The notes under the pieces were generated by a model. That model had not been told where the DNA came from. It saw only the letters and a list, made by a program, of their open reading frames with translations, and did no database searches. From the NCBI RefSeq assembly GCF_000013445.1, contig NC_007796.1, forward strand, positions 780,936 through 844,935: a DNA stretch of 64,000 nucleotides, written 5' to 3'. The DNA comes from Methanospirillum hungatei JF-1 (GTDB taxonomy: Archaea; Halobacteriota; Methanomicrobia; Methanomicrobiales; Methanospirillaceae). A program made the position numbers and the translations under genes. Positions 1 to 64,000 of the stretch are shown one piece after another (positions within the stretch are counted from its first letter, which is position 1; each line of letters starts with the position of its first letter).

Positions 1-66
1 GGATTATACTTATACCCCATACCACATCCCCCCATACTCTACCATCAACATATTATAAAACTAAAA

Positions 67-1260
67 ATGGAAGGCTATTGCGAAGAAATAATAAATTTTC
101 TCCTCGATGCAACATTTGTCATTGACCTGGACGGTAAAGTCATTGCCTGGAACCGTGCCATGGAGGATGTCACCGGAGTTACTGCCTCTGACATCCTTGG
201 AAAAGGTGACTATGCCTATGCCCTTCCGTTTTACAACGAACGAAAACCGATGCTTGCCAATCTCATCCTCCTTCCGGATGAAGAGGTAGCAAAACGGTAT
301 AACCATATCATCCGTGATGGTGACACCCTTGTTGTTGATACATTTCTTCCGTTATCAGGAAGGGAAAGCCGGTTTGTGTGGGCGAAAGCAAGTCCTCTGT
401 ATGATCTGAATGGCACCATCACGGGATCTATTGAGACCATCAGGGATATTACCGACCAAAGGAAGATGGAAGAGATACTTGCCAGATCGTAGGCTGAACT
501 TGACATCGCCGCTGAAATACGGCGAAGTTTCCTCCCTGACACAATTCCTTCCATTGAGGGCTTTGACGTTGCAGCGACCTGTGTGATGGCAAAAGAAGTC
601 GGAGGAGATTTTTTTGATGTCATCCCAATGGAACTTGTTCCTCTTCATCAGGGAAGCTATGGGATTCTCATCGCTGATGTATCCGGGAAAGGAATTCCGG
701 CGGCCCTGTTCATGGCATTGTCCCGGATTGTAGTCAGAGTGAATGCAACCTGGCATCATGAACCGGCAAAAGCTATTGCATCTGCAAATACGATAATCGC
801 CCAGGATTCAAAGTCAGGGATGTTTGTAACCCTGTTTTATGGTATCCTCTCTGAAGAGGACCGGACCCTTACGTATGTCAATGCCGGACATAATCCCCCC
901 ATGGTGTACCGGGCAGGAAGTGATACCTTTGAAGAGTTAACCATGACCGGATTAGCAATCGGTGTTCTTGAGGATGAAATTTACGGTCAGAGAACTATCC
1001 CCATAGAGCCCGGTGATATCATCGTCCTGTATACCGATGGAGTCACGGAATCACTGAGTTCGTCACAAGAAATGTTTGGTGAAGAACGTCTGAAATCAAT
1101 TATATGGGAGAACAGATCCCTGACTGCAACCGGCATTCAGAAGAAAATATTCGATGAGGTCCAGAATTTTAGCAAATCAGAACCACAATTTGATGATATT
1201 ACTCTTCATGATCAAGGGTATACCCTGATTTTCCTCTCATTATGTACCTTGAATATATGA
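67..1260 (+). pseudogene. PAS-SpoIIE/PP2C phosphatase, broken by an amber stop and a late frameshift
   Basis: An N-terminal PAS domain (about residues 5-135, ending in the usual DITDQRKMEE linker) is followed in the same frame by a SpoIIE-type PP2C phosphatase. The phosphatase motifs VGGDFFDV, IADVSGKGIPAALF, NAGHNPP, LYTDGVTE and FDDITL are all present. Such proteins dephosphorylate anti-sigma/STAS-type partners in response to a sensed ligand. Two lesions are visible. An in-frame TAG at 490-492 separates the halves; CAG to TAG would explain it. Near 1204-1206 one extra T shifts the frame just after DDITL; removing it restores a normal end at 1226-1228. The ATG at 67 is the first in frame, but no stop separates it from the window edge, so the start is not certain. 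Pyrrolysine read-through is unlikely because the second lesion is independent. Confidence 0.8.
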
Positions 1261-1299
1261 TTCAACTCTCATGAATCCTCTGAAGGAAAATGGGTGGAT

Positions 1300-1812
1300 T
1301 TATTTTTTCCAGTACATGATTGTCATAATAAGAGAGAGCATCCCAGAAATAATAAAGAATATTCCGAGGATCATGATGATAAGAGCTGTTCCTGCACCTG
1401 GATTTGTAAACAGGTAAATACCAATAAGTAAACTGATAACACCTGCGATACCGGTGAGGATGCGATGTTTTTCCCAGGTGATTGAAATGGCATATGCAAT
1501 AGTCAGCAGACCATTCAGGGTAAGCCATAATGCAATCAGGTACCCAATTGCAATGGTTGCGACATAGGGAGAGATGATAGCCAGTAGCCCAATAAGAATA
1601 CTCACGAGACCTGATCCCAGAAGTATCATCTTTGGCGTCCCACCCTCTGCTGATAGTGCCACGCCAGCGGTCAGAATTCCAAATATCAGGAATATTACTC
1701 CAACAATGAGAACAAGGAAGTCAAATACTGCCGATGGAGCGGTGACGGCAACTATGCCGAATAAAAGAACCACGATGCTCAAGATGATTGCGAGGATCTT
1801 TTCAGTGTCCAT
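1300..1812 (-). CDS. HdeD-family (DUF308) integral membrane protein
   Basis: About 170 residues, almost entirely hydrophobic, with six predicted membrane segments arranged as repeated pairs separated by short polar turns, as in HdeD/DUF308 proteins. In enterobacteria HdeD is linked to acid resistance; the archaeal role is unknown. I chose the ATG at 1810-1812 (MDTEKILAII). The longer reading upstream is polar, not membrane-like, and would start ahead of the likely promoter. A TATA-like element 25-30 bases upstream implies an almost leaderless transcript, which fits the absence of a Shine-Dalgarno sequence. It is a single gene, convergent with the phosphatase remnant and divergent from the antiporter. 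Confidence 0.8.
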   Translation of the reverse strand: MDTEKILAIILSIVVLLFGIVAVTAPSAVFDFLVLIVGVIFLIFGILTAGVALSAEGGTPKMILLGSGLVSILIGLLAIISPYVATIAIGYLIALWLTLNGLLTIAYAISITWEKHRILTGIAGVISLLIGIYLFTNPGAGTALIIMILGIFFIISGMLSLIMTIMYWKK

Positions 1813-1836
1813 ATGTATGATAAAATGCGGATTAGG

Positions 1837-1845
1837 TATAAAAAG
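1837..1845 (-). promoter_or_regulatory. TATA box for the HdeD-like gene
   Basis: The plus-strand sequence TATAAAAAG reads CTTTTTATA towards the gene. Its centre lies about 28 bases before the ATG at 1812, so the expected start site falls within a few bases of the start codon and the transcript would be nearly leaderless. Sequence match only. Confidence 0.45.
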
Positions 1846-2025
1846 GATTTGTTTAGGAGTGAAGTGACACCGACCCCTGTAATCGGTTTGTCTCACCTGA
1901 TCTCCAGATAAACCAGATTACCGTATCCCGGATTCTCTATCACAGACCTGGTTATATAGAATTCAGGAGCATGAGTGACACATCATTACTCATGAGTACT
2001 AATGTAATATCAAGGATCCGAATAT

Positions 2026-4143
2026 ATGGAACATAACCTCATAATTGCTAATGAAATAATTATCATCGCTCTTCTCCTGGTCGCAATCATCGCTTCAATG
2101 ACATTGCGGCACCTGAAGATGCCCTATACCATCGGATTGGTTCTCATCGGATATGCCTTCTCCGAATTTATCGTTCCTCATATAGATGCATTAAAACCGA
2201 TTGGACCCTATTTCCCGGCGGTGGATATCATCCTCTATATATTTCTTCCACCGTTGATCTTTGAATCTGCCATTGCGGTAAATACCCGGCTGCTCAATCG
2301 AAACCTGTTTCCGGTATTATGCCTTGCCATATTCGGGGTCATCATCTCCGCAGGAATTATCGGGTACATGATCGCATGGTATTTTGCAATCCCGCTTCTC
2401 TTTGCTCTTCTGTTTGGTGCATTGATATCATCCACCGATCCAGTTGCAGTCATCTCCATCTTTAAAGAAGTGGGTGTTCCGAAACGATTGCAGATCCTTG
2501 TTGAAGGAGAGAGTCTCCTCAATGATGCCTGTTCCATCATAATGTTCCAGCTGGTGTTACTTCTCATTAGTCATCCGCTTCTGAAAAATGATCTGTCATT
2601 TTTTGAAACATCAGCTCTCTTTACCTCCCAGTTACTCACATCATTTGTCGGCGGGGTCTTCATTGGAGTCATTGGTGGTCTCATCCTTCGAGTAATACTT
2701 AGGAAAACTCCCCTTCACTCTCATATTCATCAGACAGCAACGTTGGTTGCAGCATATCTGACATACCTGCTCGGTGATGAAATGGGATTTTCAGGAGTCA
2801 TTGCAGTCGTCTCATGTGGATTTATCACCGCACGGGCAGTATCAGACTGGATAGGACCGGATCGGCGTGAAGAACTGAATCATTTCTGGGAGTATATCGG
2901 ATTCCTTGCAAATAGTCTGATCTTCCTTCTTGTCGGTATTACCATTTCATCATTACAAGATCTCTCCCTTCTCATCAAAGGAGGGATTTTGGGAGTTTTT
3001 TTCCTCATTGGTGCAGTATTACTTGCACGCTTTGTCCCGATAGTAGGAACCTTTGCCATATTTAACCGGTTTACCAGACACAAGGTTCCTTTTTCATACC
3101 AGATTGTTTGTTTCTGGGGAGGCCTTCGTGGTGCGGTGGCGATAGCCCTGGTTCTCTCTCTCCCGCTTTCCCTGCCATTTCGTGATCTGATCATTGCATT
3201 CTCAGTTCTCACGGTTCTGTTCAGTATCTTTGTCCAGGGTATGACTATCGGCCCACTCATTCAGTATCTGGAGCTCGGACAATCACGGCTTCTGCGAACA
3301 TTTCACCAGGTATATGGAGATCTAGTCACTTCCAGGGCAGCACAGTCCAGTCTTTTAAAGTCAGACCTGGCAGGGATCATTGATTCTGCCATTCTTGATG
3401 AATATATCCGAACGTATCGTGAAAAATCCCAGTATACCGAACAGAAGGTTCGTGAGTTCTGGCAGGAAGTGCACCAGACACCTGACCGGATGAGTGTTAT
3501 CAGGCTTTTCTGGCTAGAAGCAATTCATTATGAGCAGAAGCAATACCGCCAGCTCTATGATGACGGACTCATTCATTCTCCGGTATATGCCGAGCTGCAG
3601 TACCAGACTACCATCCGCGAGGATTTTATTCAGTCAGGGAATTATCATCCACCGATCCGTCTCTATGCACCAGAGTCCAGGTACGGGTTATGGCTTTACC
3701 GGTTTATCAGACGAATTTTCCCGAATAGTGCTATGCTGAATTCATATCAGAACCGGATAGATATCCATCTGATCTTTGCTTCAGTAGCGGTTTATGTTGC
3801 ATCATCTGCAACAATTGAGTATCTTGAAAGACTTTCACAATGGGTCTGTCTTGATTCTGCTGAAATAACAGATATTGTTGATTTCTATAAGAAATTTGAG
3901 CAGAAAGCTCTCTCATATCTTACATCAGAGCATGTCGTCGGTTCACAAAACCTTTCATACGTGAGTGGGTACCTGGCAGAACGGACTGCAGGAGCAGGAA
4001 TGATCCATATGCTGGGTCATCACATTGAAGAAGGAATCGGAGACGAAAAAACCCTTGGGCACATAATTGACCGACTCATTAAGGAGAAGAACAAGGCAAA
4101 GAAAAAGGTGTTTCAGTTATGTGGCGATCAGATAGTGCCATAA
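2026..4143 (+). CDS. CPA1-family (NhaP-type) Na+/H+ antiporter with long cytoplasmic tail
   Basis: A 705-residue protein. Residues 1-410 form about 12-13 membrane segments of the monovalent cation:proton antiporter-1 fold. The ion-binding signature SSTDPVAV (Asp near 137) and the downstream ESLLND motif (near 163-168) are both present, as expected for an electroneutral Na+(K+)/H+ exchanger. Residues 415-705 are a soluble, helical, charged tail with no cNMP or RCK domain that I recognise; NhaP-like tails usually regulate pH response. The gene stands alone, divergent from the HdeD-like gene across about 210 bases. No damage seen. Confidence 0.9.
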   Translation: MEHNLIIANEIIIIALLLVAIIASMTLRHLKMPYTIGLVLIGYAFSEFIVPHIDALKPIGPYFPAVDIILYIFLPPLIFESAIAVNTRLLNRNLFPVLCLAIFGVIISAGIIGYMIAWYFAIPLLFALLFGALISSTDPVAVISIFKEVGVPKRLQILVEGESLLNDACSIIMFQLVLLLISHPLLKNDLSFFETSALFTSQLLTSFVGGVFIGVIGGLILRVILRKTPLHSHIHQTATLVAAYLTYLLGDEMGFSGVIAVVSCGFITARAVSDWIGPDRREELNHFWEYIGFLANSLIFLLVGITISSLQDLSLLIKGGILGVFFLIGAVLLARFVPIVGTFAIFNRFTRHKVPFSYQIVCFWGGLRGAVAIALVLSLPLSLPFRDLIIAFSVLTVLFSIFVQGMTIGPLIQYLELGQSRLLRTFHQVYGDLVTSRAAQSSLLKSDLAGIIDSAILDEYIRTYREKSQYTEQKVREFWQEVHQTPDRMSVIRLFWLEAIHYEQKQYRQLYDDGLIHSPVYAELQYQTTIREDFIQSGNYHPPIRLYAPESRYGLWLYRFIRRIFPNSAMLNSYQNRIDIHLIFASVAVYVASSATIEYLERLSQWVCLDSAEITDIVDFYKKFEQKALSYLTSEHVVGSQNLSYVSGYLAERTAGAGMIHMLGHHIEEGIGDEKTLGHIIDRLIKEKNKAKKKVFQLCGDQIVP

Positions 4144-4373
4144 ACCAAAATTTTGCAAATCCTTTCGGAATTAGCATGGAAGGGTCTTTCTCGATAAAGT
4201 ACAATCGGGAGGTGGCATAACTGATAATTACTCGGTAAATCCATGTACCAATCTGACTGTCCTGAAGATCAGTTATGTACTGGATATTGATAGGATATGG
4301 ATGATTGGGGCAGGATAGAGTACATAGAGCCTTGTGGATGTTTTATGAAAATTATTCCGTAAAAAAGAGTAGG

Positions 4374-6479
4374 TTAAATTTTAAATTTATTCATTTCTTG
4401 CGAGATTTTCTGCAAGGAAGATGAGGCATCAGATATTGATCGTGACACATGATCAATGGATGCACTTATCTCTTCGGTTGCAGCAGATGATGAAATTGCT
4501 TCCTGTGATGTATCTTTTGCAAGTAATTCAAGTTCATGAACACTCGCTGTTATCTCTTCAACACTTGCAGCCTGTTCCTGTGTGTTCGCAGCAACATCAC
4601 TGACTCGTTTTGATGCTATCTCAATTGAATCAGCAATATGTTCAAAGATAGTCATCATCTCTTGTACAGCCGCATCACCGGTTGTTACATCCTCCAGAGA
4701 ACGGTTCATGGAGGTTGTTACATTCTTTGACTTTTTCTGGAGAATGGCTATAAGTTCTGCAATCCGTTCTGCTGACACTCTTGATTCTTCTGCAAGGGCT
4801 TTTACTTCATTTGCAACAACAGCAAACCCAAGACCAGCATCTCCTGCCCTCGCGGCCTCAATTGCTGCATTCAATGCAAGGAGATTTGTCTGGTCTGCAA
4901 TACCACTGATAAGTTCAACAATAGAACCTATCTCACCCATCTGTTCGTCAATTTCCTGAACCACCTGATTTGTCGCTTCAAAGGACTCCTTGATATTCTT
5001 CATTCCCTCTCCGGTTTTTTGAACCAATTTTGTTCCTTCCATCGAGAGATTATTGGTTTTCTGTGTAAGTCCTGCAACATCTGTTGTCTCTGTCGCAACA
5101 GATGATACCGCCGCTGCAAGGTCATTCATAGCACTTAATATCTGTTCTATACCGTGGGAGGATTTTTCTGAGAGGTCGCTGACCTGATTGGCATTTAATG
5201 CAAGGGTTCTTGATCCGGCAGCAATCTCCTCCGAACTGGCATTTGTTTCCTCAATAGTACCAAGAAGTGATTCAACCTCCTGTCTTACATGCAGTATGGA
5301 TGAGCCGGTATCTGTTCCAATAGTGTTCAGGGCATCTTTAAAGGGAATAAAATCCCCTTTCACAATAATTTCTTCAGAAAATCTGGCTGTAAAATTACCT
5401 CTGGCATATTCTTTGGAAAGGGCCATAGCCTCATTTATGGGAACAAGCAGATTCTCGAGAGTTGCATTAAATCCTTTGATGATATCTCTATATGCACCCT
5501 TGAATAATGTTTCATCGCCCCTGATCGATAGGTTGCCATCCTTTGCTGCTGAAACCATTTTTTCAGTCTCATCAATCAGATTACTAATTGTATCAGCGGT
5601 AACACGGAGAGCAGGCCCTATCTCATCTTTATCATCCACAATTGGGATATGGGATATCTTCTCACCCTGGGCAATCTTCTGCATCGACCCGATAACATCC
5701 TTTTGAAGATTATTTGCAAAAGAATCCATTGTTTCTGCCATTTGACCGATCTCATCTTTCCTGATCATATCAAGCCGCATTCCCAGATGGCCTTTATTCA
5801 TCTCCTGAATCATGGTGACAGCCCGTGAAAGCGGACTGGTAATACTTCTGGTCAGAAGTAAGGCAAGACCGATTCCAAAAATCAGAGTCAGCAGAACAAT
5901 AACAAAAAACAAGAGTGACGATTCCTGGTAGGTTCGAACGATATCATCTCTCATTAATTTTGATTTTTCCTGGTTATAAATTTCCAGATTATCAAGAGCA
6001 TCCTGGGCTGCATCTCTGGGAACAGAAAAATTTTTACTATATATCCCTTCTAATGCCGCTTCTTCCCTTCCATTATTCATATCATCAATAATTTTCCGAA
6101 GGTTAGTTTCAAATACCGGCCAGTTTCTCTCAAATTCTTCGATGAGTGCTGACTCTTCCAAAGATAGTGACTGACTTTTATACGCTTCGATTTTACTTTT
6201 AATATTTATAATTTCATCATCAATCTCTGCAAATTTATCTTTTCGTTCATCTTTTGCAAATACTGTTTTGTAGATGTTAATTCTGATATTGAGAAAACTA
6301 TTATCGGCATTTAATAATTGCTCTAATGAAACGAGGTTATCATCATACATTGTTTTCGCCTGTTCTGTCATATCACCCATTGCCATGTACCCTACCAAGG
6401 CAATGAGGATAGCCAATAAAATGACACATAAAAATCCTCCAATCAGTTTCTTTTTCATTGGAATGTTATCAAGAAACAT
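4374..6479 (-). CDS. methyl-accepting chemotaxis protein (4HB sensor, HAMP)
   Basis: A 701-residue transducer. Transmembrane helix 1 (about 12-32) and helix 2 (about 190-212) bracket a helical extracellular sensor of four-helix-bundle type. A HAMP domain follows helix 2 (LLTRSITSPLSRAV), then a second HAMP-like/linker stretch to about 390. The long signalling coiled coil ends with the conserved hairpin tip around residues 525-545 (ADQTNLLALNAAIEAARAG, then EVKALAEESR) that docks CheA/CheW. Glu/Gln pairs suitable for methylation flank the tip. It would control archaellum-driven taxis. No che gene is nearby, so it is an orphan receptor in this window. The ligand cannot be told from the sequence. 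Confidence 0.93.
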   Translation of the reverse strand: MFLDNIPMKKKLIGGFLCVILLAILIALVGYMAMGDMTEQAKTMYDDNLVSLEQLLNADNSFLNIRINIYKTVFAKDERKDKFAEIDDEIINIKSKIEAYKSQSLSLEESALIEEFERNWPVFETNLRKIIDDMNNGREEAALEGIYSKNFSVPRDAAQDALDNLEIYNQEKSKLMRDDIVRTYQESSLLFFVIVLLTLIFGIGLALLLTRSITSPLSRAVTMIQEMNKGHLGMRLDMIRKDEIGQMAETMDSFANNLQKDVIGSMQKIAQGEKISHIPIVDDKDEIGPALRVTADTISNLIDETEKMVSAAKDGNLSIRGDETLFKGAYRDIIKGFNATLENLLVPINEAMALSKEYARGNFTARFSEEIIVKGDFIPFKDALNTIGTDTGSSILHVRQEVESLLGTIEETNASSEEIAAGSRTLALNANQVSDLSEKSSHGIEQILSAMNDLAAAVSSVATETTDVAGLTQKTNNLSMEGTKLVQKTGEGMKNIKESFEATNQVVQEIDEQMGEIGSIVELISGIADQTNLLALNAAIEAARAGDAGLGFAVVANEVKALAEESRVSAERIAELIAILQKKSKNVTTSMNRSLEDVTTGDAAVQEMMTIFEHIADSIEIASKRVSDVAANTQEQAASVEEITASVHELELLAKDTSQEAISSSAATEEISASIDHVSRSISDASSSLQKISQEMNKFKI

Positions 6480-6658
6480 ACAGTACCCCCTGTCGATGTG
6501 TAATTACTACCTATCCCTGGATAGTAAATAGATTATGGTTGCCTATAATTAAGGTAATACTAAGATAATTTAAGAGGTTGTTGCACAACTAAAATGTCGT
6601 TTCCTCAAGAGTACAATTTCCATTCGGTTGGAACGTTAATTGGCAATGAAACAGACAT

Positions 6659-6840
6659 GAACCGCTTCGCGGTTCACACCCGAAACCATGAAAATCTCAT
6701 CGGTTGACCGATCATAGTGGGTAATAAGACTGGTTAATTTCTGAAACTTTGATCTCGGTTAAGAAAGTAGTCCTTTTTCGTACACCAGAATGCGACATAG
6801 ATCGCGAATGGGAAATTGGTGTAACGAATTTACTACCCAC
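6659..6840 (+). ncRNA. candidate IS110 bridge RNA region
   Basis: Several nested inverted repeats lie just upstream of the IS110 transposase. A perfect 7-bp hairpin is at 6659-6675 (GAACCGC, TTC loop, GCGGTTC). A 10/11 inverted repeat pairs 6717-6727 (GTGGGTAATAA) with 6830-6840 (TTACTACCCAC). Inside it TACACCA at 6781-6787 pairs with TGGTGTA at 6817-6823, enclosing GCGA/TCGC at 6792-6795 and 6802-6805. IS110 elements are known to express a bridge RNA from this left non-coding end whose loops pair with donor and target DNA. Position and fold fit; the pairing loops were not resolved because the element ends are unknown. Confidence 0.5.
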
Positions 6841-6850
6841 AGGGTAATTT

Positions 6851-8119
6851 ATGTCTAAAAAACGGAATAAAGTTTGTGGAATTGATGTTCACAAAAGGTT
6901 TCTTGTTGCCTCTATCCTGGACAATGAAGGCAATTGTGAAACTAAACGTTTTGAACAGGATTTGGACGAATTAATTTTGCTCAAAAATTGGATTCTTGAT
7001 TCGGGTTGTGAATCGGTAGCTATGGAATCTACTGCTGAATATTGGCGTCCCGCTTATGGTATTCTTAATCCAGAGATCAATATCACCATTGGAAATGCTT
7101 ACCATATGAAGGGCATCCCGGGTAAAAAGACAGATGTGTTAGATTCTCAATGGATCGCCGAATTGGAATTAAATAATCTTATCACGCCGTCACGAGTTTT
7201 TACGGGTGATCTTTACGAACTTCGGACATTGACCCGAGCCCGAAATAAGATGGTTAATAATAGTACAGTTTTTAAAAACAAAATCCTCCACCAGTAAGAT
7301 GTTTGCAGTATTCGTTTATGTACTGTTTTAAAAGATGTATTTGGTAAAAGTGGATATGCTCTTTTAAAAGGGATTGTTGAAAGAAAAACTCAGGATGAGA
7401 TCATAAAAGCATTACCCGCCAAAACAAGAAAGATTGCACCTGTCTTTTTTGAGCAGATTCCAGAGTATATACCTGATTCAGCTATATTCCTCATAGATTC
7501 GATGTTAAAAATATATGACAACCTCCAGGTTGAGATTAAAAGGATCGAGGAAAGAATCAAATTTTACCTCAAGGATAAAGAGAATGAATTACGTATTTTA
7601 ATGTCAGTTCCAGGGATTGGAATAGTAATTGGATCTAATTTGTTGGCAGAAATAGGTGATATCCATGATTTTCCAACCGCAGATAAATTAGCCAAATGGG
7701 CAGGACTTACCCCATCTGTTTACCAGTCTGCAAATATCAATTACACTGGACCCATCACGAAACATGGTTCCAAATATCTTCGATGGGCTCTTATTAAAGC
7801 TGCACACTCTGCGATTAGAAGACCAGGGAAATTGAATGACTATTTCAACGGTCTCTTACCTAGAAAGGGTTACAAAAAAGCAATTGTTGCTGTTGCTCGT
7901 AAGATTTTACGGATTGTTTGGCATCTTCTCATCAATAATGAAATATTTGAAGATGGAATTCCTAGAGTGAAAACTGTTAAGATTCCCAAGTTTCCAGAAA
8001 AAATTGAGAGAGTTGGAATCGCAAAGATTATTCAGCTTTTGTCCAGGGGAGCTGAGATAATTATTCAAGAGGAAGGTAAGGAGATTATGCGAATTAATGG
8101 TTCAAGTCAACCTATTTGA
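6851..8119 (+). pseudogene. IS110-family transposase with internal TAA
   Basis: The N-terminal DEDD (RuvC-like) domain shows CGIDVHK (Asp12), AMEST and KTDVLDSQWIAEL. The C-terminal Transposase_20 domain shows VPGIGIVIGSNLLAEIGD, KLAKWAGLTPS and TKHGSKYLRWAL, the region holding the serine nucleophile of the family. The reading frame is interrupted only by a TAA at 7295-7297 (after NKILHQ) and continues in the same frame to 8119, so one base change explains the break. Full length would be about 422 residues, normal for the family. Confidence 0.85.
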
Positions 8120-8258
8120 TACCGATTTTCATGGGAAATGCAATCCCCGGAGAGTGGTGTAATTATTTTTGCCAATCATTCCGGATACCTGAATCTGGTA
8201 TTCAACCGACTGGTATGAGACTCTTTATCGTGTATATGGGTCAATATCTCAGCCATTC

Positions 8259-9536
8259 ATGATAAAACCGACAGAGCGATCTTCTCTTCGCCTTCATCAC
8301 ATCGTAGCGCTCTATGTTGGTTCAGTTCTGGGATGTGGTGTCCTAATTCTTCCCGGTCTTTCAGCAGAGATTGCCGGGCCGGGATCTCTCCTCTCCTGGA
8401 TTTTCATCATCGTTCTTGCGTTTCCCATGGCACTCACCATGGGTTTTCTCTCCGCCCGGTTTCCAAATGACGGCGGGGTTTCATATTTCGTAACTCTTGC
8501 GTTCAATGAACAGCTCGGAGCACTCATCGGATGGTTCTTCCTGGTATCAGGAATCATTGGTGTTCCAATCCTTGCATTAACCGGAGCCGGATATATTGCT
8601 GCTGCATATGGGCTTTCGGAAGTTTTCAGAATCCTTATTGCAGTCTCAATTATTCTGGCAGGAATTTTTCTCAATTACATCGGTATGCGGGTCAGCAGTC
8701 AGGTGCAGATCATTGTCGTCCTTGGGACCATCTGCATTCTGCTTGGTGCATGTATCGGGAGTTACCGGATCGTTGACCCGTCACATTTCACCCCTTTAAT
8801 TCCACACGGATGGATGAGTATCGGGTATGCAGCAACCTTACTCTTCTGGAGTTATATCGGATGGGAAGCCGTGACTCATATTGCCGAAGAGTTTGAGGAC
8901 CCAAAGCGGGATGTAGTCAGGGGCACGATTATCGCCTCAATCATCATCGGAAGTCTGTATCTTCTCACCGCATATGTCGTCGTTGGAACCCATATGTATG
9001 GACCAGGAATATCGGATGTTTCGCTCGTGTATCTGATCGAGAAATCATTTGGGCAGTCTGGCATGATCCTGACCGGAATGACCGGGTTATTTGTCTGTCT
9101 GGCACCGTCCATATCCTACATCGGGGCAGCCTCCCGGCTTTCATATTCCCTAGCCGTGACCGGCTATGCACCGTCATTTCTTGCACGGTTATCAGAGCGG
9201 TATTACACCCACATCGGGGGGCTTATCTTTTTGGCCGGATGCTTTTCAATAGTATTTATCATGTACAGCACCGGTCTGCTCTCTCTTGCATTTCTTATTC
9301 AACTCCCGAATTCCACGTTTATCCTAACCTATATTGGTGGATGTGCAGCCGGGTTGGTTTTACTCAAAGATAGCCGGTGTGCATTATTTATGAGTGGGAT
9401 TTCGCTCATTTTAACATCATGTATCCTGCTTTTTATATCTTGGGCGATATTATTTCCCATTGGTATTATCCTCATCTGGGGTATTTTCTTGATGAGAAGG
9501 AGAAAAAAAATGGGTAACCTGCTGAAAAGCATGTGA
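8259..9536 (+). CDS. APC-superfamily amino acid permease (YjeH-like)
   Basis: 425 residues with about 12 membrane helices. Helix 1 carries VGSVLGCGVLILPGLSAEIAG, the unwound glycine-rich substrate-binding segment of APC transporters. Residues around 195-205 (WSYIGWEAVTHIAEEFEDPKRDV) match the helix 6/loop signature of the family. It likely imports or exports a neutral amino acid; specificity is not readable. The start at 8259 is the first ATG of a frame that opens straight into the conserved N-terminus. It lies about 130 bases after the IS110 remnant and is intact. Confidence 0.88.
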   Translation: MIKPTERSSLRLHHIVALYVGSVLGCGVLILPGLSAEIAGPGSLLSWIFIIVLAFPMALTMGFLSARFPNDGGVSYFVTLAFNEQLGALIGWFFLVSGIIGVPILALTGAGYIAAAYGLSEVFRILIAVSIILAGIFLNYIGMRVSSQVQIIVVLGTICILLGACIGSYRIVDPSHFTPLIPHGWMSIGYAATLLFWSYIGWEAVTHIAEEFEDPKRDVVRGTIIASIIIGSLYLLTAYVVVGTHMYGPGISDVSLVYLIEKSFGQSGMILTGMTGLFVCLAPSISYIGAASRLSYSLAVTGYAPSFLARLSERYYTHIGGLIFLAGCFSIVFIMYSTGLLSLAFLIQLPNSTFILTYIGGCAAGLVLLKDSRCALFMSGISLILTSCILLFISWAILFPIGIILIWGIFLMRRRKKMGNLLKSM

Positions 9537-9771
9537 TTATCGATAATTTTTTGGTACTTTTATAGATAAAATCACGAATTTCAGATATTCAATGAAATAA
9601 TCTGATTCACCTGTTTTATCCACATTCTGAAAACCGGTGGGGACTGATTCAGTATCCATACTGTACTATTCATTCTATTCCTAAAAAATACCCTGATAAT
9701 CATACCTGCTCCATTCAAACCTTACCCCATGGGAAAGTGCGGTCACCTATACCAATCCGGAGCACACATGT

Positions 9772-10611
9772 ATGAGTAGCACTATGATCCCGGAAAAGAT
9801 ACCCATCGGCAGGTTTTCAATGATTACCCGCCTGACCTGCAAAGCACTTCGTCTCTATGATGAAACTGGTCTCTTATCCCCGGCGGTGAAGGACCGGTTT
9901 ACCGGATACCGGTATTACCAGGTATCACAGATTGAACGTGGTGTCATGATCCGCTCTCTCGTAGATCTTGGATTCCCTCTTGCACAGATAATCGAAGTCC
10001 TGAAAGCCAAGGAACAGGGAGATGACAGTACTGTGGCACAGCTCATTCAGGAGCAACGAAAGCGGGTATCTGCCGAGATCAAACGGTTACAATCCATTGA
10101 TCACTTTCTGCAAAGACAGCAGATGGAGATGTTTTCTATGATTGTAGCAGAACCAACCTTGAAAGATATCGAATCGCTCAGAGTGCTTTCTATCCGTGAT
10201 AAGGGAACATATGAAGAGGTTATCCCGAAACTTATTGGCACATTGTGTCAATATTTCTCTTCTCCCCAGAGAGGGTTAGAACAGGTATCCATAACCGGCC
10301 CATTCATGACGATCTATCATGATGGTGAATACCGGGAATCTGATGCAGATGTAGAAGTGGCCGTTCCGGTGACCGGGAGATTGCCTGATCAGATTCCGGG
10401 TATTACCATACGAACGATGCCTGGCGGCCGGTTTGCATCAGCAATACACAAGGGACCATATCAGGATGCTCATGAATCATGGGGAAAACTCTATGAATGG
10501 ACAGCGAAACAGGGATATGAACCGAAGGCCCCATGTCGTGATAATTACCTGAATGATCCGGATGACGTGCCTGAAGAGGAATTACTGACTGAATTACTCA
10601 TTCCGGTTTGA
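9772..10611 (+). CDS. MerR-family regulator with GyrI-like effector domain
   Basis: Residues 8-80 form a MerR winged helix (IGRFSMITRLTCKALRLYDETGLL, then TGYRYY). A coiled-coil dimerisation helix spans about 80-125. A C-terminal GyrI/BmrR-like small-molecule domain covers about 130-279. The layout is that of BmrR-type drug-responsive activators. No transporter gene follows directly; the nearest is the permease upstream, so the target is unknown. ATG 9772 and ATG 9784 (MIPEKIPIGRF) are both possible starts. Its last 67 bases overlap, tail to tail, the 3' end of the corrinoid activator gene. Confidence 0.88.
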   Translation: MSSTMIPEKIPIGRFSMITRLTCKALRLYDETGLLSPAVKDRFTGYRYYQVSQIERGVMIRSLVDLGFPLAQIIEVLKAKEQGDDSTVAQLIQEQRKRVSAEIKRLQSIDHFLQRQQMEMFSMIVAEPTLKDIESLRVLSIRDKGTYEEVIPKLIGTLCQYFSSPQRGLEQVSITGPFMTIYHDGEYRESDADVEVAVPVTGRLPDQIPGITIRTMPGGRFASAIHKGPYQDAHESWGKLYEWTAKQGYEPKAPCRDNYLNDPDDVPEEELLTELLIPV

Positions 10612-12461
10612 TGAATTCGATGTTTCTTAGGAAACCGGGAGGGAAACAACTCTTCTTTTCCTGGTATCCGAAGTGCAGCCCAGTACTCCTCAATAAAATC
10701 ATTATCAACGAGGAGATCGATATATCCCATCCTTTCTGCAATCTCGGTTGCTTCCCGCCGTGCATCTATGGAAAGAAGACAGGCATATGCTCCTGCAAGA
10801 GAACCATTACCTATCCGGTGAAATTTTGCAGACGGAAATTCTGGAAGGATTCCAAATGATATCAGGTGATCAATGTTTCCAAAAGAGCCAAATGCTCCGG
10901 CAAGGAATACATGCTGAATATCATGAAGGCGTAACCGGTATTTTTGTAAGAGGACCGTTATCGCTGCAAGGACAGCGGCTTTCGAGTCCATGAGATAGGC
11001 CATATCCTCACTCGTGATGACAATATCTTTTCCGGTAGCAGTTTTCAGAGCAGGAACCAGTAAAAATTCAGGTCCATTCTCACCCTGTCTGACACCCGGT
11101 GCAGTATCGACGAACTTCCCGCTAAAGTCCAGAATGCCGGCACGAGCCATTTCTGCAGCGACATCGATGATACCTGAACCACAAATCCCCTTGGGCTCTG
11201 TATCACCAATGACATGAATGGTGACATGGCCGTCAAGGCCGATTTTGACGGTGTCTATTGCCCCTCTCATCGCCCGCATCCCTGATCGCATCCCTGCACC
11301 CTCAAAAGCCGGGCCTGAAGCACATGATGTGGAAACCAGCCAGTCCTTGTTCCCAAGGATAATCTCACCATTTGTCCCCAGATCGATGAGCAGAGAGATC
11401 TCCATTTTTTTGTGTATGCCTGCAGTCAGAACATCGCCAATGGCATCACCACCGACAAATCTGCTCACCGCAGGAAGGCAGTATACCAGCACATCAGGCC
11501 CGGTAGCAATTCCACAGTCTTTTGCAGTCAGAATAATCGGATCGGTTGGGATATGTGCATCCACATATTCAAGGGGAGTTGGATCTCTTCCGGCAAATAA
11601 CCAGGACATCACGGTATTCCCGCCGATACAGATGTCATTGATCTCACTATCCATAATCCCGGCATCCCTGGTCAGCTTGTGGATGACCTCATTGATACTT
11701 CCAAGAGCTGCCGCCCGGAGTTCTGCCCTTCCATCTTCTTTTCTTCCGATGGCTATTCTGGTAACCAGTTCTTCTCCCAGGGTTATCTGTCGGTTCAGGG
11801 TTGAGGCCCGTCTGATAACCTCTCCGGTGATGAGATCGATGAGAAGACCGACGACGGTGGTGGTCCCTAGATCAAGGGCAATACCGAATAAACTCCCGGT
11901 TGTATCTCCTTCTTCAAGGCTGATGAGCCTGCTTGTTCCTCCATCCAGAGAGATAACTCCGGTAAGAGGGCCATTAGCATGCAGAATGACCTGTCTCTGT
12001 TCCTCAGTCATTACCGGCCTTTTCCCGGTATAACCGGTAAACCTGATAGAAGGTCCCAAGATTGCCGTTGGTCCGGTAGTGTTTTTCTCAACCTGATACT
12101 TATGCACAGAGGGGTGGATTGTCCCGATTGTCCGGGCAACGTCTAGAAGAATCTGGGGGGTGTCAATTCTGCTCTCAATGGGAATGGTGAAAACGGCATC
12201 GGTCCAGACCCTCACAAGACATGCCAGGCAGTATCCTTTTCGCTGTTCATCAAGGGTGAGGAATTTTGCACAGACGGAGCCCTCTTCAGATACCTTTCCC
12301 GATACCCTGATTACCCGGCATTTTCCACAGGTTCCCTTTCCCCCGCAGATTGCTTCAAACTGAATCCCAGCTTCCCGGATTGCATCAAGAACCGTTAAGC
12401 CGGCCTCGACGGTCACCATCCGGTTCATCGGCTGAAAAAGAATAGATATTAAATCTGACAC
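10545..12461 (-). CDS. RACo-type corrinoid activation protein (2Fe-2S, ASKHA ATPase)
   Basis: 638 residues. An N-terminal plant-type [2Fe-2S] ferredoxin domain has the motif CGGKGTCGKC plus a later Cys (about 39-77). A linker follows, then a DUF4445/ASKHA ATPase domain with GIALDLGTTTVVGLL (about 190-205) and CASGPAFEGAGM. Members of this family reductively reactivate the Co(II) form of the corrinoid iron-sulfur protein using ATP. It starts 2 bases after cdhE ends, so it is the last gene of the Cdh operon and its substrate is presumably CdhD/CdhE. The last 20-odd residues are Ser/Gly-rich and read over the MerR gene, as if an earlier stop had been lost. Confidence 0.9.
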   Translation of the reverse strand: MSDLISILFQPMNRMVTVEAGLTVLDAIREAGIQFEAICGGKGTCGKCRVIRVSGKVSEEGSVCAKFLTLDEQRKGYCLACLVRVWTDAVFTIPIESRIDTPQILLDVARTIGTIHPSVHKYQVEKNTTGPTAILGPSIRFTGYTGKRPVMTEEQRQVILHANGPLTGVISLDGGTSRLISLEEGDTTGSLFGIALDLGTTTVVGLLIDLITGEVIRRASTLNRQITLGEELVTRIAIGRKEDGRAELRAAALGSINEVIHKLTRDAGIMDSEINDICIGGNTVMSWLFAGRDPTPLEYVDAHIPTDPIILTAKDCGIATGPDVLVYCLPAVSRFVGGDAIGDVLTAGIHKKMEISLLIDLGTNGEIILGNKDWLVSTSCASGPAFEGAGMRSGMRAMRGAIDTVKIGLDGHVTIHVIGDTEPKGICGSGIIDVAAEMARAGILDFSGKFVDTAPGVRQGENGPEFLLVPALKTATGKDIVITSEDMAYLMDSKAAVLAAITVLLQKYRLRLHDIQHVFLAGAFGSFGNIDHLISFGILPEFPSAKFHRIGNGSLAGAYACLLSIDARREATEIAERMGYIDLLVDNDFIEEYWAALRIPGKEELFPSRFPKKHRIHQTGMSNSVSNSSSGTSSGSFR

Positions 12462-12463
12462 GA

Positions 12464-13903
12464 TTATTCATCCGCAGGAGGCCAGCATTCCCGTATCATC
12501 TGCCCGATTCCTGATGAATCACGTGGGCCGACAAGAACACGCCATCCGGTCTCTTCCTCGGTCTCTCCGGATAATCGGGCAGCAAGACCGGGGATGATAA
12601 GATTCTTGTGAGAGACAAGTGTATCTGCCTTCCATTCTTTGAGAGATTCGGCAATTTTTGCTGCGGTTAGATATCGTCCGGCGACTGCTGCTTCGACAGA
12701 AAGACCTCCGGTATCGATGACAATAAGGTAGCAGTCTATCTTTGCAGCCTTGATGTCAGACTCCACAGTAAAGAAGGTCAGGGCATAATTTGAGGTGATG
12801 AGAACCGGAGACGTCTTATCCGGATTGCCAAAAGTTCTGACACCTGCATCAACAGATACCGGTTTTCGTGGGTCGGTGTAGATACCAAACCGCCAGATAA
12901 GCTGGGGAAGAAGAGCCCATCCCTCAATGCTGTGCATAATCAGGAGATCAGCATACCGGGTGATGAGCATGGATGTAAGATATGCCTCCTGCCAGTGGTT
13001 CAGATCATCGGATAATTCCGGTCCGTTCCATACCGATATAGGGGTTCCCAGAATCGGATACCCGGACAGGGAGTCGAAATTTTTCACAGCCGCTTTTCGG
13101 AGAGCAGTAAAGAGATGAATCGTCTGCCCTATCTGGTCGCTATGGAATGTTCCAGGATCCAGAACCATATCTACGATGCCCCATTCCTGAAGTGTTCTGA
13201 CCAGAGTTCTGAGAAGGGATAGATCTCCCGGAGCTGATACCACAACCGGACAGCCGGTATCCAGAACCAGTTCACCCATCTCTTTCCAGTTCTCTTTCGT
13301 GATGGCAAATATGAGCGGTTTTCTCTCTGCACAAGCGGACAATCCTGCTTTTATGATATTCGGGTCAGTGCTGCAGAGAATAAGGGGAAGGTTACAAAGC
13401 TCACAGATGTGCTGAATAACCTCTGTATATCGATATGGGTTTTGGGTTACTGACCGTACGGCCAGGGCATCAAGGGAGAGTGGTCTTCCGATATAGGTAT
13501 ATGAGAAATCCTGCACCTTTTTAATTCTGATAGCAATCTGCTCATTCTCCATATCGTCAGAGATATCGATGGCGATGGGGGGCGGGTTCTGGTAGGTGAA
13601 TTCATGCCTGTACAGGACATGTTTTCCGCCGATCTTCAGCTGGTTATTTCCGGTTCCAAAATGGATTACACGAACCGGCGGGGCGAGTAACTCCTGAAGT
13701 TTGAGCAGGTCTTTCTCATAATTTTTTGTCAGAACAGGGGGGCATCCTTCTATAAACGCCTCACCATTCACCACTTTGGTTGCAAAAGCCATGCAGTTAG
13801 CTTCGCCACATTCTGCACAATTTGTCCGTGGCAGGAGTTTATATACGTCAATCGGACTGATCTCCCGAATACTTTTTTTATGTTCCTCTTTCATCCTGTC
13901 CAC
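12464..13903 (-). CDS. cdhE: ACDS complex gamma subunit (corrinoid iron-sulfur protein, large)
   Basis: 479 residues. The N-terminal 4Fe-4S motif uses Cys29, Cys32, Cys37 and Cys54 (LLPRTNCAECGEANCMAFA). A TIM-barrel domain and a C-terminal corrinoid-binding domain follow. With CdhD it carries the methyl group between tetrahydrosarcinapterin or methanopterin and the acetyl-CoA synthase site. In a hydrogenotrophic methanogen the complex mainly makes acetyl-CoA for biosynthesis. It is separated by 1 base from cdhD and 2 bases from the activator gene, in one transcription unit. Confidence 0.95.
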   Translation of the reverse strand: MDRMKEEHKKSIREISPIDVYKLLPRTNCAECGEANCMAFATKVVNGEAFIEGCPPVLTKNYEKDLLKLQELLAPPVRVIHFGTGNNQLKIGGKHVLYRHEFTYQNPPPIAIDISDDMENEQIAIRIKKVQDFSYTYIGRPLSLDALAVRSVTQNPYRYTEVIQHICELCNLPLILCSTDPNIIKAGLSACAERKPLIFAITKENWKEMGELVLDTGCPVVVSAPGDLSLLRTLVRTLQEWGIVDMVLDPGTFHSDQIGQTIHLFTALRKAAVKNFDSLSGYPILGTPISVWNGPELSDDLNHWQEAYLTSMLITRYADLLIMHSIEGWALLPQLIWRFGIYTDPRKPVSVDAGVRTFGNPDKTSPVLITSNYALTFFTVESDIKAAKIDCYLIVIDTGGLSVEAAVAGRYLTAAKIAESLKEWKADTLVSHKNLIIPGLAARLSGETEEETGWRVLVGPRDSSGIGQMIRECWPPADE

Positions 13904-13904
13904 C

Positions 13905-15155
13905 TCATATCTTCAGTGCTGCCCAGTCAGCCATATCCGGTTTTATCTCTGCCGGGTGCATGAGTTTTCCAGCTACGTCACGGAGCGTTGATACGGCCAG
14001 TGGATGCATCATCAAAAAGAGATCCACACCGGCGAGAAGCAGGGTTATTCCACCGATTGTTTCCCATAATGGCCCCCGGAGATCATTCCTCCCAAATGCA
14101 GGACCCAGATCCATCCATGCTTCACGGGCTGACCATGCATTCGTGCAGGCTGATATTGTCGGATGCTGAAGCTCCGGATCACCCATGAGTGCAGCCATTC
14201 GTGCACGTTCATGGATTGAAAACGAGTATTCTAGACCATATCCCAAGGCAACCGTTGTCAGGTCCATAAGAAGTCGTTCGGGAGGGAAATACTGGTATAT
14301 ACGTCGGTTCAGTTCCTTTGCACTATTCAGGTCAAGACCGGTGAACCCAAGAAGACAATGGCCATGGGTATCCGCTGCTTTGCACACCGGTTCTAGTGTC
14401 TTGGCATCTGCCATGTCAGAGGTGACTGAATTTAAAAGCAGACGTTCTCCTTCTGCCATTGCTGCTATCTCAGTAAAGGTCTCCGCATCCTTTTTGGGAT
14501 CGCCGCATCCGCCTATGATAAGAGGAACGTCCACAGCCTGCAGGACTTCCTCAACCGTCTTCGAAGCTTCTTTAGGAGATTTATTCTGAATAAGTGGATC
14601 GGTTGAGAGCAGATGAACCGTTACCATATCAGCTCCGAACTGCTCTACATTCATCTTTGCCCATGCTGCAGGATCATCTATTACCTCGGTCAGATGGTTT
14701 TTCAAAGCCTTTGGCATCGGGACACGGGTGTCAAACACATCAAGGGATATGACCGGAGGATGAGGTGGCGGTGACTGGGGATGCGTGAATGGAATGGAGG
14801 TTGATCCCCCGACGGTGATAGTACTGCCCCGTGTTCCTCCTTCAGCCCGGGTGGCACCAAGAGTAATCTCCCTGATTTGTGCGGGGAATACATCCGGTTC
14901 CATCAGGAATTTTTCTGAAATGAGGTCATCAGGTCGTGGCAGTCGTTTTACGGGAGGTGTCATCTGTTTAGCAGCGGCTGCGACGGGTGCCGGGAATCCT
15001 TGAGAGATACCTCCTACCGGGATCCAGAGTTCCAGTTCTCCAAGTTCCAGTTCCACATGTTCGAGTTCAATCTGCCTGCCGGACAGGAGTTCTCCAAGGC
15101 CAGGTCCTAAGAGTCTGATGAGATTACTGATATCCGGCTTTTCCTGGTCAGTCAT
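13905..15155 (-). CDS. cdhD: ACDS complex delta subunit (corrinoid iron-sulfur protein, small)
   Basis: 416 residues. A CdhD-type N-terminus leads into a TIM barrel (from about 135: PVISLDVFDTRVPMPK) with the conserved barrel segments VPLIIGGCGDPKKD and LLLNSVTSDMADAKT. It is the partner of CdhE in the corrinoid iron-sulfur protein and docks methyl donors. It overlaps the end of cdhC by 8 bases, implying translational coupling. Length is normal for the family. Confidence 0.95.
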   Translation of the reverse strand: MTDQEKPDISNLIRLLGPGLGELLSGRQIELEHVELELGELELWIPVGGISQGFPAPVAAAAKQMTPPVKRLPRPDDLISEKFLMEPDVFPAQIREITLGATRAEGGTRGSTITVGGSTSIPFTHPQSPPPHPPVISLDVFDTRVPMPKALKNHLTEVIDDPAAWAKMNVEQFGADMVTVHLLSTDPLIQNKSPKEASKTVEEVLQAVDVPLIIGGCGDPKKDAETFTEIAAMAEGERLLLNSVTSDMADAKTLEPVCKAADTHGHCLLGFTGLDLNSAKELNRRIYQYFPPERLLMDLTTVALGYGLEYSFSIHERARMAALMGDPELQHPTISACTNAWSAREAWMDLGPAFGRNDLRGPLWETIGGITLLLAGVDLFLMMHPLAVSTLRDVAGKLMHPAEIKPDMADWAALKI

Positions 15156-16551
15156 TCTTCCCTCCCTGTTTCTTCCTATGTGTATCAGCAGGCTGTATGA
15201 TTACCCGTTCTGCATAGATCTTTGCATTTTTCAGGATAATTTTCACGCCACCTGCCATGAGCGGGAGTTCTCCAAAGGACATAACCGGAGTTGCGGGTCC
15301 AAAATCAGATGAGATCTCTTCTTCAGTGTCTTCCGGCACAATCCACTTTGATACGACGGGATGGTGATGTGATGTAAGAAATGATTTCAGGGCATTAATA
15401 TCCAGGGCATCCTGCTCGGTTGCGATTGCCCCTGCAACATCTTCAGGAATAATCCCACTCAGCATCTCCTTAATCTCTGCCGGCATCCATACGATGGCAT
15501 TCCATCCGCCATCTGCCTGCAGAAATTTCACTGACCGCATGTACTCAAGTGAAATACCGTGAAATCCTTCCACTTGTCGCCCCCCGGCTGTTGAATCAGC
15601 AAGAGTTGAGAATGCAAGACCATTGACTGTAGGTCCTGCAAACCGGCGATGAACAATACCAAAACCCTCAATTTCGGGGATGTAAAATGCAATAGCCTCA
15701 AAACAGCCACATGAGGTATGCGGATATCCGAATGCAGAATAGAGCCAGACCCGGTTTACCGCTCCCATTGAGCGTTTGATGGCGTGTTCATTCACTCCGG
15801 AGTATTCGCCATGTTCAGAATCCAGGTATTCACCTTTTGCAATCGGGAAGATAGGCCCGTCAGGATCCATTCTGGCTGCTGCCCGACCGTCAAACCAGCT
15901 GATAGCACCACAATTAGCATATCGCTGAGGGGTGATGACACAGATATGTGAGGGGGCAAAGGACTGACAGAGTGCACACCCGTAAAAGGTGTCTACTTCT
16001 TCATCAAGAAGTCCCCGTGCCCGTGCATCCCGTGTTTCATATCGTTCACGGGCGAGATTATAGGTGGATTGAAACTCCTCTCCGCCTGTGAAGAAGGTGA
16101 TCTGGATCTTTTCAATAATCGGAAGCTCACTCCGGTATAAACTGATAAGGGCACTTCCAATCTGATGAAAAGAGTTCAGGCCCTTTGCAAATGCTTTTTT
16201 CCCGACCCGCATCCAGAGATCATATCGCTGGTTCAGATGCATAACGCCCTGGATATAATTCAGGTATTCATGGATACGTCTTTCAAAGACCCCTTCCAAA
16301 TCCTCTTCCAGTTTTTCCCCTGTAACCTCTACCAGTATACCAAACGGATAACTCTTCCCTTCTTCAAGGTCGGCAAGATCAGGCCCGAGAATAGATATTT
16401 TTCCATCAGTTATTTCATCGGATTTTTTTACGAGGACAAGTTCAAACTTCTCTGATACCTTCGGACCCCCAAGTTCCACCCGCATATCCTCTTTTCTGAT
16501 ACGCTCCCCTTCATGAACAAGACCTACTTCAACCGGGATATCTTCAAACAT
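15148..16551 (-). CDS. cdhC: ACDS complex beta subunit, acetyl-CoA synthase
   Basis: 467 residues from the ATG at 16549-16551 (MFEDIPVEVG). The A-cluster cysteines are visible as Cys192, Cys195, Cys281 and Cys283 (FYGCALC and SCGCF); spacing matches archaeal CdhC. It joins CO, a methyl group and CoA at the Ni-Ni-[4Fe-4S] A cluster. I preferred this start over one 48 bases upstream because a strong Shine-Dalgarno (GGAGG within GATGGAGGAGAT) sits directly before it and the upstream residues are Arg-rich and not conserved-looking. The start overlaps the end of cdhB by 8 bases. Confidence 0.95.
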   Translation of the reverse strand: MFEDIPVEVGLVHEGERIRKEDMRVELGGPKVSEKFELVLVKKSDEITDGKISILGPDLADLEEGKSYPFGILVEVTGEKLEEDLEGVFERRIHEYLNYIQGVMHLNQRYDLWMRVGKKAFAKGLNSFHQIGSALISLYRSELPIIEKIQITFFTGGEEFQSTYNLARERYETRDARARGLLDEEVDTFYGCALCQSFAPSHICVITPQRYANCGAISWFDGRAAARMDPDGPIFPIAKGEYLDSEHGEYSGVNEHAIKRSMGAVNRVWLYSAFGYPHTSCGCFEAIAFYIPEIEGFGIVHRRFAGPTVNGLAFSTLADSTAGGRQVEGFHGISLEYMRSVKFLQADGGWNAIVWMPAEIKEMLSGIIPEDVAGAIATEQDALDINALKSFLTSHHHPVVSKWIVPEDTEEEISSDFGPATPVMSFGELPLMAGGVKIILKNAKIYAERVIIQPADTHRKKQGGKND

Positions 16552-17119
16552 GTATCTCCTCCATCTTCTGATGAGTGTTCTCTGAATGTAAGAGGTCAAT
16601 CAGACGATCAATCTCTGCTTTCCAGGAATCTGTCTTCATATTTGCATACGACCAGGTGGCATGGGGATGGTATTTCGGATCCAGAGAGATCACCTTTGTC
16701 TGGGGTGCATTCTGTTTTAATGCGGAGAAAAGAAGGGATCCAAGAGCATAGGAGAATCCCGCGATAAAGACAAGGTCATATTGCCCGTTTCCGTCACATC
16801 CATTCCAGGTCGGGTCCCGCAGCCGGTCAATAATCTCCATACTTCCAAGAACTCCGGATAACCGGATTCCCCGTTCCATGACCTGACCGGCGATATGAGA
16901 GGTGGTTAGTATCGGTATTCTTTGGGTTTTTTGAAATTCAGAAACCATCCTGATAAGGATATCGGTCCTGACCCTGTCAGAGATGGTCTCATGACCTATA
17001 ATGATCAGGGGCCGTTTCGCCTTTTTCAAAAGGGCCATCAGGACTTCAGGTTTTGAGATGACAGACGCCTGTTTTGTTCCTCCCATCTCAGCCCGAATCC
17101 AACTATCCTGACCGCTCAT
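16544..17119 (-). CDS. cdhB: ACDS complex epsilon subunit
   Basis: 191 residues of the CdhB/epsilon family: a Rossmann-like domain with LIIIGHETISDRV and DLVFIAGFSYALGSLLFSAL. It is bound to the CdhA CODH subunit in archaeal complexes and is proposed to help FAD-linked electron transfer. It overlaps cdhA by 4 bases (ATGA) and cdhC by 8 bases. Confidence 0.93.
   Translation of the reverse strand: MSGQDSWIRAEMGGTKQASVISKPEVLMALLKKAKRPLIIIGHETISDRVRTDILIRMVSEFQKTQRIPILTTSHIAGQVMERGIRLSGVLGSMEIIDRLRDPTWNGCDGNGQYDLVFIAGFSYALGSLLFSALKQNAPQTKVISLDPKYHPHATWSYANMKTDSWKAEIDRLIDLLHSENTHQKMEEIHV
16555..16562 (-). promoter_or_regulatory. ribosome binding site that decides the cdhC start
   Basis: The minus strand reads GGAGGAGA ending a few bases before ATG 16551. 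It lies inside the last codons of cdhB, so the two subunits are probably translationally coupled. Confidence 0.6.
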
Positions 17120-19479
17120 GATCTTCCTCCCATCTGTGTCCGTATCTGGGATTTCAGGAGCGTCGGGTCAGGGATGATCCTGTCCTTGAGCCCTCTCTCC
17201 TGAAGGATTGGAAGCAGCTCTTCTTTCATGGTAATTGGGATATCTGCCGGCGATCGAATGAAGAGGTGGAGATCATCCGGCATGATACCATATAGCCGCT
17301 TATAGAGGTCAATATAATGGGTTAGTTTCATGGACCGGCCACGTGAAGTATCATTTGGTCTCATGCACAATTTGGCAATAAGAACCATCGCTTCTTCCTT
17401 TGTTTCAGCGGTCACAAAGAGATGTTCAGGAACCGGCCCGACCTGCACCTTTTCACCGGTCCGTGAATCAAAGACATACCAGTCCTCGTCATGGTCTTTC
17501 CTGCCAAGGAGCATTCTGCGGTATTTTGCACCATGAGGACCGACGATAACCGGAATACCAAGCCGCCAGAATCCTGCCGCAATCGCCGCTGCTTTCTGGG
17601 ACATTGCTCCCCATGCAACCCCGACAGCACCGACCCGGTTGTAGACGTAGTCGGCGATCTCTTCATAGTTTCCTCTCAGGTTGCGTTTGGCAAAAATACT
17701 GGCTATCTTAATTGCTGCCCCTGATATGTGGGCATTGGACACACAGGAACCGACGTTAACAATTCCCCCGGCGTCAAATCGACCATGAAACTCCTCGTAC
17801 GGGGTCTGTCCGTCTTCATTGCGGTACATGCCAATTGCCATCGCAGAACATCCTGTTGCAACCGCGATATACCTGCGTTTGGCAAACTCCCTTGCCATTT
17901 CTGCAACTTCAGATGCACCGTTCGGGAAATTGGCACATCCGACAAAGGCAATAACACCGGGAATCTCTCCAAGGACTATTGGTCCGCCGACTTCACGAAT
18001 CTCGATATCCTGAATTGCACCCCGTCCGGCCCGGACAAAATGCTTCTCGTTCAGGACTTTTTCCCGTGCCGCTGCAACCAGAGAGCTGTGGATTGGGATC
18101 TCCTTATTACAGGCATCATCACATCGGCCACACCCGATACAGGTATCATAGATATCTGCAAGGAAGGAGAGATCTCCGGTGGCTGCCTGTTTCATCGCTT
18201 CCGGAAGCGGTGTTTCATTCGGACAAGCACGGGTGCATTCCATACATCCACCACAGCGTTTTGCATATTCAATCAGTTCTTCTGCAGTCGGTATGATACT
18301 GGTTTTCTTCGTCTTCCGGATCTCATGAGATTCAAGGGCTGCCCGGACTGCCACTTCCCCGACTTTCAGGGGATTCAGGATGAGGACACCCGGAACGACC
18401 CCTGATACCAGATCTCTCACAATATCATCCGGATCATCATCGGTCCGGTCAACAAGGCCGGCACAGTTTTTCGAACTGGTGGCAATAAGAGGTGCCTGGA
18501 TATTTCCTGCCTCTATTAATAGATCTGCCCGGACACACTGCTCATCCACAACAATAAGGTCTGGAACACCGCTCCTGATATATCTGAGTTGCCATGATAT
18601 TGGCCCGACAATTTTTGCATTTGGATCAAACCTGGTCAGATCAATTGCTGTGCAGCATATACCGGTGACCTCAATCTTCCCGGAGAGATTGTGTTTCCGT
18701 GAATATTGTATGATATCTATTGCCGGTGGAACATTATGTCCGATAACCAGGATAACAGGTTTCTCTGCATCGATAGTTCCAAGCCCTAACTCGACCAATG
18801 CAGCATCAGGATCTGCCTTCGGGAGATTGAAAGCAGATATTTGTGCCATATCGGCAAGTTCAAGCCCGACATGATCCAGCATCCCGGCATGGAACACCTT
18901 GGACTCAAAATCAAGAGGATCACTTTCCTGTCCGGTATGGGCGGCAGCAAGGAGCTCGGTCACCTGGCTTTCCAGATAGTCAAGGACCGTCTCAAGATCC
19001 CCAAGGGTCTTTGGTTTAATCCCACAGACAAGACGGATCATCGGGGCTTCAACATCCACATTGGAGCCCCCGACATCGATGGGTGTTCTCCGTCCCATCT
19101 TCTCTATTAAATGGTCAACCAGATGCCGTCCATGACTGATATGAGTCGCTGCCCCGATACAGGCGGCAAGAAGCACAATACGGGATTGCTGAGCCTCCAT
19201 GCCAATCCCGCATGCTCCTCTCTTCCCCCCGGAAAGGTCACACTTTCCATAAGTACATAAACAGCAGAGGTCACAAAAAGGAATATACAATGGTTTGTAC
19301 CGGGTAAGGAGCATCCGGTCCCAGTTTCGGAGTGCGGTATGATCAGGGAAAGGTGTTGGCCCTTCCTTTTCTTCCCATTGTTCGCCCTTAATTTTTCCAA
19401 TCTTGATGTCCAGATCCTTTATGGATCCGGTCGAGCTTTTCGCTTCGCTCAAACGTATATGTATATTTTTTCTGTTCAC
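17116..19479 (-). CDS. cdhA: ACDS complex alpha subunit, Ni-Fe CO dehydrogenase
   Basis: 787 residues. An N-terminal cluster-binding stretch (CDLCCLCTYGKC, about 68-79) leads to the CODH core with GHNVPPAIDII and C-cluster ligands in VGCANFPNG, ATGCSAMAIGMY and NVGSCVSNAHISG. Two ferredoxin-like 4Fe-4S motifs typical of the archaeal alpha subunit sit near 410-460 (CGGCMECTRACPNE and CIGCGRCDDACNKE). It interconverts CO2 and CO for acetyl-CoA synthesis. The start used is a GTG at 19477-19479 with a weak ribosome site, so the exact N-terminus is uncertain. A 70-base gap to the CooC-like gene upstream leaves room for a second promoter. Confidence 0.95.
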   Translation of the reverse strand: MNRKNIHIRLSEAKSSTGSIKDLDIKIGKIKGEQWEEKEGPTPFPDHTALRNWDRMLLTRYKPLYIPFCDLCCLCTYGKCDLSGGKRGACGIGMEAQQSRIVLLAACIGAATHISHGRHLVDHLIEKMGRRTPIDVGGSNVDVEAPMIRLVCGIKPKTLGDLETVLDYLESQVTELLAAAHTGQESDPLDFESKVFHAGMLDHVGLELADMAQISAFNLPKADPDAALVELGLGTIDAEKPVILVIGHNVPPAIDIIQYSRKHNLSGKIEVTGICCTAIDLTRFDPNAKIVGPISWQLRYIRSGVPDLIVVDEQCVRADLLIEAGNIQAPLIATSSKNCAGLVDRTDDDPDDIVRDLVSGVVPGVLILNPLKVGEVAVRAALESHEIRKTKKTSIIPTAEELIEYAKRCGGCMECTRACPNETPLPEAMKQAATGDLSFLADIYDTCIGCGRCDDACNKEIPIHSSLVAAAREKVLNEKHFVRAGRGAIQDIEIREVGGPIVLGEIPGVIAFVGCANFPNGASEVAEMAREFAKRRYIAVATGCSAMAIGMYRNEDGQTPYEEFHGRFDAGGIVNVGSCVSNAHISGAAIKIASIFAKRNLRGNYEEIADYVYNRVGAVGVAWGAMSQKAAAIAAGFWRLGIPVIVGPHGAKYRRMLLGRKDHDEDWYVFDSRTGEKVQVGPVPEHLFVTAETKEEAMVLIAKLCMRPNDTSRGRSMKLTHYIDLYKRLYGIMPDDLHLFIRSPADIPITMKEELLPILQERGLKDRIIPDPTLLKSQIRTQMGGRS

Positions 19480-19549
19480 AGGTATCCGGCCGGAGAGTTG
19501 CTTCTCATAAGTAACAATTCATTATGGTTTAATGATTTACCTCTGTTGA

Positions 19550-20332
19550 TCATTCCGAATGGGAAGGGTTCGCATACCCCGCTTTAGCGAGTATCTTTGC
19601 AACAGAAACCGGACCCGGACTGTCAGATCTAATGCCGAATATGCTCTCTCCTGCTATCGTCCTTCGTGAGACTTCATCGTCATATGCAATTTTTCCAAAG
19701 AACCGGGTATCAGGGATGGATGTTGCCCGCTTCCCAAGTTCCTCCGGAAATAAAAATCCCCCAACGGAGATGAATCGTTCATAGGAAATCCCGCATTCAT
19801 CCGCAATTTTTTTCGCTCGTTCCAGGTGAGCAAAGGATTTTGCAGAAGGTCCAAGGACATCAATGATATCATCGACTCTGGCTGTCACCCGCCGGTTCAG
19901 GTGTTCCAGTCCTCCGGGTGCATCGATAATGACATACCGGTACTGTTTAATAAGCCGGCCCAGGGCATCACGAAGGGCTGCATCAGGCATACAATAACAT
20001 CCCTCAACCCATTTGGTTCCAATGGCGATGAAATCAAATTTCTCACCTTCATACATACCCTCCTCCCAGATCCGGTGCTCAATCCGTTCGGATGGCGGAA
20101 CTCCAATCGTGGTCCCTCCTTTTTCAATAAAGGTGTCTTCAATAAGTTCTGCAATGCTTTTTTTCCCTTCCCGCTGTAGATCCACTCCAATCATCTCGCC
20201 AAGACTCTGATCCGGGTCCAGGTCTACAAGGAGCAGGGGTGTCTGCCCTGTTCTGATGAAATAATCCGCAATAAGACTTACAAAGGAGGTTTTACCGGTT
20301 CCTCCCCGTCCCATAATAACGATGGTCTTCAT
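19550..20332 (-). CDS. CooC-like nickel-insertion ATPase (second copy)
   Basis: 260 residues of the MinD/CooC P-loop family. The deviant Walker A is near the N-terminus (MGRGGTGKTSF), then DLDPDQSLGEMIG. A Cys-X-Cys pair (CYCMPDAALRDALG) lies in the position where CooC proteins bind nickel between two subunits. It overlaps the first cooC by 4 bases and precedes cdhA, so maturation of the CODH C cluster is the likely job. It differs in sequence from its neighbour and may form a heterodimer with it or serve the A cluster; that part is inference. Confidence 0.85.
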   Translation of the reverse strand: MKTIVIMGRGGTGKTSFVSLIADYFIRTGQTPLLLVDLDPDQSLGEMIGVDLQREGKKSIAELIEDTFIEKGGTTIGVPPSERIEHRIWEEGMYEGEKFDFIAIGTKWVEGCYCMPDAALRDALGRLIKQYRYVIIDAPGGLEHLNRRVTARVDDIIDVLGPSAKSFAHLERAKKIADECGISYERFISVGGFLFPEELGKRATSIPDTRFFGKIAYDDEVSRRTIAGESIFGIRSDSPGPVSVAKILAKAGYANPSHSE

Positions 20333-21108
20333 GATTTTCTTGTTCCTTCAATCCAGTTTAATAAGTCAGTTATTGCCCTTGTTGCCGGTGTATCCAGGTG
20401 GACCGGTGACAATCCCCTGACTCCGGCATCAAGAATCTCTTCATCATAGGGAATGACTGTAGCAACTGGTATATGGAGAGGTGATGCCATATCTGAAATC
20501 CGGGTGGATGATTCCTCTCCCCTGACCCGGTTTGCGACGAGAGCAATTCGTGGGATGCCTCCTTCCCTGGCCAGTCGTGCAATCCGCTCCGCTGTAACCA
20601 GGGATGCCTGATGTGCATCGGTGACGATGAGCATCACATCAACATGTTCAGCCGTGCCTCTTCCCAGATGCTCAATTCCTGCCTCCATGTCAAGGATGAT
20701 GACCTCGTCAGATTCGGTTATCAGATGGCCGATAAGATTTCTGATGACACTATAAGCCGGACAGGCACACCCTGACCCCATCGACTGGACCGTTCCCATA
20801 ACCAGGAGGGATACCCCGCAAGGTGTCTGAACTGACTGGTTTTTGATGATATCATCAACGGTAAAGATTAATTTAAAAACTCCCGGGTAATCAGTTTTGG
20901 TCTTTTCCTCGATGATGGATGTATTTTCTGCAATGGGTATAATCTTCTCAAGATCAGCTTCGGTCATGCCGAGTGTCAGAGCAAGGTTTGGGGATGTGTC
21001 AGCATCGATAGCTATCGTTTTGTTCCCCGCAGCAGCATACTGACCGGCAAGAGTTCCGGCAATGAATGTCTTTCCAACTCCTCCTTTCCCGGTGACGGCT
21101 ATTTTCAT
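20329..21108 (-). CDS. cooC: CooC-type CO dehydrogenase maturation ATPase
   Basis: 259 residues. Deviant Walker A KGGVGKTF (from residue 8), IDADTSPNLALTLG, and the CooC nickel-binding pair GCACPAYSVI. This family inserts nickel into the CODH C cluster with ATP hydrolysis. It is the first gene of the operon. A good Shine-Dalgarno (GGGAGGT) lies about 8 bases before ATG 21108, and a TATA element sits further upstream. Confidence 0.92.
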   Translation of the reverse strand: MKIAVTGKGGVGKTFIAGTLAGQYAAAGNKTIAIDADTSPNLALTLGMTEADLEKIIPIAENTSIIEEKTKTDYPGVFKLIFTVDDIIKNQSVQTPCGVSLLVMGTVQSMGSGCACPAYSVIRNLIGHLITESDEVIILDMEAGIEHLGRGTAEHVDVMLIVTDAHQASLVTAERIARLAREGGIPRIALVANRVRGEESSTRISDMASPLHIPVATVIPYDEEILDAGVRGLSPVHLDTPATRAITDLLNWIEGTRKS

Positions 21109-21116
21109 ATGATAGG

Positions 21117-21156
21117 ACCTCCCTGAATATTGAATGCCTGCAGATACGTATATATG
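21117..21156 (-). promoter_or_regulatory. probable promoter and leader of the cooC-cdh operon
   Basis: On the minus strand a TATA-like CATATATAC lies at 21148-21156, giving an expected transcription start near 21127. A leader of about 19 bases carrying GGGAGGT at 21117-21123 follows. I saw no long leader that could act as an attenuator. The remaining bases up to 21422 show no convincing gene. Confidence 0.45.
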
Positions 21157-21422
21157 AAATCACATAATTTTCGCATCATGATAATGAACCCCTGGTTTAA
21201 ACATTGTAGATTATCACCCCTATGAACAATATCCCGGAAGAGAAGAATCCATAAACGAATGTACAAACCTGAATGCTGATAGATCGTCATCAGGTATCTT
21301 TTTTTGTGTATCCATAAGAAATTCATACACGATGCCTGACCAATGTATGCGAATTCCTTCCTCACATAAGACTTTCAATCTTTTCTCTTTTGAATGAGCT
21401 CTCCCGAATATGTATACGCACA

Positions 21423-21875
21423 TTATCTGAAAACATAGAGTCCTGTCAATGATACCATAATTGCAAGTGCTCCGGTTAACATATTACATACAGTCCAGCT
21501 TATTCTTATGGGATTTTTGGCACTCGATGAAGGATGACCGGTTTTGATTTGATTTTTAGTCCATGACCAGAAGCTTATCCCATGATACAGTAAGGCAAAC
21601 CCGGGGATCAAACACAGGGAATATCCCCATTCATATCCTAAGAGCAGGCCTGCACCGGCAACACCATATATCCATCCAAGTGATACATCAGCAATGGATA
21701 TCCCGTTTTCATAGACTTCATATTCCTGAAGATTGTCTTTCTCCCAAATTCCTAACCTGATCGCTAGATCACGGTTCATTACGGATATTAACTGACCTAT
21801 CCAGTGAAATCCGAACCCCATTATGAGGATCAATATCCCTGAAATTATTTTTACGATATCAATAATCTGTTCCAT
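21423..21875 (-). CDS. small integral membrane protein, unknown
   Basis: 150 residues with four hydrophobic segments (about 8-28, 65-80, 82-100, 127-148) and a short polar loop bearing NRDLAIRLGIWE. I recognise no family. It stands alone between the cdh operon promoter region and the binding-protein gene, on the same strand as both but separated by more than 300 bases from each. Confidence 0.6.
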   Translation of the reverse strand: MEQIIDIVKIISGILILIMGFGFHWIGQLISVMNRDLAIRLGIWEKDNLQEYEVYENGISIADVSLGWIYGVAGAGLLLGYEWGYSLCLIPGFALLYHGISFWSWTKNQIKTGHPSSSAKNPIRISWTVCNMLTGALAIMVSLTGLYVFR

Positions 21876-22213
21876 ACCTTTAACCTATGGAACAAGTAAG
21901 GAGATTGGTATTCATTATACTTTTTACAAATCTGGTTCGCGATGATCTGAAGGAAGCCAATAAAAAAACAGAGCACAATACCATCAATAAGCGGATGATA
22001 CAATTCTGTATCTGAAAAACCTGCTTTCACTATAATGGTATGTATTCGCTTTTTGCTGAATGCAGAATAGATGAAATGGGGCGATTAAAAACCTTAACGT
22101 ATGATTCATCACTTTTTGAAATGATAATTACCATATACGTGTATACCTGGCAGAGATCAAAAAATTGATGAAAAAGGGGATAATTTCAAGATAAAAAGAA
22201 TGAAATTTAATAA
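21876..22213. other. AT-rich intergenic region, no gene seen
   Basis: 338 bases between two minus-strand genes. It must contain the promoter of the small membrane protein and the end of the binding-protein transcript. I see no open frame, tRNA or strong hairpin. Confidence 0.4.
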
Positions 22214-23329
22214 TTAGAGACTTGAAGGAATATAATCTTCAATCTCTCCATCTTTTACAATTTTAAACCCAATCGGATATGTTGCGACCCCATGGTCATC
22301 TATCTGAACGAAACCGAGAGCTCCATCATATGTCCGGTTCTGATACCAGTTAGCAATACATTCAGAAGAATTCCCACATTCAGTTATTGCAGAGAATAAG
22401 GTCGTTAATGCATCATATCCTTCCGCCCCGTAAAATGTTGGCATCTCTCCGTACTTTTCATAAAACCGGGTGAAAAATGGATGCGATTCATTGAGCTGCG
22501 GAGTTGTGAAGATAAGCCCCTCCGTTTCATCAATTTCTGTAAGTGTATTTCGTTCAATAACCCTGGTTCCAATGATCGGTGAAAGAATATTATTGGTTCT
22601 CAACAATTTGATAACCTCTCCTCCTTCAGATTCACTGAGCAGGAGAATAACATCCGGATGAGCTTCGTTTATTGATGTAATATTCAGGGTTGTTGCAACA
22701 TTATTCTGATCATACCGTGAATCAAGGACAATACTATCCGGGAGAGCCTCATGCAGAGCAATATAATATTCCCGGCTGTAGTCATTTTCGCCACCTATGA
22801 TTGCGATTCGTTCAAATCCTTCAAGGTAGGATACAAGCAGCGGTAATTCCTGCTGTACTCCGGGTGTAAACCGGATTAACCGGTCGGATGTGTGAGACCG
22901 GTTTATTGCTGCACTTCCAAGTGCCAAATGGACGATGCCTGTATCCGCTGCATCAGGATAAACAACGTTTGTAGTCCAGCTTGATACGGTAATTACTACG
23001 GGAATATCGGGATGTGATTCTTTCATGGTTTCCCATGAAGAAACAGATACCGAAGGTTCACTTCCCCCGTCCATGATTATCGGTTCAATGGTTACATCCG
23101 GAAATTCTTCTTGTACCATCTGAAAAGCCCGAATATATTCATCCCCGATATCTTTAATAAATCCACTTTGCATGACCAGAATTCCAATACAAACCAGATC
23201 ATTATTGGAGAGCGTATCATTCTGATCACCCTGAAGATCATCCTGCCCACTATCAGATATTACAATAATTCCCGGTGAAGCGGATATGAAAAGAAGAAGG
23301 ATCATGAGCAGAGAGTACCGTTGTATCAT
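22214..23329 (-). CDS. type-1 periplasmic binding protein (LivJ/ABC substrate-binding like)
   Basis: 371 residues. A signal peptide or N-terminal anchor (about 1-25) is followed by a leucine/isoleucine/valine-type bilobal binding fold: IGILVMQSGFIKDIGDEYIRAFQM, then IAIIGGENDYSREYY and a C-terminal YGAEGYDALTTLFSAI. No permease or ATPase gene is near, so it may be a lone sensor or scavenging protein. The ligand is unknown. The protein reaches the family's normal length and looks intact. Confidence 0.8.
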   Translation of the reverse strand: MIQRYSLLMILLLFISASPGIIVISDSGQDDLQGDQNDTLSNNDLVCIGILVMQSGFIKDIGDEYIRAFQMVQEEFPDVTIEPIIMDGGSEPSVSVSSWETMKESHPDIPVVITVSSWTTNVVYPDAADTGIVHLALGSAAINRSHTSDRLIRFTPGVQQELPLLVSYLEGFERIAIIGGENDYSREYYIALHEALPDSIVLDSRYDQNNVATTLNITSINEAHPDVILLLSESEGGEVIKLLRTNNILSPIIGTRVIERNTLTEIDETEGLIFTTPQLNESHPFFTRFYEKYGEMPTFYGAEGYDALTTLFSAITECGNSSECIANWYQNRTYDGALGFVQIDDHGVATYPIGFKIVKDGEIEDYIPSSL

Positions 23330-23575
23330 GTATAGTTGGGTGTATTTTTTATTTTGAAAAATGTTAGTATTCTTCCATTGATAATTGTGTAGAAGAGTGT
23401 TTTTAAAAATATTACCATCTCATCTTTCATTTCGTGGTGCTCGTTTTCTAAAAATTATGAAGGAATGAATCATTCCAGATCTATCAATCTCATTATTTCC
23501 GGGCAATGAAAGGAATGGAATAATATATTGTAGATATGGACCTATCGGTCCTGTCTGATAACCAAATGATATCAT

Positions 23576-23609
23576 AAAATCACTCTCTTCTCATTTGAGA
23601 GAGATTTTT
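23576..23609. terminator. intergenic hairpin, possible terminator
   Basis: AAAAT-CACTCTC pairs with GAGAGAG-ATTTT around the loop TTCTCATTT. The stem is followed by T-rich sequence in one direction and flanked by A/T on both sides, so it could act bidirectionally. It lies 175 bases beyond the 3' end of the GH39-like gene in a 455-base stretch (23330-23784) where I see no gene. Confidence 0.4.
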
Positions 23610-23784
23610 CATATCAGTCCATATGAGATTAATCCTGTAGGAAAGGCCAGAATGAAATACGTGAATCTATAATGATCTTTCCATATCTCATGAAAAACGG
23701 ACTGTATTTACTAACTTTTTGGAAATCAAAGGAGATGAATATATCGAAAGAATGGAATATGAAGATCATTCGATAAATAATTGA

Positions 23785-25185
23785 TTAAGAGGTATGGTAT
23801 ACCTGATCTATCGTATTCATCTGTATAAATAAAACTGAATCTGGTGGCATTACCATCTGATTATCCTTTATTTTAATCTCCTGAACTAAATCAGAAAGAT
23901 GTGATACCATGAACCCCTTCTCCATTGTATAGGTACTGTTCTTGAAATGGAAGTGTACCGGTTGGGTCATATTATTTGTATTGCTAACCAGAATGCCGAT
24001 ATTCCCATTATCGTCCTGACCCGCAAGTCCATACATAAAACCATAGGAATCAGGGATATCAAGATGAATTTTTGTATGATAGTTCACCAAGTCAGACCAG
24101 AGAGAGAAGGCTAGAGCAGTCTTTTTTGGCTTTCCGTTCGCGTAGAAGATTCCATAAAACTCTGGAAATGCAATAGAGGGATCATTTCCCCTGTAGAGAT
24201 ATGCTGCATCCACTCCGGAATTCTGAAGTGAGATCCAGGCAGCGGTAAGGATTGCTGAACCACGAGATCCAGCACGAAGTGCCAGAGCCCCCTCATCTGC
24301 CTTTCCTTTCTTTACTTCTGTATTATATTCAGTCAGGTGGTTTTCTGCGTTTTCATATCCAAATTCCTTCAACAAAGAGTCAATGTATAATCCACCTTCA
24401 GTATAATCATCCGGATTGTTGGAGTACATATGCCAGGAAAGAAAATCCAGTGGTACCTGGTGCTGTTTCATATATGTGAGAAATGAACGAAGGTATTGCC
24501 TTCCTTTCTCTGATTTTATGCATGCCGGAGTAACTCCCGGTCCTCCAATCTTCAGGTCTGGGAATGCTGCTTTGAGTTTTTTTGCCGTCATCGCATATAA
24601 TCTGAAAAATTCCTCCTGGGTATGTGGTTTCGGCCAGAAATGAATATTATCTGGTTCATTCCAGATTTCTACACCGGTGATGTTTGAATGAAAGCCATCC
24701 CACAGTCCCTGATGGTAATGACGAATGACATGTACTGTAGCATCAGACCAGTTTTCATGTTCCTCGGGAGCTGGTGGATTTACAATTTCATACCCATCTC
24801 CGATACGAAAATATGGCTGAAATCCACCATTCACAATTGCTGCAAAGGTATCATCACTCGAGGAAAAATTGTAACAATCCCTGATTTGTGGATCACACAT
24901 TCTGTTCGGGTAGAGTATCGACATTGAATGAGCACCATATATGTCATGATTACGGATTGATTGGACCCCGATATTCTGGTATTGGGAGGTAATATCAGGA
25001 TTTTTTGGATCTCCAATTGGAGAAGGGCCGGCATTTATCCCCAGAAGTGGGAGTATCTCTCCGGTAACCTGGGAGGGATCAATCTCAATCTGACAGGAGG
25101 TAGCTTCGGTTAAAACCGGATACATGAGTGCGATGCATGTGATGAGAATAATAATTTGAATAGGATTTCTTTTCATTTTCATCAT
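23785..25185 (-). CDS. secreted GH39-like glycoside hydrolase
   Basis: 466 residues with a signal peptide (about 1-28) and a TIM-barrel glycosidase domain of clan GH-A. The acid/base motif GVEIWNEPD is near 170; a candidate nucleophile sits in HLTEYNTE near 290. A C-terminal beta-rich domain follows (about 370-466). GH39 enzymes cleave beta-xylosides or iduronides; the substrate here is unknown. It overlaps the polysaccharide deacetylase gene by 4 bases, so the pair probably acts on the same exported polysaccharide, perhaps of the sheath or envelope. Confidence 0.75.
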   Translation of the reverse strand: MMKMKRNPIQIIILITCIALMYPVLTEATSCQIEIDPSQVTGEILPLLGINAGPSPIGDPKNPDITSQYQNIGVQSIRNHDIYGAHSMSILYPNRMCDPQIRDCYNFSSSDDTFAAIVNGGFQPYFRIGDGYEIVNPPAPEEHENWSDATVHVIRHYHQGLWDGFHSNITGVEIWNEPDNIHFWPKPHTQEEFFRLYAMTAKKLKAAFPDLKIGGPGVTPACIKSEKGRQYLRSFLTYMKQHQVPLDFLSWHMYSNNPDDYTEGGLYIDSLLKEFGYENAENHLTEYNTEVKKGKADEGALALRAGSRGSAILTAAWISLQNSGVDAAYLYRGNDPSIAFPEFYGIFYANGKPKKTALAFSLWSDLVNYHTKIHLDIPDSYGFMYGLAGQDDNGNIGILVSNTNNMTQPVHFHFKNSTYTMEKGFMVSHLSDLVQEIKIKDNQMVMPPDSVLFIQMNTIDQVYHTS

Positions 25186-26041
25186 GGTTTTCTTGGTTTT
25201 TGAAGCGAAAATTGTTTCTCTTCACGGGGAGTTTCTGTTAAAGGAAGGCCCTCTTTGACAGAATCAGAGGTAACCCGTTCATATGAATAGCGGGCATTGA
25301 TGATATCATCTGATAATGTTTTTTCGGGTAAAATTCCTTCTTCCATGATTTCACTGACCGTTCTGCTCCGGCTTCCGGTAGTATCACGTGCATGGATATA
25401 CTCAAAGAATTTGTATGTTGCTTTTACCTGTTCAGAGGTACTATGGGTGATAGCTCCAAAGACACTATTCACGTTTGAATTCGCCATCTCCTGTTCTGCC
25501 TCTCGTTCAGGTTCCATGGTTCCGATTATCCGGTGACTCAGCCATCGGTGTTCAGTTCCATTTACTGTTCCAACAATGATATAATCATTTACTCCTTTTC
25601 CCTGACTTTGTCTATCGGAACGTATACCAGGATCTCCTGTGTTGAGAAATCCTGAACAGGTATCATATCTGATGGTGGAAGGGAGAACTGTTTTATCCTG
25701 TTCATCATTGGCACAACCAGATGATATATTTGGATTTAAGGGTGCTAATGCATCCATCATGTCATCAAGTGTTCCCAGATATGGTTCAGGGTTTTTGGTA
25801 TGCTTCAAACGCTCTAATCGTGCTTCTTCCGGAGAATAATCCGTATATCCATCCCAGCCCCCATGGTAGATACTGTGATGATGAAGAGCAATTTCATGTC
25901 CATTTTGTTCCCATGATTTTACTTCGGATAGTTTTTCGGGATCAGATCCTATCATCTTTCCCCACTGGGGAGTGAACATAAGGGTTAATGAAATCCCATA
26001 GGTATCAGCCTTATTTACCATTTCTTTTAATACAGCATATG

Positions 26042-27799
26042 AGGGTGTTGCACCAATGATCAATATCATGCAGGATCACAAATGATCGATCTCTACCCCT
26101 TAAGCTATCAACCAAAATAGACTAATTGATGTATGAACCTGCATGTATCAATTCCCACTTTACATACTGTGTTTGCAAAAATATAGGAAAAACCTGAACC
26201 TCTTGACGGTTTTATAATATTCGTAGCAAATTCTTTAATTTTAACTATACCCTCAAATCTGATAAGTTTTTTTATATTATGCACTAATGCAGCTAAAAAG
26301 AATTCTCCCTCGCAATTCTCTTTCCCTTTTTGAGAGAAACTCCTAAACCTCATATTATGTTTCATATTACCAAAAACTGGTTCGACCATGTATTTTCGTT
26401 TTCGATATAACTCTCTACCAGTGGGGGATTTCACACGTACTTCCATAACTCGTTTACAAATTTCCTGAGTTGTTGCTTGTTTCTCTCTGTTCATAAAAGA
26501 TTGCCAAACAAACGTCCCGATACTTTGCAATTCCGGAAATGTGATTATTTCTCCCATACAAATCGCCCGACATATCATTTCCATTCGTGAGATATACCCA
26601 TCATTATCTGAATATTCTGGAATTTTTCTTTCTTTAGAAGGAGGGATGATGAGTTGAATGCCATAATCCAATTCTGCTAAAGAATTCGGGTATGAGAAAT
26701 AACCTGCATCAGATAGTAGTATATTAGGCGAAATTGATGGATGAATACCCGTAAAAAGGTCTTCGAGTTCATTTAGCATAGGTATTAATAATTTTTTATC
26801 GTTTTGCTCATCTGATATCATTGCAGCGAGGATAAATTGATTTTCAGAAACGATAATCTGCCCATTATACCCTTGAATCCAGCCATTGGTGGTTGACATT
26901 ATCTGACTTTCAGGATCAGTGAGATTTACTTTTGAATCTGAAGATGGCTCTTTTTTAGGCTCTAAAGGCTTTCTACCTCGTTTCTTTTTACCCGATTCTA
27001 ATTCTTCTTTTTCGCGGTCCAGAATCTTTTTTTCTTGTTTTTTAGATTCGATATCATGTCGTTCAATTAATTTCTCTTTAGCCCGATTAAGAACTTCCTT
27101 TCGTTTTTCTTTTGTTGAAAGATGCTCAGGTAGTCGGTTAATCTCCATATCCTGAATATTTATATCATCGTTTTCTAACTCATCAATTTCCTGTGATTCA
27201 TCAAAAAGCCGACCTAGCTCTGCTTCAAGGTATTTTAATTTTTTATTGGCTGATAAAGAGGCATTACAGCCAAATTTTGATCCATCGAGGGCTAGGACAC
27301 CGATTCTTGCTATCCCGGATTCTACGATAATTTGAGATAATTGTTTAAAAAGGGATTTGATTTCTTTTGAATTATTCTTCTTGAAACGATAGATCGTTGT
27401 ATGGTCAGGTGTAAGATTATTGGCGACAATCCGATATCCAATATCATAATGGCAGCACATCTCAATTTTTCTGCTAGATTTTTCTCCACGAATCATTGAA
27501 TAAATTATTATTCCAAGCATTGAACGAGGATCAAAAAAGGCAGAACCGCGACCATCGTCACGATATTTATTAATAAATGGACTAATATCGAGAATCGAAA
27601 GAATTTCTAATATGCCATAAGTAATATCATTTTCAGATAGCCAGTCCATCGCATTGACAGGGAGTAAAAATTGTTGTTCATTACCATATCCTCTAATCAT
27701 GTTATAGCGATGAGACATATAATATATTGATCTTAATAATATATATAATTAAGCTTTAATAATTTATATTAAGCTTTTTTTGTGTTTGTGCAACAGCCT
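26042..27799 (-). mobile_element. IS1182-family insertion sequence, 1,758 bp
   Basis: Ends defined by imperfect inverted repeats AGGGTGTTGCACC (left) and AGGCTGTTGCACA (right, reversed). The element is flanked by the duplicated palindromic target CATATG at 26036-26041 and 27800-27805. Precise excision restores the interrupted gene. One intact transposase fills it, so it may still be mobile. Confidence 0.88.
26108..27718 (-). CDS. IS1182-family transposase
   Basis: 536 residues. An N-terminal DUF772-like domain (SMLGIIIYSMIRGEKSSRKIEMCC) precedes a DDE transposase domain. Candidate catalytic Asp residues are in LALDGSKFG and LLSDAGYFS, and the C-terminal block RKYMVEPVFGNMKHNMRFRSFS carries the Glu. 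A charged, lysine-rich insertion lies between the first two Asp. No frameshift or stop. Confidence 0.92.
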   Translation of the reverse strand: MSHRYNMIRGYGNEQQFLLPVNAMDWLSENDITYGILEILSILDISPFINKYRDDGRGSAFFDPRSMLGIIIYSMIRGEKSSRKIEMCCHYDIGYRIVANNLTPDHTTIYRFKKNNSKEIKSLFKQLSQIIVESGIARIGVLALDGSKFGCNASLSANKKLKYLEAELGRLFDESQEIDELENDDINIQDMEINRLPEHLSTKEKRKEVLNRAKEKLIERHDIESKKQEKKILDREKEELESGKKKRGRKPLEPKKEPSSDSKVNLTDPESQIMSTTNGWIQGYNGQIIVSENQFILAAMISDEQNDKKLLIPMLNELEDLFTGIHPSISPNILLSDAGYFSYPNSLAELDYGIQLIIPPSKERKIPEYSDNDGYISRMEMICRAICMGEIITFPELQSIGTFVWQSFMNREKQATTQEICKRVMEVRVKSPTGRELYRKRKYMVEPVFGNMKHNMRFRSFSQKGKENCEGEFFLAALVHNIKKLIRFEGIVKIKEFATNIIKPSRGSGFSYIFANTVCKVGIDTCRFIHQLVYFG

Positions 27800-28245
27800 C
27801 ATATGCAGCCTTTAATTTTTGTTCCTGTTGAAATGTCCCGTGATATGGTTCATTATGCACCGCGATAAAGTAAAAAGGAAGAGATGGGTCGGTTGTATTT
27901 TCCGGGGGCGTCAATGGTTCAGATATTCCTGGTGATATAATAAAGCCAATAGAGAGAATAATAAAAAGAATGAACATCCCATTTCGAATTTTCAGGAGAT
28001 GTTTATATGGATTATTCATGATTGTTGACTGTAGGACTTTTGAAGTATAAAGAATTGTGTTCATGGAATCATGATTCATCTTGGAGAAACTCTGATGAAC
28101 TGAGTGACTGATATATTCTCGGTGAGAGACCATAACAGATCAGGCATGTATAGGAATCATGCTCCTGCTGATATAATTCGGATTCGTAACAGGAGGATCA
28201 TCTGCTGCTGTTCCGGCCCTACGGGCACATGAGGTACCAGGTGCG

Positions 28246-28755
28246 TTGACGATGCTTCTACCAGCCGGGTGGAATATTGACAATTTTCAGTGTCTTGGTA
28301 TTAGTGTAACAAACCCACAGGACCCGACATACGGGATTATGTTTCTATCCCAGGTGCATCAATATCCAAACCTGCTTCCCCTTGGAACAACTCCTGAACA
28401 ATATGTGGAGAATTACTTCAGTCAGGATCTGGCATTGGGAGGAAAGTTCGCTGATAGTGTTCAGATTCTGGGTTATCCTGATGCAGATGTGAGCGGCATC
28501 AGTGTCTTTGGTGGGATCCATGTCAAACCTATGGAGGTTTCTCTCAGAATAAACGGAGTTCCGGTTATTGCATATCTGACCGTTGGGACCTATGATATCT
28601 ATGTTGGGACGGTTGTAGCATACCTCTGGGGAATTTATGGGCCTGCAGCTACTTTTGCAGAAGATGGTCCGTTTTTAAAACAAGTGTATGATTCCATCAG
28701 GTATGATGAAGATTATATGGCTGAATCCAGAAGATTGATGAAATGGGGAGACTAA
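28246..28755 (+). CDS. hypothetical protein, possibly missing its N-terminus
   Basis: About 169 residues (TTG 28246, or ATG 28252). It looks like a soluble domain (LLPAGWNIDNFQCLGISVTNP, later VSLRINGVPVIAYLTVGTYDIYVGTVVAYLWGIYGPAATF). The frame stays open upstream to a TAA at 28174-28176 without an ATG after that stop, and a good Shine-Dalgarno (AGGAGG) lies at 28191-28196, too far from either start. I suspect a lost signal peptide or a rare start. Divergent from the deacetylase fragment. No family recognised. Confidence 0.55.
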   Translation: MTMLLPAGWNIDNFQCLGISVTNPQDPTYGIMFLSQVHQYPNLLPLGTTPEQYVENYFSQDLALGGKFADSVQILGYPDADVSGISVFGGIHVKPMEVSLRINGVPVIAYLTVGTYDIYVGTVVAYLWGIYGPAATFAEDGPFLKQVYDSIRYDEDYMAESRRLMKWGD

Positions 28756-28851
28756 TCCAATTTTTTTTATATTTTATTCTTACTTATAATTAAAAATCCA
28801 AATTCTTTTGATCTGAAAAAAAAGTGAATGATCTTATCATTTTCTGAATCT

Positions 28852-30564
28852 TTATTTTCTGTTATCATGGAATGATCCTGGTTTCGCACGGATTTCAAAA
28901 CGAACCCCTTTTCCTGGAGTTCCATTTTCCACAATGGTAAGATTCGTAATTGCGAGAATGTCCCGGGAGAGTGCAAGTCCTAAACCCGTATTTTTCCCAT
29001 GACCCCGTTTAAATATTAAATTCTTTTCCGATTCCTCAATCCCACATCCATCATCAGTATAGAGTACCAGAAGATCCTGCGTATCATATTCATACGATAA
29101 TGAAATTGTGGTGACTGTTTGTCCGTGTCTGACTGAATTTTCTATTAAATTGTATATTACCTTTTCAATCATCTGATCTGAATAAAGTAAAACACCTGGT
29201 TCTGGAATTTTTAAAATAATATTCTTCAACAAGGGACTTGAAGAAAGTTTCTTTAAAATATTTGTAATATCAATCCACATAGGTTCTGAAATTCCAAGAT
29301 CCTGATATTCCCCGGTAAATTTAATAAGTCTGGTTATTTCAGTCGTACTTTCGGCAATACTATTGAGTTCTTTTTGAATGGAAGGATCTGTTATATCCAT
29401 TTTCAAAAGTTCTGTTGTCAATGAAATTGCAGTAATACTGTTTAATATGTCATGCCGGGTGATCGATGAAAGTATTGATAATTTTTCCAAAGCTTTCTTC
29501 AGGGCAATTTGAGCCTTTCTTAATGGTGTAACGTCAATCGTCAGACCAATAAAATATAATCTGGAATCATCGGTTTTTCGATAACTTTTTGCATGTGAGA
29601 TATGATATTTAATATCTCCATCTTTCCCAACAATTCGGTATTCTGCAGATATTTTTTCATTCTCTTTTGTTGCCCCTTTAATGTAGGTAATTAAACGAGA
29701 TAAATCCTCGGGATAAATTAATTTTTCAAGGGATAATTCAAATGCATCATCCGGACTTTTTATCCCAGCCATCTCAAGAATTTGATTATCCCCTGTGAGC
29801 TTGAGGGTATCCTGGTCAATCTGCCAGAGTCCCATTCCGGCAGTTTCAACGGCAAGTTCATATCTGGATGCAATCATTTCCTTTTCTTTAAAGTACTTGT
29901 CACGTTCCCGTGCCAGACGATCCAGATTTAAAATGATGAAAAGGAGTGTCGCTCCTATGGAGATAAATAAAATTCCAAGATATAATGCACTCGTTGATGT
30001 TGTCTGTTCAAAAAGAGTTCTTCCCGTTGGATGGAGTGTAAAGTCAATAATCCTAAAAATCAGAGTAAACCCGAGAAAACCATACAAGAGAGAAAGGAGT
30101 GAAGAAATAATTTTTTCATCATCGGAAATATTTTTGAAAAATACATGTGCTACCTGAAAAGCTATAATCGCTGAAAAACCACTGATCATTACTGTCCGGA
30201 ACGTTATATCATCATACAATAGGATACCATACACTGCACCAATGAAAACAAGGGGAACAATGATGTACCATTTTTTATCAATGGGTTTATTATAATAAAA
30301 CCGATGAGATGCCTCGAAGACCATTAAAATAGCCAGTATATTAAAAACATTTGATAGGGGGACAGAAATAATTGGAGGAATAATGTCCCTGAAAATCATA
30401 TTGCTCATGGATATTATTAAAAAAAATAAATGGAGAGCCCAAAGAGTGAACCCTGGATATCCTTTTTGGCGCTTTGTGAATAACATCATTATTGTTGCCA
30501 GGAAAACTTCAATAATGACTATTGTAAAGATTAACGTCTTAATATCCAAAAAATTCATCATCAA
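28852..30564 (-). CDS. membrane sensor histidine kinase (7TM, PAS)
   Basis: 570 residues. Residues 1-215 contain six to seven membrane helices. A PAS/PAC module covers about 230-350 (TAGMGLWQIDQDTLKLTG, then ISAEYRIVGKDGDIKYH). The H box is SSITRHDILNSI near 365. The HATPase domain has N box NLIENSVRHG, G1 TDDGCGIEE and G2 GHGKNTGLGLAL. It autophosphorylates on His. No response regulator is adjacent. The domain order is common among methanogen orphan kinases. Confidence 0.92.
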   Translation of the reverse strand: MMMNFLDIKTLIFTIVIIEVFLATIMMLFTKRQKGYPGFTLWALHLFFLIISMSNMIFRDIIPPIISVPLSNVFNILAILMVFEASHRFYYNKPIDKKWYIIVPLVFIGAVYGILLYDDITFRTVMISGFSAIIAFQVAHVFFKNISDDEKIISSLLSLLYGFLGFTLIFRIIDFTLHPTGRTLFEQTTSTSALYLGILFISIGATLLFIILNLDRLARERDKYFKEKEMIASRYELAVETAGMGLWQIDQDTLKLTGDNQILEMAGIKSPDDAFELSLEKLIYPEDLSRLITYIKGATKENEKISAEYRIVGKDGDIKYHISHAKSYRKTDDSRLYFIGLTIDVTPLRKAQIALKKALEKLSILSSITRHDILNSITAISLTTELLKMDITDPSIQKELNSIAESTTEITRLIKFTGEYQDLGISEPMWIDITNILKKLSSSPLLKNIILKIPEPGVLLYSDQMIEKVIYNLIENSVRHGQTVTTISLSYEYDTQDLLVLYTDDGCGIEESEKNLIFKRGHGKNTGLGLALSRDILAITNLTIVENGTPGKGVRFEIRAKPGSFHDNRK

Positions 30565-30783
30565 TTACTATCCTGAATAATAAAGAGAGTGCATTATTCA
30601 TTATTAATATTAACTCATTGTTTTCAGATTACTGTGAAAACCAAGGATGTATCTTCCATTCATTCGGTGATATTTTTAAAAAAGGTTTTTTCAGTACAGA
30701 AATGTTTTTGTCTTGCATTATGAAATAAAAGAGAAAGAAAATTTCAAAATTTCATATATGTTCATAATTCAATCCGGGGGAAC

Positions 30784-31890
30784 ATGAAAAAATTAGGATT
30801 TGGAACGCTTCGTCTTCCCCTCACCAATCCGAATGACAATGCCTCAATCGATCAGGAGTTGTTCAGCCATCTGGTCGATGAGTTCATGGGAGCAGGATAT
30901 TCCTACTTTGAGACCGGGTATTCCTATCATCTGATGGGTGCTGAAGATGCATTACGGAGAGCCCTTGTTGACAGATATCCACGTGAGTCCTTCATTCTTG
31001 CGGATAAGATGCCAACATATAACCTGAATATCGTTGAGGATTTGGAGAATATCTTCACCGAACAACTCAGACGATGTAATGTCTCATTTTTTGATTCCTA
31101 TCTCATTCATAACCTGGGGGAAAGCCGGTATCCAAAGGTTTTGGAATTTGGAGTCTTTGATTTTATTCACCGGAAGAAAGAGGAGGGCTTTATTCGGAAG
31201 ATCGGGTTTTCCTTTCATGGAACTCCTGACCTGCTTGAGGAGATTCTTACAAACCATCCGGAGGTTGACGTGGTGCAGCTGCAGATCAACTACCTTGACT
31301 GGGAGCATATCTCTATTCAGTCACGACGGTGTTATGAAATTGCACGAATCTATGGTAAACCAATTATCGTCATGGAGCCGGTGAAGGGCGGAGGACTTGC
31401 CGTAATCCCGAAGGAAGCAGAAGATCTCATGAGAGAGGTCAGGCCGGATGATTCTCCTGCTTCATGGGCGCTCCGGTTTGCTGCAGGTCTTGACGGGGTT
31501 ATCATGGTATTGAGTGGGATGAATACGATAGACCAGATGAGGGATAATATCAGGACTTTTGATAATCTGACTCCCCTTTCAGAAAGGGAACATGCAATAC
31601 TTCAGGAGGCTGCCCGGATTATCAGCAGGAGTATTGCTGCACCCTGTACTGCCTGCCGGTACTGTATCGACGTATGCACACAGAATATACCGATTGCAGT
31701 TCTTATCTCGATATTCAATGATATGAAACGGTATGGAGATCGGTCATTTCCCCGGGTGCATTACCAGCATGCCGTGTTTGGTCATGGCAAAGCCAGTGAT
31801 TGTGTTGCGTGTGGGGAGTGCGAACAGATCTGCCCGCAACATCTGCCCATTCGGAAAATCTTACAGGAACTTGCAGAAAAGTTCGGATAA
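30784..31890 (+). CDS. aldo/keto reductase with C-terminal ferredoxin domain
   Basis: 368 residues. The AKR barrel starts MKKLGFGTLRLPL and keeps the Lys of ILADKMP and the His of YLIHNLGE. The C-terminal 85 residues carry two 4Fe-4S-type Cys sets (CTACRYCIDVC and CVACGECEQIC). This AKR-ferredoxin fusion is widespread in anaerobes and is thought to couple ferredoxin or another carrier to carbonyl reduction. Substrate unknown. It is monocistronic, with a GGGG-rich ribosome site (CCGGGGGAAC) just before ATG 30784. Confidence 0.92.
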   Translation: MKKLGFGTLRLPLTNPNDNASIDQELFSHLVDEFMGAGYSYFETGYSYHLMGAEDALRRALVDRYPRESFILADKMPTYNLNIVEDLENIFTEQLRRCNVSFFDSYLIHNLGESRYPKVLEFGVFDFIHRKKEEGFIRKIGFSFHGTPDLLEEILTNHPEVDVVQLQINYLDWEHISIQSRRCYEIARIYGKPIIVMEPVKGGGLAVIPKEAEDLMREVRPDDSPASWALRFAAGLDGVIMVLSGMNTIDQMRDNIRTFDNLTPLSEREHAILQEAARIISRSIAAPCTACRYCIDVCTQNIPIAVLISIFNDMKRYGDRSFPRVHYQHAVFGHGKASDCVACGECEQICPQHLPIRKILQELAEKFG

Positions 31891-31942
31891 AAATGTGGAT
31901 GTGGTGAATAGATCCGTGCAGATCCATACTCACAAAAAAGGG

Positions 31943-32641
31943 TTAGAGAGTCTTTGTAAAGGTTACCCGGTCTGCATTTGATTCAGGATTAAGACTCTCA
32001 TGAATGATGGCATCCATGGACGACCCATCTTCGGAGATGGTAAAGATGAAGATACCCGTTTCGGTCCAGTTTCCGGAATATTCTCTCCCATCCTCTGATA
32101 CGGTGCCATTCAGATCTCCTGACTCGTCATTTACTCCCTTCAGCGGGTGATTTGTCCCGGAGATCGTGGTGCCGTCCTGAAGGAATGAATAGATCTTCCG
32201 TTCTGTCGTCCAGTTCCCTGTCCATGGATTTTCCGGATCCACGATCTCACCGATTCTGGTTGCAATCGCAGAGTGAAGGACTTGTTCTGTCATAGTTCCA
32301 AACGGGTCGATTGTTCCGTTTATCGTAAAGGACATGTTGTCATCCGCCAGAGTCTGAACCACGGATCCTGACTCTATCCAGACCCCTGAATAGGTTATCC
32401 CATCATCTGAAATTGAGCCTTCCAGTCTTCCAGGATCTACCATTACACCATCAGCCGGTTCATATTCTCCGGTGATCCCGGTAGCATCCTGCTCAATGAA
32501 TATGGTGAAGTTCGTGCCTTCCCATGTTCCATTCCAGATGTAATCTGCACCTGCATCAGAAGGGGTGTCTTCAGCAGATACGAACGATATTGAAAGCAGA
32601 GCAATCAGTACCAATATGCCGGTACACATCATTTTTTTCAT
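31943..32641 (-). CDS. secreted protein with two tandem beta-rich repeats
   Basis: 232 residues from ATG 32641 (MKKMMCTGIL), which gives a clean signal peptide cleaved near VSAEDTP. A start 36 bases upstream is also possible. Two homologous repeats follow: repeat 1 (NGTWEGTNFTIF, ITGEYEP, ITYSGVWIESG) and repeat 2 (TGNWTTERKIYSF, ISGTNHP, REYSGNWTETG). The pattern resembles small extracellular beta-sandwich or lipocalin-like repeats; I do not recognise a named family. Confidence 0.7.
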   Translation of the reverse strand: MKKMMCTGILVLIALLSISFVSAEDTPSDAGADYIWNGTWEGTNFTIFIEQDATGITGEYEPADGVMVDPGRLEGSISDDGITYSGVWIESGSVVQTLADDNMSFTINGTIDPFGTMTEQVLHSAIATRIGEIVDPENPWTGNWTTERKIYSFLQDGTTISGTNHPLKGVNDESGDLNGTVSEDGREYSGNWTETGIFIFTISEDGSSMDAIIHESLNPESNADRVTFTKTL

Positions 32642-32850
32642 GGAGTCCCACTTGTTCCTGATGAAAAGGTTCTTCATGGTACGAATTAAGGATATCGAAA
32701 TGAGATGAATAGTTGTTTAGTTACCTGGTCAAAACCCTTGTGTTTTTAGGGATAAGACGATTTCATCACTCATTCCTGTCGTAACGTGTCCTATCCTGCA
32801 ATTGATTGATCACTTCATCTCCTGTATATGTCAGATCTTCTCTACACAAA

Positions 32851-33162
32851 TCAATCTCTTTCTTCCATCAGAAACAAAGCCGCCTTCTTCCTGGGCCAGT
32901 CCCGGATTATTCCCCTGACCTGAGTGACCAGGACGGCGTATTCATCGGAGATGATAATCCGGTTCCCGGATTCCGATAGTTTCAGGCCAGGAACAGTAAG
33001 CCCGTTCAGCATCAGGATGAGATCTCCGGTCGGGATAGATCTGATTACCCCATTCCCATCCGTGATAACGTCAATCATACCCTCCTCTCCGGGACGGAGC
33101 CTCCCGACCTTTTCATACCTGATGGGTGGCTTGTCTCGTTCTGATGTCACGATGAATGTCAC
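32851..33162 (-). CDS. small hypothetical protein, end of the replication operon
   Basis: 103 residues, soluble, beta-rich (DVITDGNGVIRSIPTGDLILMLNG, IIISDEYAVLVTQVRG). It overlaps the primase-helicase by 4 bases (ATGA), as do the other genes of this module. No family recognised; the tight coupling suggests a replication accessory role. Confidence 0.6.
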   Translation of the reverse strand: MTFIVTSERDKPPIRYEKVGRLRPGEEGMIDVITDGNGVIRSIPTGDLILMLNGLTVPGLKLSESGNRIIISDEYAVLVTQVRGIIRDWPRKKAALFLMEERD

Positions 33163-35376
33163 TGTCCGCCCCCGTTCCGTGCCTGCTCCCGGGAGTAACA
33201 GGTAGAACAGATACCGGTCTTTGTTTCATTATCATACCAGGAAATCCCCCCAAGGTTGCAGATAGGACATCGGCCATAGTCCTTATCTGCCTCTACCATC
33301 CGGGCGGTATTCAGCGTTCCGGGAAGGGTGATAAAGGACAGGCTCACCCTGGCAACCGCCTTTGAATAGCATTTCTGACAGAGGACCCGGGAAGTTTTTT
33401 CTTCTCCCTTATCACCGGGCGGTTGTTTTTCGGTGTAATGAACCCATTTTGCTCCACAGATAGCACATGGTCCGGAGTGGATGCCGTGAACTGTAGTATA
33501 TGCTTCAGGATCAATCGCTGCTATGGTCAATCTGACCTGTTCTCTCTTCTGGGGTGGGAGATCATCTGGTCCGGGGGAATCAGGATGTTTGTCCCGCCCC
33601 TCAGTTTTTGTATCGGATTTGGAAAGGGCGGTTGGATCTTTCTTATTTTCGTATCCTGTATTGTGAGGGGTGGGAGCAAAATCCGCAGTGGGTGATGGAT
33701 AGTCAGGTGCAGGTGCTTCATATGCACCCTCACCTTCCCGGCCTTTCGTATTCTTAGTATTATTATTTTTATAATAAGAGGTATTTTCAGATTCCACTCC
33801 CGAATTGTCCGAATCATCAGGGGTGGGAGTTCCCGTCCTGTGCGGATTTTCTCCCGCCCTCCCACTCCTGTCGTCATCATGATCAGGGCTCTGCTTATCC
33901 TGGTCAGACCCCTCGGAATCGAGCCAGCACCCTCCACCAGATACCCAGTTCTGGTATACCTCATCGTCCCAGACAAAGCACTTGCAACTTCTTCTGACAC
34001 GCCATTCCTCATCCGTGACGGTTCGGTCAAGGTAGGAGACAGCAGGACATTTCTCAAGGAGCCCTGAGTAATCCTTTCCATAACTATTGTATCCGCAGAT
34101 CTGTTTCCGGATAGTCCGTTCTGATGAACCGGTGAGTTTAGAAAGCTCTGCAGCGGTGAACTCCTGTTTCCCGCTCCTGAGAACGGTAATGAGGTCTGAT
34201 TCACTTCTGGTCAGTTTTGTTATCTGACTTCCTGATTCACCATTGAGTGCCTGGTATATCCGGTTTGCATACCTGAAATCATCGATATTTGCATATATGA
34301 CCGGCTGCCCGTGTGCCTGTGTTTTTTCACGCTGGAACTGACAGAGACATGCGATGGATTTGATGAGATCCAGGAGCATCCCCGGGTTTCTCCGGTTCGC
34401 TGATGAGGTAAACCGGATCCGGGTTGCATAGGGAATGACCACATAGACCGGTGAGAGTTGTTCCCATATCTGCTGACATACGATTACTTCATCCCTGTTT
34501 AAGGTCTCTTCTGTAGGAAGGGCTGCGGCTGATGCAAGTTCCCGTACCAGCACTTTCTCATCCTGCTCACGGCTGTCATCTATCCAGCAGGTCAGCATCC
34601 GGTTCCATATCTGGTCATCACCGGTTCCTTCCTTCTTGGCAATCCACCAGACACACCGTTCGGGAATAATGCAGACCTGGCCTTTCCGGTCCTTATTGAC
34701 CGTCCGGTAGATGAACGGTTTTTTAAATGAGGTGGTCACTCCTTTGAGCGTCTCCTGCATTGAATCAGAGAGGGAGACATCATCAAGACAGAGGGCAGTG
34801 CCGGGTTTTAAGTCTTCTGCATAAAATAATGCCTTATCGCTGACCCGGCCATCCAGACGGGAGTCCTGGGGGATGTGCTGGATCATGGTATCAAAGGCAT
34901 GACTTTTTCCTTTGCCAGATTCACCGGTGACAAGGACATGAAGTCCGTTTGAATTAATCACCGTCCGGGATGCAAATGACATGATCAGGCATTGGGCGAT
35001 GACGAAATCACCCTCATGTTCCTGTGCGAATGAGTTTAGGATGTACTCGATAGGGTTACCATTCGTGAGAATCTCGTATGCCGTCTTTCGATGCAATGAG
35101 ATATCGGTATCCGGATTCGTGGTCTGGATAATTTCCGTGGTCTCCGGATGGTTCCCATAATATTCCGCCTTTGCCTGTGCCTTTTCGCGGATACTCTTTC
35201 TCCGGTACGTTTCATAGTCCTGCTTCTCCCGTCCTTTGGTTCCTTCGAACCGTTCCCTAAGTTCATGCCATCGCTGCCTGCCTCCTCCGCAGGAGTTATG
35301 ATGACATCCGGCGAAGATTCCTCCATTGTCAAACTGAATGGCATATGCTCCGTCTGTGTGAGCAGTGGAGAAGGGA

Positions 35377-36473
35377 GGTACTGGCCTCCTTTAGAACTGA
35401 ACATGGTAGTTTAAAAACTCACTCCAATTCCAAAGATGATCAGTAATACTTTCTAACATTGCTGGAGACTTGTGACTACTTTTTACTTCGATAAAATTAT
35501 GCACAAATTGAAAGATATTTAGCGCTGAAATGAATCTATTGAGTTTTTTTGAAAAAGAGGCAGTTTTCCTTCCAAAACGGCTCAATCGTTGTCTGATTTT
35601 ATTATTGTAGCCCTCAATGACTGAGGTAGAGATTGCTTTACTATCTGGATTTCCCATAATTTTCTCTCGAATGACATAAACAAGTTTATTCTTCTCTTTT
35701 ACTTTGATCACCTGACCATAATCCAAGCATGGCTCACAATATAATTCAGGTAAACAAATGCTATATTGGACGTTTCCATCAGTAAAAATCGATATTTTGT
35801 TTTCTGGCGTTGGAAGTTCCATTCGGTTAAAAAATCGAACTAACATATCTGCACAAGTATCAATATTTCTTTTTCCAGATTCAAATGCTAAAAATAATCC
35901 AGAATCCCTTTTAAAACAAGTATAGGACCAACAATCACCTAATTCTTCAGAGTCAGTTGTTAGGAGATTCTTGTTTTTTTTTGAACAAACTCCCAAATTT
36001 CATCCATCTCACAATCCCCCGCGGAAATGTCATGAATAAAATAATCGTTGAGTTTTTCAGCATGTTCACCGATTAAGTGATAATATCGAGATATAGTGTC
36101 GCGATGGTGTCCGGTAACTCGAGATACTCCTCGAATTGAAGTTTTTTCAGTCGAGTGTTTCGCAATTATGAGAACAGCAGTTCGTGGTAAACGAGAATCA
36201 TACAGAGGAGTATTTTTAGTTTCAATAAAAAAACGTCGACAGTGATGGCAATAGTACTGTTGATTGCCTGCAGAATTATGCCCATTTTTAGTAATATTCT
36301 TTCCATCTTCAATTTGAAAATAAGTACAATCCGGATTTTGACACGTAATCAATATAGGACCACGTTTTCCAACCATGAAAATAATTATATCTAAACTTAT
36401 ATTAATTTTTAGTACATAAAATTTAATACTTTATTTGCACTTAGTATTACCAGCTTGCTAACAGGGCACTACC
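35377..36473 (-). mobile_element. IS1-family element, copy 1 (1,097 bp)
   Basis: Ends GGTAGTGCCC (36473 side) and, reversed, GGTACTGGCC (35377 side). It is flanked by the 8-bp target duplication AGAAGGGA at 35369-35376 and 36474-36481. The length equals that of copy 2 in the CRISPR array, and the encoded proteins are identical. Confidence 0.92.
35391..36376 (-). CDS. IS1-family transposase (insAB, programmed -1 frameshift)
   Basis: The first frame (36376-35960) encodes the InsA-like part: a zinc finger (CQNPDC, YCHHC) and a helix-turn-helix, ending in CEMDEIWEFVQKK. The second frame (35996-35391) encodes the catalytic part with IFTDGNVQY and VIEGYNNKIRQRLSRFGRKTASFSK. A run of nine A lies in the overlap, the classic IS1 -1 slippage site; slipping places the first catalytic Asp (MDEIWEF) in frame with the rest of the DDE triad. 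No other lesion. Confidence 0.9.
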
Positions 36474-37340
36474 AGAAGGGACAGTGATCAAAGAGGAAAA
36501 TTCTCCCACCAGCGAATGGTTTCTTCCTGTATGAGAGGCCATGTGAGGAGAGCCAGGCTCCGAGATCCTCTCCTGAGGTACTGGTTCCTTGTGCCTCCGA
36601 GGGGTTCATTTCCACTGGACATCCGAAAAAGAGCGATGAGAGATGAGAAATCTGTTGATACTCCACAACATGGACTTCTTGTGGAACTTCCAGGAGAAGA
36701 GACCTGCGATGAGGCCGGGTACTGGTCGAATCCCTTTTTCTTGAGAGGGTTCCGTATAATTTCCATATCCTGGCTGCATTTGAGACCGAGGTATCAACTT
36801 CAGACTCTTTGTCAGAGAAGAATGTGGAGAGGACGGTGAGGGAGTTTTTGATGAGCGTTGTGCTCTCCTGGGTATTTGGCAGGTCGATGGCATAGAGGAG
36901 ATGGGCTCCGTTCCCGGAGTCTGCAATGACCGCGTCAGGCCATCCCCTTTCGGAGAGGAATTCCCGGATCTTTTCTGCCTTGTCACGTGCTGCAGCATGT
37001 TCTGCATCTGAAGAGGATATCCCGGCAGGCCTGACCGGATCAATGTCGATTGGGAACCAGAGTCGGTGCATGATATCTCCATCCGATGTCTGCGGTTCTC
37101 TTTGGCCTGCCCGTTTCATCCGATTTGCACACCGGGAGAGGAGATCAGAATGGACCTGGTTTAAGGTGATGTAAATCCCTGATATGCCTGATGTAGAGTC
37201 CAGAACTGCTGCATCTCGTGCCAGTCGGTCAAAATCCGTGTAATACCCGTAATGAGTCCGTTCACCAAGAGCCCTGAGCTCGACTACTGATCCCTCCGGA
37301 AAAAGAACAGAGAGAGCGGTCCGGATGGATTCCTCCGGGT

Positions 37341-37631
37341 TCATCTCCTGACCTCCGGATGGTTATGGATATGTCCTTCCTGGTCCCTGACTTCCCAGAC
37401 AAAGGATGAGGGACGGACTCCCCAGGACTGACTCCAGACGATGAACATCGCATTCATGGCCAGGGTGATTATCCGACGTCGCCCCTTTCTGCTACATCCG
37501 GCTAATTCCGTATACCTCTCCGGATACTGGTCTATTTCATCTTCAATCTGGAACCGGCTGATGAGGGAATCACATGGCCGTATTGCATTGAGAACGGCCT
37601 TCCTGACCTCTGCATGGTGCCGTGATCTCAT
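37341..37631 (-). CDS. hypothetical protein of the replication module
   Basis: 96 residues, basic and helical (HHAEVRKAVLNAIRPCDSLISRFQIEDEI, GCSRKGRRRIITLAMNAMF). The Arg-rich middle suggests nucleic-acid binding. It overlaps both neighbours by 4 bases (ATGA), which supports it being real. No family recognised. Confidence 0.6.
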   Translation of the reverse strand: MRSRHHAEVRKAVLNAIRPCDSLISRFQIEDEIDQYPERYTELAGCSRKGRRRIITLAMNAMFIVWSQSWGVRPSSFVWEVRDQEGHIHNHPEVRR

Positions 37632-37960
37632 AATCCTGCCTCCCTGATGGATATCGCTCCGCCGGGGAGTATCTGATAGCGGGACCGCCCGCCTGGATGG
37701 TAGAGCCAGAGTTCTGACCTGCCGGGGACCATTCGATCCTGCATGAGGGCAGAGATTTTTGTTATCTCGTCATGGCAGGATCTGATGTTTTCGGTTCGTG
37801 CAGTGCATACAAGCAGGCCAAGGATGGTGTCACGGTTCCAGGCGATGAGATCAAAGATCCGATCTTTTCCGCAGCACCGGTCGATGAGATAGCCATGTGT
37901 TTTCAGATCACTGATGGCAAACCAGATGGCACATCGCCGTGTTTTTGTTTCAGACGACAT
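37628..37960 (-). CDS. small hypothetical protein, possible degenerate nuclease fold
   Basis: 110 residues. The segment RIFDLIAWNRDTILGLLVCTARTEN has the spacing of a PD-(D/E)XK core (Asp, then a hydrophobic strand), but the usual E-X-K is replaced, so nuclease activity is doubtful. It is the first gene of the four-gene module, each pair sharing a 4-base overlap. A TATA element precedes it. Confidence 0.55.
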   Translation of the reverse strand: MSSETKTRRCAIWFAISDLKTHGYLIDRCCGKDRIFDLIAWNRDTILGLLVCTARTENIRSCHDEITKISALMQDRMVPGRSELWLYHPGGRSRYQILPGGAISIREAGL

Positions 37961-37997
37961 GGCCGGCTCCGGTTTTTTGTGGGGGAAATGATATTAT

Positions 37998-38008
37998 CCG
38001 TATAAATC
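37998..38008 (-). promoter_or_regulatory. TATA box of the integrated replication module
   Basis: Minus strand TTTATACGG centred near 38004 places a start site near 37979, about 19 bases before ATG 37960. The spacing suits archaeal promoters. Sequence match only. Confidence 0.4.
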
Positions 38009-38015
38009 TATAGCT

Positions 38016-38711
38016 TAGAACTGCCCCTGCCCGAATCGTTATGCCGGCAAGCTGAATGATAGAGCGGGGGTATTCTCTTCGTAATCGTGCTTTTTGTCGC
38101 ATGGTCTTCTCCATGGTTGTTTTTTGTTCTGGTTTTCCGGATTGTGTATACCGGAATAGATTCTCCCGATCATCAGGGTTTTTAGTCGAGAGAGAGAATT
38201 GGCTGTTTGTGTTGTCATTGGTAAATCCCTGAATGATTCGGGGTCTTCTTAGATGGTTTGCAAGTACTGATACATCCTGTTTTGCATCTGGTCCCGGTTG
38301 TTTCTGGGAGGGCATCGGATGTTTCCTGAATAATTGCGGTAAGGGGTTATTTTTCCCGAAGCGGCAATAGGTGTGATTTGTGAGGATGAACGATCCTCCA
38401 TTCAAGGTTGCATGAAGGGGTATTTGAATTTCAGGTAAACAGGGTGAAAGTGAAAAGGGGGGTAAGAACGGAGAACGGTGTGATAGTTATCCGGGTGATT
38501 GGAGTGTGGGATGGGCTGGGTTTTACTTTCGCGAATAGGGTTTAGATATTTAAAGATTTGGGGCTCATGGTTTGGAAAAATGTGATCGAGAGTATTTAAA
38601 CGCCCTAAGAGGGAGCGGGGCAGGTGGTGCCTGGGAGGAGGTACGGGAGTGTGGTGGAAAAGAGTTGGGTATTTGAGGTCAGGTTTTTCAAAAAAGGAGA
38701 GATACTGCTGG
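38016..38711. other. non-coding, G-rich plus strand next to the replication module
   Basis: Minus-strand frames exist here (38405-37950 and 38743-38402) but read as low-complexity, His/Pro-rich chains with no recognisable domain. I do not call them genes, although their 4-base overlap leaves a small doubt. From about 38440 to 38700 the plus strand is strongly G over C. A TATA-like GTATTTAAACG at 38593-38603 faces plus. It could be a replication origin, an RNA gene or an attachment region. Confidence 0.35.
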
Positions 38712-38945
38712 TCACCGATTAAAGAATTCCAGATATTCTTCATTTGTCACCCCGGCTGTACGGATTAACTTCCGAAGCAATCCTGGGCCCAGTTCTTTTC
38801 CTGAATGCACAGGGATCGACAGATGAACTGGGCTTCCTTCTTTAATCAGGATATAATGACTGCCTTCGATATGGTTCACTATCCATCCGGCTCTTTTAAA
38901 AGCTGCAACATGGAGATCGCCTGATGCCCTGGGTAATTTAGGCAT
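38712..38945 (-). CDS. hicA: HicA-type mRNA interferase toxin
   Basis: 77 residues from ATG 38945 (MPKLPRASGD), the usual HicA start; an ATG 21 bases upstream only adds a non-conserved leader. Motifs: AAFKRAGWIVNHIEGSHYILIK with the catalytic His in GSHY, and PVHSGKELGPGLLRKLIRTAG. HicA cleaves mRNA with a double-stranded RNA-binding fold. It overlaps hicB by 8 bases. Antitoxin first, toxin second is one of the two known orders. Confidence 0.9.
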   Translation of the reverse strand: MPKLPRASGDLHVAAFKRAGWIVNHIEGSHYILIKEGSPVHLSIPVHSGKELGPGLLRKLIRTAGVTNEEYLEFFNR

Positions 38946-39174
38946 GGGTACTTTCAGGGATCTCAAAAGAGAAGGAGAAGTTTTCTGGATTATTGTTCAA
39001 AAGTTTGCATGTGGCAGTTTTAATCCGACTGGTAATACAGCCGGCGATTGCTTCATTGATAGATTCCATAGCTTCTTCGAGGGTTTCTCCTTCAGTCAGG
39101 CAGCCTGGAAGTTCAGGGCATTCCATAACGAAATGTCCCTCTTCATCTTTTTCACAGAGGATGGTTAGTTTCAT
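38938..39174 (-). CDS. hicB: HicB-type antitoxin
   Basis: 78 residues from ATG 39174 (MKLTILCEKDEEGHFVMECPELPGC shows the HicB N-terminal fold; written here only in part). The motif LTEGETLEEAMESINEAI follows. The 39 residues that could be read upstream are not conserved-looking. It neutralises HicA and usually autoregulates. Its first 170 bases plus the upstream region recur twice more within 3.2 kb. Confidence 0.9.
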   Translation of the reverse strand: MKLTILCEKDEEGHFVMECPELPGCLTEGETLEEAMESINEAIAGCITSRIKTATCKLLNNNPENFSFSFEIPESTHA

Positions 39175-39403
39175 GATGATCAATACGATTATTAAAATTC
39201 GTAATAGGATTTTATTTTTTGAGCAATAAACATCTTTCTCTGATATGCCAGGATTCAAAATAATTTCCCAGAGGGTGTCTGAGAACCCCATTTATATTCT
39301 CCACCGATAATCAACTTCTTCGCTGTGAGCCGATAACAGATCTCTGCAACTTCGGTATCAGGGTACAAAGACAGTAGACTAAAAATATCTGGAATGCATA
39401 TTA

Positions 39404-39649
39404 GTGATTAGGAAAATGACATCCATATGCAAGAAAATTGAACAGGAAGTGCTTTCCCTCCCTGCTCACGAACGAATAGAATTGATTGATCGCCTCATAG
39501 AGAGTCTCAACCTTCCCTCTGATCCGGAGATCGATCGTCTCTGGGCTGAAGTAGGGGAGAAGAGATTTTCAGAGCTGGAAACCGGATCTGTTACCCCGAT
39601 ATCCGGAAATAAGGTCTTTTCCAATATTAAAAGCGCTTTAAATCAATGA
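39404..39649 (+). CDS. RelB/Unstab_antitox-like addiction antitoxin
   Basis: 81 residues (or 77 from ATG 39416). Motif LPAHERIELIDRLIESLN, then DPEIDRLWAEVGEKRFSELETG, typical of the short putative addiction-module component family paired with ParE/RelE toxins. It overlaps the toxin gene by 4 bases. Confidence 0.85.
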   Translation: MIRKMTSICKKIEQEVLSLPAHERIELIDRLIESLNLPSDPEIDRLWAEVGEKRFSELETGSVTPISGNKVFSNIKSALNQ

Positions 39650-39945
39650 ATTTCTATTTTCATCCCGAAGCAGAACAAGAACTGTTGCAGGCAGTATCAT
39701 ATTATGAGAAATGTCGTCCAGGACTTGGAATAGAATTCAGTCATGAAGTGTATCTGGCAATAACTAGAATTTTACAGTTCCCTGAATCATATGCCCAGTT
39801 TTCAACTCATTCCCGTAGGTGTATCCTGAATAGATTTCCATACGGGATATTATATTCACCCGGAAAGACTGACGGAAGTATCATCATCCTTGCGGTTATG
39901 AATCTTCACAGAAAACCCAATCGATATGTTAATCGAAATATTTAG
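39646..39945 (+). CDS. ParE/RelE-family toxin
   Basis: 99 residues. FHPEAEQELLQAVSYYEKCRPGLG, then RRCILNRFPYGILYS and IIILAVMNLHRKPNRY are the family's conserved blocks. Target (gyrase or ribosome-bound mRNA) is not readable. Four-base overlap with the antitoxin. Confidence 0.88.
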   Translation: MNFYFHPEAEQELLQAVSYYEKCRPGLGIEFSHEVYLAITRILQFPESYAQFSTHSRRCILNRFPYGILYSPGKTDGSIIILAVMNLHRKPNRYVNRNI

Positions 39946-40055
39946 GTCTTTTCACAAGCATTCACTTAATTCTTAATTATTCTCTCCCGATTATAGGATA
40001 ATGCAAAACTTTCTGAAATAATTTCGAAATTTTGCATAATTCTATGGAGTGCAAT

Positions 40056-40247
40056 TCAAATGCACGTCTTGGAATAATCTTTTTTATACCGAATAATCCA
40101 ATCCGTTTTGCAGGGCTCTATAAATTTTTCACTGGGATGAAAAAGAAGATAATGAAGGAAAGGAGTTCCAGAGTTAATGCTGAGCAACTGCAGGGGAGTT
40201 AGATGATCCTTTCTTTTTCGACCGAATACTATTGAGCGTGGTATCAT
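40056..40247 (-). CDS. small hypothetical protein (possibly one gene with the next)
   Basis: 63 residues (IPRSIVFGRKRKDHLTPLQLLSINSGTPFLHYLLFHPSEKF). It overlaps the upstream small frame by 74 bases in another phase, and the text of the two would join sensibly (LAPLDDT then MIPRSIVFGRKRK) if a base had been gained or lost near 40240. Low confidence. Confidence 0.3.
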   Translation of the reverse strand: MIPRSIVFGRKRKDHLTPLQLLSINSGTPFLHYLLFHPSEKFIEPCKTDWIIRYKKDYSKTCI

Positions 40248-40389
40248 CTAATGGTGCTAGATTGAGTTGTTCTGCAACTGTATCAAAAGCTTTTTCTGCT
40301 GTTTTTTCATCATCATCTGTAACAGGAACCTCGTTTTTGGTTACCCGTAGGGCTGCAGGAGGTGATAGAAATCTATTTTCTTTTTTCAT
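40174..40389 (-). CDS. small hypothetical protein
   Basis: 71 residues (SPPAALRVTKNEVPVTDDDEKTAEKAFDTVAEQL). Charged, with an acidic stretch. It may be the 5' half of a frameshifted gene continuing into 40247-40056. No family recognised. Confidence 0.35.
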   Translation of the reverse strand: MKKENRFLSPPAALRVTKNEVPVTDDDEKTAEKAFDTVAEQLNLAPLDDTTLNSIRSKKKGSSNSPAVAQH

Positions 40390-40488
40390 GAAATCACGTG
40401 ATTATTGTTTATTAAAAATTGCACAAACACCTGATGGCCCACTTCTCCTTCAACGGAGAGATATGCTTTCATACTCGTAATATAATAC

Positions 40489-40743
40489 TTAAATCCTTTC
40501 TGAAAAAGTACTGAGAGAACTGGAAGAGTTCCCACTATATGGAATCTCTACTGTGATTATCTCAAATTTTTTGTCTTTCTCAAGCATTTTCAGATGTGTT
40601 TCATAGTATTCTTTCAGTCCAATTTTTAATCGTGATATTGCTTCTTCTCTTGTTTTTCCCTGATCTGCTACATCTGTTGCAAGATCAACGGCGACATACC
40701 ATTCACCGTCCTGATATGTTTGTACAAGAGTATCCATATTCAC
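40489..40743 (-). CDS. HicB-like antitoxin, orphan
   Basis: 84 residues: DGEWYVAVDLATDVADQGKTREEAISRLKIGLKEYYE is the HicB partial-RNase H fold. No HicA-like gene follows it, so it appears to be solitary, or its toxin was lost. Confidence 0.7.
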   Translation of the reverse strand: MNMDTLVQTYQDGEWYVAVDLATDVADQGKTREEAISRLKIGLKEYYETHLKMLEKDKKFEIITVEIPYSGNSSSSLSTFSERI

Positions 40744-40793
40744 ATGTTATCTCTTTTCATAGATAGAATGTGACCGAAAAAAAATAACTGAAA

Positions 40794-40885
40794 GTTTCTT
40801 CTTCATTCAGGCAGCCTGAAAGCTTCGGGCATTCCATAACATAGTGTCCTCCTTCATCTTATTCAGAGAGGATGGTTCGGTTCAT
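40794..40885 (-). pseudogene. hicB remnant (second copy)
   Basis: Reads MNRTILSE, then a TAA, then DEGGHYVMECPKLSGCLNEEETF, clearly homologous to the start of the hicB at 39174. The conserved Cys is changed to Ser just before the stop. It is truncated after about 30 codons. The 387-base stretch 40744-41130 holds no other gene that I can see. Confidence 0.75.
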
Positions 40886-41130
40886 GATGATCAATGAGGT
40901 AATTAAAATTCGTTATTGTATCTCAACATTGCCACATAAGAATTATGTTCTTAGAGACGTATGAATCGAGCAAAATGCCCAAAAACTAAGAACCAATGAA
41001 CTTGAGCCATAAACAATAATATCACGATAGTAAATAATCTCGTTGAGAGTCTCTTGTCAAAGTGGCAACCATAGTATCGTACCTGGATTCATATCGAAAC
41101 AAACATATCGCATACAGAGCGAGATGAATT

Positions 41131-41694
41131 ATGAATCGTTCCCTATCATCTGGATTCATATGTGTATTCATCCTGGTTTCACTGGCAGGAGCCTCTATAG
41201 CTGATGAATCTCCCCGGTACGTCATATACGTTCAGGGCGGTGATAGTTCCATCATTCATGGATCAGAAGGAATAACGGATATTATTGTAAAGGATATCAT
41301 TCCGTATGTCCATTTTTCAGATGGGAAAAAAAGTCTTTTAATTCCTGATACACTCGTACAGTCTATCACCGGTCCGGTTAATGCAGCTGTTGTCTTCTCC
41401 GGTGCTGGCGGTGAATCAGTATCTCTGATAAGGATTTCAAATCTGTCGTTGTCTCATGAAAACAAGGTTCTCACATTGGGTGTACATCCGCTCGAATTTT
41501 ACGAAGGAGAGGCTCTGAAATCCTTTGCTCGTGAAAAGAATGAACTTGATGCGATTGAGGTCGACAAGTTTGAAATCACGGGTATTTATTTTGAAATAAT
41601 CGGGACAGCACTTGAAAATAATAACTGTCTGGCTCAGGAAATTGCATGTCTGAAGGCCGATGATGTGAAAGCGTGTTTAGGAGAGTGTGGGTAA
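41131..41694 (+). CDS. secreted hypothetical protein
   Basis: 187 residues with a signal peptide (about 1-25, cleaved near ASIADES). The mature part is beta-rich (YVIYVQGGDSSIIHGSEGITDIIVKDI), and the C-terminal 15 residues hold three Cys (IACLKADDVKACLGECG), perhaps disulphide-bonded. No family recognised. Confidence 0.6.
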   Translation: MNRSLSSGFICVFILVSLAGASIADESPRYVIYVQGGDSSIIHGSEGITDIIVKDIIPYVHFSDGKKSLLIPDTLVQSITGPVNAAVVFSGAGGESVSLIRISNLSLSHENKVLTLGVHPLEFYEGEALKSFAREKNELDAIEVDKFEITGIYFEIIGTALENNNCLAQEIACLKADDVKACLGECG

Positions 41695-41891
41695 GGCCAG
41701 ATGGGAGAGGTAAGGGATAACTGAAATGCTGATACCCGTATGGACAATGTCCAATATCTTTTCTCCCGTCTTTTTTTGCTGAACGGGAACGTGAATCAAT
41801 TGATAGTATGAATGATACTTTCAAAAAGATATGGGAATAAAATAGTTTTAATTTTCCAAATTTGTTTTCCCCTTTTCACCTCATCAATTAC

Positions 41892-42134
41892 CTAGTTCAT
41901 CGTATCTATGAACATCTGGAGAGACTTCGGATTGATTAATGCCTTCAATGGAAAAGGAGGTGGTTTTCGCAGACTATTCTGGGGAATACTGAATCCTGGA
42001 ATTTCATTTAATCGGTCGAGCAACTCACTTCGTTTCTCCTCTTTATCGAAAGGGAGATGGTTTACCTGGTATTGAAACTGAATGTCGCCTGTCCCTGAAG
42101 TCCAGATAAACGTCGGATAACACTGATTATTCAC
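41892..42134 (-). CDS. hypothetical protein, probable fragment
   Basis: 80 residues (TSGTGDIQFQYQVNHLPFDKEEKRSELLDRLNEIPG, then KPPPFPLKALINPKSLQMFIDTMN). It reads like the C-terminal end of a longer protein whose N-terminus was replaced by the hicB copy just upstream; the two overlap by 8 bases. Confidence 0.45.
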   Translation of the reverse strand: MNNQCYPTFIWTSGTGDIQFQYQVNHLPFDKEEKRSELLDRLNEIPGFSIPQNSLRKPPPFPLKALINPKSLQMFIDTMN

Positions 42135-42300
42135 ATGTGTCAGTTTTTATCCGACTGGTAATACAACCAGCGATTGCTTCGTTGATAGACTCCAGAGCTT
42201 CTTCGAGAGTTTCACCTTCAGTCAGGCAGCCTGGAAGTTCAGGACATTCCATAACGAAATGTCCCTCTTCATCTTTTTCACAGAGGATGGTTCTTTTCAT
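42127..42300 (-). CDS. truncated HicB-like protein (third copy)
   Basis: 57 residues from ATG 42300 (MKRTILCEKDEEGHFVMECP), nearly identical to the first 55 residues of hicB at 39174 but ending in TDTCE instead of continuing. The reading frame is open, so a short antitoxin fragment could be made. No HicA follows. The upstream AT-rich sequence with AATAAACATCTTTC is shared with the first copy, so promoter and 5' gene were duplicated together. Confidence 0.7.
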   Translation of the reverse strand: MKRTILCEKDEEGHFVMECPELPGCLTEGETLEEALESINEAIAGCITSRIKTDTCE

Positions 42301-42377
42301 TAAGATCTCAAAGATTAATACAATTCGTTATTGTATCTTATTTTCTGAGCAATAAACATCTTTCCCTTAAAATATGG

Positions 42378-42617
42378 ATGGTATTTTTAATATCCCAGAC
42401 GGTGTCTGGGAAATCTGGTGTGGAATGCAAAAGATTTCCTAAACCGGAATTATTCTCCGGAGGGTATATTATCGGGCAATTCGACGATGATTCCAGATAT
42501 GGCAGATTCTTTAGGTCAAGTCCCAAGAGTGAATTTGGAAAAATTGAAGAATTGATAAGATTATGTGATATGATAACGAGGTATGTTCAATATCGTAAAA
42601 CTGATGTACATTCATGA
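42378..42617 (+). CDS. doubtful small frame
   Basis: 79 residues; the second half (GGYIIGQFDDDSRYGRFFRSSPKSEFGKIEELIRL) looks protein-like. In another phase just upstream MDGIFNIPDGVWEIWCGMQK also looks protein-like, so a frameshifted remnant is possible. It ends 12 bases before the next gene. Confidence 0.25.
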   Translation: MVFLISQTVSGKSGVECKRFPKPELFSGGYIIGQFDDDSRYGRFFRSSPKSEFGKIEELIRLCDMITRYVQYRKTDVHS

Positions 42618-42629
42618 ACAATACAATCA

Positions 42630-43043
42630 GTGACGATGACTACTCCACCACATAATATTCAGGAATTCAATATTTCAAATCTTGATGAAGACTGGAAATT
42701 GGCAACCGTATATGCCGCTTTTATCTCTCCAAAGACCCCTCAACAGGCTCTTAAACTGATTTATCATGGAGCTACTACGGGGGTGTCTGAAAACTGGGTA
42801 ATAAACACACGAAGAAAATTGATTGAAATGGGTTATATTACGAAAGTAGACGATGAAGATTCTAATACCCTCTATAAATCAGATATGGGGCCTATAGCAA
42901 ACCTCATCCTTTCCCATCAGAAAGATAATTTTTTCAAAGAGAAAGGTACAAATAAAATACATGTAAGACAGCTTTGTAGATTAATCCAGATCTTGAGGCA
43001 TAATTTTTCAATAATTCGTATTACACTGTATGTCTTATCATGA
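42630..43043 (+). CDS. hypothetical winged-helix-like protein
   Basis: 137 residues. TVYAAFISPKTPQQALKLI followed by TGVSENWVINTRRKLIEMGYITKVDDE has the helix-turn-helix-wing pattern of an archaeal wHTH. The tail (IHVRQLCRLIQILRHNFSIIRITLYVLS) may be altered by nearby insertion of the IS4 element. Function unknown. Confidence 0.45.
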   Translation: MTMTTPPHNIQEFNISNLDEDWKLATVYAAFISPKTPQQALKLIYHGATTGVSENWVINTRRKLIEMGYITKVDDEDSNTLYKSDMGPIANLILSHQKDNFFKEKGTNKIHVRQLCRLIQILRHNFSIIRITLYVLS

Positions 43044-43237
43044 AGATAGAGATACTTCTCTGATCCATTTCTTTAACCCAGACGCGCAAATGTCTCACTA
43101 TAGTGGTCTAAACTACAATCATTGAAACTTCAAAGAGACGATAGAAAAAAAGAGAGAATTACGAGTATTTTCCGGTTTTTTAACGATAACTAATAGTACA
43201 TAACCCTCCTTCAGACTATCGATCCGAAGATAAAGAC

Positions 43238-44596
43238 CTACAAAATTTCAGAAAATTTCAATGAGAGAGTTTCTTTTATGTTGCGGCTTTTTGCAAGGTG
43301 CCGCAGTGATTTTTCTAATTTAACCCATCGTTTGTTTACGTTCCCTTTGCCAAATAAATTTTGATTCAAAACACTCAAAAACTCCAATCCTTTCTCTGAA
43401 AATACTTTTGACCATAACATCGGGGTATATTTTCCTTTATCATTTTTTCGAGACGTAGATACAATCCAGGAAAACAGATCTCTGCTAATAATAAACCGTA
43501 GTAACATGGAATAAATGTGAATAAACGCCATTGGCTCATTTCCGAGAAACATTTTTCCAAGGTCGTAATCCCCTTTTAATTCCTTAAAAATAAGTTCAAT
43601 CACCCAACGAAATCGGTATAAATCATAAATATCATCAGCCGAAAATAACTCTTTACTGATATTTGTGATATAGAGGTGCCATTTTTCAGTAAGAGGATTC
43701 CAGGTACAAATTACCCTGAATTCTTGAAAAATTGGAGTTTTAATTTTGTTAATCCGCTTGTCTCCAACATGAAATGAACAAATGAGATCATAAACTCCTT
43801 TTTTTGGCATTAGATCTAAAAAATCGTAGCCATTAATGCTTTTAAAACGAATATGATCAACAATTGATGTTATTTCAGAAGGTCCTGAATTGATTGAAAC
43901 AACCTTAAAAACAGCATTGCTTTTTATTCTACTAACAAAAAAACCTCCATATTGTTGAATTTTAGAGAAAATTTTTAGAGAATAGTATCCCAGGTCGTTT
44001 ATTAGGAGAATATTCTCTATTTCAGGTCCAATTTTTAACATCTTAGAGTCATGAACCCTTTCTGTTGTTATAATTGCATTTTTTACTGAATTAGAAACAA
44101 CACTATAAATTGCATGGATCTTTAATCCAGCAGATTCATCGCGAGAACGTGCTGCAGGATGCAATTCATAGAGTTTTTTACTAATTCGAATAATACTGCT
44201 GTCTTGAACTAAAATATCTTTGAAACCCCCTACAATTCCCTTTAAATGAGCAGGAGACTGATGAACCATTTGATCTATATAATGTTCCATCAGTGATTTC
44301 AGAAAATCTACTAATTTTAAATTAAACCGCTTCCTGAAACTTTGGCTACGAATTGAGGTTAGTATCTTTGGATTATCATCAAGGTCAATATAATGACGAT
44401 GGATCTCGTCTAATGTGGGTTTCATATGACTGCTGACTCCAAAAATGAGGGTAAATATCAAAAGAACAGGATCGAGTTTCCTTTTTCTCTGCATAAATCC
44501 TGTTTCCCGAGCTGTCTTTTCAATAAAATCAAAGGTAAATTTTTGAAATACCCAAGATTTTAGGTTTTTTAGACCCTTAGAAGAAGGCTTCTTCAT
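43238..44596 (-). CDS. IS4-family transposase
   Basis: 452 residues. First catalytic Asp in ILVQDSSIIRIS, second in LLINDLGYYSL, and the IS4 signature Y-x2-R-x3-E-x6-K is perfect in YRFRWVIELIFKELK. Length is normal and there is no internal stop. A strong GC hairpin precedes the start. Confidence 0.92.
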   Translation of the reverse strand: MKKPSSKGLKNLKSWVFQKFTFDFIEKTARETGFMQRKRKLDPVLLIFTLIFGVSSHMKPTLDEIHRHYIDLDDNPKILTSIRSQSFRKRFNLKLVDFLKSLMEHYIDQMVHQSPAHLKGIVGGFKDILVQDSSIIRISKKLYELHPAARSRDESAGLKIHAIYSVVSNSVKNAIITTERVHDSKMLKIGPEIENILLINDLGYYSLKIFSKIQQYGGFFVSRIKSNAVFKVVSINSGPSEITSIVDHIRFKSINGYDFLDLMPKKGVYDLICSFHVGDKRINKIKTPIFQEFRVICTWNPLTEKWHLYITNISKELFSADDIYDLYRFRWVIELIFKELKGDYDLGKMFLGNEPMAFIHIYSMLLRFIISRDLFSWIVSTSRKNDKGKYTPMLWSKVFSEKGLEFLSVLNQNLFGKGNVNKRWVKLEKSLRHLAKSRNIKETLSLKFSEIL

Positions 44597-44608
44597 ATTC
44601 TTTAGGTC

Positions 44609-44634
44609 GCCCGACGGTGCTCACCGTAGGGCGG
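44609..44634 (-). promoter_or_regulatory. GC-rich hairpin before the IS4 transposase start
   Basis: CGCCC/GGGCG and ACGGTG/CACCGT pair around a 2-base turn with one mismatch (44609-44634). It ends 12 bases before the transposase ATG (44596). In other IS4-group elements such stems block translation of transcripts read in from outside; the same is inferred here. Confidence 0.5.
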
Positions 44635-44840
44635 CGCCGAAAATATATAAAGGTATCGATTTGTATTTGAAAATGTATTCTTGATAAGTAACACTGATTT
44701 TGGCTCTGTTAGGTATCAGGCCATAAAGCTGTCATGCATGAAATAAAATAATTAAAAGTCTCTTAATATTTCTCAACTCTCAATGGTTTCGAGATTTTTT
44801 CAAAGAAGAATATTTTTATAGTCCAATTCGGCATTCTGAC

Positions 44841-45395
44841 ATGACCGTATATGACCCGTATGCTGATATGTACATCAAAACCCCCTCTGGTCTTAACACA
44901 AAATTGGAAATTGCGAATCTCTCTCAAAGGATATCTCATTTACTCTATGATATTGGGTATTACAGTCACAACCTCAGGTGGGATATGTTATACCGGTTTC
45001 GGGAAGATCGGGAGATCGATGAGTCGGATATCGTATTACTAGAGGAGTTGATCTTACTTGGTGAATTTGATCTCCTTATTGAACATAACAAAATGAACGT
45101 TCCTTCTAACTTGTTGATTCAACTCTGTTCAATAATAAAATTTCTGACAAAAAAGGAATACTGTGGGAAAGCGCCTCTGCAACTTTTTCAGAAATTATTC
45201 CAATCAGGAGCTGGTTGTTTTATCCCAACCAATTTTTCTTTAATGTTCAGATTAATGCCCAGATTACCTGACACCCCGGAATATCTGGACTTTGGTTTCA
45301 TCAGAAAGATGATGTATTCTCAAATGTATGCGATCGATCCAAATTGTATCACTCATTACCTGTCCGGAGCACAATTAGGAAAAGATAATTTATAA
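44841..45395 (+). CDS. hypothetical protein
   Basis: 184 residues, soluble and helical (LNTKLEIANLSQRISHLLYDIGYYSHNLRWDMLYRF). The order of conserved-looking aromatic and acidic residues suggests a real protein, but I recognise no family. It converges on the HDAC-like gene with 7 bases between stops. Confidence 0.5.
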   Translation: MTVYDPYADMYIKTPSGLNTKLEIANLSQRISHLLYDIGYYSHNLRWDMLYRFREDREIDESDIVLLEELILLGEFDLLIEHNKMNVPSNLLIQLCSIIKFLTKKEYCGKAPLQLFQKLFQSGAGCFIPTNFSLMFRLMPRLPDTPEYLDFGFIRKMMYSQMYAIDPNCITHYLSGAQLGKDNL

Positions 45396-45402
45396 GTTCC
45401 TA

Positions 45403-46371
45403 TCACCACCAGTTTGGGTGGGTGCTTTTTACTGATTTAATTATCTGCATGATTCCATCGGGTTCATTGACTTTTTCAATCCCTCCGGTGTATTCCTTTT
45501 TTTGTAATGCAGTCACGATGGCATGGACAGATACTGGAAGTGATGCAAGATTATATCCACCTTCAAGGACTCCGATGACATTAGGTGTGATAGAAGTAAG
45601 AATCTGTCTTGTCATGGTATAGTAACTTCCAGAACAGAGACAGAGAGAAGAGAGAGGGTCTTTTTTATGACTATCCTGTCCGGCTGATATGACAACAGCA
45701 TCTGGATGAAATTGTTTTCCTGCCGGCAGGATGATCTCGGAAAAAATTTTCATATACGAATTGTGTCCGGTACCTGGAGGGACCGGTATATTGATGGTGT
45801 ATCCCTCTCCCTGTCCAACTCCTGTATCCTGAATTTCTCCTGTGCCGGGATAGAGAGGAGACTGATGGATGGATGTATAGAGTACGGAAGGATCATCGTA
45901 AAATATCGATTCGGTCCCATTGCCATGATGTGCATCCCAGTCAATAATCATGATTTTTTCCATCCCATGCATCTGCAGGTATCTGGCCAGAATTGCTGCA
46001 TTGTTCAGGTAGCAAAATCCTCCACCCCGGTCGGCATACGTATGGTGTCCGGGAGGACGATTGAGGACGAATGCATTCTGAGCTTCATCCTGAATAAGCA
46101 TCTCACCGGCGGTTAAACAACCAAATGCGGATTTTAAGGCATGTTCGTAATGAATATCCGAATAATCAACAGAACCGGTTGTGATGATATTGTTGATATA
46201 TTCCGGGGTATGGACCTGTTGGATCCACGATTCATCAAATACCCGTGGTTCAGTAAACATTTTTATGTCGTTTTTTATCAGATACTGCGCAGTAACCTTC
46301 ACTCTGTCCGGACATTCCGGATAGTTTTCATGGTTTTGAAAGAGTGGTGTGTAAATAATTCCCGTTTCCAT
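45403..46371 (-). CDS. histone deacetylase superfamily amidohydrolase
   Basis: 322 residues with the complete zinc site: RPPGHHT (His109, His110), IDWDAHHGNGTE (Asp144, Asp146, His148), SAGQDSHKKDPL (Asp near 231) and LEGGYN. Archaeal members deacetylate acetylpolyamines, short-chain acyl amides or lysines; the target is not readable. The protein starts at ATG 46371 and seems intact. Upstream bases to 46591 are AT-rich and serve two divergent genes. Confidence 0.92.
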   Translation of the reverse strand: METGIIYTPLFQNHENYPECPDRVKVTAQYLIKNDIKMFTEPRVFDESWIQQVHTPEYINNIITTGSVDYSDIHYEHALKSAFGCLTAGEMLIQDEAQNAFVLNRPPGHHTYADRGGGFCYLNNAAILARYLQMHGMEKIMIIDWDAHHGNGTESIFYDDPSVLYTSIHQSPLYPGTGEIQDTGVGQGEGYTINIPVPPGTGHNSYMKIFSEIILPAGKQFHPDAVVISAGQDSHKKDPLSSLCLCSGSYYTMTRQILTSITPNVIGVLEGGYNLASLPVSVHAIVTALQKKEYTGGIEKVNEPDGIMQIIKSVKSTHPNWW

Positions 46372-46591
46372 AATTCACCTCTTTTTTCCCATCCGGGAGC
46401 AACACCACTCCATTTGCGGGATGATTATTTGAACTGAAGCCATAAAATGAGGATTATTTTGTAGGTGGACAGAAATTTTTCAGAAGTATTAATAATTATT
46501 GATTTCTTGAACCATACCTACAATTCCTATTGTTTTTTGTAGCGAATCTCTTTAAATCTGATTTGCATTGTAAGATTCGATACAATGCGGG

Positions 46592-49500
46592 GTGATAAAC
46601 AAAGAGGCGAATGTTCATGAATCGTTATCGGATTTTATTCTGCATAAACAGATTGGTCTCATGAATAGGGGACAGGAATGTGTGGCACGTGAACGCTCTG
46701 AATTACATGCTACCCTGAATTATTGCCGGAGGAAAAAGATGGAAAATATCCCGAATCAGGAAGGACAATGCTGGATTGATTATCTGCTTACCCGGATAAC
46801 TGATCTTATCAAAATTCAAGAGTATGAACGTGCTCTCCCTATAGCAGAGCAGGCTCTTTTAATGCTGCCTGACAATCCAGATCTCATCTATCTGGCTTCA
46901 ACCATCTATCAAAATCTTAATAAATTCGTAAAGCAGCTTCGTTTACTTGAAAGATTACGCGATATCAGACCTTTTGACCAGGATAGACGATCAGCTCTTG
47001 GCAGAAGTCTCATGTTCCAGGGGTATTATTATTCTGCTCTTTCAGTGATGAGTCATTTTGACATGATGTCAAACGAACTGGCAGGGTATAACAAGGTATT
47101 CATGCATTATTGCAAGGCATGTATTGGGGATACACAATCAGTTATCGAGTACTGTGACTGTTGTTTTGAAGATTATCAGGATGAGCCCGATGCAGCCAGC
47201 TTTCTTGCGATCATTCGTGCCCTGAAAGTTATGTCTCTTATTCAGAATCAGGAGAATGAAGCTGCTAATAGTCTTGCTTGTTCGATCGATGAGGAATTTG
47301 ACAAGACGCTATTTGTGGCTTATGCCAAAGGAATTGCAGCCAGAGAAAATAATAATCTTGCTGCGGCTGAAAGGTTCCTCCGGCTTGCATGCACGAGCAA
47401 TCAACGAGATATGCGGGCGAGGAAAGAACTGGCTGATCTTCTTTCCGTGCTTGGACACCATGATGCAGCAGCTAATATTCGAAAGGAGATAACCGGTTTT
47501 TTTGGTCCTTTTGATGATCATGAAAATCCACTATACAGAGCAAAAGAATTCATAAAATCAGGAAATTTTGATGAAGCTGAGAGATATCTCTTATGGGTTC
47601 ATGAGCAGCAACCTGATCGGAATGACCTCATTCTTCCCATGATATCATTGTGCAATTTCACCGACCGGTATGATTCAGTTATTTCATATGCTGATTCTCT
47701 TGAAACAACTCCATACGCCTGGAAATCAGGATATCTGAAGGCATCTGCATATTATTCTGCTGGTGATGCCATGGGAGCAATCCGGTGCCTTATAGCCGCC
47801 ATAGCCCGGGATCGAATATTTTCGCTCATTACTATACTGAATATGAGGATTGAAGGCTATTTCAGAGATCCGGATATTTTTGATCCTGACGGAATGGCTT
47901 TGATGATATTTTGCACTGATGGATATGATTCGGCTATTCCTCTCTTTGAAATGTTAGTCGATACAAATCCGGATATTTTAGAATACCGTGCATTCCTGGT
48001 ATATTGCTACATTCTGGAAGATAAAAATACAGATGCTGCTATCTGTTCAGAACGATTATCTATGTCAGATGATCCGGATCTGTGTATGGTCCGGGCCCTT
48101 GCCCTCAGAGCGGCTGGTTGTCTGGATGAGGCTAAACAGGTGACGGAGAAGACCAGAAAGAGGTATCCGGATTATCTACCTGCCCTGAATATGTATGTCC
48201 GTATTTTGGTTGATCTGGATCTGTATAGATCCGCATATTTCGAACTTCTCTCGTATCAGGATGTTCTTCTGTCAGAAGCCCCTCTCATGGAGGTTTTCAT
48301 CCGGTGCCTTATTCATTCTGGAGATTTCCTTGAAGCTGCTACTTCAGCCTTTCGTCTCATCATGGCCAATCCTGACAGGCCTTTGGAATTTTTCTTTCTG
48401 GCACAGACCTTTATGCATGATGGCTATACTGATGCTGCATTGTATGCTATTCGTGAGAGTTTTCGATTTAGCGGGTTTAATTCAAAGACATTGCGGCTGT
48501 ATGTCAAGCTTCTGCTTCAGGCAGCATCTCCTCAGGAAGCCTCGATTTTTTTCTCTGAATGTGATGATTATTTCCCCGAACAGTCCTGAAGTCCGGTATC
48601 TGAAGAACGCAGCTGCACTTCTCTCGGGTGAGAATTCTTCTGACGAATCTGTTGAAGAACGTGTGGTCCGGATATTTCAGACTGAAAACGGAATTTTTCG
48701 CGGTTATATTGGTGAATATAGAAATGCAGTCGGAATGCTCACAGAAGAGATAAAGAAGAATCCTGCTGATTATTCGCTTCGTGTTGCGTTAGCACGGGTC
48801 CTATTTGAACTCAGGCAGGACAGAGAAGGATTTCATCAGTTATCAATGGCGATAGAGAACGGAGAGGAAGACAATGAAACTCTGGAATTGATGAATGCAG
48901 CATTGAATGCACTCAGTCTAAACTGTTTCATTGATGAGTATAAGCGGATATCTCAGGGTGATGTGGTAAGGTTTGCTAAACTGGTGTATGAGCAGGCTGT
49001 CCGCCAGAACAGGTTCGGAGTTAGGAGACAGGCGATTGACGTCTGCAGGTTCCTGACAGGTCTTTCATCATCAGATCCAGCAGTTCTGAGTATCAAGGCC
49101 GATGCATGTCGTATACTCGGAGATCTTGAGGAGGATCCGGAGAGGTATGAACAGGGGATAGCACTATACAATGAGCTGCTTTCAGATGATCCTGATAATG
49201 CCCGGTACCTGGCATATAAAGGGCTTCTTTTAGATAATCTTTCCAGGTATGAGGAAGCTGAGGATGTTCTCGTCCGTGCTCTGGAGCTTAATCCCGATTC
49301 GGGTGTTGCAAATTCAGCTCTGTGTTGGTGTCTGGCAGCTATCGGACGATACCAGGAAGCGTTATTGTATGGCAACAAAGCCACGATTCAAATCCCTGAT
49401 GATTGGGGAGCCTGGAACAATCGGGGACTTGCTAAACTAGGACTTGAAGATTTTGAAGGGGCGGTATCAGATTTCAAACAGGCAATCAGGTGTCATCCGG

Positions 49501-49700
49501 GAGAGCTAATCCCGAGGAATAATCTCTGTGAGGCTCTCCTCTCTCTTGATGATGCTGATGCCCAGGATGCTTTTGTGGATCTTTTGTTCAGATTCGGGTA
49601 CATGGCATTTCCTGTTAAAGAGGTGGAGGAGTCATGGAGTGTTCCGGGTTTGAACCGGGATCACAGAACCATTACCGGCTATATGGATGGGTATTGGTGA
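46592..49700 (+). pseudogene. giant TPR protein broken by a one-base frameshift
   Basis: The 5' frame (46592-48589) and the 3' frame (open to 49700) are one protein of about 1,035 residues made of TPR-like helical pairs throughout (for example ARYLAYKGLLLDNLSRYEEA and WNNRGLAKLGLEDFEGAVSDF). The frames join if one C is removed from CCCC at 48574-48577, giving DYFPNSPEVRYLKN. Start GTG 46592 or ATG 46661. TPR scaffolds bind partner peptides; the next genes (mini-protein, vWA) begin 36 bases later, so they may have formed one complex. Slippage or a sequencing error at the C-run are alternatives to true inactivation. Confidence 0.8.
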
Positions 49701-49736
49701 GCATATTACGTCAGTATTTTTGAGGAGGTGATAATC

Positions 49737-49871
49737 ATGGATATATTTGGATTCTGGCTGCATCAGGCGTTAGGTCTGCATCTGCAGGAGGAAGAAGAAA
49801 GAAAGGAGAAGGAGAGAAAGAAGCGAGAGGAAGAAGAGAAGAAGATGAGGTGGTACCATGACAAACGATGA
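49737..49871 (+). CDS. 44-residue charged mini-protein coupled to the vWA gene
   Basis: ATG 49737 follows an excellent Shine-Dalgarno (GAGGAGGTGAT). The product begins MDIFGFWLHQALGLHLQ, an amphipathic or membrane-touching helix, then a Glu/Lys/Arg-only coiled-coil-like stretch, and ends WYHDKR. Its stop overlaps the vWA start by 14 bases, so the two are translationally coupled. No family known to me. The codons are dominated by GAA/GAG/AAG, so the possibility of a low-complexity leader peptide remains. Confidence 0.6.
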   Translation: MDIFGFWLHQALGLHLQEEEERKEKERKKREEEEKKMRWYHDKR

Positions 49872-50580
49872 TAAAACAAACGGGAAGAATATGGAAGAAT
49901 ATAAAGCGACTCCTGTATCTGATGCAGGGGGCGAAATGGGCCGGACGAATGCAGATGAAGATGTCAGGCTTGATATCACGGTTATTCTGGACCGGTCAGG
50001 TTCCATGGATCCCATCTGTGATGACGCTATTGGATCATTTAATGCATTTCTTAAAGCCAGGAAGGATAGCAATCCAAATTCACTCATGACAGTTGTGCTC
50101 TTTGATGATGAGTACCTTGTCAGAGAAGTGGGTGTGCCAATTCAAGCAGTTCAACCATTGAATGACCGGACATATGTTCCACGGGGGAACACTGCTCTTT
50201 TTGATGCTATCGGAAAGACAATAAGGACGATTGAGGAGCGAACACATGAGGATGAAGAGGTGATGGTTGCCATACTTACCGACGGGCAGGAGAATGCATC
50301 GGTTGAGTATACTCTGGAACAAATCCGATCCCTCATTATAGAGAAAGAAGCAAAAGACTGGGACTTTGTGTATCTCTCAGCAGATCCCTCGGCTTTTGAT
50401 GATGGGAAAGCTATGGGATTTCAGGCATCCAAGATGGCAATGTACAAAAAAGAAGAGATGCATGAGGCATATGCTCACATGGATGAGATGCTTGCAATGA
50501 AATTATCCAAGGCCAGGGATATTAAAATTATGAAACGACGAATGAGGGGAAATGTGGAAGAGGATAAAATGTACCAGTAG
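49858..50580 (+). CDS. von Willebrand factor A domain protein
   Basis: 240 residues. After an acidic 37-residue lead the vWA fold starts with DITVILDRSGSM (MIDAS DxSGS at 45-49). The second MIDAS element is GNTALFDAIG (Thr near 105) and the third AILTDGQENAS (Asp near 132), so metal binding is complete. It has no signal peptide and is presumably cytoplasmic, binding a partner through the metal site. Neighbours suggest the TPR protein or the tubulin-like module. Confidence 0.88.
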   Translation: MTNDDKTNGKNMEEYKATPVSDAGGEMGRTNADEDVRLDITVILDRSGSMDPICDDAIGSFNAFLKARKDSNPNSLMTVVLFDDEYLVREVGVPIQAVQPLNDRTYVPRGNTALFDAIGKTIRTIEERTHEDEEVMVAILTDGQENASVEYTLEQIRSLIIEKEAKDWDFVYLSADPSAFDDGKAMGFQASKMAMYKKEEMHEAYAHMDEMLAMKLSKARDIKIMKRRMRGNVEEDKMYQ

Positions 50581-51036
50581 GGGAGAGGAGGTACAGGGTA
50601 ATTCCTCTAAAATTCTCCTTCTAGTTTAAAATTTAATCAATTCCGATGGGAATACTACTATTCAGCATGACAAGGATATTCTCTTCTCTATTATTTGTTA
50701 AATCATTATTCTCCATTTGAAAAATTGTATTGAGATGGTAATGGAGCGAAAAAACGACATAATATAAAGAAACTGACATAATCAAATATTACGGATACGA
50801 ATTCATAGTATGTTTCAGCAATGAAAATTCAGTTAAGACCTGACCTTGAAAGATACGATCTCATTTTAAGATTAATAGTGCATTTAGTATAATTGAGGGC
50901 AAAAGTTATACTCATCACAAGAGGAAAAGCTTGAGAGTGATCTTTCCTCACCATTATATGAGGATAATTCATGCTTTTCCGGTATCTTTATGCGACCGGA
51001 GAATGGATAGTAGATAATAGCAGAGGTTAGGAAATC
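50581..51036. other. intergenic region, no gene seen
   Basis: 456 AT-rich bases. I find no open frame, repeat or hairpin of note. The last 20 bases carry GAGGTTAGG, the ribosome site for the CARF gene. Confidence 0.5.
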
Positions 51037-51810
51037 ATGCCCAGAGCTTTCAACAAGGATATGAAAACTGCAATTATTGCCCCAATAGGAACAAGCCCCC
51101 CGGTCATTACTGCAGGTATTGACGCACTTGATGAACCGGTATCTGATCTAGTGCTCCTCGCGACAAAGGATGAACAGGTATTAGCCGGCTGTGATGTCGT
51201 AAAACTTGGACTTAAATCCAGATACCCCCGAATCAGGGTTCATGTAGAGCTGCTTCCGTTTGATGATATCAGTTCAGATGTTGAAAATCTCACATTCATG
51301 GCAATTGCAGCACGTGTGATTAAGAAAGAACGTGAAAGTTATGGGTGTGAGCGTATTCTGCTCAATGTGGCCGGCGGAAGAAAGAACATGTGTATCACTC
51401 TTGCACTCCTGGGGCAACTTCTTAATGTGGATGGAGTGTATCATATTGTGAACCATGAGGTAAAACTCTTCAATCAACACCTGGAACGAATGAGACCGAC
51501 GATGATGAGATTGTTCCGGGCTGAAAAAGAAGAGGACAAAATTATGATATATGCAGATAACCGGGAGATGTTTGAGTACATCCTGTATCCTCCAAAGAAT
51601 GAATATGAGTTGATCCGAATTCCAACACTTCCCTATCCTGTCTCGTATATCAGTTCCCTCTTAAGCCGGGTGGTTTTTGATCCGTATATGTTAAATGAAG
51701 AGGATTGTTCTCTTCTTCTTCATCATGGAATTCTTGAGCGTCAGGGGAATAATCTGTATATTTCCGATTATGGAGCAAAATTTTTAGATGTCCTTGTTGG
51801 AAAGGGGTAA
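51037..51810 (+). CDS. CARF-domain protein with C-terminal winged helix
   Basis: 257 residues. Residues 10-155 form a Rossmann-like CARF domain: AIIAPIGTSPPVITAGIDAL, the strand VSDLVLLAT, and the ligand motif LLNVAGGRKNM (110-118), the counterpart of the N-x-T-G-G-T-K motif that holds cyclic oligoadenylate. Residues 190-257 look like a winged helix (SYISSLLSRVV, LLLHHGILERQGNNLYISDYG). There is no HEPN or nuclease motif. It resembles CARF-wHTH regulators such as Csa3, or a stand-alone ring nuclease-like CARF. ATG 51061 is a possible shorter start. Convergent with the next gene, overlapping by 27 bases. Confidence 0.75.
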   Translation: MPRAFNKDMKTAIIAPIGTSPPVITAGIDALDEPVSDLVLLATKDEQVLAGCDVVKLGLKSRYPRIRVHVELLPFDDISSDVENLTFMAIAARVIKKERESYGCERILLNVAGGRKNMCITLALLGQLLNVDGVYHIVNHEVKLFNQHLERMRPTMMRLFRAEKEEDKIMIYADNREMFEYILYPPKNEYELIRIPTLPYPVSYISSLLSRVVFDPYMLNEEDCSLLLHHGILERQGNNLYISDYGAKFLDVLVGKG

Positions 51811-52410
51811 TGAGACTTTGTTGAGGCGTAATTCTGCCGGCTCTCCATTCAGTTTTTTTGCCTCGTCCATTGCTGCCTTCAGGTAGGTATCAGCAACGAT
51901 GAGGATTTTATCCGCAGAGATTTTTTCCGCATGGGCCTTTGCATAATAGTTTTTACCAATATTTTCTATCTGCATCTGGGTCCGGTATAAGACCATTGGA
52001 AGTTTATCAAGGTATGCCAGCCATGAATTGAGCATGACTTTCCCCTCCGGACTGATGTGATATGAATTCGCCCTGGTTACTGCTCCTGAAAGTTCATCGG
52101 CATATTGGATATTTAAAGTAAGCATGGCTCCATTCAGATCACCTTCTGATATTTCATTGGATAATTGTGTATAGATGTCTTGTATTGTTCTTCCAGTCGT
52201 GAGAATATCAGATGCCAGACGTTTATCTTCGAAAGGTTTTTCCGTTTCCACTGGTGTCACGGACTGATTCAGGGTCGGGGTTGTCGGGATTGGCGTTGAG
52301 TTTGGTTTTTCCTGATGTACGAGCGATATGGAAAGAAATAATAAGAGACAGGTCAGGATGATCCCAACCAGTATACCTGTAAAAAATGATTTGAGACATG
52401 GATCATTCAT
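51784..52410 (-). CDS. membrane-anchored extracytoplasmic protein, unknown
   Basis: 208 residues. One N-terminal transmembrane helix (about 9-31), a Pro/Thr-rich spacer (to about 58) and a helical outer domain (ASDILTTGRTIQDIYTQLSNEIS, later ISADKILIVADTYLKAAMDEAKKL). Single-pass anchor with outside domain. I recognise no family. Confidence 0.6.
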   Translation of the reverse strand: MNDPCLKSFFTGILVGIILTCLLLFLSISLVHQEKPNSTPIPTTPTLNQSVTPVETEKPFEDKRLASDILTTGRTIQDIYTQLSNEISEGDLNGAMLTLNIQYADELSGAVTRANSYHISPEGKVMLNSWLAYLDKLPMVLYRTQMQIENIGKNYYAKAHAEKISADKILIVADTYLKAAMDEAKKLNGEPAELRLNKVSLPLSNKDI

Positions 52411-52572
52411 AATTTCAGTACTAGTTAATATCCATCAGTATTTTTATTATTTATGATATGTGATAAACATGAGGTGTTGACCAGTAATCAAGAGAGATTT
52501 ACATATTCCTCATGACTGTGGATTTACAAAATCGGTGATGGTCCATTTCTATCTGTTCAGAATAAAATCAAT

Positions 52573-53436
52573 ATGTTTATGTATTGGAGAAAAGTAATGG
52601 CTAATATGCTTAAACTTCATAAAATTCAGGGCGGACTTATACTGGGATTACTGCTTTTATTTTTATGTATTCCTGCATCAGCAGCCATAGATCTGACGTC
52701 ATCATCTGTCTTTGATTCCGGGGGTTTAACACCTGCTTTTGGCGAAGAGATTCAGACAACAATTATTATCAAATCAGGTCCTCATGACGTTGAAGACCTG
52801 AAAATTGTTTTTTTAGAGATGGATGGGCTTATTGATCCTCTTTCTTTTGGAAAATCGCTGTTTCCAATCGAGACACAAGCTAATATTACGCTCGATAATA
52901 ATGTTCTTTTCTGTGACCATCTGAAAGCAGGAGAGGAACTGACCATAACGTTTCATGTATATCCGAAGAGTACTCAAAAGTCAATGATTACCCCTGTTCA
53001 GATGCAGATCTCCTATATTCAACTTGGACAAAAAATATCAGAACAAAAAACGGTTACAACTGCTATGGACCAGTCTGCGTGGCATACTCTGCAAACCACC
53101 CGGACCAGTACAAATAATACTGGGATTCTTCTTATTCTTGCCGCTCTTGGAATTGCGATTGTGATTATACTCATCCTCATTGTGAAGATGAAGGACATGA
53201 ATGTGCAGGATACCTCAAAGAAGATAGTTTCCCGTGATGTGAGTATTCTGAAAGAGATAAAAAGCAGACTTGACGGGATTGAAAACCCATCCACCAGTAT
53301 TATTGAACTGCAACATTATGTAAAGTCTGAACTGGATAAGATTATGAATAATAAAATTGGAACTGATTTGCCTGAAGATGGTAGCAGAAAGATAGAAAAT
53401 CCAGATAAACCAAAGAAGACCGGGGATAAATTCTGA
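52573..53436 (+). CDS. single-pass membrane protein with cytoplasmic coiled-coil tail
   Basis: 287 residues (or 279 from ATG 52597, MANMLKLHK). A signal peptide (to about 38, ending ASAAID) is followed by a beta-rich outer domain of S-layer/COG1361 type. One transmembrane helix (about 184-205) leads to a charged cytoplasmic tail (SILKEIKSRLDGIENPSTSIIELQHYVKSEL) that can form a coiled coil. It ends 8 bases before the tubulin-like gene, so it is a good candidate for the membrane anchor of that filament. Confidence 0.7.
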   Translation: MFMYWRKVMANMLKLHKIQGGLILGLLLLFLCIPASAAIDLTSSSVFDSGGLTPAFGEEIQTTIIIKSGPHDVEDLKIVFLEMDGLIDPLSFGKSLFPIETQANITLDNNVLFCDHLKAGEELTITFHVYPKSTQKSMITPVQMQISYIQLGQKISEQKTVTTAMDQSAWHTLQTTRTSTNNTGILLILAALGIAIVIILILIVKMKDMNVQDTSKKIVSRDVSILKEIKSRLDGIENPSTSIIELQHYVKSELDKIMNNKIGTDLPEDGSRKIENPDKPKKTGDKF

Positions 53437-53444
53437 GGGATATT

Positions 53445-55643
53445 ATGAGTGATAAGGATTTATTTGAGGAGTCAGGTATCATCCCAACCCTTGCAATTGG
53501 TGTCGGGATGGGGGGAGTGAGTGTTGTCAAGGAGTTCATCTCTTTTGTTGAGAAGAATGGAATCATTGATAATTACCGGTTTGTTGCAATTGATTCAAAT
53601 ATTGATGATCTGAACAGGATCATAGAGTTTGCACCAAATACCTCGAAAATTGCGATTACCGATCACCAGTACGATGTGATGAATCTGAAAAAAAATTGTC
53701 CATATCTGCATAAATGGGTCGTTATGCAAAAGGGAGGTGCTCTTCAGGAGCGGGTGTATGGACGATTTCTGCTTGATCTTCACAAGGAAGAGATAACAAG
53801 GACGATTACTGCCCATATACATGATCTCTCAAATCTCTGGAAAGAGAAGGAAGGTGGCGGTGAGAAGCGGGGTCACATTGCAATCTGGATTATTCATTCT
53901 CTGGGTGGGGGAACAGGTAGTGGATCTTTCCCGGCTCTCGCCATCTATCTGCAGAAGATAGTAAAGGAAATCCTGGGTAATAAAGGAATTACTCCGCATA
54001 TCTATGGGGTTGGTATTCTTCCTTCCGGGACAAATATTACCGACATCTCAACTGCAACGTTCACAAAGAGATATTTTGCTAATTCCTTTGCTGCTCTTGA
54101 GGAGGTTAAGGTTCTGGCAGCAGCATCAGATGTTGCCCCTGTAACCCTGAAACTTCCGTTTCATGGTGAACCTATTCAGGTTACGGAACGGCCTTTTGAA
54201 CGGTATTTCCTGTTCGGTATTGATGAAGAGCTGACGACGAAGCTTCGGAAGGAGAAGGGGGAGATGGTTGATGATTATCTCTCCCATGCAAATAAGATTA
54301 TTGTAACTATGATGTTTGCTCTTCCCCAGTATCCAAAAGGTTTGGAGAATCTATGGAAGGATGTTCCAAGTCCTTTTGCCTCTTTTGGAGAAAGCGAACT
54401 GAATATTCCTATTCGGTTGGTGAAATATCTTGCAGGGGAAAATGATCTTCTCGGTCCTGTTATTGATGAGAATGAATCGGTGAAGGCAGAATTGCGTAAG
54501 CTGGTCATTGATGCGATGAAAGAATTTTTGCGGAACTTGAATGAGTCATTTCTTGAGGACCGGGCGTTAGCAGTGTTCCAGGAGTATCGTCTTTTGGGTC
54601 TGGCTTATTTTGTGGGGAAATTGCAGAATCAGATCAATAAACTTCAGATTAATATTCAGTCAGAATATGAGGAAGAACTGGATACCTGGTGGGAGACGCT
54701 TAGAAGTGAGAGCTGGTCATGTGACCAGATTGAGCGGGCAGGGGTTGTTGGATTAGAAGAGAAACATAATCTGATTGTTGAGCTTTTTAATTCCCGAATT
54801 GAGGAACTTGTGAGAAAATTAGACTCACTTCTGGTCAGTCCTTTGAAAAAGCCGGATCTTCGGGAACGAAAGGAGAAGATTGAGAAGATTTTGCATGATC
54901 TTGAAGTTTTAAAGGTAAAAACTCTGAAAGTCAGAACATTAAAGCAATATGTTGATACGAAGATAGGGGAGAAACTTTCTCTTCAAAACCGTGATTCGAA
55001 GGAGAAGATCCTGGGTGTTGCATCTATCGTTACCTTTGCGAGGAAGAAGGATGCATACCGCCAGAATGTCTTGAAAAAACGGCTTGGTCTGTCTGGAAGC
55101 GGTCGGGTTTTAAATCCTGCTCTTTCTGAAGATATTATGAACAGCGTCTCTTTAGTGCGAGATATCAATGTTGCCCATATGAAGAGTCTGGCTGATTATT
55201 TCCAGACTCTAAAGTTTTCACAGAAAGATGTGGATAAAATTATAAAGAATAGGATTGAGCAGTCCCGTGACCGGCACCTTTCGGTTGCAATCGGTTCAGG
55301 GGGGGAGATTCTTACAAATCCTCGCGAAGAACTATTTATTTTATGTAATATGCTTCATGAGAGTGCACTTGGAGATAATATTGCATTTGCATCAATGAAA
55401 GTGGTGAAGATACCAAGTCAGACATATAATGATGAGAAAGTTGAGTTTATTGACTATACTCTCAATCTTTCAATTGAAGATGTGAAAGAGTACAATATTC
55501 GAAAAGCAGAGTATGTGCAGAATAAATTGAAAGAAAAAACCGATATTGCCGGGCCTATTGGAACCATCTTTGCATACCCGGAGTGGTTCCCGAAAGATCC
55601 TCTTGTTCAGGAGGTCTATCTGGATATCGGTTCTGAATCTTAA
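53445..55643 (+). CDS. tubulin/FtsZ-superfamily GTPase (Tubulin_2-like)
   Basis: 732 residues. T1 loop GVGMGGV (19-25), then the tubulin signature GGGTGSG (154-160) followed by SFPALAIYLQKI. The core continues with IYGVGILPSGTNI. Residues from about 390 are long charged helices (coiled coil) and the C-terminus returns to mixed fold. It is about twice the length of FtsZ and lacks the FtsZ C-terminal peptide, as in the FtsZ-like families proposed for membrane remodelling in archaea and bacteria. Ribosome site GAGGGATAT before ATG 53445. It should bind GTP and polymerise; that is family knowledge. Confidence 0.88.
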   Translation: MSDKDLFEESGIIPTLAIGVGMGGVSVVKEFISFVEKNGIIDNYRFVAIDSNIDDLNRIIEFAPNTSKIAITDHQYDVMNLKKNCPYLHKWVVMQKGGALQERVYGRFLLDLHKEEITRTITAHIHDLSNLWKEKEGGGEKRGHIAIWIIHSLGGGTGSGSFPALAIYLQKIVKEILGNKGITPHIYGVGILPSGTNITDISTATFTKRYFANSFAALEEVKVLAAASDVAPVTLKLPFHGEPIQVTERPFERYFLFGIDEELTTKLRKEKGEMVDDYLSHANKIIVTMMFALPQYPKGLENLWKDVPSPFASFGESELNIPIRLVKYLAGENDLLGPVIDENESVKAELRKLVIDAMKEFLRNLNESFLEDRALAVFQEYRLLGLAYFVGKLQNQINKLQINIQSEYEEELDTWWETLRSESWSCDQIERAGVVGLEEKHNLIVELFNSRIEELVRKLDSLLVSPLKKPDLRERKEKIEKILHDLEVLKVKTLKVRTLKQYVDTKIGEKLSLQNRDSKEKILGVASIVTFARKKDAYRQNVLKKRLGLSGSGRVLNPALSEDIMNSVSLVRDINVAHMKSLADYFQTLKFSQKDVDKIIKNRIEQSRDRHLSVAIGSGGEILTNPREELFILCNMLHESALGDNIAFASMKVVKIPSQTYNDEKVEFIDYTLNLSIEDVKEYNIRKAEYVQNKLKEKTDIAGPIGTIFAYPEWFPKDPLVQEVYLDIGSES

Positions 55644-55713
55644 ATGATCCGGATTTCTTTTTTTCCTGATATTTGTATGAGATATTTGATGACATATGGT
55701 ATAATGGTGAATT

Positions 55714-57396
55714 ATGATTAAACGGGCACTTTTATTTGGTGGGACAGACGGGCATGGCATTATTATGACTGGTCTTTCCGAACGGGCTTTAAAGGGAGAA
55801 GGGTTTGAGGTGATTACTGTATGTTCGTATATCCGGCCATTACCGGAGAAGGAACAGGAATATGCAGATTATGGGACTCATATACCATGTTTTTTCTGGC
55901 AGTATACGTTTCCCTATTATATGAAGAATTTTGTTTCCGATTATTCCATTGTTGTTATTGTTGATATTCCCTTTCCTGAGCCTGACAACCGGTGCCCGTC
56001 TTTATCTGTTGATCAGATTGTTGAGGAGATGAAATCAGCACTCGAGATTGTTCCGAGAATTGTCCTGATTGATCATCATAAGAACTCATTTACGCATTAT
56101 GGAAAGGTTTCACAGGTTGGTGCGGAGGTTGTAATATCTTCATCAGCCATGTTTACTCATTACGGGAAACCGGATAAGTTTACTCATAAATGGGGGAGAT
56201 ATGGAGCAATTTGTGATAGGGATGATGCTGTTCTTCCGGTAACTGAAGAGGAAGAGATTTTTGCTGCACGAATAGATGCTGCGAAAACTGATATTGAAGG
56301 GTGTCTTAATGCAATACGGCAGGATGATTTTTCATTTTTTAACCATTTCTCTCCGGATATTCCAAAGCCTGATACGGTGATGGAGTATGATTCATTTCTG
56401 TATATCCCCAGATTAGCGGAAGGGTTTGGCTATAAACAATTGGATCAGGCATGCAGGCAGTATAGAAAGGATTATGCTCTTGGAGTTAGTTATCAGAACC
56501 CTGATAACCCAGTAATCCTTCTAACGACGTATTGGAAATCAGATAACCTACCGGTGGCCCTGTTGCTTGGTATGACCAGATTTCGTGGGCATGTTACTGC
56601 TCCGAATATTGATTTTTCTCATGAGATGGTCGACGATCTCATCTCGTTGTTATCTCATCCAGATAAGGGAGAGATCAAAGAAAGCGGACAGATTCTTTCT
56701 AATCAGTTCTACTCCTATGTTGCAAGGTTTTTAAGGCGGGTTGAGATTCCGTACTTTCTGACCCTGCATAAATGGGGGCATGTAGAGCATGTTATCGCGA
56801 ATGCACGGACGCTTGGGTCACTGTATGGTCTTTCAGATGAAGAACAGAAAATCCTTAACTGGGCCTGCCTTCTCCATGATATCGGGTATGGGATCGATCG
56901 TTCAATTTGTCCGGATTTTGACGAGATACACCGTCGCCATCATGAGTTTTCAGAACAGATGGTTCGTTCATGGGAAAAAGAGGGGTTGTTTTCCGGGTTT
57001 TTGAATCATGATGAGGTGAGTCTTATTGCTGATATGTGTCTGCGTCATCGGAAGAAGATGGAACTTCCAGGCAAGGAGAGAGATCATCTGTATATTTTGC
57101 TCAGGGTTGCCGATGGGATGGATAATGATTACCGAAGGGCTCAGAAAAATGATGAAGGGACACTCTATAGTGAATTGGATAAGCATTTAAATGAAGATTC
57201 CAGGCGTGAGTGGGAGAGCCATCAGGCGGTTTTAGGGCTTTCTCTGAATATAAGGGATGATGTTCTGACTTTTGTAATGATTGTTCGTGACCGGGAAAAG
57301 GCCTTCGTGAAAATTCAGGATCTGGAACGTGAGACTGAACCATTAAAACGGTATTATAAGATTCGGATAGAGATTATAGATATTACAGATGAGTAG
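55714..57396 (+). CDS. DHH-HD fused phosphodiesterase
   Basis: 560 residues. The N-terminal half is a DHH-type phosphoesterase: FGGTDGHGII near 8-17, IVDIPFPEPDN near 83-92, and VLIDHHKNS with Asp120-His121-His122. The C-terminal half (about 340-510) is an HD phosphohydrolase: KWGHVEHVI, CLLHDIGYG (His-Asp near 388), HRRHHEFS, LRHRKK and LRVADGMDND. DHH enzymes split pApA, c-di-AMP or short oligonucleotides, and HD domains split cyclic nucleotides or phosphate esters. It lies 11 bases before a CARF-HEPN gene, so a role in turning over the second messenger is plausible. The HD could be an unrelated dNTPase. Confidence 0.8.
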   Translation: MIKRALLFGGTDGHGIIMTGLSERALKGEGFEVITVCSYIRPLPEKEQEYADYGTHIPCFFWQYTFPYYMKNFVSDYSIVVIVDIPFPEPDNRCPSLSVDQIVEEMKSALEIVPRIVLIDHHKNSFTHYGKVSQVGAEVVISSSAMFTHYGKPDKFTHKWGRYGAICDRDDAVLPVTEEEEIFAARIDAAKTDIEGCLNAIRQDDFSFFNHFSPDIPKPDTVMEYDSFLYIPRLAEGFGYKQLDQACRQYRKDYALGVSYQNPDNPVILLTTYWKSDNLPVALLLGMTRFRGHVTAPNIDFSHEMVDDLISLLSHPDKGEIKESGQILSNQFYSYVARFLRRVEIPYFLTLHKWGHVEHVIANARTLGSLYGLSDEEQKILNWACLLHDIGYGIDRSICPDFDEIHRRHHEFSEQMVRSWEKEGLFSGFLNHDEVSLIADMCLRHRKKMELPGKERDHLYILLRVADGMDNDYRRAQKNDEGTLYSELDKHLNEDSRREWESHQAVLGLSLNIRDDVLTFVMIVRDREKAFVKIQDLERETEPLKRYYKIRIEIIDITDE

Positions 57397-57407
57397 AGGG
57401 AGATGAG

Positions 57408-58685
57408 ATGACAAAATTACTTTCTTTTGTCGGTACCGGGCAGTTATATGATACGATATATCGTCTGAATGGTGAGGAGTATCATACAGCTGTCGTTCAG
57501 GAGGCGTTATGCCGGTATTATAAGCCTGATGAGGTTGTGCTGTTTGTGACACGTGAGGCACGAAGCAGGAATCTTCCCATCATTGAGGCTGCGATTCCTT
57601 CTACTCCGATTACTATTGTGGATATCCCTGATGGGAAATGCGAAGATGAGATCTGGGATATCTTTTCAATAGTGACCGATTCGGTGCATGAGAATGATGA
57701 TATTATCTTTGATATCACACACGGGTTTCGATCCCTGCCGTTTATTGCCCTGCTTTCGATTGCGTATTTGAGGGAAATAAAACCCTTTTCACTGTCTGGT
57801 GTGGTGTATGGCGCGTTTGAGGCTCGTGAAACGATTCACCTGGAATCCGGGAAAGAGATTTCTCGGGCACCGGTCTTTGATCTGACCAGATTTGTGAGTA
57901 TTTTTGACTGGATGGCAGGGGTCAGGTCTTTTCTTCATCATGCCGATGCCGGGGTACTTGAGCAGATGGTTAACCAGATCTCTGATGAGGAGTTTTCACA
58001 AATCCAGAGCAGAAAAGGGACAAAACCGCTTATGGACCTGTTAGGGCCGATGTCAACGTATGCCGCGTCTGTACGGCTGTCACGACCGGTCGAGGCGATG
58101 AAGACTGCATATAGTATTCAGGAACGGTTCGAAGCTGCTACTGGAGCAATTAAAAAGCATACTCCGGTTCTGACGCCGCTTTTATCAAAGATATCAGAGA
58201 TAGAACATTTCGCGTTGCCGGAGCCTAATATCCTGACCGATGCTGTGATTCAAAAGCAGCGTGATCTTATTCAGGTTCAGCTTGAGATGGGGCTGTATCA
58301 GCAGGCGGTCACGCTGGGACGGGAATGGATGGTAACGGTACTGCTCTTTGCTGCAGGGGCCGGGGAAGAATGGCTGAAAAAAGAGACCCGAAATGAAGCG
58401 GAGAATTCACTCTCTGGTGCAGAGAAGGTACTGAGTACGCAGTCTAAAGCCCAGTCTCTTCGTAATGATAAGGAGAAACCCAGGTTCCTGGACTGGTTCT
58501 GTAGTCATGTTTCCTGGAAGGAGATGACCGGAATTTGGAGCAGGACCTCGCAGATGAGGAATGAACTGGCCCATTGCGGGATGAACCCAGAAAGCCTCAA
58601 AGTCCGGCAACTGCAAAAAAAGGTTGATAAATTTCCTGACGTTCTTGATAAGTTTTATGCTCTGATGATGGGATTACCGGGTTAA
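57408..58685 (+). CDS. csx1: CARF-HEPN ribonuclease, Csx1/TM1812 family
   Basis: 425 residues. CARF domain: MTKLLSFVGTG, VVLFVT, DIPDG and the conserved FDITHGFRSLPF (101-112). HEPN domain at the C-terminus with the RNase motif R-x4-H at 384-389 (RNELAH). The family binds cyclic oligoadenylate from Cas10 and then cleaves RNA. It is the last gene of the membrane protein, tubulin, DHH-HD row, with only 11 bases to the DHH-HD gene and its own Shine-Dalgarno (GAGGGAGATGAG). Confidence 0.92.
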   Translation: MTKLLSFVGTGQLYDTIYRLNGEEYHTAVVQEALCRYYKPDEVVLFVTREARSRNLPIIEAAIPSTPITIVDIPDGKCEDEIWDIFSIVTDSVHENDDIIFDITHGFRSLPFIALLSIAYLREIKPFSLSGVVYGAFEARETIHLESGKEISRAPVFDLTRFVSIFDWMAGVRSFLHHADAGVLEQMVNQISDEEFSQIQSRKGTKPLMDLLGPMSTYAASVRLSRPVEAMKTAYSIQERFEAATGAIKKHTPVLTPLLSKISEIEHFALPEPNILTDAVIQKQRDLIQVQLEMGLYQQAVTLGREWMVTVLLFAAGAGEEWLKKETRNEAENSLSGAEKVLSTQSKAQSLRNDKEKPRFLDWFCSHVSWKEMTGIWSRTSQMRNELAHCGMNPESLKVRQLQKKVDKFPDVLDKFYALMMGLPG

Positions 58686-58686
58686 T

Positions 58687-59940
58687 TCATAATTTGCTGA
58701 GTTCCTGATATACATTTTCGAGTTCTCCTGGTATTGCGAGTACGTTATTTTCAAGTGTTTTTGCATCTTTCCTGATTTCTCTCATGCCACAATGTGCCAG
58801 ATCATTTCTCACCCGGCTAATTTTCTGCCAGGTGTTAGCGATTTTTTCCCATCCGGTGATTTGTTCCAGCCTTCTTACCATTGGTGAGGACTTATAATTT
58901 TTTCGTTTCTTCCTGATGGTCAGAGCATGGAGTGCTTCTTCAGCATCGGTTCTGACGGTTTCTTTAAGCCAGGAGGAGAAGAGTCCCTGGTGGCAGATGA
59001 CTGCAGAGACCATCCATTCCCTGGCGAGTTCGGCGGCCTGCAGATATAGTCCCTTTTCCACCTGGTATGATATGATTGCCAGCTGGGATTCAAGGGTGCT
59101 CCAGGAGGGAGAGGAGGATCGGGTTTGTGCAAACGGGGGCATCTCATTTATTTTTTCTAGGACCGGATTTAAGGCAGGGAAGTCTGCATGTATCTTATTT
59201 CTGACATTGGCAAGGTGTTTCATGACTTCGATACCGGAATTTGCGGCTTCGATGGGGCGTGCAAGCTGTATGCCAGCGGTGAACTGGCGGAGAGAATCGG
59301 CAAGATGAGTAAGGGTTTCATATGGATCCGTATCAGGATAGGGGGATGAAATGGATCCAGGAATCCGGGATGCAGTCACCATGGCCTGCATGCCCCTTGC
59401 ATCAGCAAAGGAGACAAAGGATCTGACAGCCATCATCCAGTCAACAAGGGTGATGAATGAGGTGAGATCTGATATGGGTGATATTCTACGGGTCTGACCG
59501 GTGTGATCACAGAAATCTTCACCTGCTTCGTACGCTCCATACACGACTCCCCAAAGGGTTGCACCGGTTACTTCCCTGATGTATAGGGCGGTGAGGAATG
59601 CAAGGAAGGGCATAAACCGGTACGCATGGGTTATGTCAAGAAGGATTTCATCATCTGGGCCAACTGCATGAGATATTTTATCAAATATTTCCCAGAGTTC
59701 AGATTCCGTCCGACCATCCGGGATGTCAATGAGGGTGTGTGGATGTTCTGAGAGGCTGGTAATGACGGTGGAGAGATTATTTGTTTTGGCTTTTCCGGTG
59801 ACAAAGAGGGTTATCATGTCAGGATGGTAGAACTCTGCCAGTGCCTTTTGTATAACGGTAGTATCGCATAGAGATCCGTTAAGGGTGTATCTGGCTGGTT
59901 TTAATTCTCCGGTTCCGACAAAACTGAGACATTTCCGCAT
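58687..59940 (-). CDS. csx1: CARF-HEPN ribonuclease, second Csx1/TM1812 paralogue
   Basis: 417 residues, same architecture as the convergent neighbour and readily aligned with it: CLSFVGTGEL, VTGKAKTNNL, DIPDGRTE, DITHAYRFMPF and the HEPN motif RNDLAH (378-383). Stops are one base apart. Both HEPN sites are intact, so both are expected to be active; they may sense different ring sizes. Confidence 0.92.
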   Translation of the reverse strand: MRKCLSFVGTGELKPARYTLNGSLCDTTVIQKALAEFYHPDMITLFVTGKAKTNNLSTVITSLSEHPHTLIDIPDGRTESELWEIFDKISHAVGPDDEILLDITHAYRFMPFLAFLTALYIREVTGATLWGVVYGAYEAGEDFCDHTGQTRRISPISDLTSFITLVDWMMAVRSFVSFADARGMQAMVTASRIPGSISSPYPDTDPYETLTHLADSLRQFTAGIQLARPIEAANSGIEVMKHLANVRNKIHADFPALNPVLEKINEMPPFAQTRSSSPSWSTLESQLAIISYQVEKGLYLQAAELAREWMVSAVICHQGLFSSWLKETVRTDAEEALHALTIRKKRKNYKSSPMVRRLEQITGWEKIANTWQKISRVRNDLAHCGMREIRKDAKTLENNVLAIPGELENVYQELSKL

Positions 59941-59976
59941 TGAGAGACCACAGGATACATCTTGGCTTTTTAAGTC

Positions 59977-60102
59977 TTAAATGATATCGAGTGCCAGGAG
60001 TTCGTCAGTTTCGGCATCTTCACGACAGGTGATACAGATTTGAGGCCAGTCGGATTCGTCCTCGTCTTCGAATTCTTCTCCGCAAATTTCACAGATGAAC
60101 AT
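59977..60102 (-). CDS. 41-residue zinc-ribbon mini-protein
   Basis: ATG 60102 to TAA 59977. The product starts MFICEICGEEFEDEDES and has CEIC and CITC pairs, a compact Cys4 zinc ribbon with an acidic loop. It is upstream of and on the same strand as the second csx1, 36 bases away. Tiny CxxC proteins of this kind are common in methanogens; function unknown. Confidence 0.55.
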   Translation of the reverse strand: MFICEICGEEFEDEDESDWPQICITCREDAETDELLALDII

Positions 60103-60177
60103 ATCAGTGCATAATATTCCAGGAATTTTATCAAGGTCGGGTTATTTTTTGGCAATGCTATTCGACAGGTAAGTCTC

Positions 60178-60202
60178 ATATTTTCTTCAGGTGACTTGCA
60201 AC
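60178..60202 (+). repeat. degenerate CRISPR repeat end
   Basis: ATATTTTCTTCAGGTGACTTGCAAC matches the second half of the CRISPR repeat (GGTCACTTGCAAC, 12 of 13) with an insertion and one change. The text here is at most a remnant. It is followed by 35 bases to the first perfect repeat, which is spacer length, so it marks the old end of the array. Confidence 0.6.
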
Positions 60203-60237
60203 TACATTACCATAATATATTGAAATATAATTTTCAC

Positions 60238-62387
60238 GTTGCCATACCCTTCTATTTTCGGGTCACTTGCAACGCAGACCGCGACGAGGCCTGGGGCAGA
60301 CTGGAAAGTTGCCATACCCTTCTATTTTCGGGTCACTTGCAACTATTTCTCCTTCAAAACGTTTAATGTACTTATTCAGTTGCCATACCCTTCTATTTTC
60401 GGGTCACTTGCAACAGCAGATGACATAGTAAACAGAATCACTGAACTGGTTGCCATACCCTTCTATTTTCGGGTCACTTGCAACCTATTCCCCTGCACGA
60501 TTGAGAAACCCGGCGCATAGTTGCCATACCCTTCTATTTTCGGGTCACTTGCAACGACTCAAGTGCAAAGAAAGCAATCATAGAACTTCTGTTGCCATAC
60601 CCTTCTATTTTCGGGTCACTTGCAACTTTCATCCCATGCAAACAGGTGCCGGGCAATCAGTTGCCATACCCTTCTATTTTCGGGTCACTTGCAACTATCA
60701 GAATTCTGGAAAGCCGTCTCTCAAGAGCGTGTGGTTGCCATACCCTTCTATTTTCGGGTCACTTGCAACCCTGTCACGAGATGACGTGTCAGCCATGAAG
60801 TGGTTGCCATACCCTTCTATTTTCGGGTCACTTGCAACTATCAATTAACCTATGTTCTACTCTTCTGTATGTGTTGCCATACCCTTCTATTTTCGGGTCA
60901 CTTGCAACATGCGTGCCCGCACGCCTGCACGTTGCCACCTTGGTTGCCATACCCTTCTATTTTCGGGTCACTTGCAACTAACATTGCATTAGAACAACTC
61001 TACGTGGACATCGTTGCCATACCCTTCTATTTTCGGGTCACTTGCAACAAATAGCCCGTCGCCAGGCGATGGTATCACGAATGTTGCCATACCCTTCTAT
61101 TTTCGGGTCACTTGCAACTAACCGATTTCAGGTTACCTTTATAGCATATAACAAGTTGCCATACCCTTCTATTTTCGGGTCACTTGCAACATCTCGAATT
61201 ACAAGGTAGACCCATGGGGTCTATGTTGCCATACCCTTCTATTTTCGGGTCACTTGCAACCCAATACGTTGGTCACGTAAAGTACGGATGTGAGGTTGCC
61301 ATACCCTTCTATTTTCGGGTCACTTGCAACTACTTTTTCCGTAAAGGAGCTGCTTACAGAACTGGTTGCCATACCCTTCTATTTTCGGGTCACTTGCAAC
61401 AACTAAAAGAGGGCCCCCCTAAAATCTCTTAAAGTTGCCATACCCTTCTATTTTCGGGTCACTTGCAACAATCTATAGGGAAGGTAAATCTTTACCAGAT
61501 ACTGTTGCCATACCCTTCTATTTTCGGGTCACTTGCAACAAGGTTTCCATCCTCATAGAATGGAAACAAGCGGGTTGCCATACCCTTCTATTTTCGGGTC
61601 ACTTGCAACAGATGAGGTATTGGTGCTTAAAGGGCACCCGCTTGTTGCCATACCCTTCTATTTTCGGGTCACTTGCAACAGGAAGAGTCGAACAACAAAT
61701 TTCAAAAAATTGTAAGTTGCCATACCCTTCTATTTTCGGGTCACTTGCAACTGTGGTGACTTGAGTGGCACCACTATTAGCCGCAAGTTGCCATACCCTT
61801 CTATTTTCGGGTCACTTGCAACGGGGGCAGAGTTGCAGATGTTGATATTCACGCTGGTTGCCATACCCTTCTATTTTCGGGTCACTTGCAACGAGGACTT
61901 GAGTTGTCCCCTGTGCACAGTCGAAGTTGCCATACCCTTCTATTTTCGGGTCACTTGCAACAACTTCTCCAGCTTGTGCTCTATCTCTATATGATGGTTG
62001 CCATACCCTTCTATTTTCGGGTCACTTGCAACTCTCAAATGTAGTGCCCCTTCCCACAAGATTTATTGTTGCCATACCCTTCTATTTTCGGGTCACTTGC
62101 AACTGTACCGTCCTTCCATGCTGCAAATCATTAACAGGTTGCCATACCCTTCTATTTTCGGGTCACTTGCAACTCATAAGGTTGATCTCATGTTCTAACC
62201 AGGTTACGTTGCCATACCCTTCTATTTTCGGGTCACTTGCAACACCCCAAAATTCCATCTGAACGATAAATATTTTTTCGTTGCCATACCCTTCTATTTT
62301 CGGGTCACTTGCAACCGTGTAACCTAATTATCAGTCATTCAGTCTCACATTGTTGCCATACCCTTCTATTTTCGGGTCACTTGCAAC
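60238..62387 (-). CRISPR. CRISPR array, part 1 (31 repeats)
   Basis: 36-bp repeats beginning GTTGCCATAC and ending CACTTGCAAC (plus-strand view) with short inverted ends GTTGC/GCAAC. All 31 copies read identically. Spacers are 33-38 bases and all differ. The degenerate repeat at the left end suggests that side is the old, trailer end; with the purine-rich strand being minus, transcription is probably from right to left and the leader lies beyond the window. No cas effector, cas1/cas2 or cas6 gene is in the window; the adjacent CARF-HEPN genes suggest use by a type III system. Subtype is not assigned. Confidence 0.97.
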
Positions 62388-62395
62388 TAAAAATC

Positions 62396-63492
62396 GGTAG
62401 TGCCCTGTTAGCAAGCTGGTAATACTAAGTGCAAATAAAGTATTAAATTTTATGTACTAAAAATTAATATAAGTTTAGATATAATTATTTTCATGGTTGG
62501 AAAACGTGGTCCTATATTGATTACGTGTCAAAATCCGGATTGTACTTATTTTCAAATTGAAGATGGAAAGAATATTACTAAAAATGGGCATAATTCTGCA
62601 GGCAATCAACAGTACTATTGCCATCACTGTCGACGTTTTTTTATTGAAACTAAAAATACTCCTCTGTATGATTCTCGTTTACCACGAACTGCTGTTCTCA
62701 TAATTGCGAAACACTCGACTGAAAAAACTTCAATTCGAGGAGTATCTCGAGTTACCGGACACCATCGCGACACTATATCTCGATATTATCACTTAATCGG
62801 TGAACATGCTGAAAAACTCAACGATTATTTTATTCATGACATTTCCGCGGGGGATTGTGAGATGGATGAAATTTGGGAGTTTGTTCAAAAAAAAACAAGA
62901 ATCTCCTAACAACTGACTCTGAAGAATTAGGTGATTGTTGGTCCTATACTTGTTTTAAAAGGGATTCTGGATTATTTTTAGCATTTGAATCTGGAAAAAG
63001 AAATATTGATACTTGTGCAGATATGTTAGTTCGATTTTTTAACCGAATGGAACTTCCAACGCCAGAAAACAAAATATCGATTTTTACTGATGGAAACGTC
63101 CAATATAGCATTTGTTTACCTGAATTATATTGTGAGCCATGCTTGGATTATGGTCAGGTGATCAAAGTAAAAGAGAAGAATAAACTTGTTTATGTCATTC
63201 GAGAGAAAATTATGGGAAATCCAGATAGTAAAGCAATCTCTACCTCAGTCATTGAGGGCTACAATAATAAAATCAGACAACGATTGAGCCGTTTTGGAAG
63301 GAAAACTGCCTCTTTTTCAAAAAAACTCAATAGATTCATTTCAGCGCTAAATATCTTTCAATTTGTGCATAATTTTATCGAAGTAAAAAGTAGTCACAAG
63401 TCTCCAGCAATGTTAGAAAGTATTACTGATCATCTTTGGAATTGGAGTGAGTTTTTAAACTACCATGTTCAGTTCTAAAGGAGGCCAGTACC
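62396..63492 (+). mobile_element. IS1-family element, copy 2 (1,097 bp), inside the array
   Basis: Starts GGTAGTGCCC and ends GGCCAGTACC. Same length as copy 1 and identical encoded proteins. The 8-bp duplications flanking it are intact, so the insertion looks recent and has not rearranged. Confidence 0.93.
62493..63478 (+). CDS. IS1-family transposase (insAB, programmed -1 frameshift)
   Basis: Two overlapping frames: 62493-62909 (InsA-like, zinc finger and HTH) and 62873-63478 (catalytic). Nine A at 62887-62895 form the -1 slip site that would fuse them into a roughly 320-residue DDE enzyme. Protein text is identical to copy 1. Confidence 0.9.
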
Positions 63493-63527
63493 TAAAAATC
63501 CCATAAAAACGAAAAAGAAGGTTGTAA

Positions 63528-64000
63528 GTTGCCATACCCTTCTATTTTCGGGTCACTTGCAACTGCAATACTACCATATCCACCAAATACTCTAAGTTGC
63601 CATACCCTTCTATTTTCGGGTCACTTGCAACTTTGTATTATATCATCGAGTAAAAAACTTGAAACAGTTGCCATACCCTTCTATTTTCGGGTCACTTGCA
63701 ACTTAAATGGTGAACAGTATAATTGACGAAAAATGTTGCCATACCCTTCTATTTTCGGGTCACTTGCAACCCACCAACCGTTATATTCCTTATGATTCAT
63801 TTTTAGTTGCCATACCCTTCTATTTTCGGGTCACTTGCAACTAAAGAAGCCTACCGATACAGGAGGAAAGATAAAGTTGCCATACCCTTCTATTTTCGGG
63901 TCACTTGCAACTGAAAAACACTCCCCCGTCAGAACCCGCCGTTCGGTTGCCATACCCTTCTATTTTCGGGTCACTTGCAACAACGACAGCCTGTTCTCCT
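63528..64000 (-). CRISPR. CRISPR array, part 2 (7 repeats, continues past the window)
   Basis: Seven more perfect 36-bp repeats (starts 63528, 63596, 63667, 63735, 63806, 63876, 63946) with spacers of 32-35 bases. The window ends 19 bases into the next spacer. No leader-like AT-rich end is reached. Confidence 0.97.

Follow-up and report, generated by a model that had tools for sequence, protein, structure and literature searches.

A tubulin-like gene lies beside CARF genes and a CRISPR array in Methanospirillum hungatei JF-1, which raises the question of whether it takes part in type III CRISPR immunity or is an accidental neighbour. In this study, we analyzed a window of 64,000 nucleotides, the whole stretch of DNA examined, from this genome of 3,544,738 bp. 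All genes listed in the original prediction, including three CARF proteins (one HTH and two HEPN), were found at their places, with gaps of 8, 70 and 11 bases between the plus-strand genes. The co-directional run consists of a membrane protein (52573..53436, + strand), a 732-aa tubulin-like protein (53445..55643, +), a two-domain DHH-HD protein that is a predicted phosphodiesterase (55714..57396, +), and, as the final gene, a CARF-HEPN ribonuclease of the TM1812/Csx1 kind (57408..58685, +; TIGR02221 1.5e-30, PDLC01824 5e-104). The first three genes, in this order, form the core unit. A second CARF-HEPN protein of the TM1812/Csx1 type (58687..59940, - strand; TIGR02221 3.9e-23, PDLC01824 8e-102) is convergent and neighbours the CRISPR locus. 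The Rx4H HEPN motif is present in both. The CRISPR array starts near 60238 and runs on beyond the window (60238..64000 within it), with 38 repeats inside and about 75 when the region beyond is included; it contains an IS1-like element at about 62493-63478. The type III operon is located outside the window, about 24 kb downstream, and the GGDD motif of its Cas10 is intact. On the other side of the run are a vWA gene (49858-50580, DxSxS at residue 45) and a Csx14-like CARF protein with a C-terminal HTH (51037..51810, +; TIGR03642 1.1e-47, PF09623 2e-45, PF24744 7.6e-33, PDLC01906 6e-118), whose homologues adjoin cas6 in genomes G140 and G143. A small minus-strand membrane gene (51784-52410), absent from the original prediction, overlaps the end of the CARF-HTH gene. 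Therefore, the CARF-HTH and vWA genes are outside the 52573-58685 transcription unit.

The 732-aa protein is a member of FtsZl1/Tubulin_2 (PF13809 4.8e-21). An operonic association with vWA was reported for the majority of FtsZl1 contexts but is not universal (Makarova and Koonin 2010, PMC2875224), and it is absent here. Since the vWA link is a common context and no strict requirement, membership rests on sequence and fold. The tubulin model supports a tubulin fold, with CetZ2 as its best fold match (Z 18.6), and the GTP-binding loop GGGTGSG was present in 7/7 sequences. The C-terminal half is helical in the model, with helices at residues 344-505 mostly at pLDDT 71-91. Judged from the alignment, the T7 catalytic loop seems to differ from that of FtsZ: the position of the FtsZ NxD aligns to ENLWKD, with an invariant Trp versus the FtsZ Asp, in a region modelled at pLDDT <50. 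The membrane partner has hydrophobic segments at 21-39 and 185-203, and is predicted to consist of a hydrophobic N-terminus, an extracytoplasmic-looking domain of ~140 aa, a TM helix at 185-203 and a cytoplasmic tail. In all short-tubulin loci, a membrane gene directly precedes the tubulin, with spacing from an overlap to 66 nt; on the ADurb contig, it was found just upstream of the tubulin by profile search. No CARF, SAVED or other messenger-binding domain was matched in the tubulin or the membrane protein using Pfam, NCBIfam and PADLOC, and CARF was absent among the fold matches of the tubulin, whose C-terminal third is modelled without confidence. The only matches of the tubulin on plasmids were weak ones, to haloarchaeal Tubulin_2 proteins. 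The CRISPR-linked tubulins were not supported as a single clade; the G474 tubulin is placed among them, and the remaining branching order is blurred by long branches.

The HD domain of the DHH-HD protein was recognized by Pfam (PF01966 4e-10, and an HD-CE match) and matched the Ppx/GppA C-terminal domain in the fold search (Z 10.8). The DHH part was below Pfam thresholds and was assigned from motifs and fold search. The best Foldseek matches of residues 1-319 were an NrnA homologue, PAP phosphatase and RecJ, and archaeal RecJ-Cdc45 structures were also among the best. The models, with a mean pLDDT of 60.8 for DHH-HD, support an assignment to putative RecJ/NrnA-like DHH and GppA-like HD domains. 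The HD metal site (H356, H388-D389, H409, H445 and D467) was invariant in 6/6 DHH-HD sequences. The DHH residues D84, D120, H121 and D168 were kept in all six and H122 in five of them, and the G066 protein has a degraded DHH motif (D12N, H122Y). No match to DHH-HD was found on the plasmids or phages searched.

DHH-HD was located in type III/CRISPR loci only, namely the window, G177, G197, G077, G140, the ADurb.Bin062 contig and G066. In G197, it belongs to the same gene pair as in the window. It lies 85 nt 3' of cmr6 and co-directional with it on the ADurb.Bin062 contig, and follows cmr6-csx16 in a cmr operon without tubulin in G066. Where both are present, DHH-HD and the membrane-tubulin pair are co-directional neighbours in either order: the pair comes first in the window, G177 and G077. 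G140 has DHH-HD ahead of the pair, as does the ADurb contig, where an IS insertion separates them. G140, G077 and the ADurb contig carry a Cmr (III-B) operon with these genes, and M. hungatei itself and G143 an operon of the Csm1-like/Csx10-like kind. Cas10 GGDD motifs are intact. Tubulin and cas10 are 24-26 kb apart in G000, G140 and G143, whereas the ADurb contig has only 11 kb between them; the product of the chances of these proximities was about 7e-8, assuming independence. Most Methanomicrobiales lineages with the pair have it within a CRISPR locus, and a CRISPR array or cas homologue was found in 0/20 long-Tubulin_2 control loci of 18-20 kb each. In G143, DHH-HD was not found, and a Csx3-like protein and Csx16 occupy its place; Csx16 also adjoins the module in G140 and G066. 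These results support the membrane-tubulin-DHH-HD set as a recurrent type III CRISPR neighbour across several lineages of the order and no species-specific accident. Their recurrence next to type III CRISPR in several related lineages makes it probable that these genes are an accessory arm of type III immunity that has not been described before. The original prediction of a type III-linked module is partly supported, with respect to these three genes. CARF-HEPN, which it had counted as a part, joins the operon in Methanospirillum only.

The link between the pair and CRISPR has exceptions. Two other archaea, G474 and G276, have the pair without CRISPR genes, a finding that the original prediction had named as counter-evidence and that applies in part. 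In G214, the pair is on one short contig. cas10 was not detected in G474 (61% complete), G276 or G214 (87% complete). The G474 tubulin was 37-48% identical to the others. Spread to bacteria was rejected. The tetranucleotide correlation of the 'Thermotogae' contig MWEM01000048 (L056/L116) was 0.71 with its own bin (0.85-0.98 for other contigs) and 0.83-0.86 with the Methanoregula-like G140/G143, and the contig was therefore treated as misbinned archaeal DNA.

These exceptions bear on an explanation in which the pair functions on its own, in the envelope or in defence, and is often inserted in the CRISPR/defence island of Methanomicrobiales, and only DHH-HD and the CARF proteins act in type III signalling. 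It would account for the loci in G474, G276 and G214, for DHH-HD without tubulin in G066 and tubulin without DHH-HD in G143, and for the lack of a CARF or SAVED match in the pair. However, adjacency and shared direction with DHH-HD persist through changes of gene order and type III subtype. Defence-island clustering alone would predict no such regular partner. We consider this explanation plausible, and only somewhat less likely than the module proposed below. The genes might also represent an FtsZl1-vWA(-GTPase) operon for conflict or membrane remodelling, such as those reported in 2010 and 2020, without a tie to CRISPR. The tubulin belongs to Tubulin_2/FtsZl1, a vWA gene is nearby, and published FtsZl1 contexts hold vWA, GTPase and kinase genes. 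However, homologues of the vWA gene are found together with TPR/HDAC/orf184 genes and not with tubulin; none was detected in the G140, G143 and G214 genomes, and that of G077 is on another contig than the tubulin. The vWA gene, a member in the original prediction, was rejected on this ground. As regards vWA, the operon explanation is already largely refuted, and overall we regard it as very unlikely.

HD nucleases are found in Cas10 and Cas3. Together with the RecJ and RecJ-Cdc45 matches of residues 1-319, this would fit a DHH-HD protein that is a RecJ-like nuclease or an RNA/DNA-processing enzyme of the CRISPR response and does not degrade a messenger. However, the NrnA and PAP phosphatase matches are equally good, and the enzyme repeatedly adjoins the cA4 ring nuclease Csx16 and is replaced by a Csx3-like protein in G143. 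We consider a nuclease role unlikely.

In the most likely explanation, DHH-HD breaks down the second messenger of the CRISPR response, and the membrane-tubulin pair has been co-opted as a membrane effector. We tentatively propose, at somewhat less than an even chance, a type III accessory module in Methanomicrobiales composed of a signal-destroying phosphodiesterase and this effector. In this scheme, the presumed substrate is the nucleotide messenger made by Cas10, which HD would open or cut; DHH would then complete the breakdown of the linear product and so reset the response, as ring nucleases and NrN do. Csx16 and Csx3 degrade cA4 (PMC12409355), and in another type III system a membrane effector is paired with NrN, a DHH-family enzyme that degrades the messenger (PMC10600005). 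Together, the membrane protein and the FtsZl1 tubulin would make up a GTP-binding assembly that is anchored in the membrane and acts on the envelope of the cell. The tubulin may form filaments, a signal and sensor presumably trigger the pair, and cyclic oligoadenylate may control the filament. The neighbouring CARF proteins (Csx1, Card1-like and Csx14-like) would be ordinary type III parts. A bolder version, which we consider improbable, is a cytoskeletal CRISPR arm: a membrane-anchored FtsZ-like polymer would be switched on by the Cas10 messenger and switched off by one enzyme, through ring opening by HD and conversion of the linear product to AMP by DHH. The type III effectors known so far cleave nucleic acids or proteins, or they open membranes. 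If the tubulin-family protein and its own membrane partner are an effector, they would be a new kind of type III executor and provide the first function for a branch of the FtsZl1 family, the role of which has been a matter of conjecture since 2010. Separately, DHH-HD may represent a new class of off-switch for CRISPR; it occurs even where a cmr operon lacks tubulin.

We compared the module with known systems. The FtsZl1 proteins (PMC2875224; Pfam Tubulin_2), whose Figure 1 includes an FtsZ-superfamily sequence of M. hungatei JF-1, share the GTP-binding loop, the FtsZ-like N-terminus, the helical C-terminal half and the expected membrane partners. In contrast, the form found here is short (717-753 aa), has its own membrane partner and a DHH-HD neighbour, and is not linked to vWA. 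CRISPR is not mentioned in the main text of that paper. In the open-licence literature, where absence is weak evidence, nothing relevant was found on CARF with tubulin-like or FtsZ-like proteins, and the text of Altae-Tran 2023 (PMC10910872) mentions tubulin-domain proteins near CRISPR loci, with vWA, kinase, phosphatase and transmembrane proteins. That survey names vWA-related systems, whereas vWA is no part of the present module; the two may overlap. The tubulin/GTPase/HSP70 conflict systems (Kaur 2020, PMC7159879) also place tubulin-family proteins in defence-like operons, but TRAFAC GTPase and HSP70 genes were not recognised beside the module. Of the ring nucleases Csx16, Crn3/Csx3 and Csx14 (PMC12409355), Csx16 (G140, G143, G066), a Csx3-like protein (G143) and the Csx14-like CARF-HTH (window) adjoin the module, whereas the DHH-HD fold is unrelated to them. 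The CorA-NrN type III-B system (Chi 2023, PMC10600005), in which NrN degrades the messenger SAM-AMP, likewise combines a membrane effector and a DHH phosphodiesterase in a type III locus. CorA was not matched among the neighbours of the module in the window (Pfam, PADLOC); unlike that system, the present locus has a tubulin-membrane pair instead of CorA, and a DHH domain followed by an HD domain.

The membrane protein gene (52573-53436), the FtsZl1/Tubulin_2 (tubulin) gene (53445-55643) and the DHH-HD gene (55714-57396) form a plus-strand module, followed by CARF-HEPN genes on the plus (57408-58685) and minus (58687-59940) strands. Gene calls, family matches and a recount of spacings confirmed the gene positions and spacings of the original prediction. 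The window corresponds to C1:780936-844935 of a single-contig genome of 3,544,738 bases. It contains 38 array repeats; the array extends past the window end, and cas1 lies beyond the window along this continuation. A type III operon is located about 24 kb after the tubulin, and its Cas10 retains the GGDD motif and an HD motif. The array is split by an IS1-like element (62401-63480). A second copy (35389-36468) sits in the opposite orientation about 27 kb upstream; the two show 100% identity across 1,080 bases. Downstream of the window (L048:5517-15700), blocks of the same CRISPR array flank cas1, a pair of SbcD/SbcC-like exonuclease genes and a gene that looks like PD-(D/E)XK; family search confirmed cas1 only. 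The gene of a small single-TM protein (51784-52410, minus strand) and the end of CARF-HTH (51037-51810, plus strand) overlap; this small protein was seen in Methanospirillum only (67% for the copy in isolate M59) and had no match in family searches of the window proteins.

We searched for the tubulin in 199 genomes of the order and then at class level. Strong matches within the order were found in M. hungatei JF-1 itself (G000), M. hungatei isolate M59 (G177), G077, G143 (Methanoregula sp. PtaU1.Bin051) and G140; the class level added G214. M59, the closest named relative (tubulin 90% identical), has the window's gene set, and the contig that holds it also carries cmr1. In G077, the module adjoins a CRISPR array; an identical repeat lies beside a complete cmr operon, which is located on a different contig. 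G140 carries a cmr operon, a Card1-like CARF protein (TIGR02710-like), cas1, arrays, Csx16, DHH-HD, the membrane protein and the tubulin. G143 carries a Csm1-like operon, a Card1-like protein, cas1 and arrays, then an accessory cluster placed between array and membrane-tubulin pair. This compact cluster (L045:3745-7272) encodes an NYN nuclease, Csx16, a Fic-domain protein and a Csx3-like protein with a P-loop partner, the last two recognised by eye. An ADurb.Bin062 contig (MWEM01000048) contains a cas6-cmr operon, DHH-HD, an IS insertion, the membrane protein and the tubulin; it is labelled Thermotogae, and its tetranucleotide composition looks like misbinned Methanoregula-type archaeal DNA. 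The tubulin cluster recurs beside type III or CRISPR genes, in M59, G077, G140, G143 and the ADurb contig. G066 has DHH-HD without the pair, after cmr6 and csx16, and a short contig of a third Methanospirillum genome (G197) holds the two CARF-HEPN genes together with the end of DHH-HD.

The tubulin lies 24-26 kb from cas10 in three genomes and 11 kb on one contig; the chance product for these distances is about 7e-8, if independent. Tubulin_2 proteins of a longer form (about 860-1,190 aa) are common across the phylum, and none of the 20 such loci examined (18-20 kb each) contained a CRISPR array or a homologue of reference cas genes. PF22335 Cas10 was present in all five of G000, G177, G077, G140 and G143, and in the ADurb bin. 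About 72 genomes have Tubulin_2 and lack the module; 13 of them also carry this Cas10, in no case near Tubulin_2, and many are fragmented. Within Methanospirillum, the Csm1-like Cas10 occurs in the module-bearing genomes G000 and G177 and, judged by score, in G197. Four relatives had neither a Cas10 match nor the module, and the module is likewise absent from G149, whose Cas10 is of a different kind. Partly against the link, the membrane-tubulin pair occurs without CRISPR in G474 and G276. The G474 tubulin is 37-48% identical to the others. G214 has the pair with housekeeping genes only, on a 6-kb contig, and distant membrane-protein relatives adjoin tubulins in G385 and G397. No cas10 was detected in G474, G276 or G214 (G474 and G214 being incomplete assemblies). 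Since the pair is found without CRISPR, it either predates its CRISPR link or is more mobile than that link. DHH-HD was not found away from CRISPR or type III loci among the genomes searched.

The vWA gene (49858-50580), previously counted in the module, is part of an upstream orf184/HDAC/TPR group, because its homologues in G077 and G197 sit apart from the module, beside an orf184-like gene in G077 and TPR, HDAC and orf184-like genes in G197, as at 44841-49700 of the window. The orf184, HDAC-like, TPR and vWA genes (44841-50580) are together again in G197 (L173), away from CRISPR. Among the loci examined, this group abuts the CRISPR locus only in M. hungatei; the M59 module contig retains the end of the vWA gene. 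The TPR gene (46592-49700), read as two overlapping frames (46592-48589 and 48195-49700), looks frameshifted, since both match successive parts of single longer homologues (991 aa in the same genome, 997 aa in G197).

In the structural model, tubulin residues 13-320 adopt an FtsZ/CetZ fold (best match CetZ2, Z 18.6); the C-terminal half is helical, residues 541-684 lacking a confident model. Structure comparison of the DHH-HD model (moderate confidence, mean pLDDT 60.8) matched residues 1-319 to RecJ/NrnA/PAP phosphatase and residues ~340-555 to Ppx/GppA or HD-GYP domains. The homologue alignment shows an invariant HD metal site and a nearly invariant DHH site. Two hydrophobic segments are present in the membrane protein, whose tail ends in Phe or Phe-Glu in the window, G177, G077, G140, G143 and G214 copies; this ending is missing from G276 and G474.

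The safest step is that DHH-HD acts in type III signalling. Its removal of the type III messenger is likely, though evenly balanced in our judgement, because it adjoins Csx16, a Csx3-like protein replaces it in G143, and there is a precedent in NrN. We are less sure that the membrane-tubulin pair is an effector, which is possible. Its direct control by cyclic oligoadenylate is unlikely and rated lowest, because family searches found no sensor domain in either protein.

In our literature search of open-licence papers, the membrane-tubulin-DHH-HD module was nowhere described. A 2010 paper described FtsZl1 proteins, and its superfamily alignment includes an M. hungatei sequence (PMC2875224). A 2023 survey mentions proteins with tubulin domains among the vWA-linked genes of CRISPR loci (PMC10910872). 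For DHH-HD, a precedent is NrN, a DHH enzyme that removes the messenger in another type III system (PMC10600005).

Follow-up and report, generated by a model that had tools for sequence, protein, structure and literature searches.

What might one protein chain that joins a DHH-type and an HD-type phosphodiesterase half be doing beside the genes of a type III CRISPR system? The question is raised by a gene of Methanospirillum hungatei JF-1 (G000; G111, G129 and similar labels denote other genomes of the class), which lies in the window analysed here, a stretch of 64,000 nucleotides of contig NC_007796.1 (positions 780,936 to 844,935). The initial annotation, arguing from gene position, proposed that one half opens or cuts a cyclic oligoadenylate (cOA) and the other finishes the linear product. 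We followed this proposal through the protein's active sites and predicted fold, its relatives in other genomes, and the neighbourhoods in which those relatives are found.

The gene and its neighbours

The gene is an uninterrupted 560-aa open reading frame (ORF) at 55714-57396 of the window on the + strand, as given in the ORF list, and its description as a two-domain DHH-DHHA1/HD phosphohydrolase draws on Pfam, on an AlphaFold2 model with fold search and on seven full-length copies. On the same strand, it starts 70 bp after a tubulin-like GTPase gene (Tubulin_2, 53445-55643, +; PF13809 E 4.8e-21, GGGTGSG at residue 154) and ends 11 bp before a gene for a CARF-HEPN ribonuclease of the Csx1 type (CARF2, 57408-58685, +; TIGR02221, and PDLC01824 with E 5e-104). 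The tubulin-like gene is itself preceded, at a distance of 8 bp, by a gene for a membrane protein with one clear internal hydrophobic segment (52573-53436, +; hydropathy peak at residue 185), which has homologues at other loci. The CARF-HEPN gene that the initial annotation placed beside the DHH/HD gene is therefore confirmed, and profile search finds a second Csx1-type CARF-HEPN gene in convergent orientation (58687-59940, -; PDLC01824 E 8e-102). The ORFs of these two convergent paralogues are 1 bp apart, and the pair is preserved in G199 and G202.

Upstream of the membrane-protein gene, a Csx14/NE0113-type CARF and HTH protein (CARF5, 51037-51810, +; PF09623, PF24744, TIGR03642 at 161 bits, PDLC01906) is a putative Crn1-type ring nuclease or sensor; Csx14 is grouped with Crn1 in the available portion of a ring nuclease survey (PMC12409355). 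A Csx14/CARF5 and HTH-like gene was also seen divergently oriented just before the type III cas6 gene in G195 (by profile) and G134 (by sequence likeness), at loci L088 (6397-7155) and L091 (5667-6428), and this gene perhaps encodes a cOA-responsive regulator besides a putative ring nuclease. Downstream of the CARF-HEPN pair is a CRISPR array (60239-62262, +), a 24-mer of whose repeat was counted 38 times across the window.

Two halves, one with an unusual site

The HD half (residues 345-555; 56746-57378, +) scores above the Pfam cut-offs of both PF01966 (40.4 bits, cut-off 22) and the HD-CE family PF24391 (43.4 bits, cut-off 27). In an alignment of the seven full-length copies (A1), H356, H388, D389, H409, H445 and D467 are invariant in 7/7; the pair at residues 388-389, encoded by codons 56875-56880, is that of LLHDIGYG, and we take the six residues, by analogy, to be metal ligands. 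Profile and ligand set together place this half in the HD phosphohydrolase superfamily. HD-GYP proteins are marked by the motif HHExxxGxGYP, which occurs in none of these sequences; the GYP motif is absent, the window protein reading HDIGYG and most relatives HDLGN or HDVGN. Our literature search found no relevant paper on the function of HD-CE, and we therefore draw no function from this name.

The DHH-DHHA1-like half (residues 1-300; 55714-56613, +) was recognised by fold search. In the Pfam search the DHH profile PF01368 did not match the window protein, and it stayed below threshold in the G156 homologue (17.6 bits, cut-off 28.1); searching the PDB by sequence alone gave no match below E 0.03. 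Comparison by hhalign with conventional DHH proteins encoded in the M. hungatei JF-1 genome was weak (probabilities 37.6, 7.5 and 7.0, with 0.3 for an unrelated control), and the DHH assignment therefore depends on fold and motifs.

The AlphaFold2 model, built from six aligned sequences, has a mean pLDDT of 73.9 and a pTM of 0.78, with values below 50 at residues 274-301 and 316-352 and low confidence in the DHHA1 part. Structure prediction bore out both of the halves that had been read from motifs: residues 1-320 are DHH-DHHA1-like, with matches to RecJ/Cdc45 (7e15, Z 13.6), PAP phosphatase (8a8k, 12.6) and PggH (7d62, 10.0), and residues 345-558 match best to domain III of PPX/GppA (Z 14.2), then to HD-GYP and SAMHD1. 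GdpP is also among the fold matches. The model thus predicts a DHH-DHHA1 fold for residues 1-320; fold likeness by itself says nothing about function. Profile searches detected no CARF or SAVED domain in the protein, and no membrane segment is evident on a simple hydropathy scale (highest 19-residue value, 1.52).

Within the DHH half, D84, D120, H121 and D168 are invariant in A1. Motif III (D120, H121 and H122; 56071-56079, +), which forms part of LIDHH at residues 118-122, is kept in 6/7 copies and reads DHY in G111 (H122Y). Motif I, the segment FGGTDGHG at residues 8-15 (55735-55758, +), has GxDxH in place of the usual HxDxD in all seven full-length copies and in 8/8 sequences compared, counting G111, where D12N turns it into GxNxH. 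In the hhalign register, GGTDGHG is aligned to HIDADG of a conventional DHH protein from the M. hungatei JF-1 genome (a weak alignment, probability 37.6 and E 3.4e-4), so that the first His has become Gly and the second Asp has become His in every copy. The initial annotation had described intact DHH and HD sites sharing one 560-residue chain; this stands for the single ORF, for motif III and for the HD site, and fails for motif I. Judged from the aligned sequences, the DHH site is altered in the whole family, and that of G111 is probably impaired. Between G000 and G199, dN/dS is 0.15 for the DHH half and 0.14 for the HD half; purifying selection acts on both halves in this pair.

Distribution of the family

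Full-length copies are present in seven of the 232 genomes of the class (G000, G199, G129, G156, G111, G178 and G195), and G202 carries a fragment of the gene at a contig end, which makes the host range of the family essentially Methanomicrobiales. Altogether, 33 class genomes gave matches, namely the seven full-length copies, the G202 fragment and 25 partial matches. Ten loci with partial matches were inspected. Nine encode other HD proteins; the match on the DHH side (L030) sits in an RNA polymerase gene and was dismissed as chance. At 1e-10, a search of the phylum returned 6 of 392 genomes, four with full-length copies and two with HD-only matches.

A scan of 84,980 species genomes, which requires a conserved peptide and may let distant members escape, gave 88 pattern matches and five relatives, all on methanogen contigs bar one labelled Deltaproteobacteria (UBA8936). 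Four of the five contigs correspond to those of G199, G129, G156 and G178, and the fifth (UBA8936) carries a gene near-identical to that of G156; the nearest named relative in the scan is an M. hungatei MAG, at 78% protein identity. The UBA8936 contig (L041) holds Card1 and a Csx16-DHH-HD gene whose DHH/HD part shares ~98.7% identity with the Methanolinea copy; the contig was probably misbinned. A viral origin was considered and rejected: a scan of IMG/VR with A1 produced 100 pattern matches, none of them a relative, and tblastn gave no match among 72,556 plasmid or 50,697 phage records. In a viral fold library, DHH, RecJ and HD proteins are among the best matches, none with such a two-domain build. 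The G129 copy (L032, 2578-4284) has no ATG, GTG or TTG start ahead of motif I; translation there probably begins at ATT, unless an A run was misassembled.

Linkage to type III loci

In G111, a CRISPR array is accompanied by the co-directional genes cas6-cmr1-cas10-cmr3-cmr4-cmr5-cmr6-csx16-DHH/HD, so that the DHH/HD gene is the last of a complete type III-B operon. Here cas10, csx16, and cmr1 and cmr6 (as RAMPs) were named by Pfam and the others read from sequence, and Cas10 retains GGDD. In G156, cmr5, cmr6 and Card1 (PF09002, PF23400) are followed by a 688-residue protein in which Csx16 (PF09652, E 2.4e-16), DHH and HD form a single chain, and the near-identical UBA8936 copy has the same fusion; Pfam finds no Csx16 domain in the window protein. 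The csx16 gene lies 77 bp upstream of the DHH/HD gene in G178 and 72 bp upstream in G195. In the latter genome the membrane-protein and tubulin genes lie downstream, and a cmr operon, Card1 and cas1-cas2 are ~16-26 kb off (Cas10 at ~22 kb, with CRISPR arrays between). G000 and G199 share the order membrane protein, tubulin, DHH/HD and two CARF-HEPN genes; in G000, Cas10 and its type III operon are ~23 kb from the DHH/HD gene, past CRISPR arrays, and the G199 contig ends in a cmr1-like fragment that was read from sequence. G129 has membrane protein, tubulin and DHH/HD, with a cmr operon and a CARF1-HEPN gene on a different contig.

These associations were also counted, over 232 genomes for DHH/HD and over 231 for tubulin, Csx16 and Cas10. 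Csx16 (PF09652, over cut-off) is present in 5/231 genomes, in four of which it lies directly upstream of, or is fused to, DHH/HD (loci L033-L036); it thus adjoins or is fused in four of the seven genomes with full-length copies, and PF09652 is absent from the other three, G000, G199 and G129. A Cas10 palm was found in five of the seven against 21 of the 231 overall, and the two genomes without a match are 67% and 87% complete. Hypergeometric probabilities, which ignore kinship, are 1.5e-6 for Csx16, 7e-5 for Cas10 and 2.4e-8 for tubulin. The Csx16-linked copies (G156, G111, G178 and G195) form one clade, with 46-67% identity by half; the four cases are therefore not independent and their true statistical weight is lower. 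CARF effectors are present in five of the seven genomes (Csx1 in G000 and G199, CARF1-HEPN in G129, Card1 in G156 and G195), and none was found in G111 or G178 with PDLC01824, PF09002, PDLC01032 and PDLC01802.

From these neighbourhoods, the DHH/HD gene appears to be an ancillary type III gene, encoded within type III loci or close to them in several genomes. Its connection to type III nucleotide signalling, first drawn from one gene position, has gained a broader footing because Csx16 is fused or adjacent in four of the seven and the G111 copy belongs to a full cmr operon. Co-occurrence with CARF genes, the absence of which the initial annotation had been prepared to count against its own proposal, was likewise observed.

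The tubulin and membrane protein genes

A tubulin homologue (E < 1e-100) was found in 6/231 genomes, of which five also have a DHH/HD gene. The two genes share one cluster in four genomes and are on separate contigs in G178, and two different gene orders occur; G111 and G156 have the DHH/HD gene without tubulin. At every neighbourhood read, bar the short G178 contig, tubulin lies near CRISPR arrays, Csx16/Csx3 or CARF genes. The pair of membrane protein and Tubulin_2 (52573-55643) may form a module of its own in type III systems, as an effector or a scaffold. In CRISPR-linked vWA/transmembrane/tubulin systems (Altae-Tran et al. 2023, PMC10910872), as in the window, membrane and tubulin-like genes lie by CRISPR, and a vWA gene is present in the window too; unlike the present loci, those systems are described with no mention of DHH or Csx16 in the available main text.

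A further tubulin neighbourhood was seen in G134 (L058, 3071-11921), which contains a CRISPR array, an NYN/PIN-like gene (read from sequence), Csx16, a Fic-like gene, Csx3, Csx3-AAA, a membrane protein and tubulin. Two ring nuclease families are thus adjacent there, together with a Fic protein, and this genome has no full DHH/HD gene.

Comparison with known systems

The initial annotation envisaged an off-switch unlike the known ones. That view is weakened: MAD and NrN are already known examples of DHH enzymes that switch off type III signalling, according to the available portions of the papers that describe them (PMC7854544, PMC7694759 and PMC10600005). MAD is a membrane-associated DHH-DHHA1 nuclease of Sulfolobus islandicus that degrades cOA (Zhao et al. 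2020; PMC7854544, PMC7694759). The present protein resembles it in its archaeal origin, its DHH-DHHA1 build and its link with the removal of cOA, and differs in having no evident membrane segment, an extra HD half, motif I as GxDxH and a link to Csx16. NrN, a member of the DHH family that acts as SAM-AMP phosphodiesterase in CorA type III-B systems (PMC10600005), is similar in being a DHH phosphodiesterase of type III-B loci that has been proposed as an off-switch and is also known in fused form, with CorA. It differs in its substrate, which is SAM-AMP and not cA2-6 or pApA, and in its partner, CorA rather than Csx16; the available part of that paper does not mention an HD half.

Csx16 (PF09652) has been verified biochemically as a ring nuclease specific for cA4, and the survey that reports this counted 242 loci positive for ring nucleases, of which just 10 had two or more (PMC12409355, available portion). 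Csx16 shares an operon and, in one case, a polypeptide with DHH/HD; its fold is different, and it is a neighbour or fused domain. Since Csx16 opens the ring and multiple ring nucleases are rare, one would not first expect another ring opener next to Csx16, which weakens the idea that the DHH/HD protein itself opens the ring. The HD fold of residues 345-558 and the HD-CE profile score recall PPX/GppA domain III, HD-CE and HD-GYP proteins; unlike PPX/GppA, the protein has no actin-like domains, unlike HD-GYP it has no GYP motif, and its HD part is fused to a DHH half. The combination of DHH-DHHA1 and HD in one chain, the GxDxH motif I and the Csx16-DHH-HD protein are apparently new, as none was described in the literature searched, which was covered in part, by title and opening of the abstract.

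A possible role in signal turnover and its alternatives

Although we hold it tentatively, the most likely role of the DHH/HD protein is, in our view, to process signal molecules, or the linear products that remain after ring opening. We favour this because the fold matches are to nucleotide and oligonucleotide phosphodiesterases (PAP phosphatase, PggH, GdpP), because MAD and NrN are precedents and Csx16 is a cA4 ring nuclease, because five of the seven genomes already have CARF effectors, and because of the Csx16 linkage in four of the five Csx16 genomes, the cmr context in G111 and G156, the co-occurrence with Cas10 and the invariant HD ligands. The type III linkage is read from gene order and the two folds from profiles and a model; the chemistry and the order of steps we infer as follows. 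Cas10 would make cA4, which Csx16 would cut to short linear adenylates, as shown for another Csx16 protein; this ring opener would be Csx16 in one clade of the family, and in Methanospirillum a Csx14/Crn1-type CARF protein perhaps takes its place. Since 2',3'-cyclic phosphates are among the substrates that HD enzymes can attack, the HD site, conserved throughout, might trim or remove the terminal (cyclic) phosphate or cleave the linear product. The DHH-DHHA1 half would bind the resulting short oligonucleotide and, in copies with a working site, release AMP.

Several observations weaken the turnover reading: G000, G199 and G129 keep the DHH/HD gene without Csx16; the damaged DHH site of G111 fits poorly with a conserved exonuclease step; PADLOC contains fusions of Csx16 to effectors, so that fusion is no proof of turnover; and NrN, itself a DHH enzyme from type III loci, is reported in the available part of its description to be inactive on cA2-cA6 and pApA (PMC10600005). 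For the G156 fusion and the split operons, one can imagine a complete sequence in which Csx16 opens cA4, the HD half removes the 2',3'-cyclic phosphate or splits a dinucleotide, and DHH-DHHA1 finishes to AMP; this specific scheme we consider unlikely. If true, it would mean that the alarm is fully recycled, beyond being silenced, and that a type III system owns a dedicated enzyme for linear products. The fate of the linear adenylates left by ring nucleases is, in our judgement, little studied, and some of them might still be active on effectors; with a DHH/HD enzyme and Csx16 encoded together, this fate can be tested in one operon.

In the main alternative, the DHH/HD protein would be a new type III effector that breaks down nucleotides or nucleic acid during infection, through its HD half and perhaps its DHH half as well, and that is limited or gated by the fused or neighbouring Csx16. 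In G111, csx16 and DHH/HD are the sole ancillary genes of a cmr operon whose Cas10 keeps GGDD, the four models applied to G111 (PDLC01824, PF09002, PDLC01032, PDLC01802), which do not cover all effector families, found no CARF effector, and no HD ligand varies among the copies, in contrast to the degenerate DHH site of this one; PADLOC also lists fusions of ring-nuclease domains, including Csx16, to effectors (CARF_HEPN_CSX16, CARF_CSX16_TM). However, five of the seven genomes already own a CARF effector, and with no CARF or SAVED domain detected, direct sensing by the unfused form would go unexplained; we regard an effector role as somewhat unlikely. Should it apply to G111, type III systems would have an effector that lacks a CARF domain. 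In both cases, a gene family that we did not find listed is added to type III signalling in methanogens. The protein might instead open the ring itself, as a ring nuclease of DHH or HD type; this would suit the three genomes without Csx16 and has parallels in MAD, a DHH-DHHA1 enzyme that degrades cOA (PMC7854544, PMC7694759), and in HD-GYP enzymes, which open cyclic dinucleotides according to the literature as available. We nevertheless find it decidedly unlikely, given Csx16 at four of the seven loci, the rarity of loci with more than one ring nuclease (10/242; PMC12409355), the unusual motif I and the Csx14-type CARF gene already in the G000 cluster.

Two further explanations place the protein outside this signalling. 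It could be a nucleotide-handling partner of the tubulin-like GTPase, its closeness to CRISPR arising through the tubulin-membrane module, as five of the six tubulin genomes also have the DHH/HD gene and the linkage survives two gene orders. G111 and G156, which hold DHH/HD without tubulin, stand against this, as does G134, where tubulin occurs with Csx16 and Csx3 and no full DHH/HD gene, pointing to type III signalling as the common factor; we think such a partnership very doubtful. A metabolic phosphohydrolase for the turnover of PAP, pApA, c-di-AMP or dNTPs, present in a defence island by chance, would agree with the fold matches to PAP phosphatase, GdpP and SAMHD1 and with the small size of the family. 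The recurrence of Csx16, cmr and CARF neighbours over five genera, together with a fusion, and the presence in 7/232 class genomes, unlike that of a core metabolic gene, make it highly improbable.

Other features of the window

Two long TPR ORFs of 665 and 501 aa occupy 46592-49700 in different frames and overlap at 48195-48589; they are possibly one frameshifted gene. The vWA gene follows them at 49858-50580. Near the other end of the window, an IS1-family transposase in two overlapping frames (62493-63478) interrupts the CRISPR array, which resumes beyond it.
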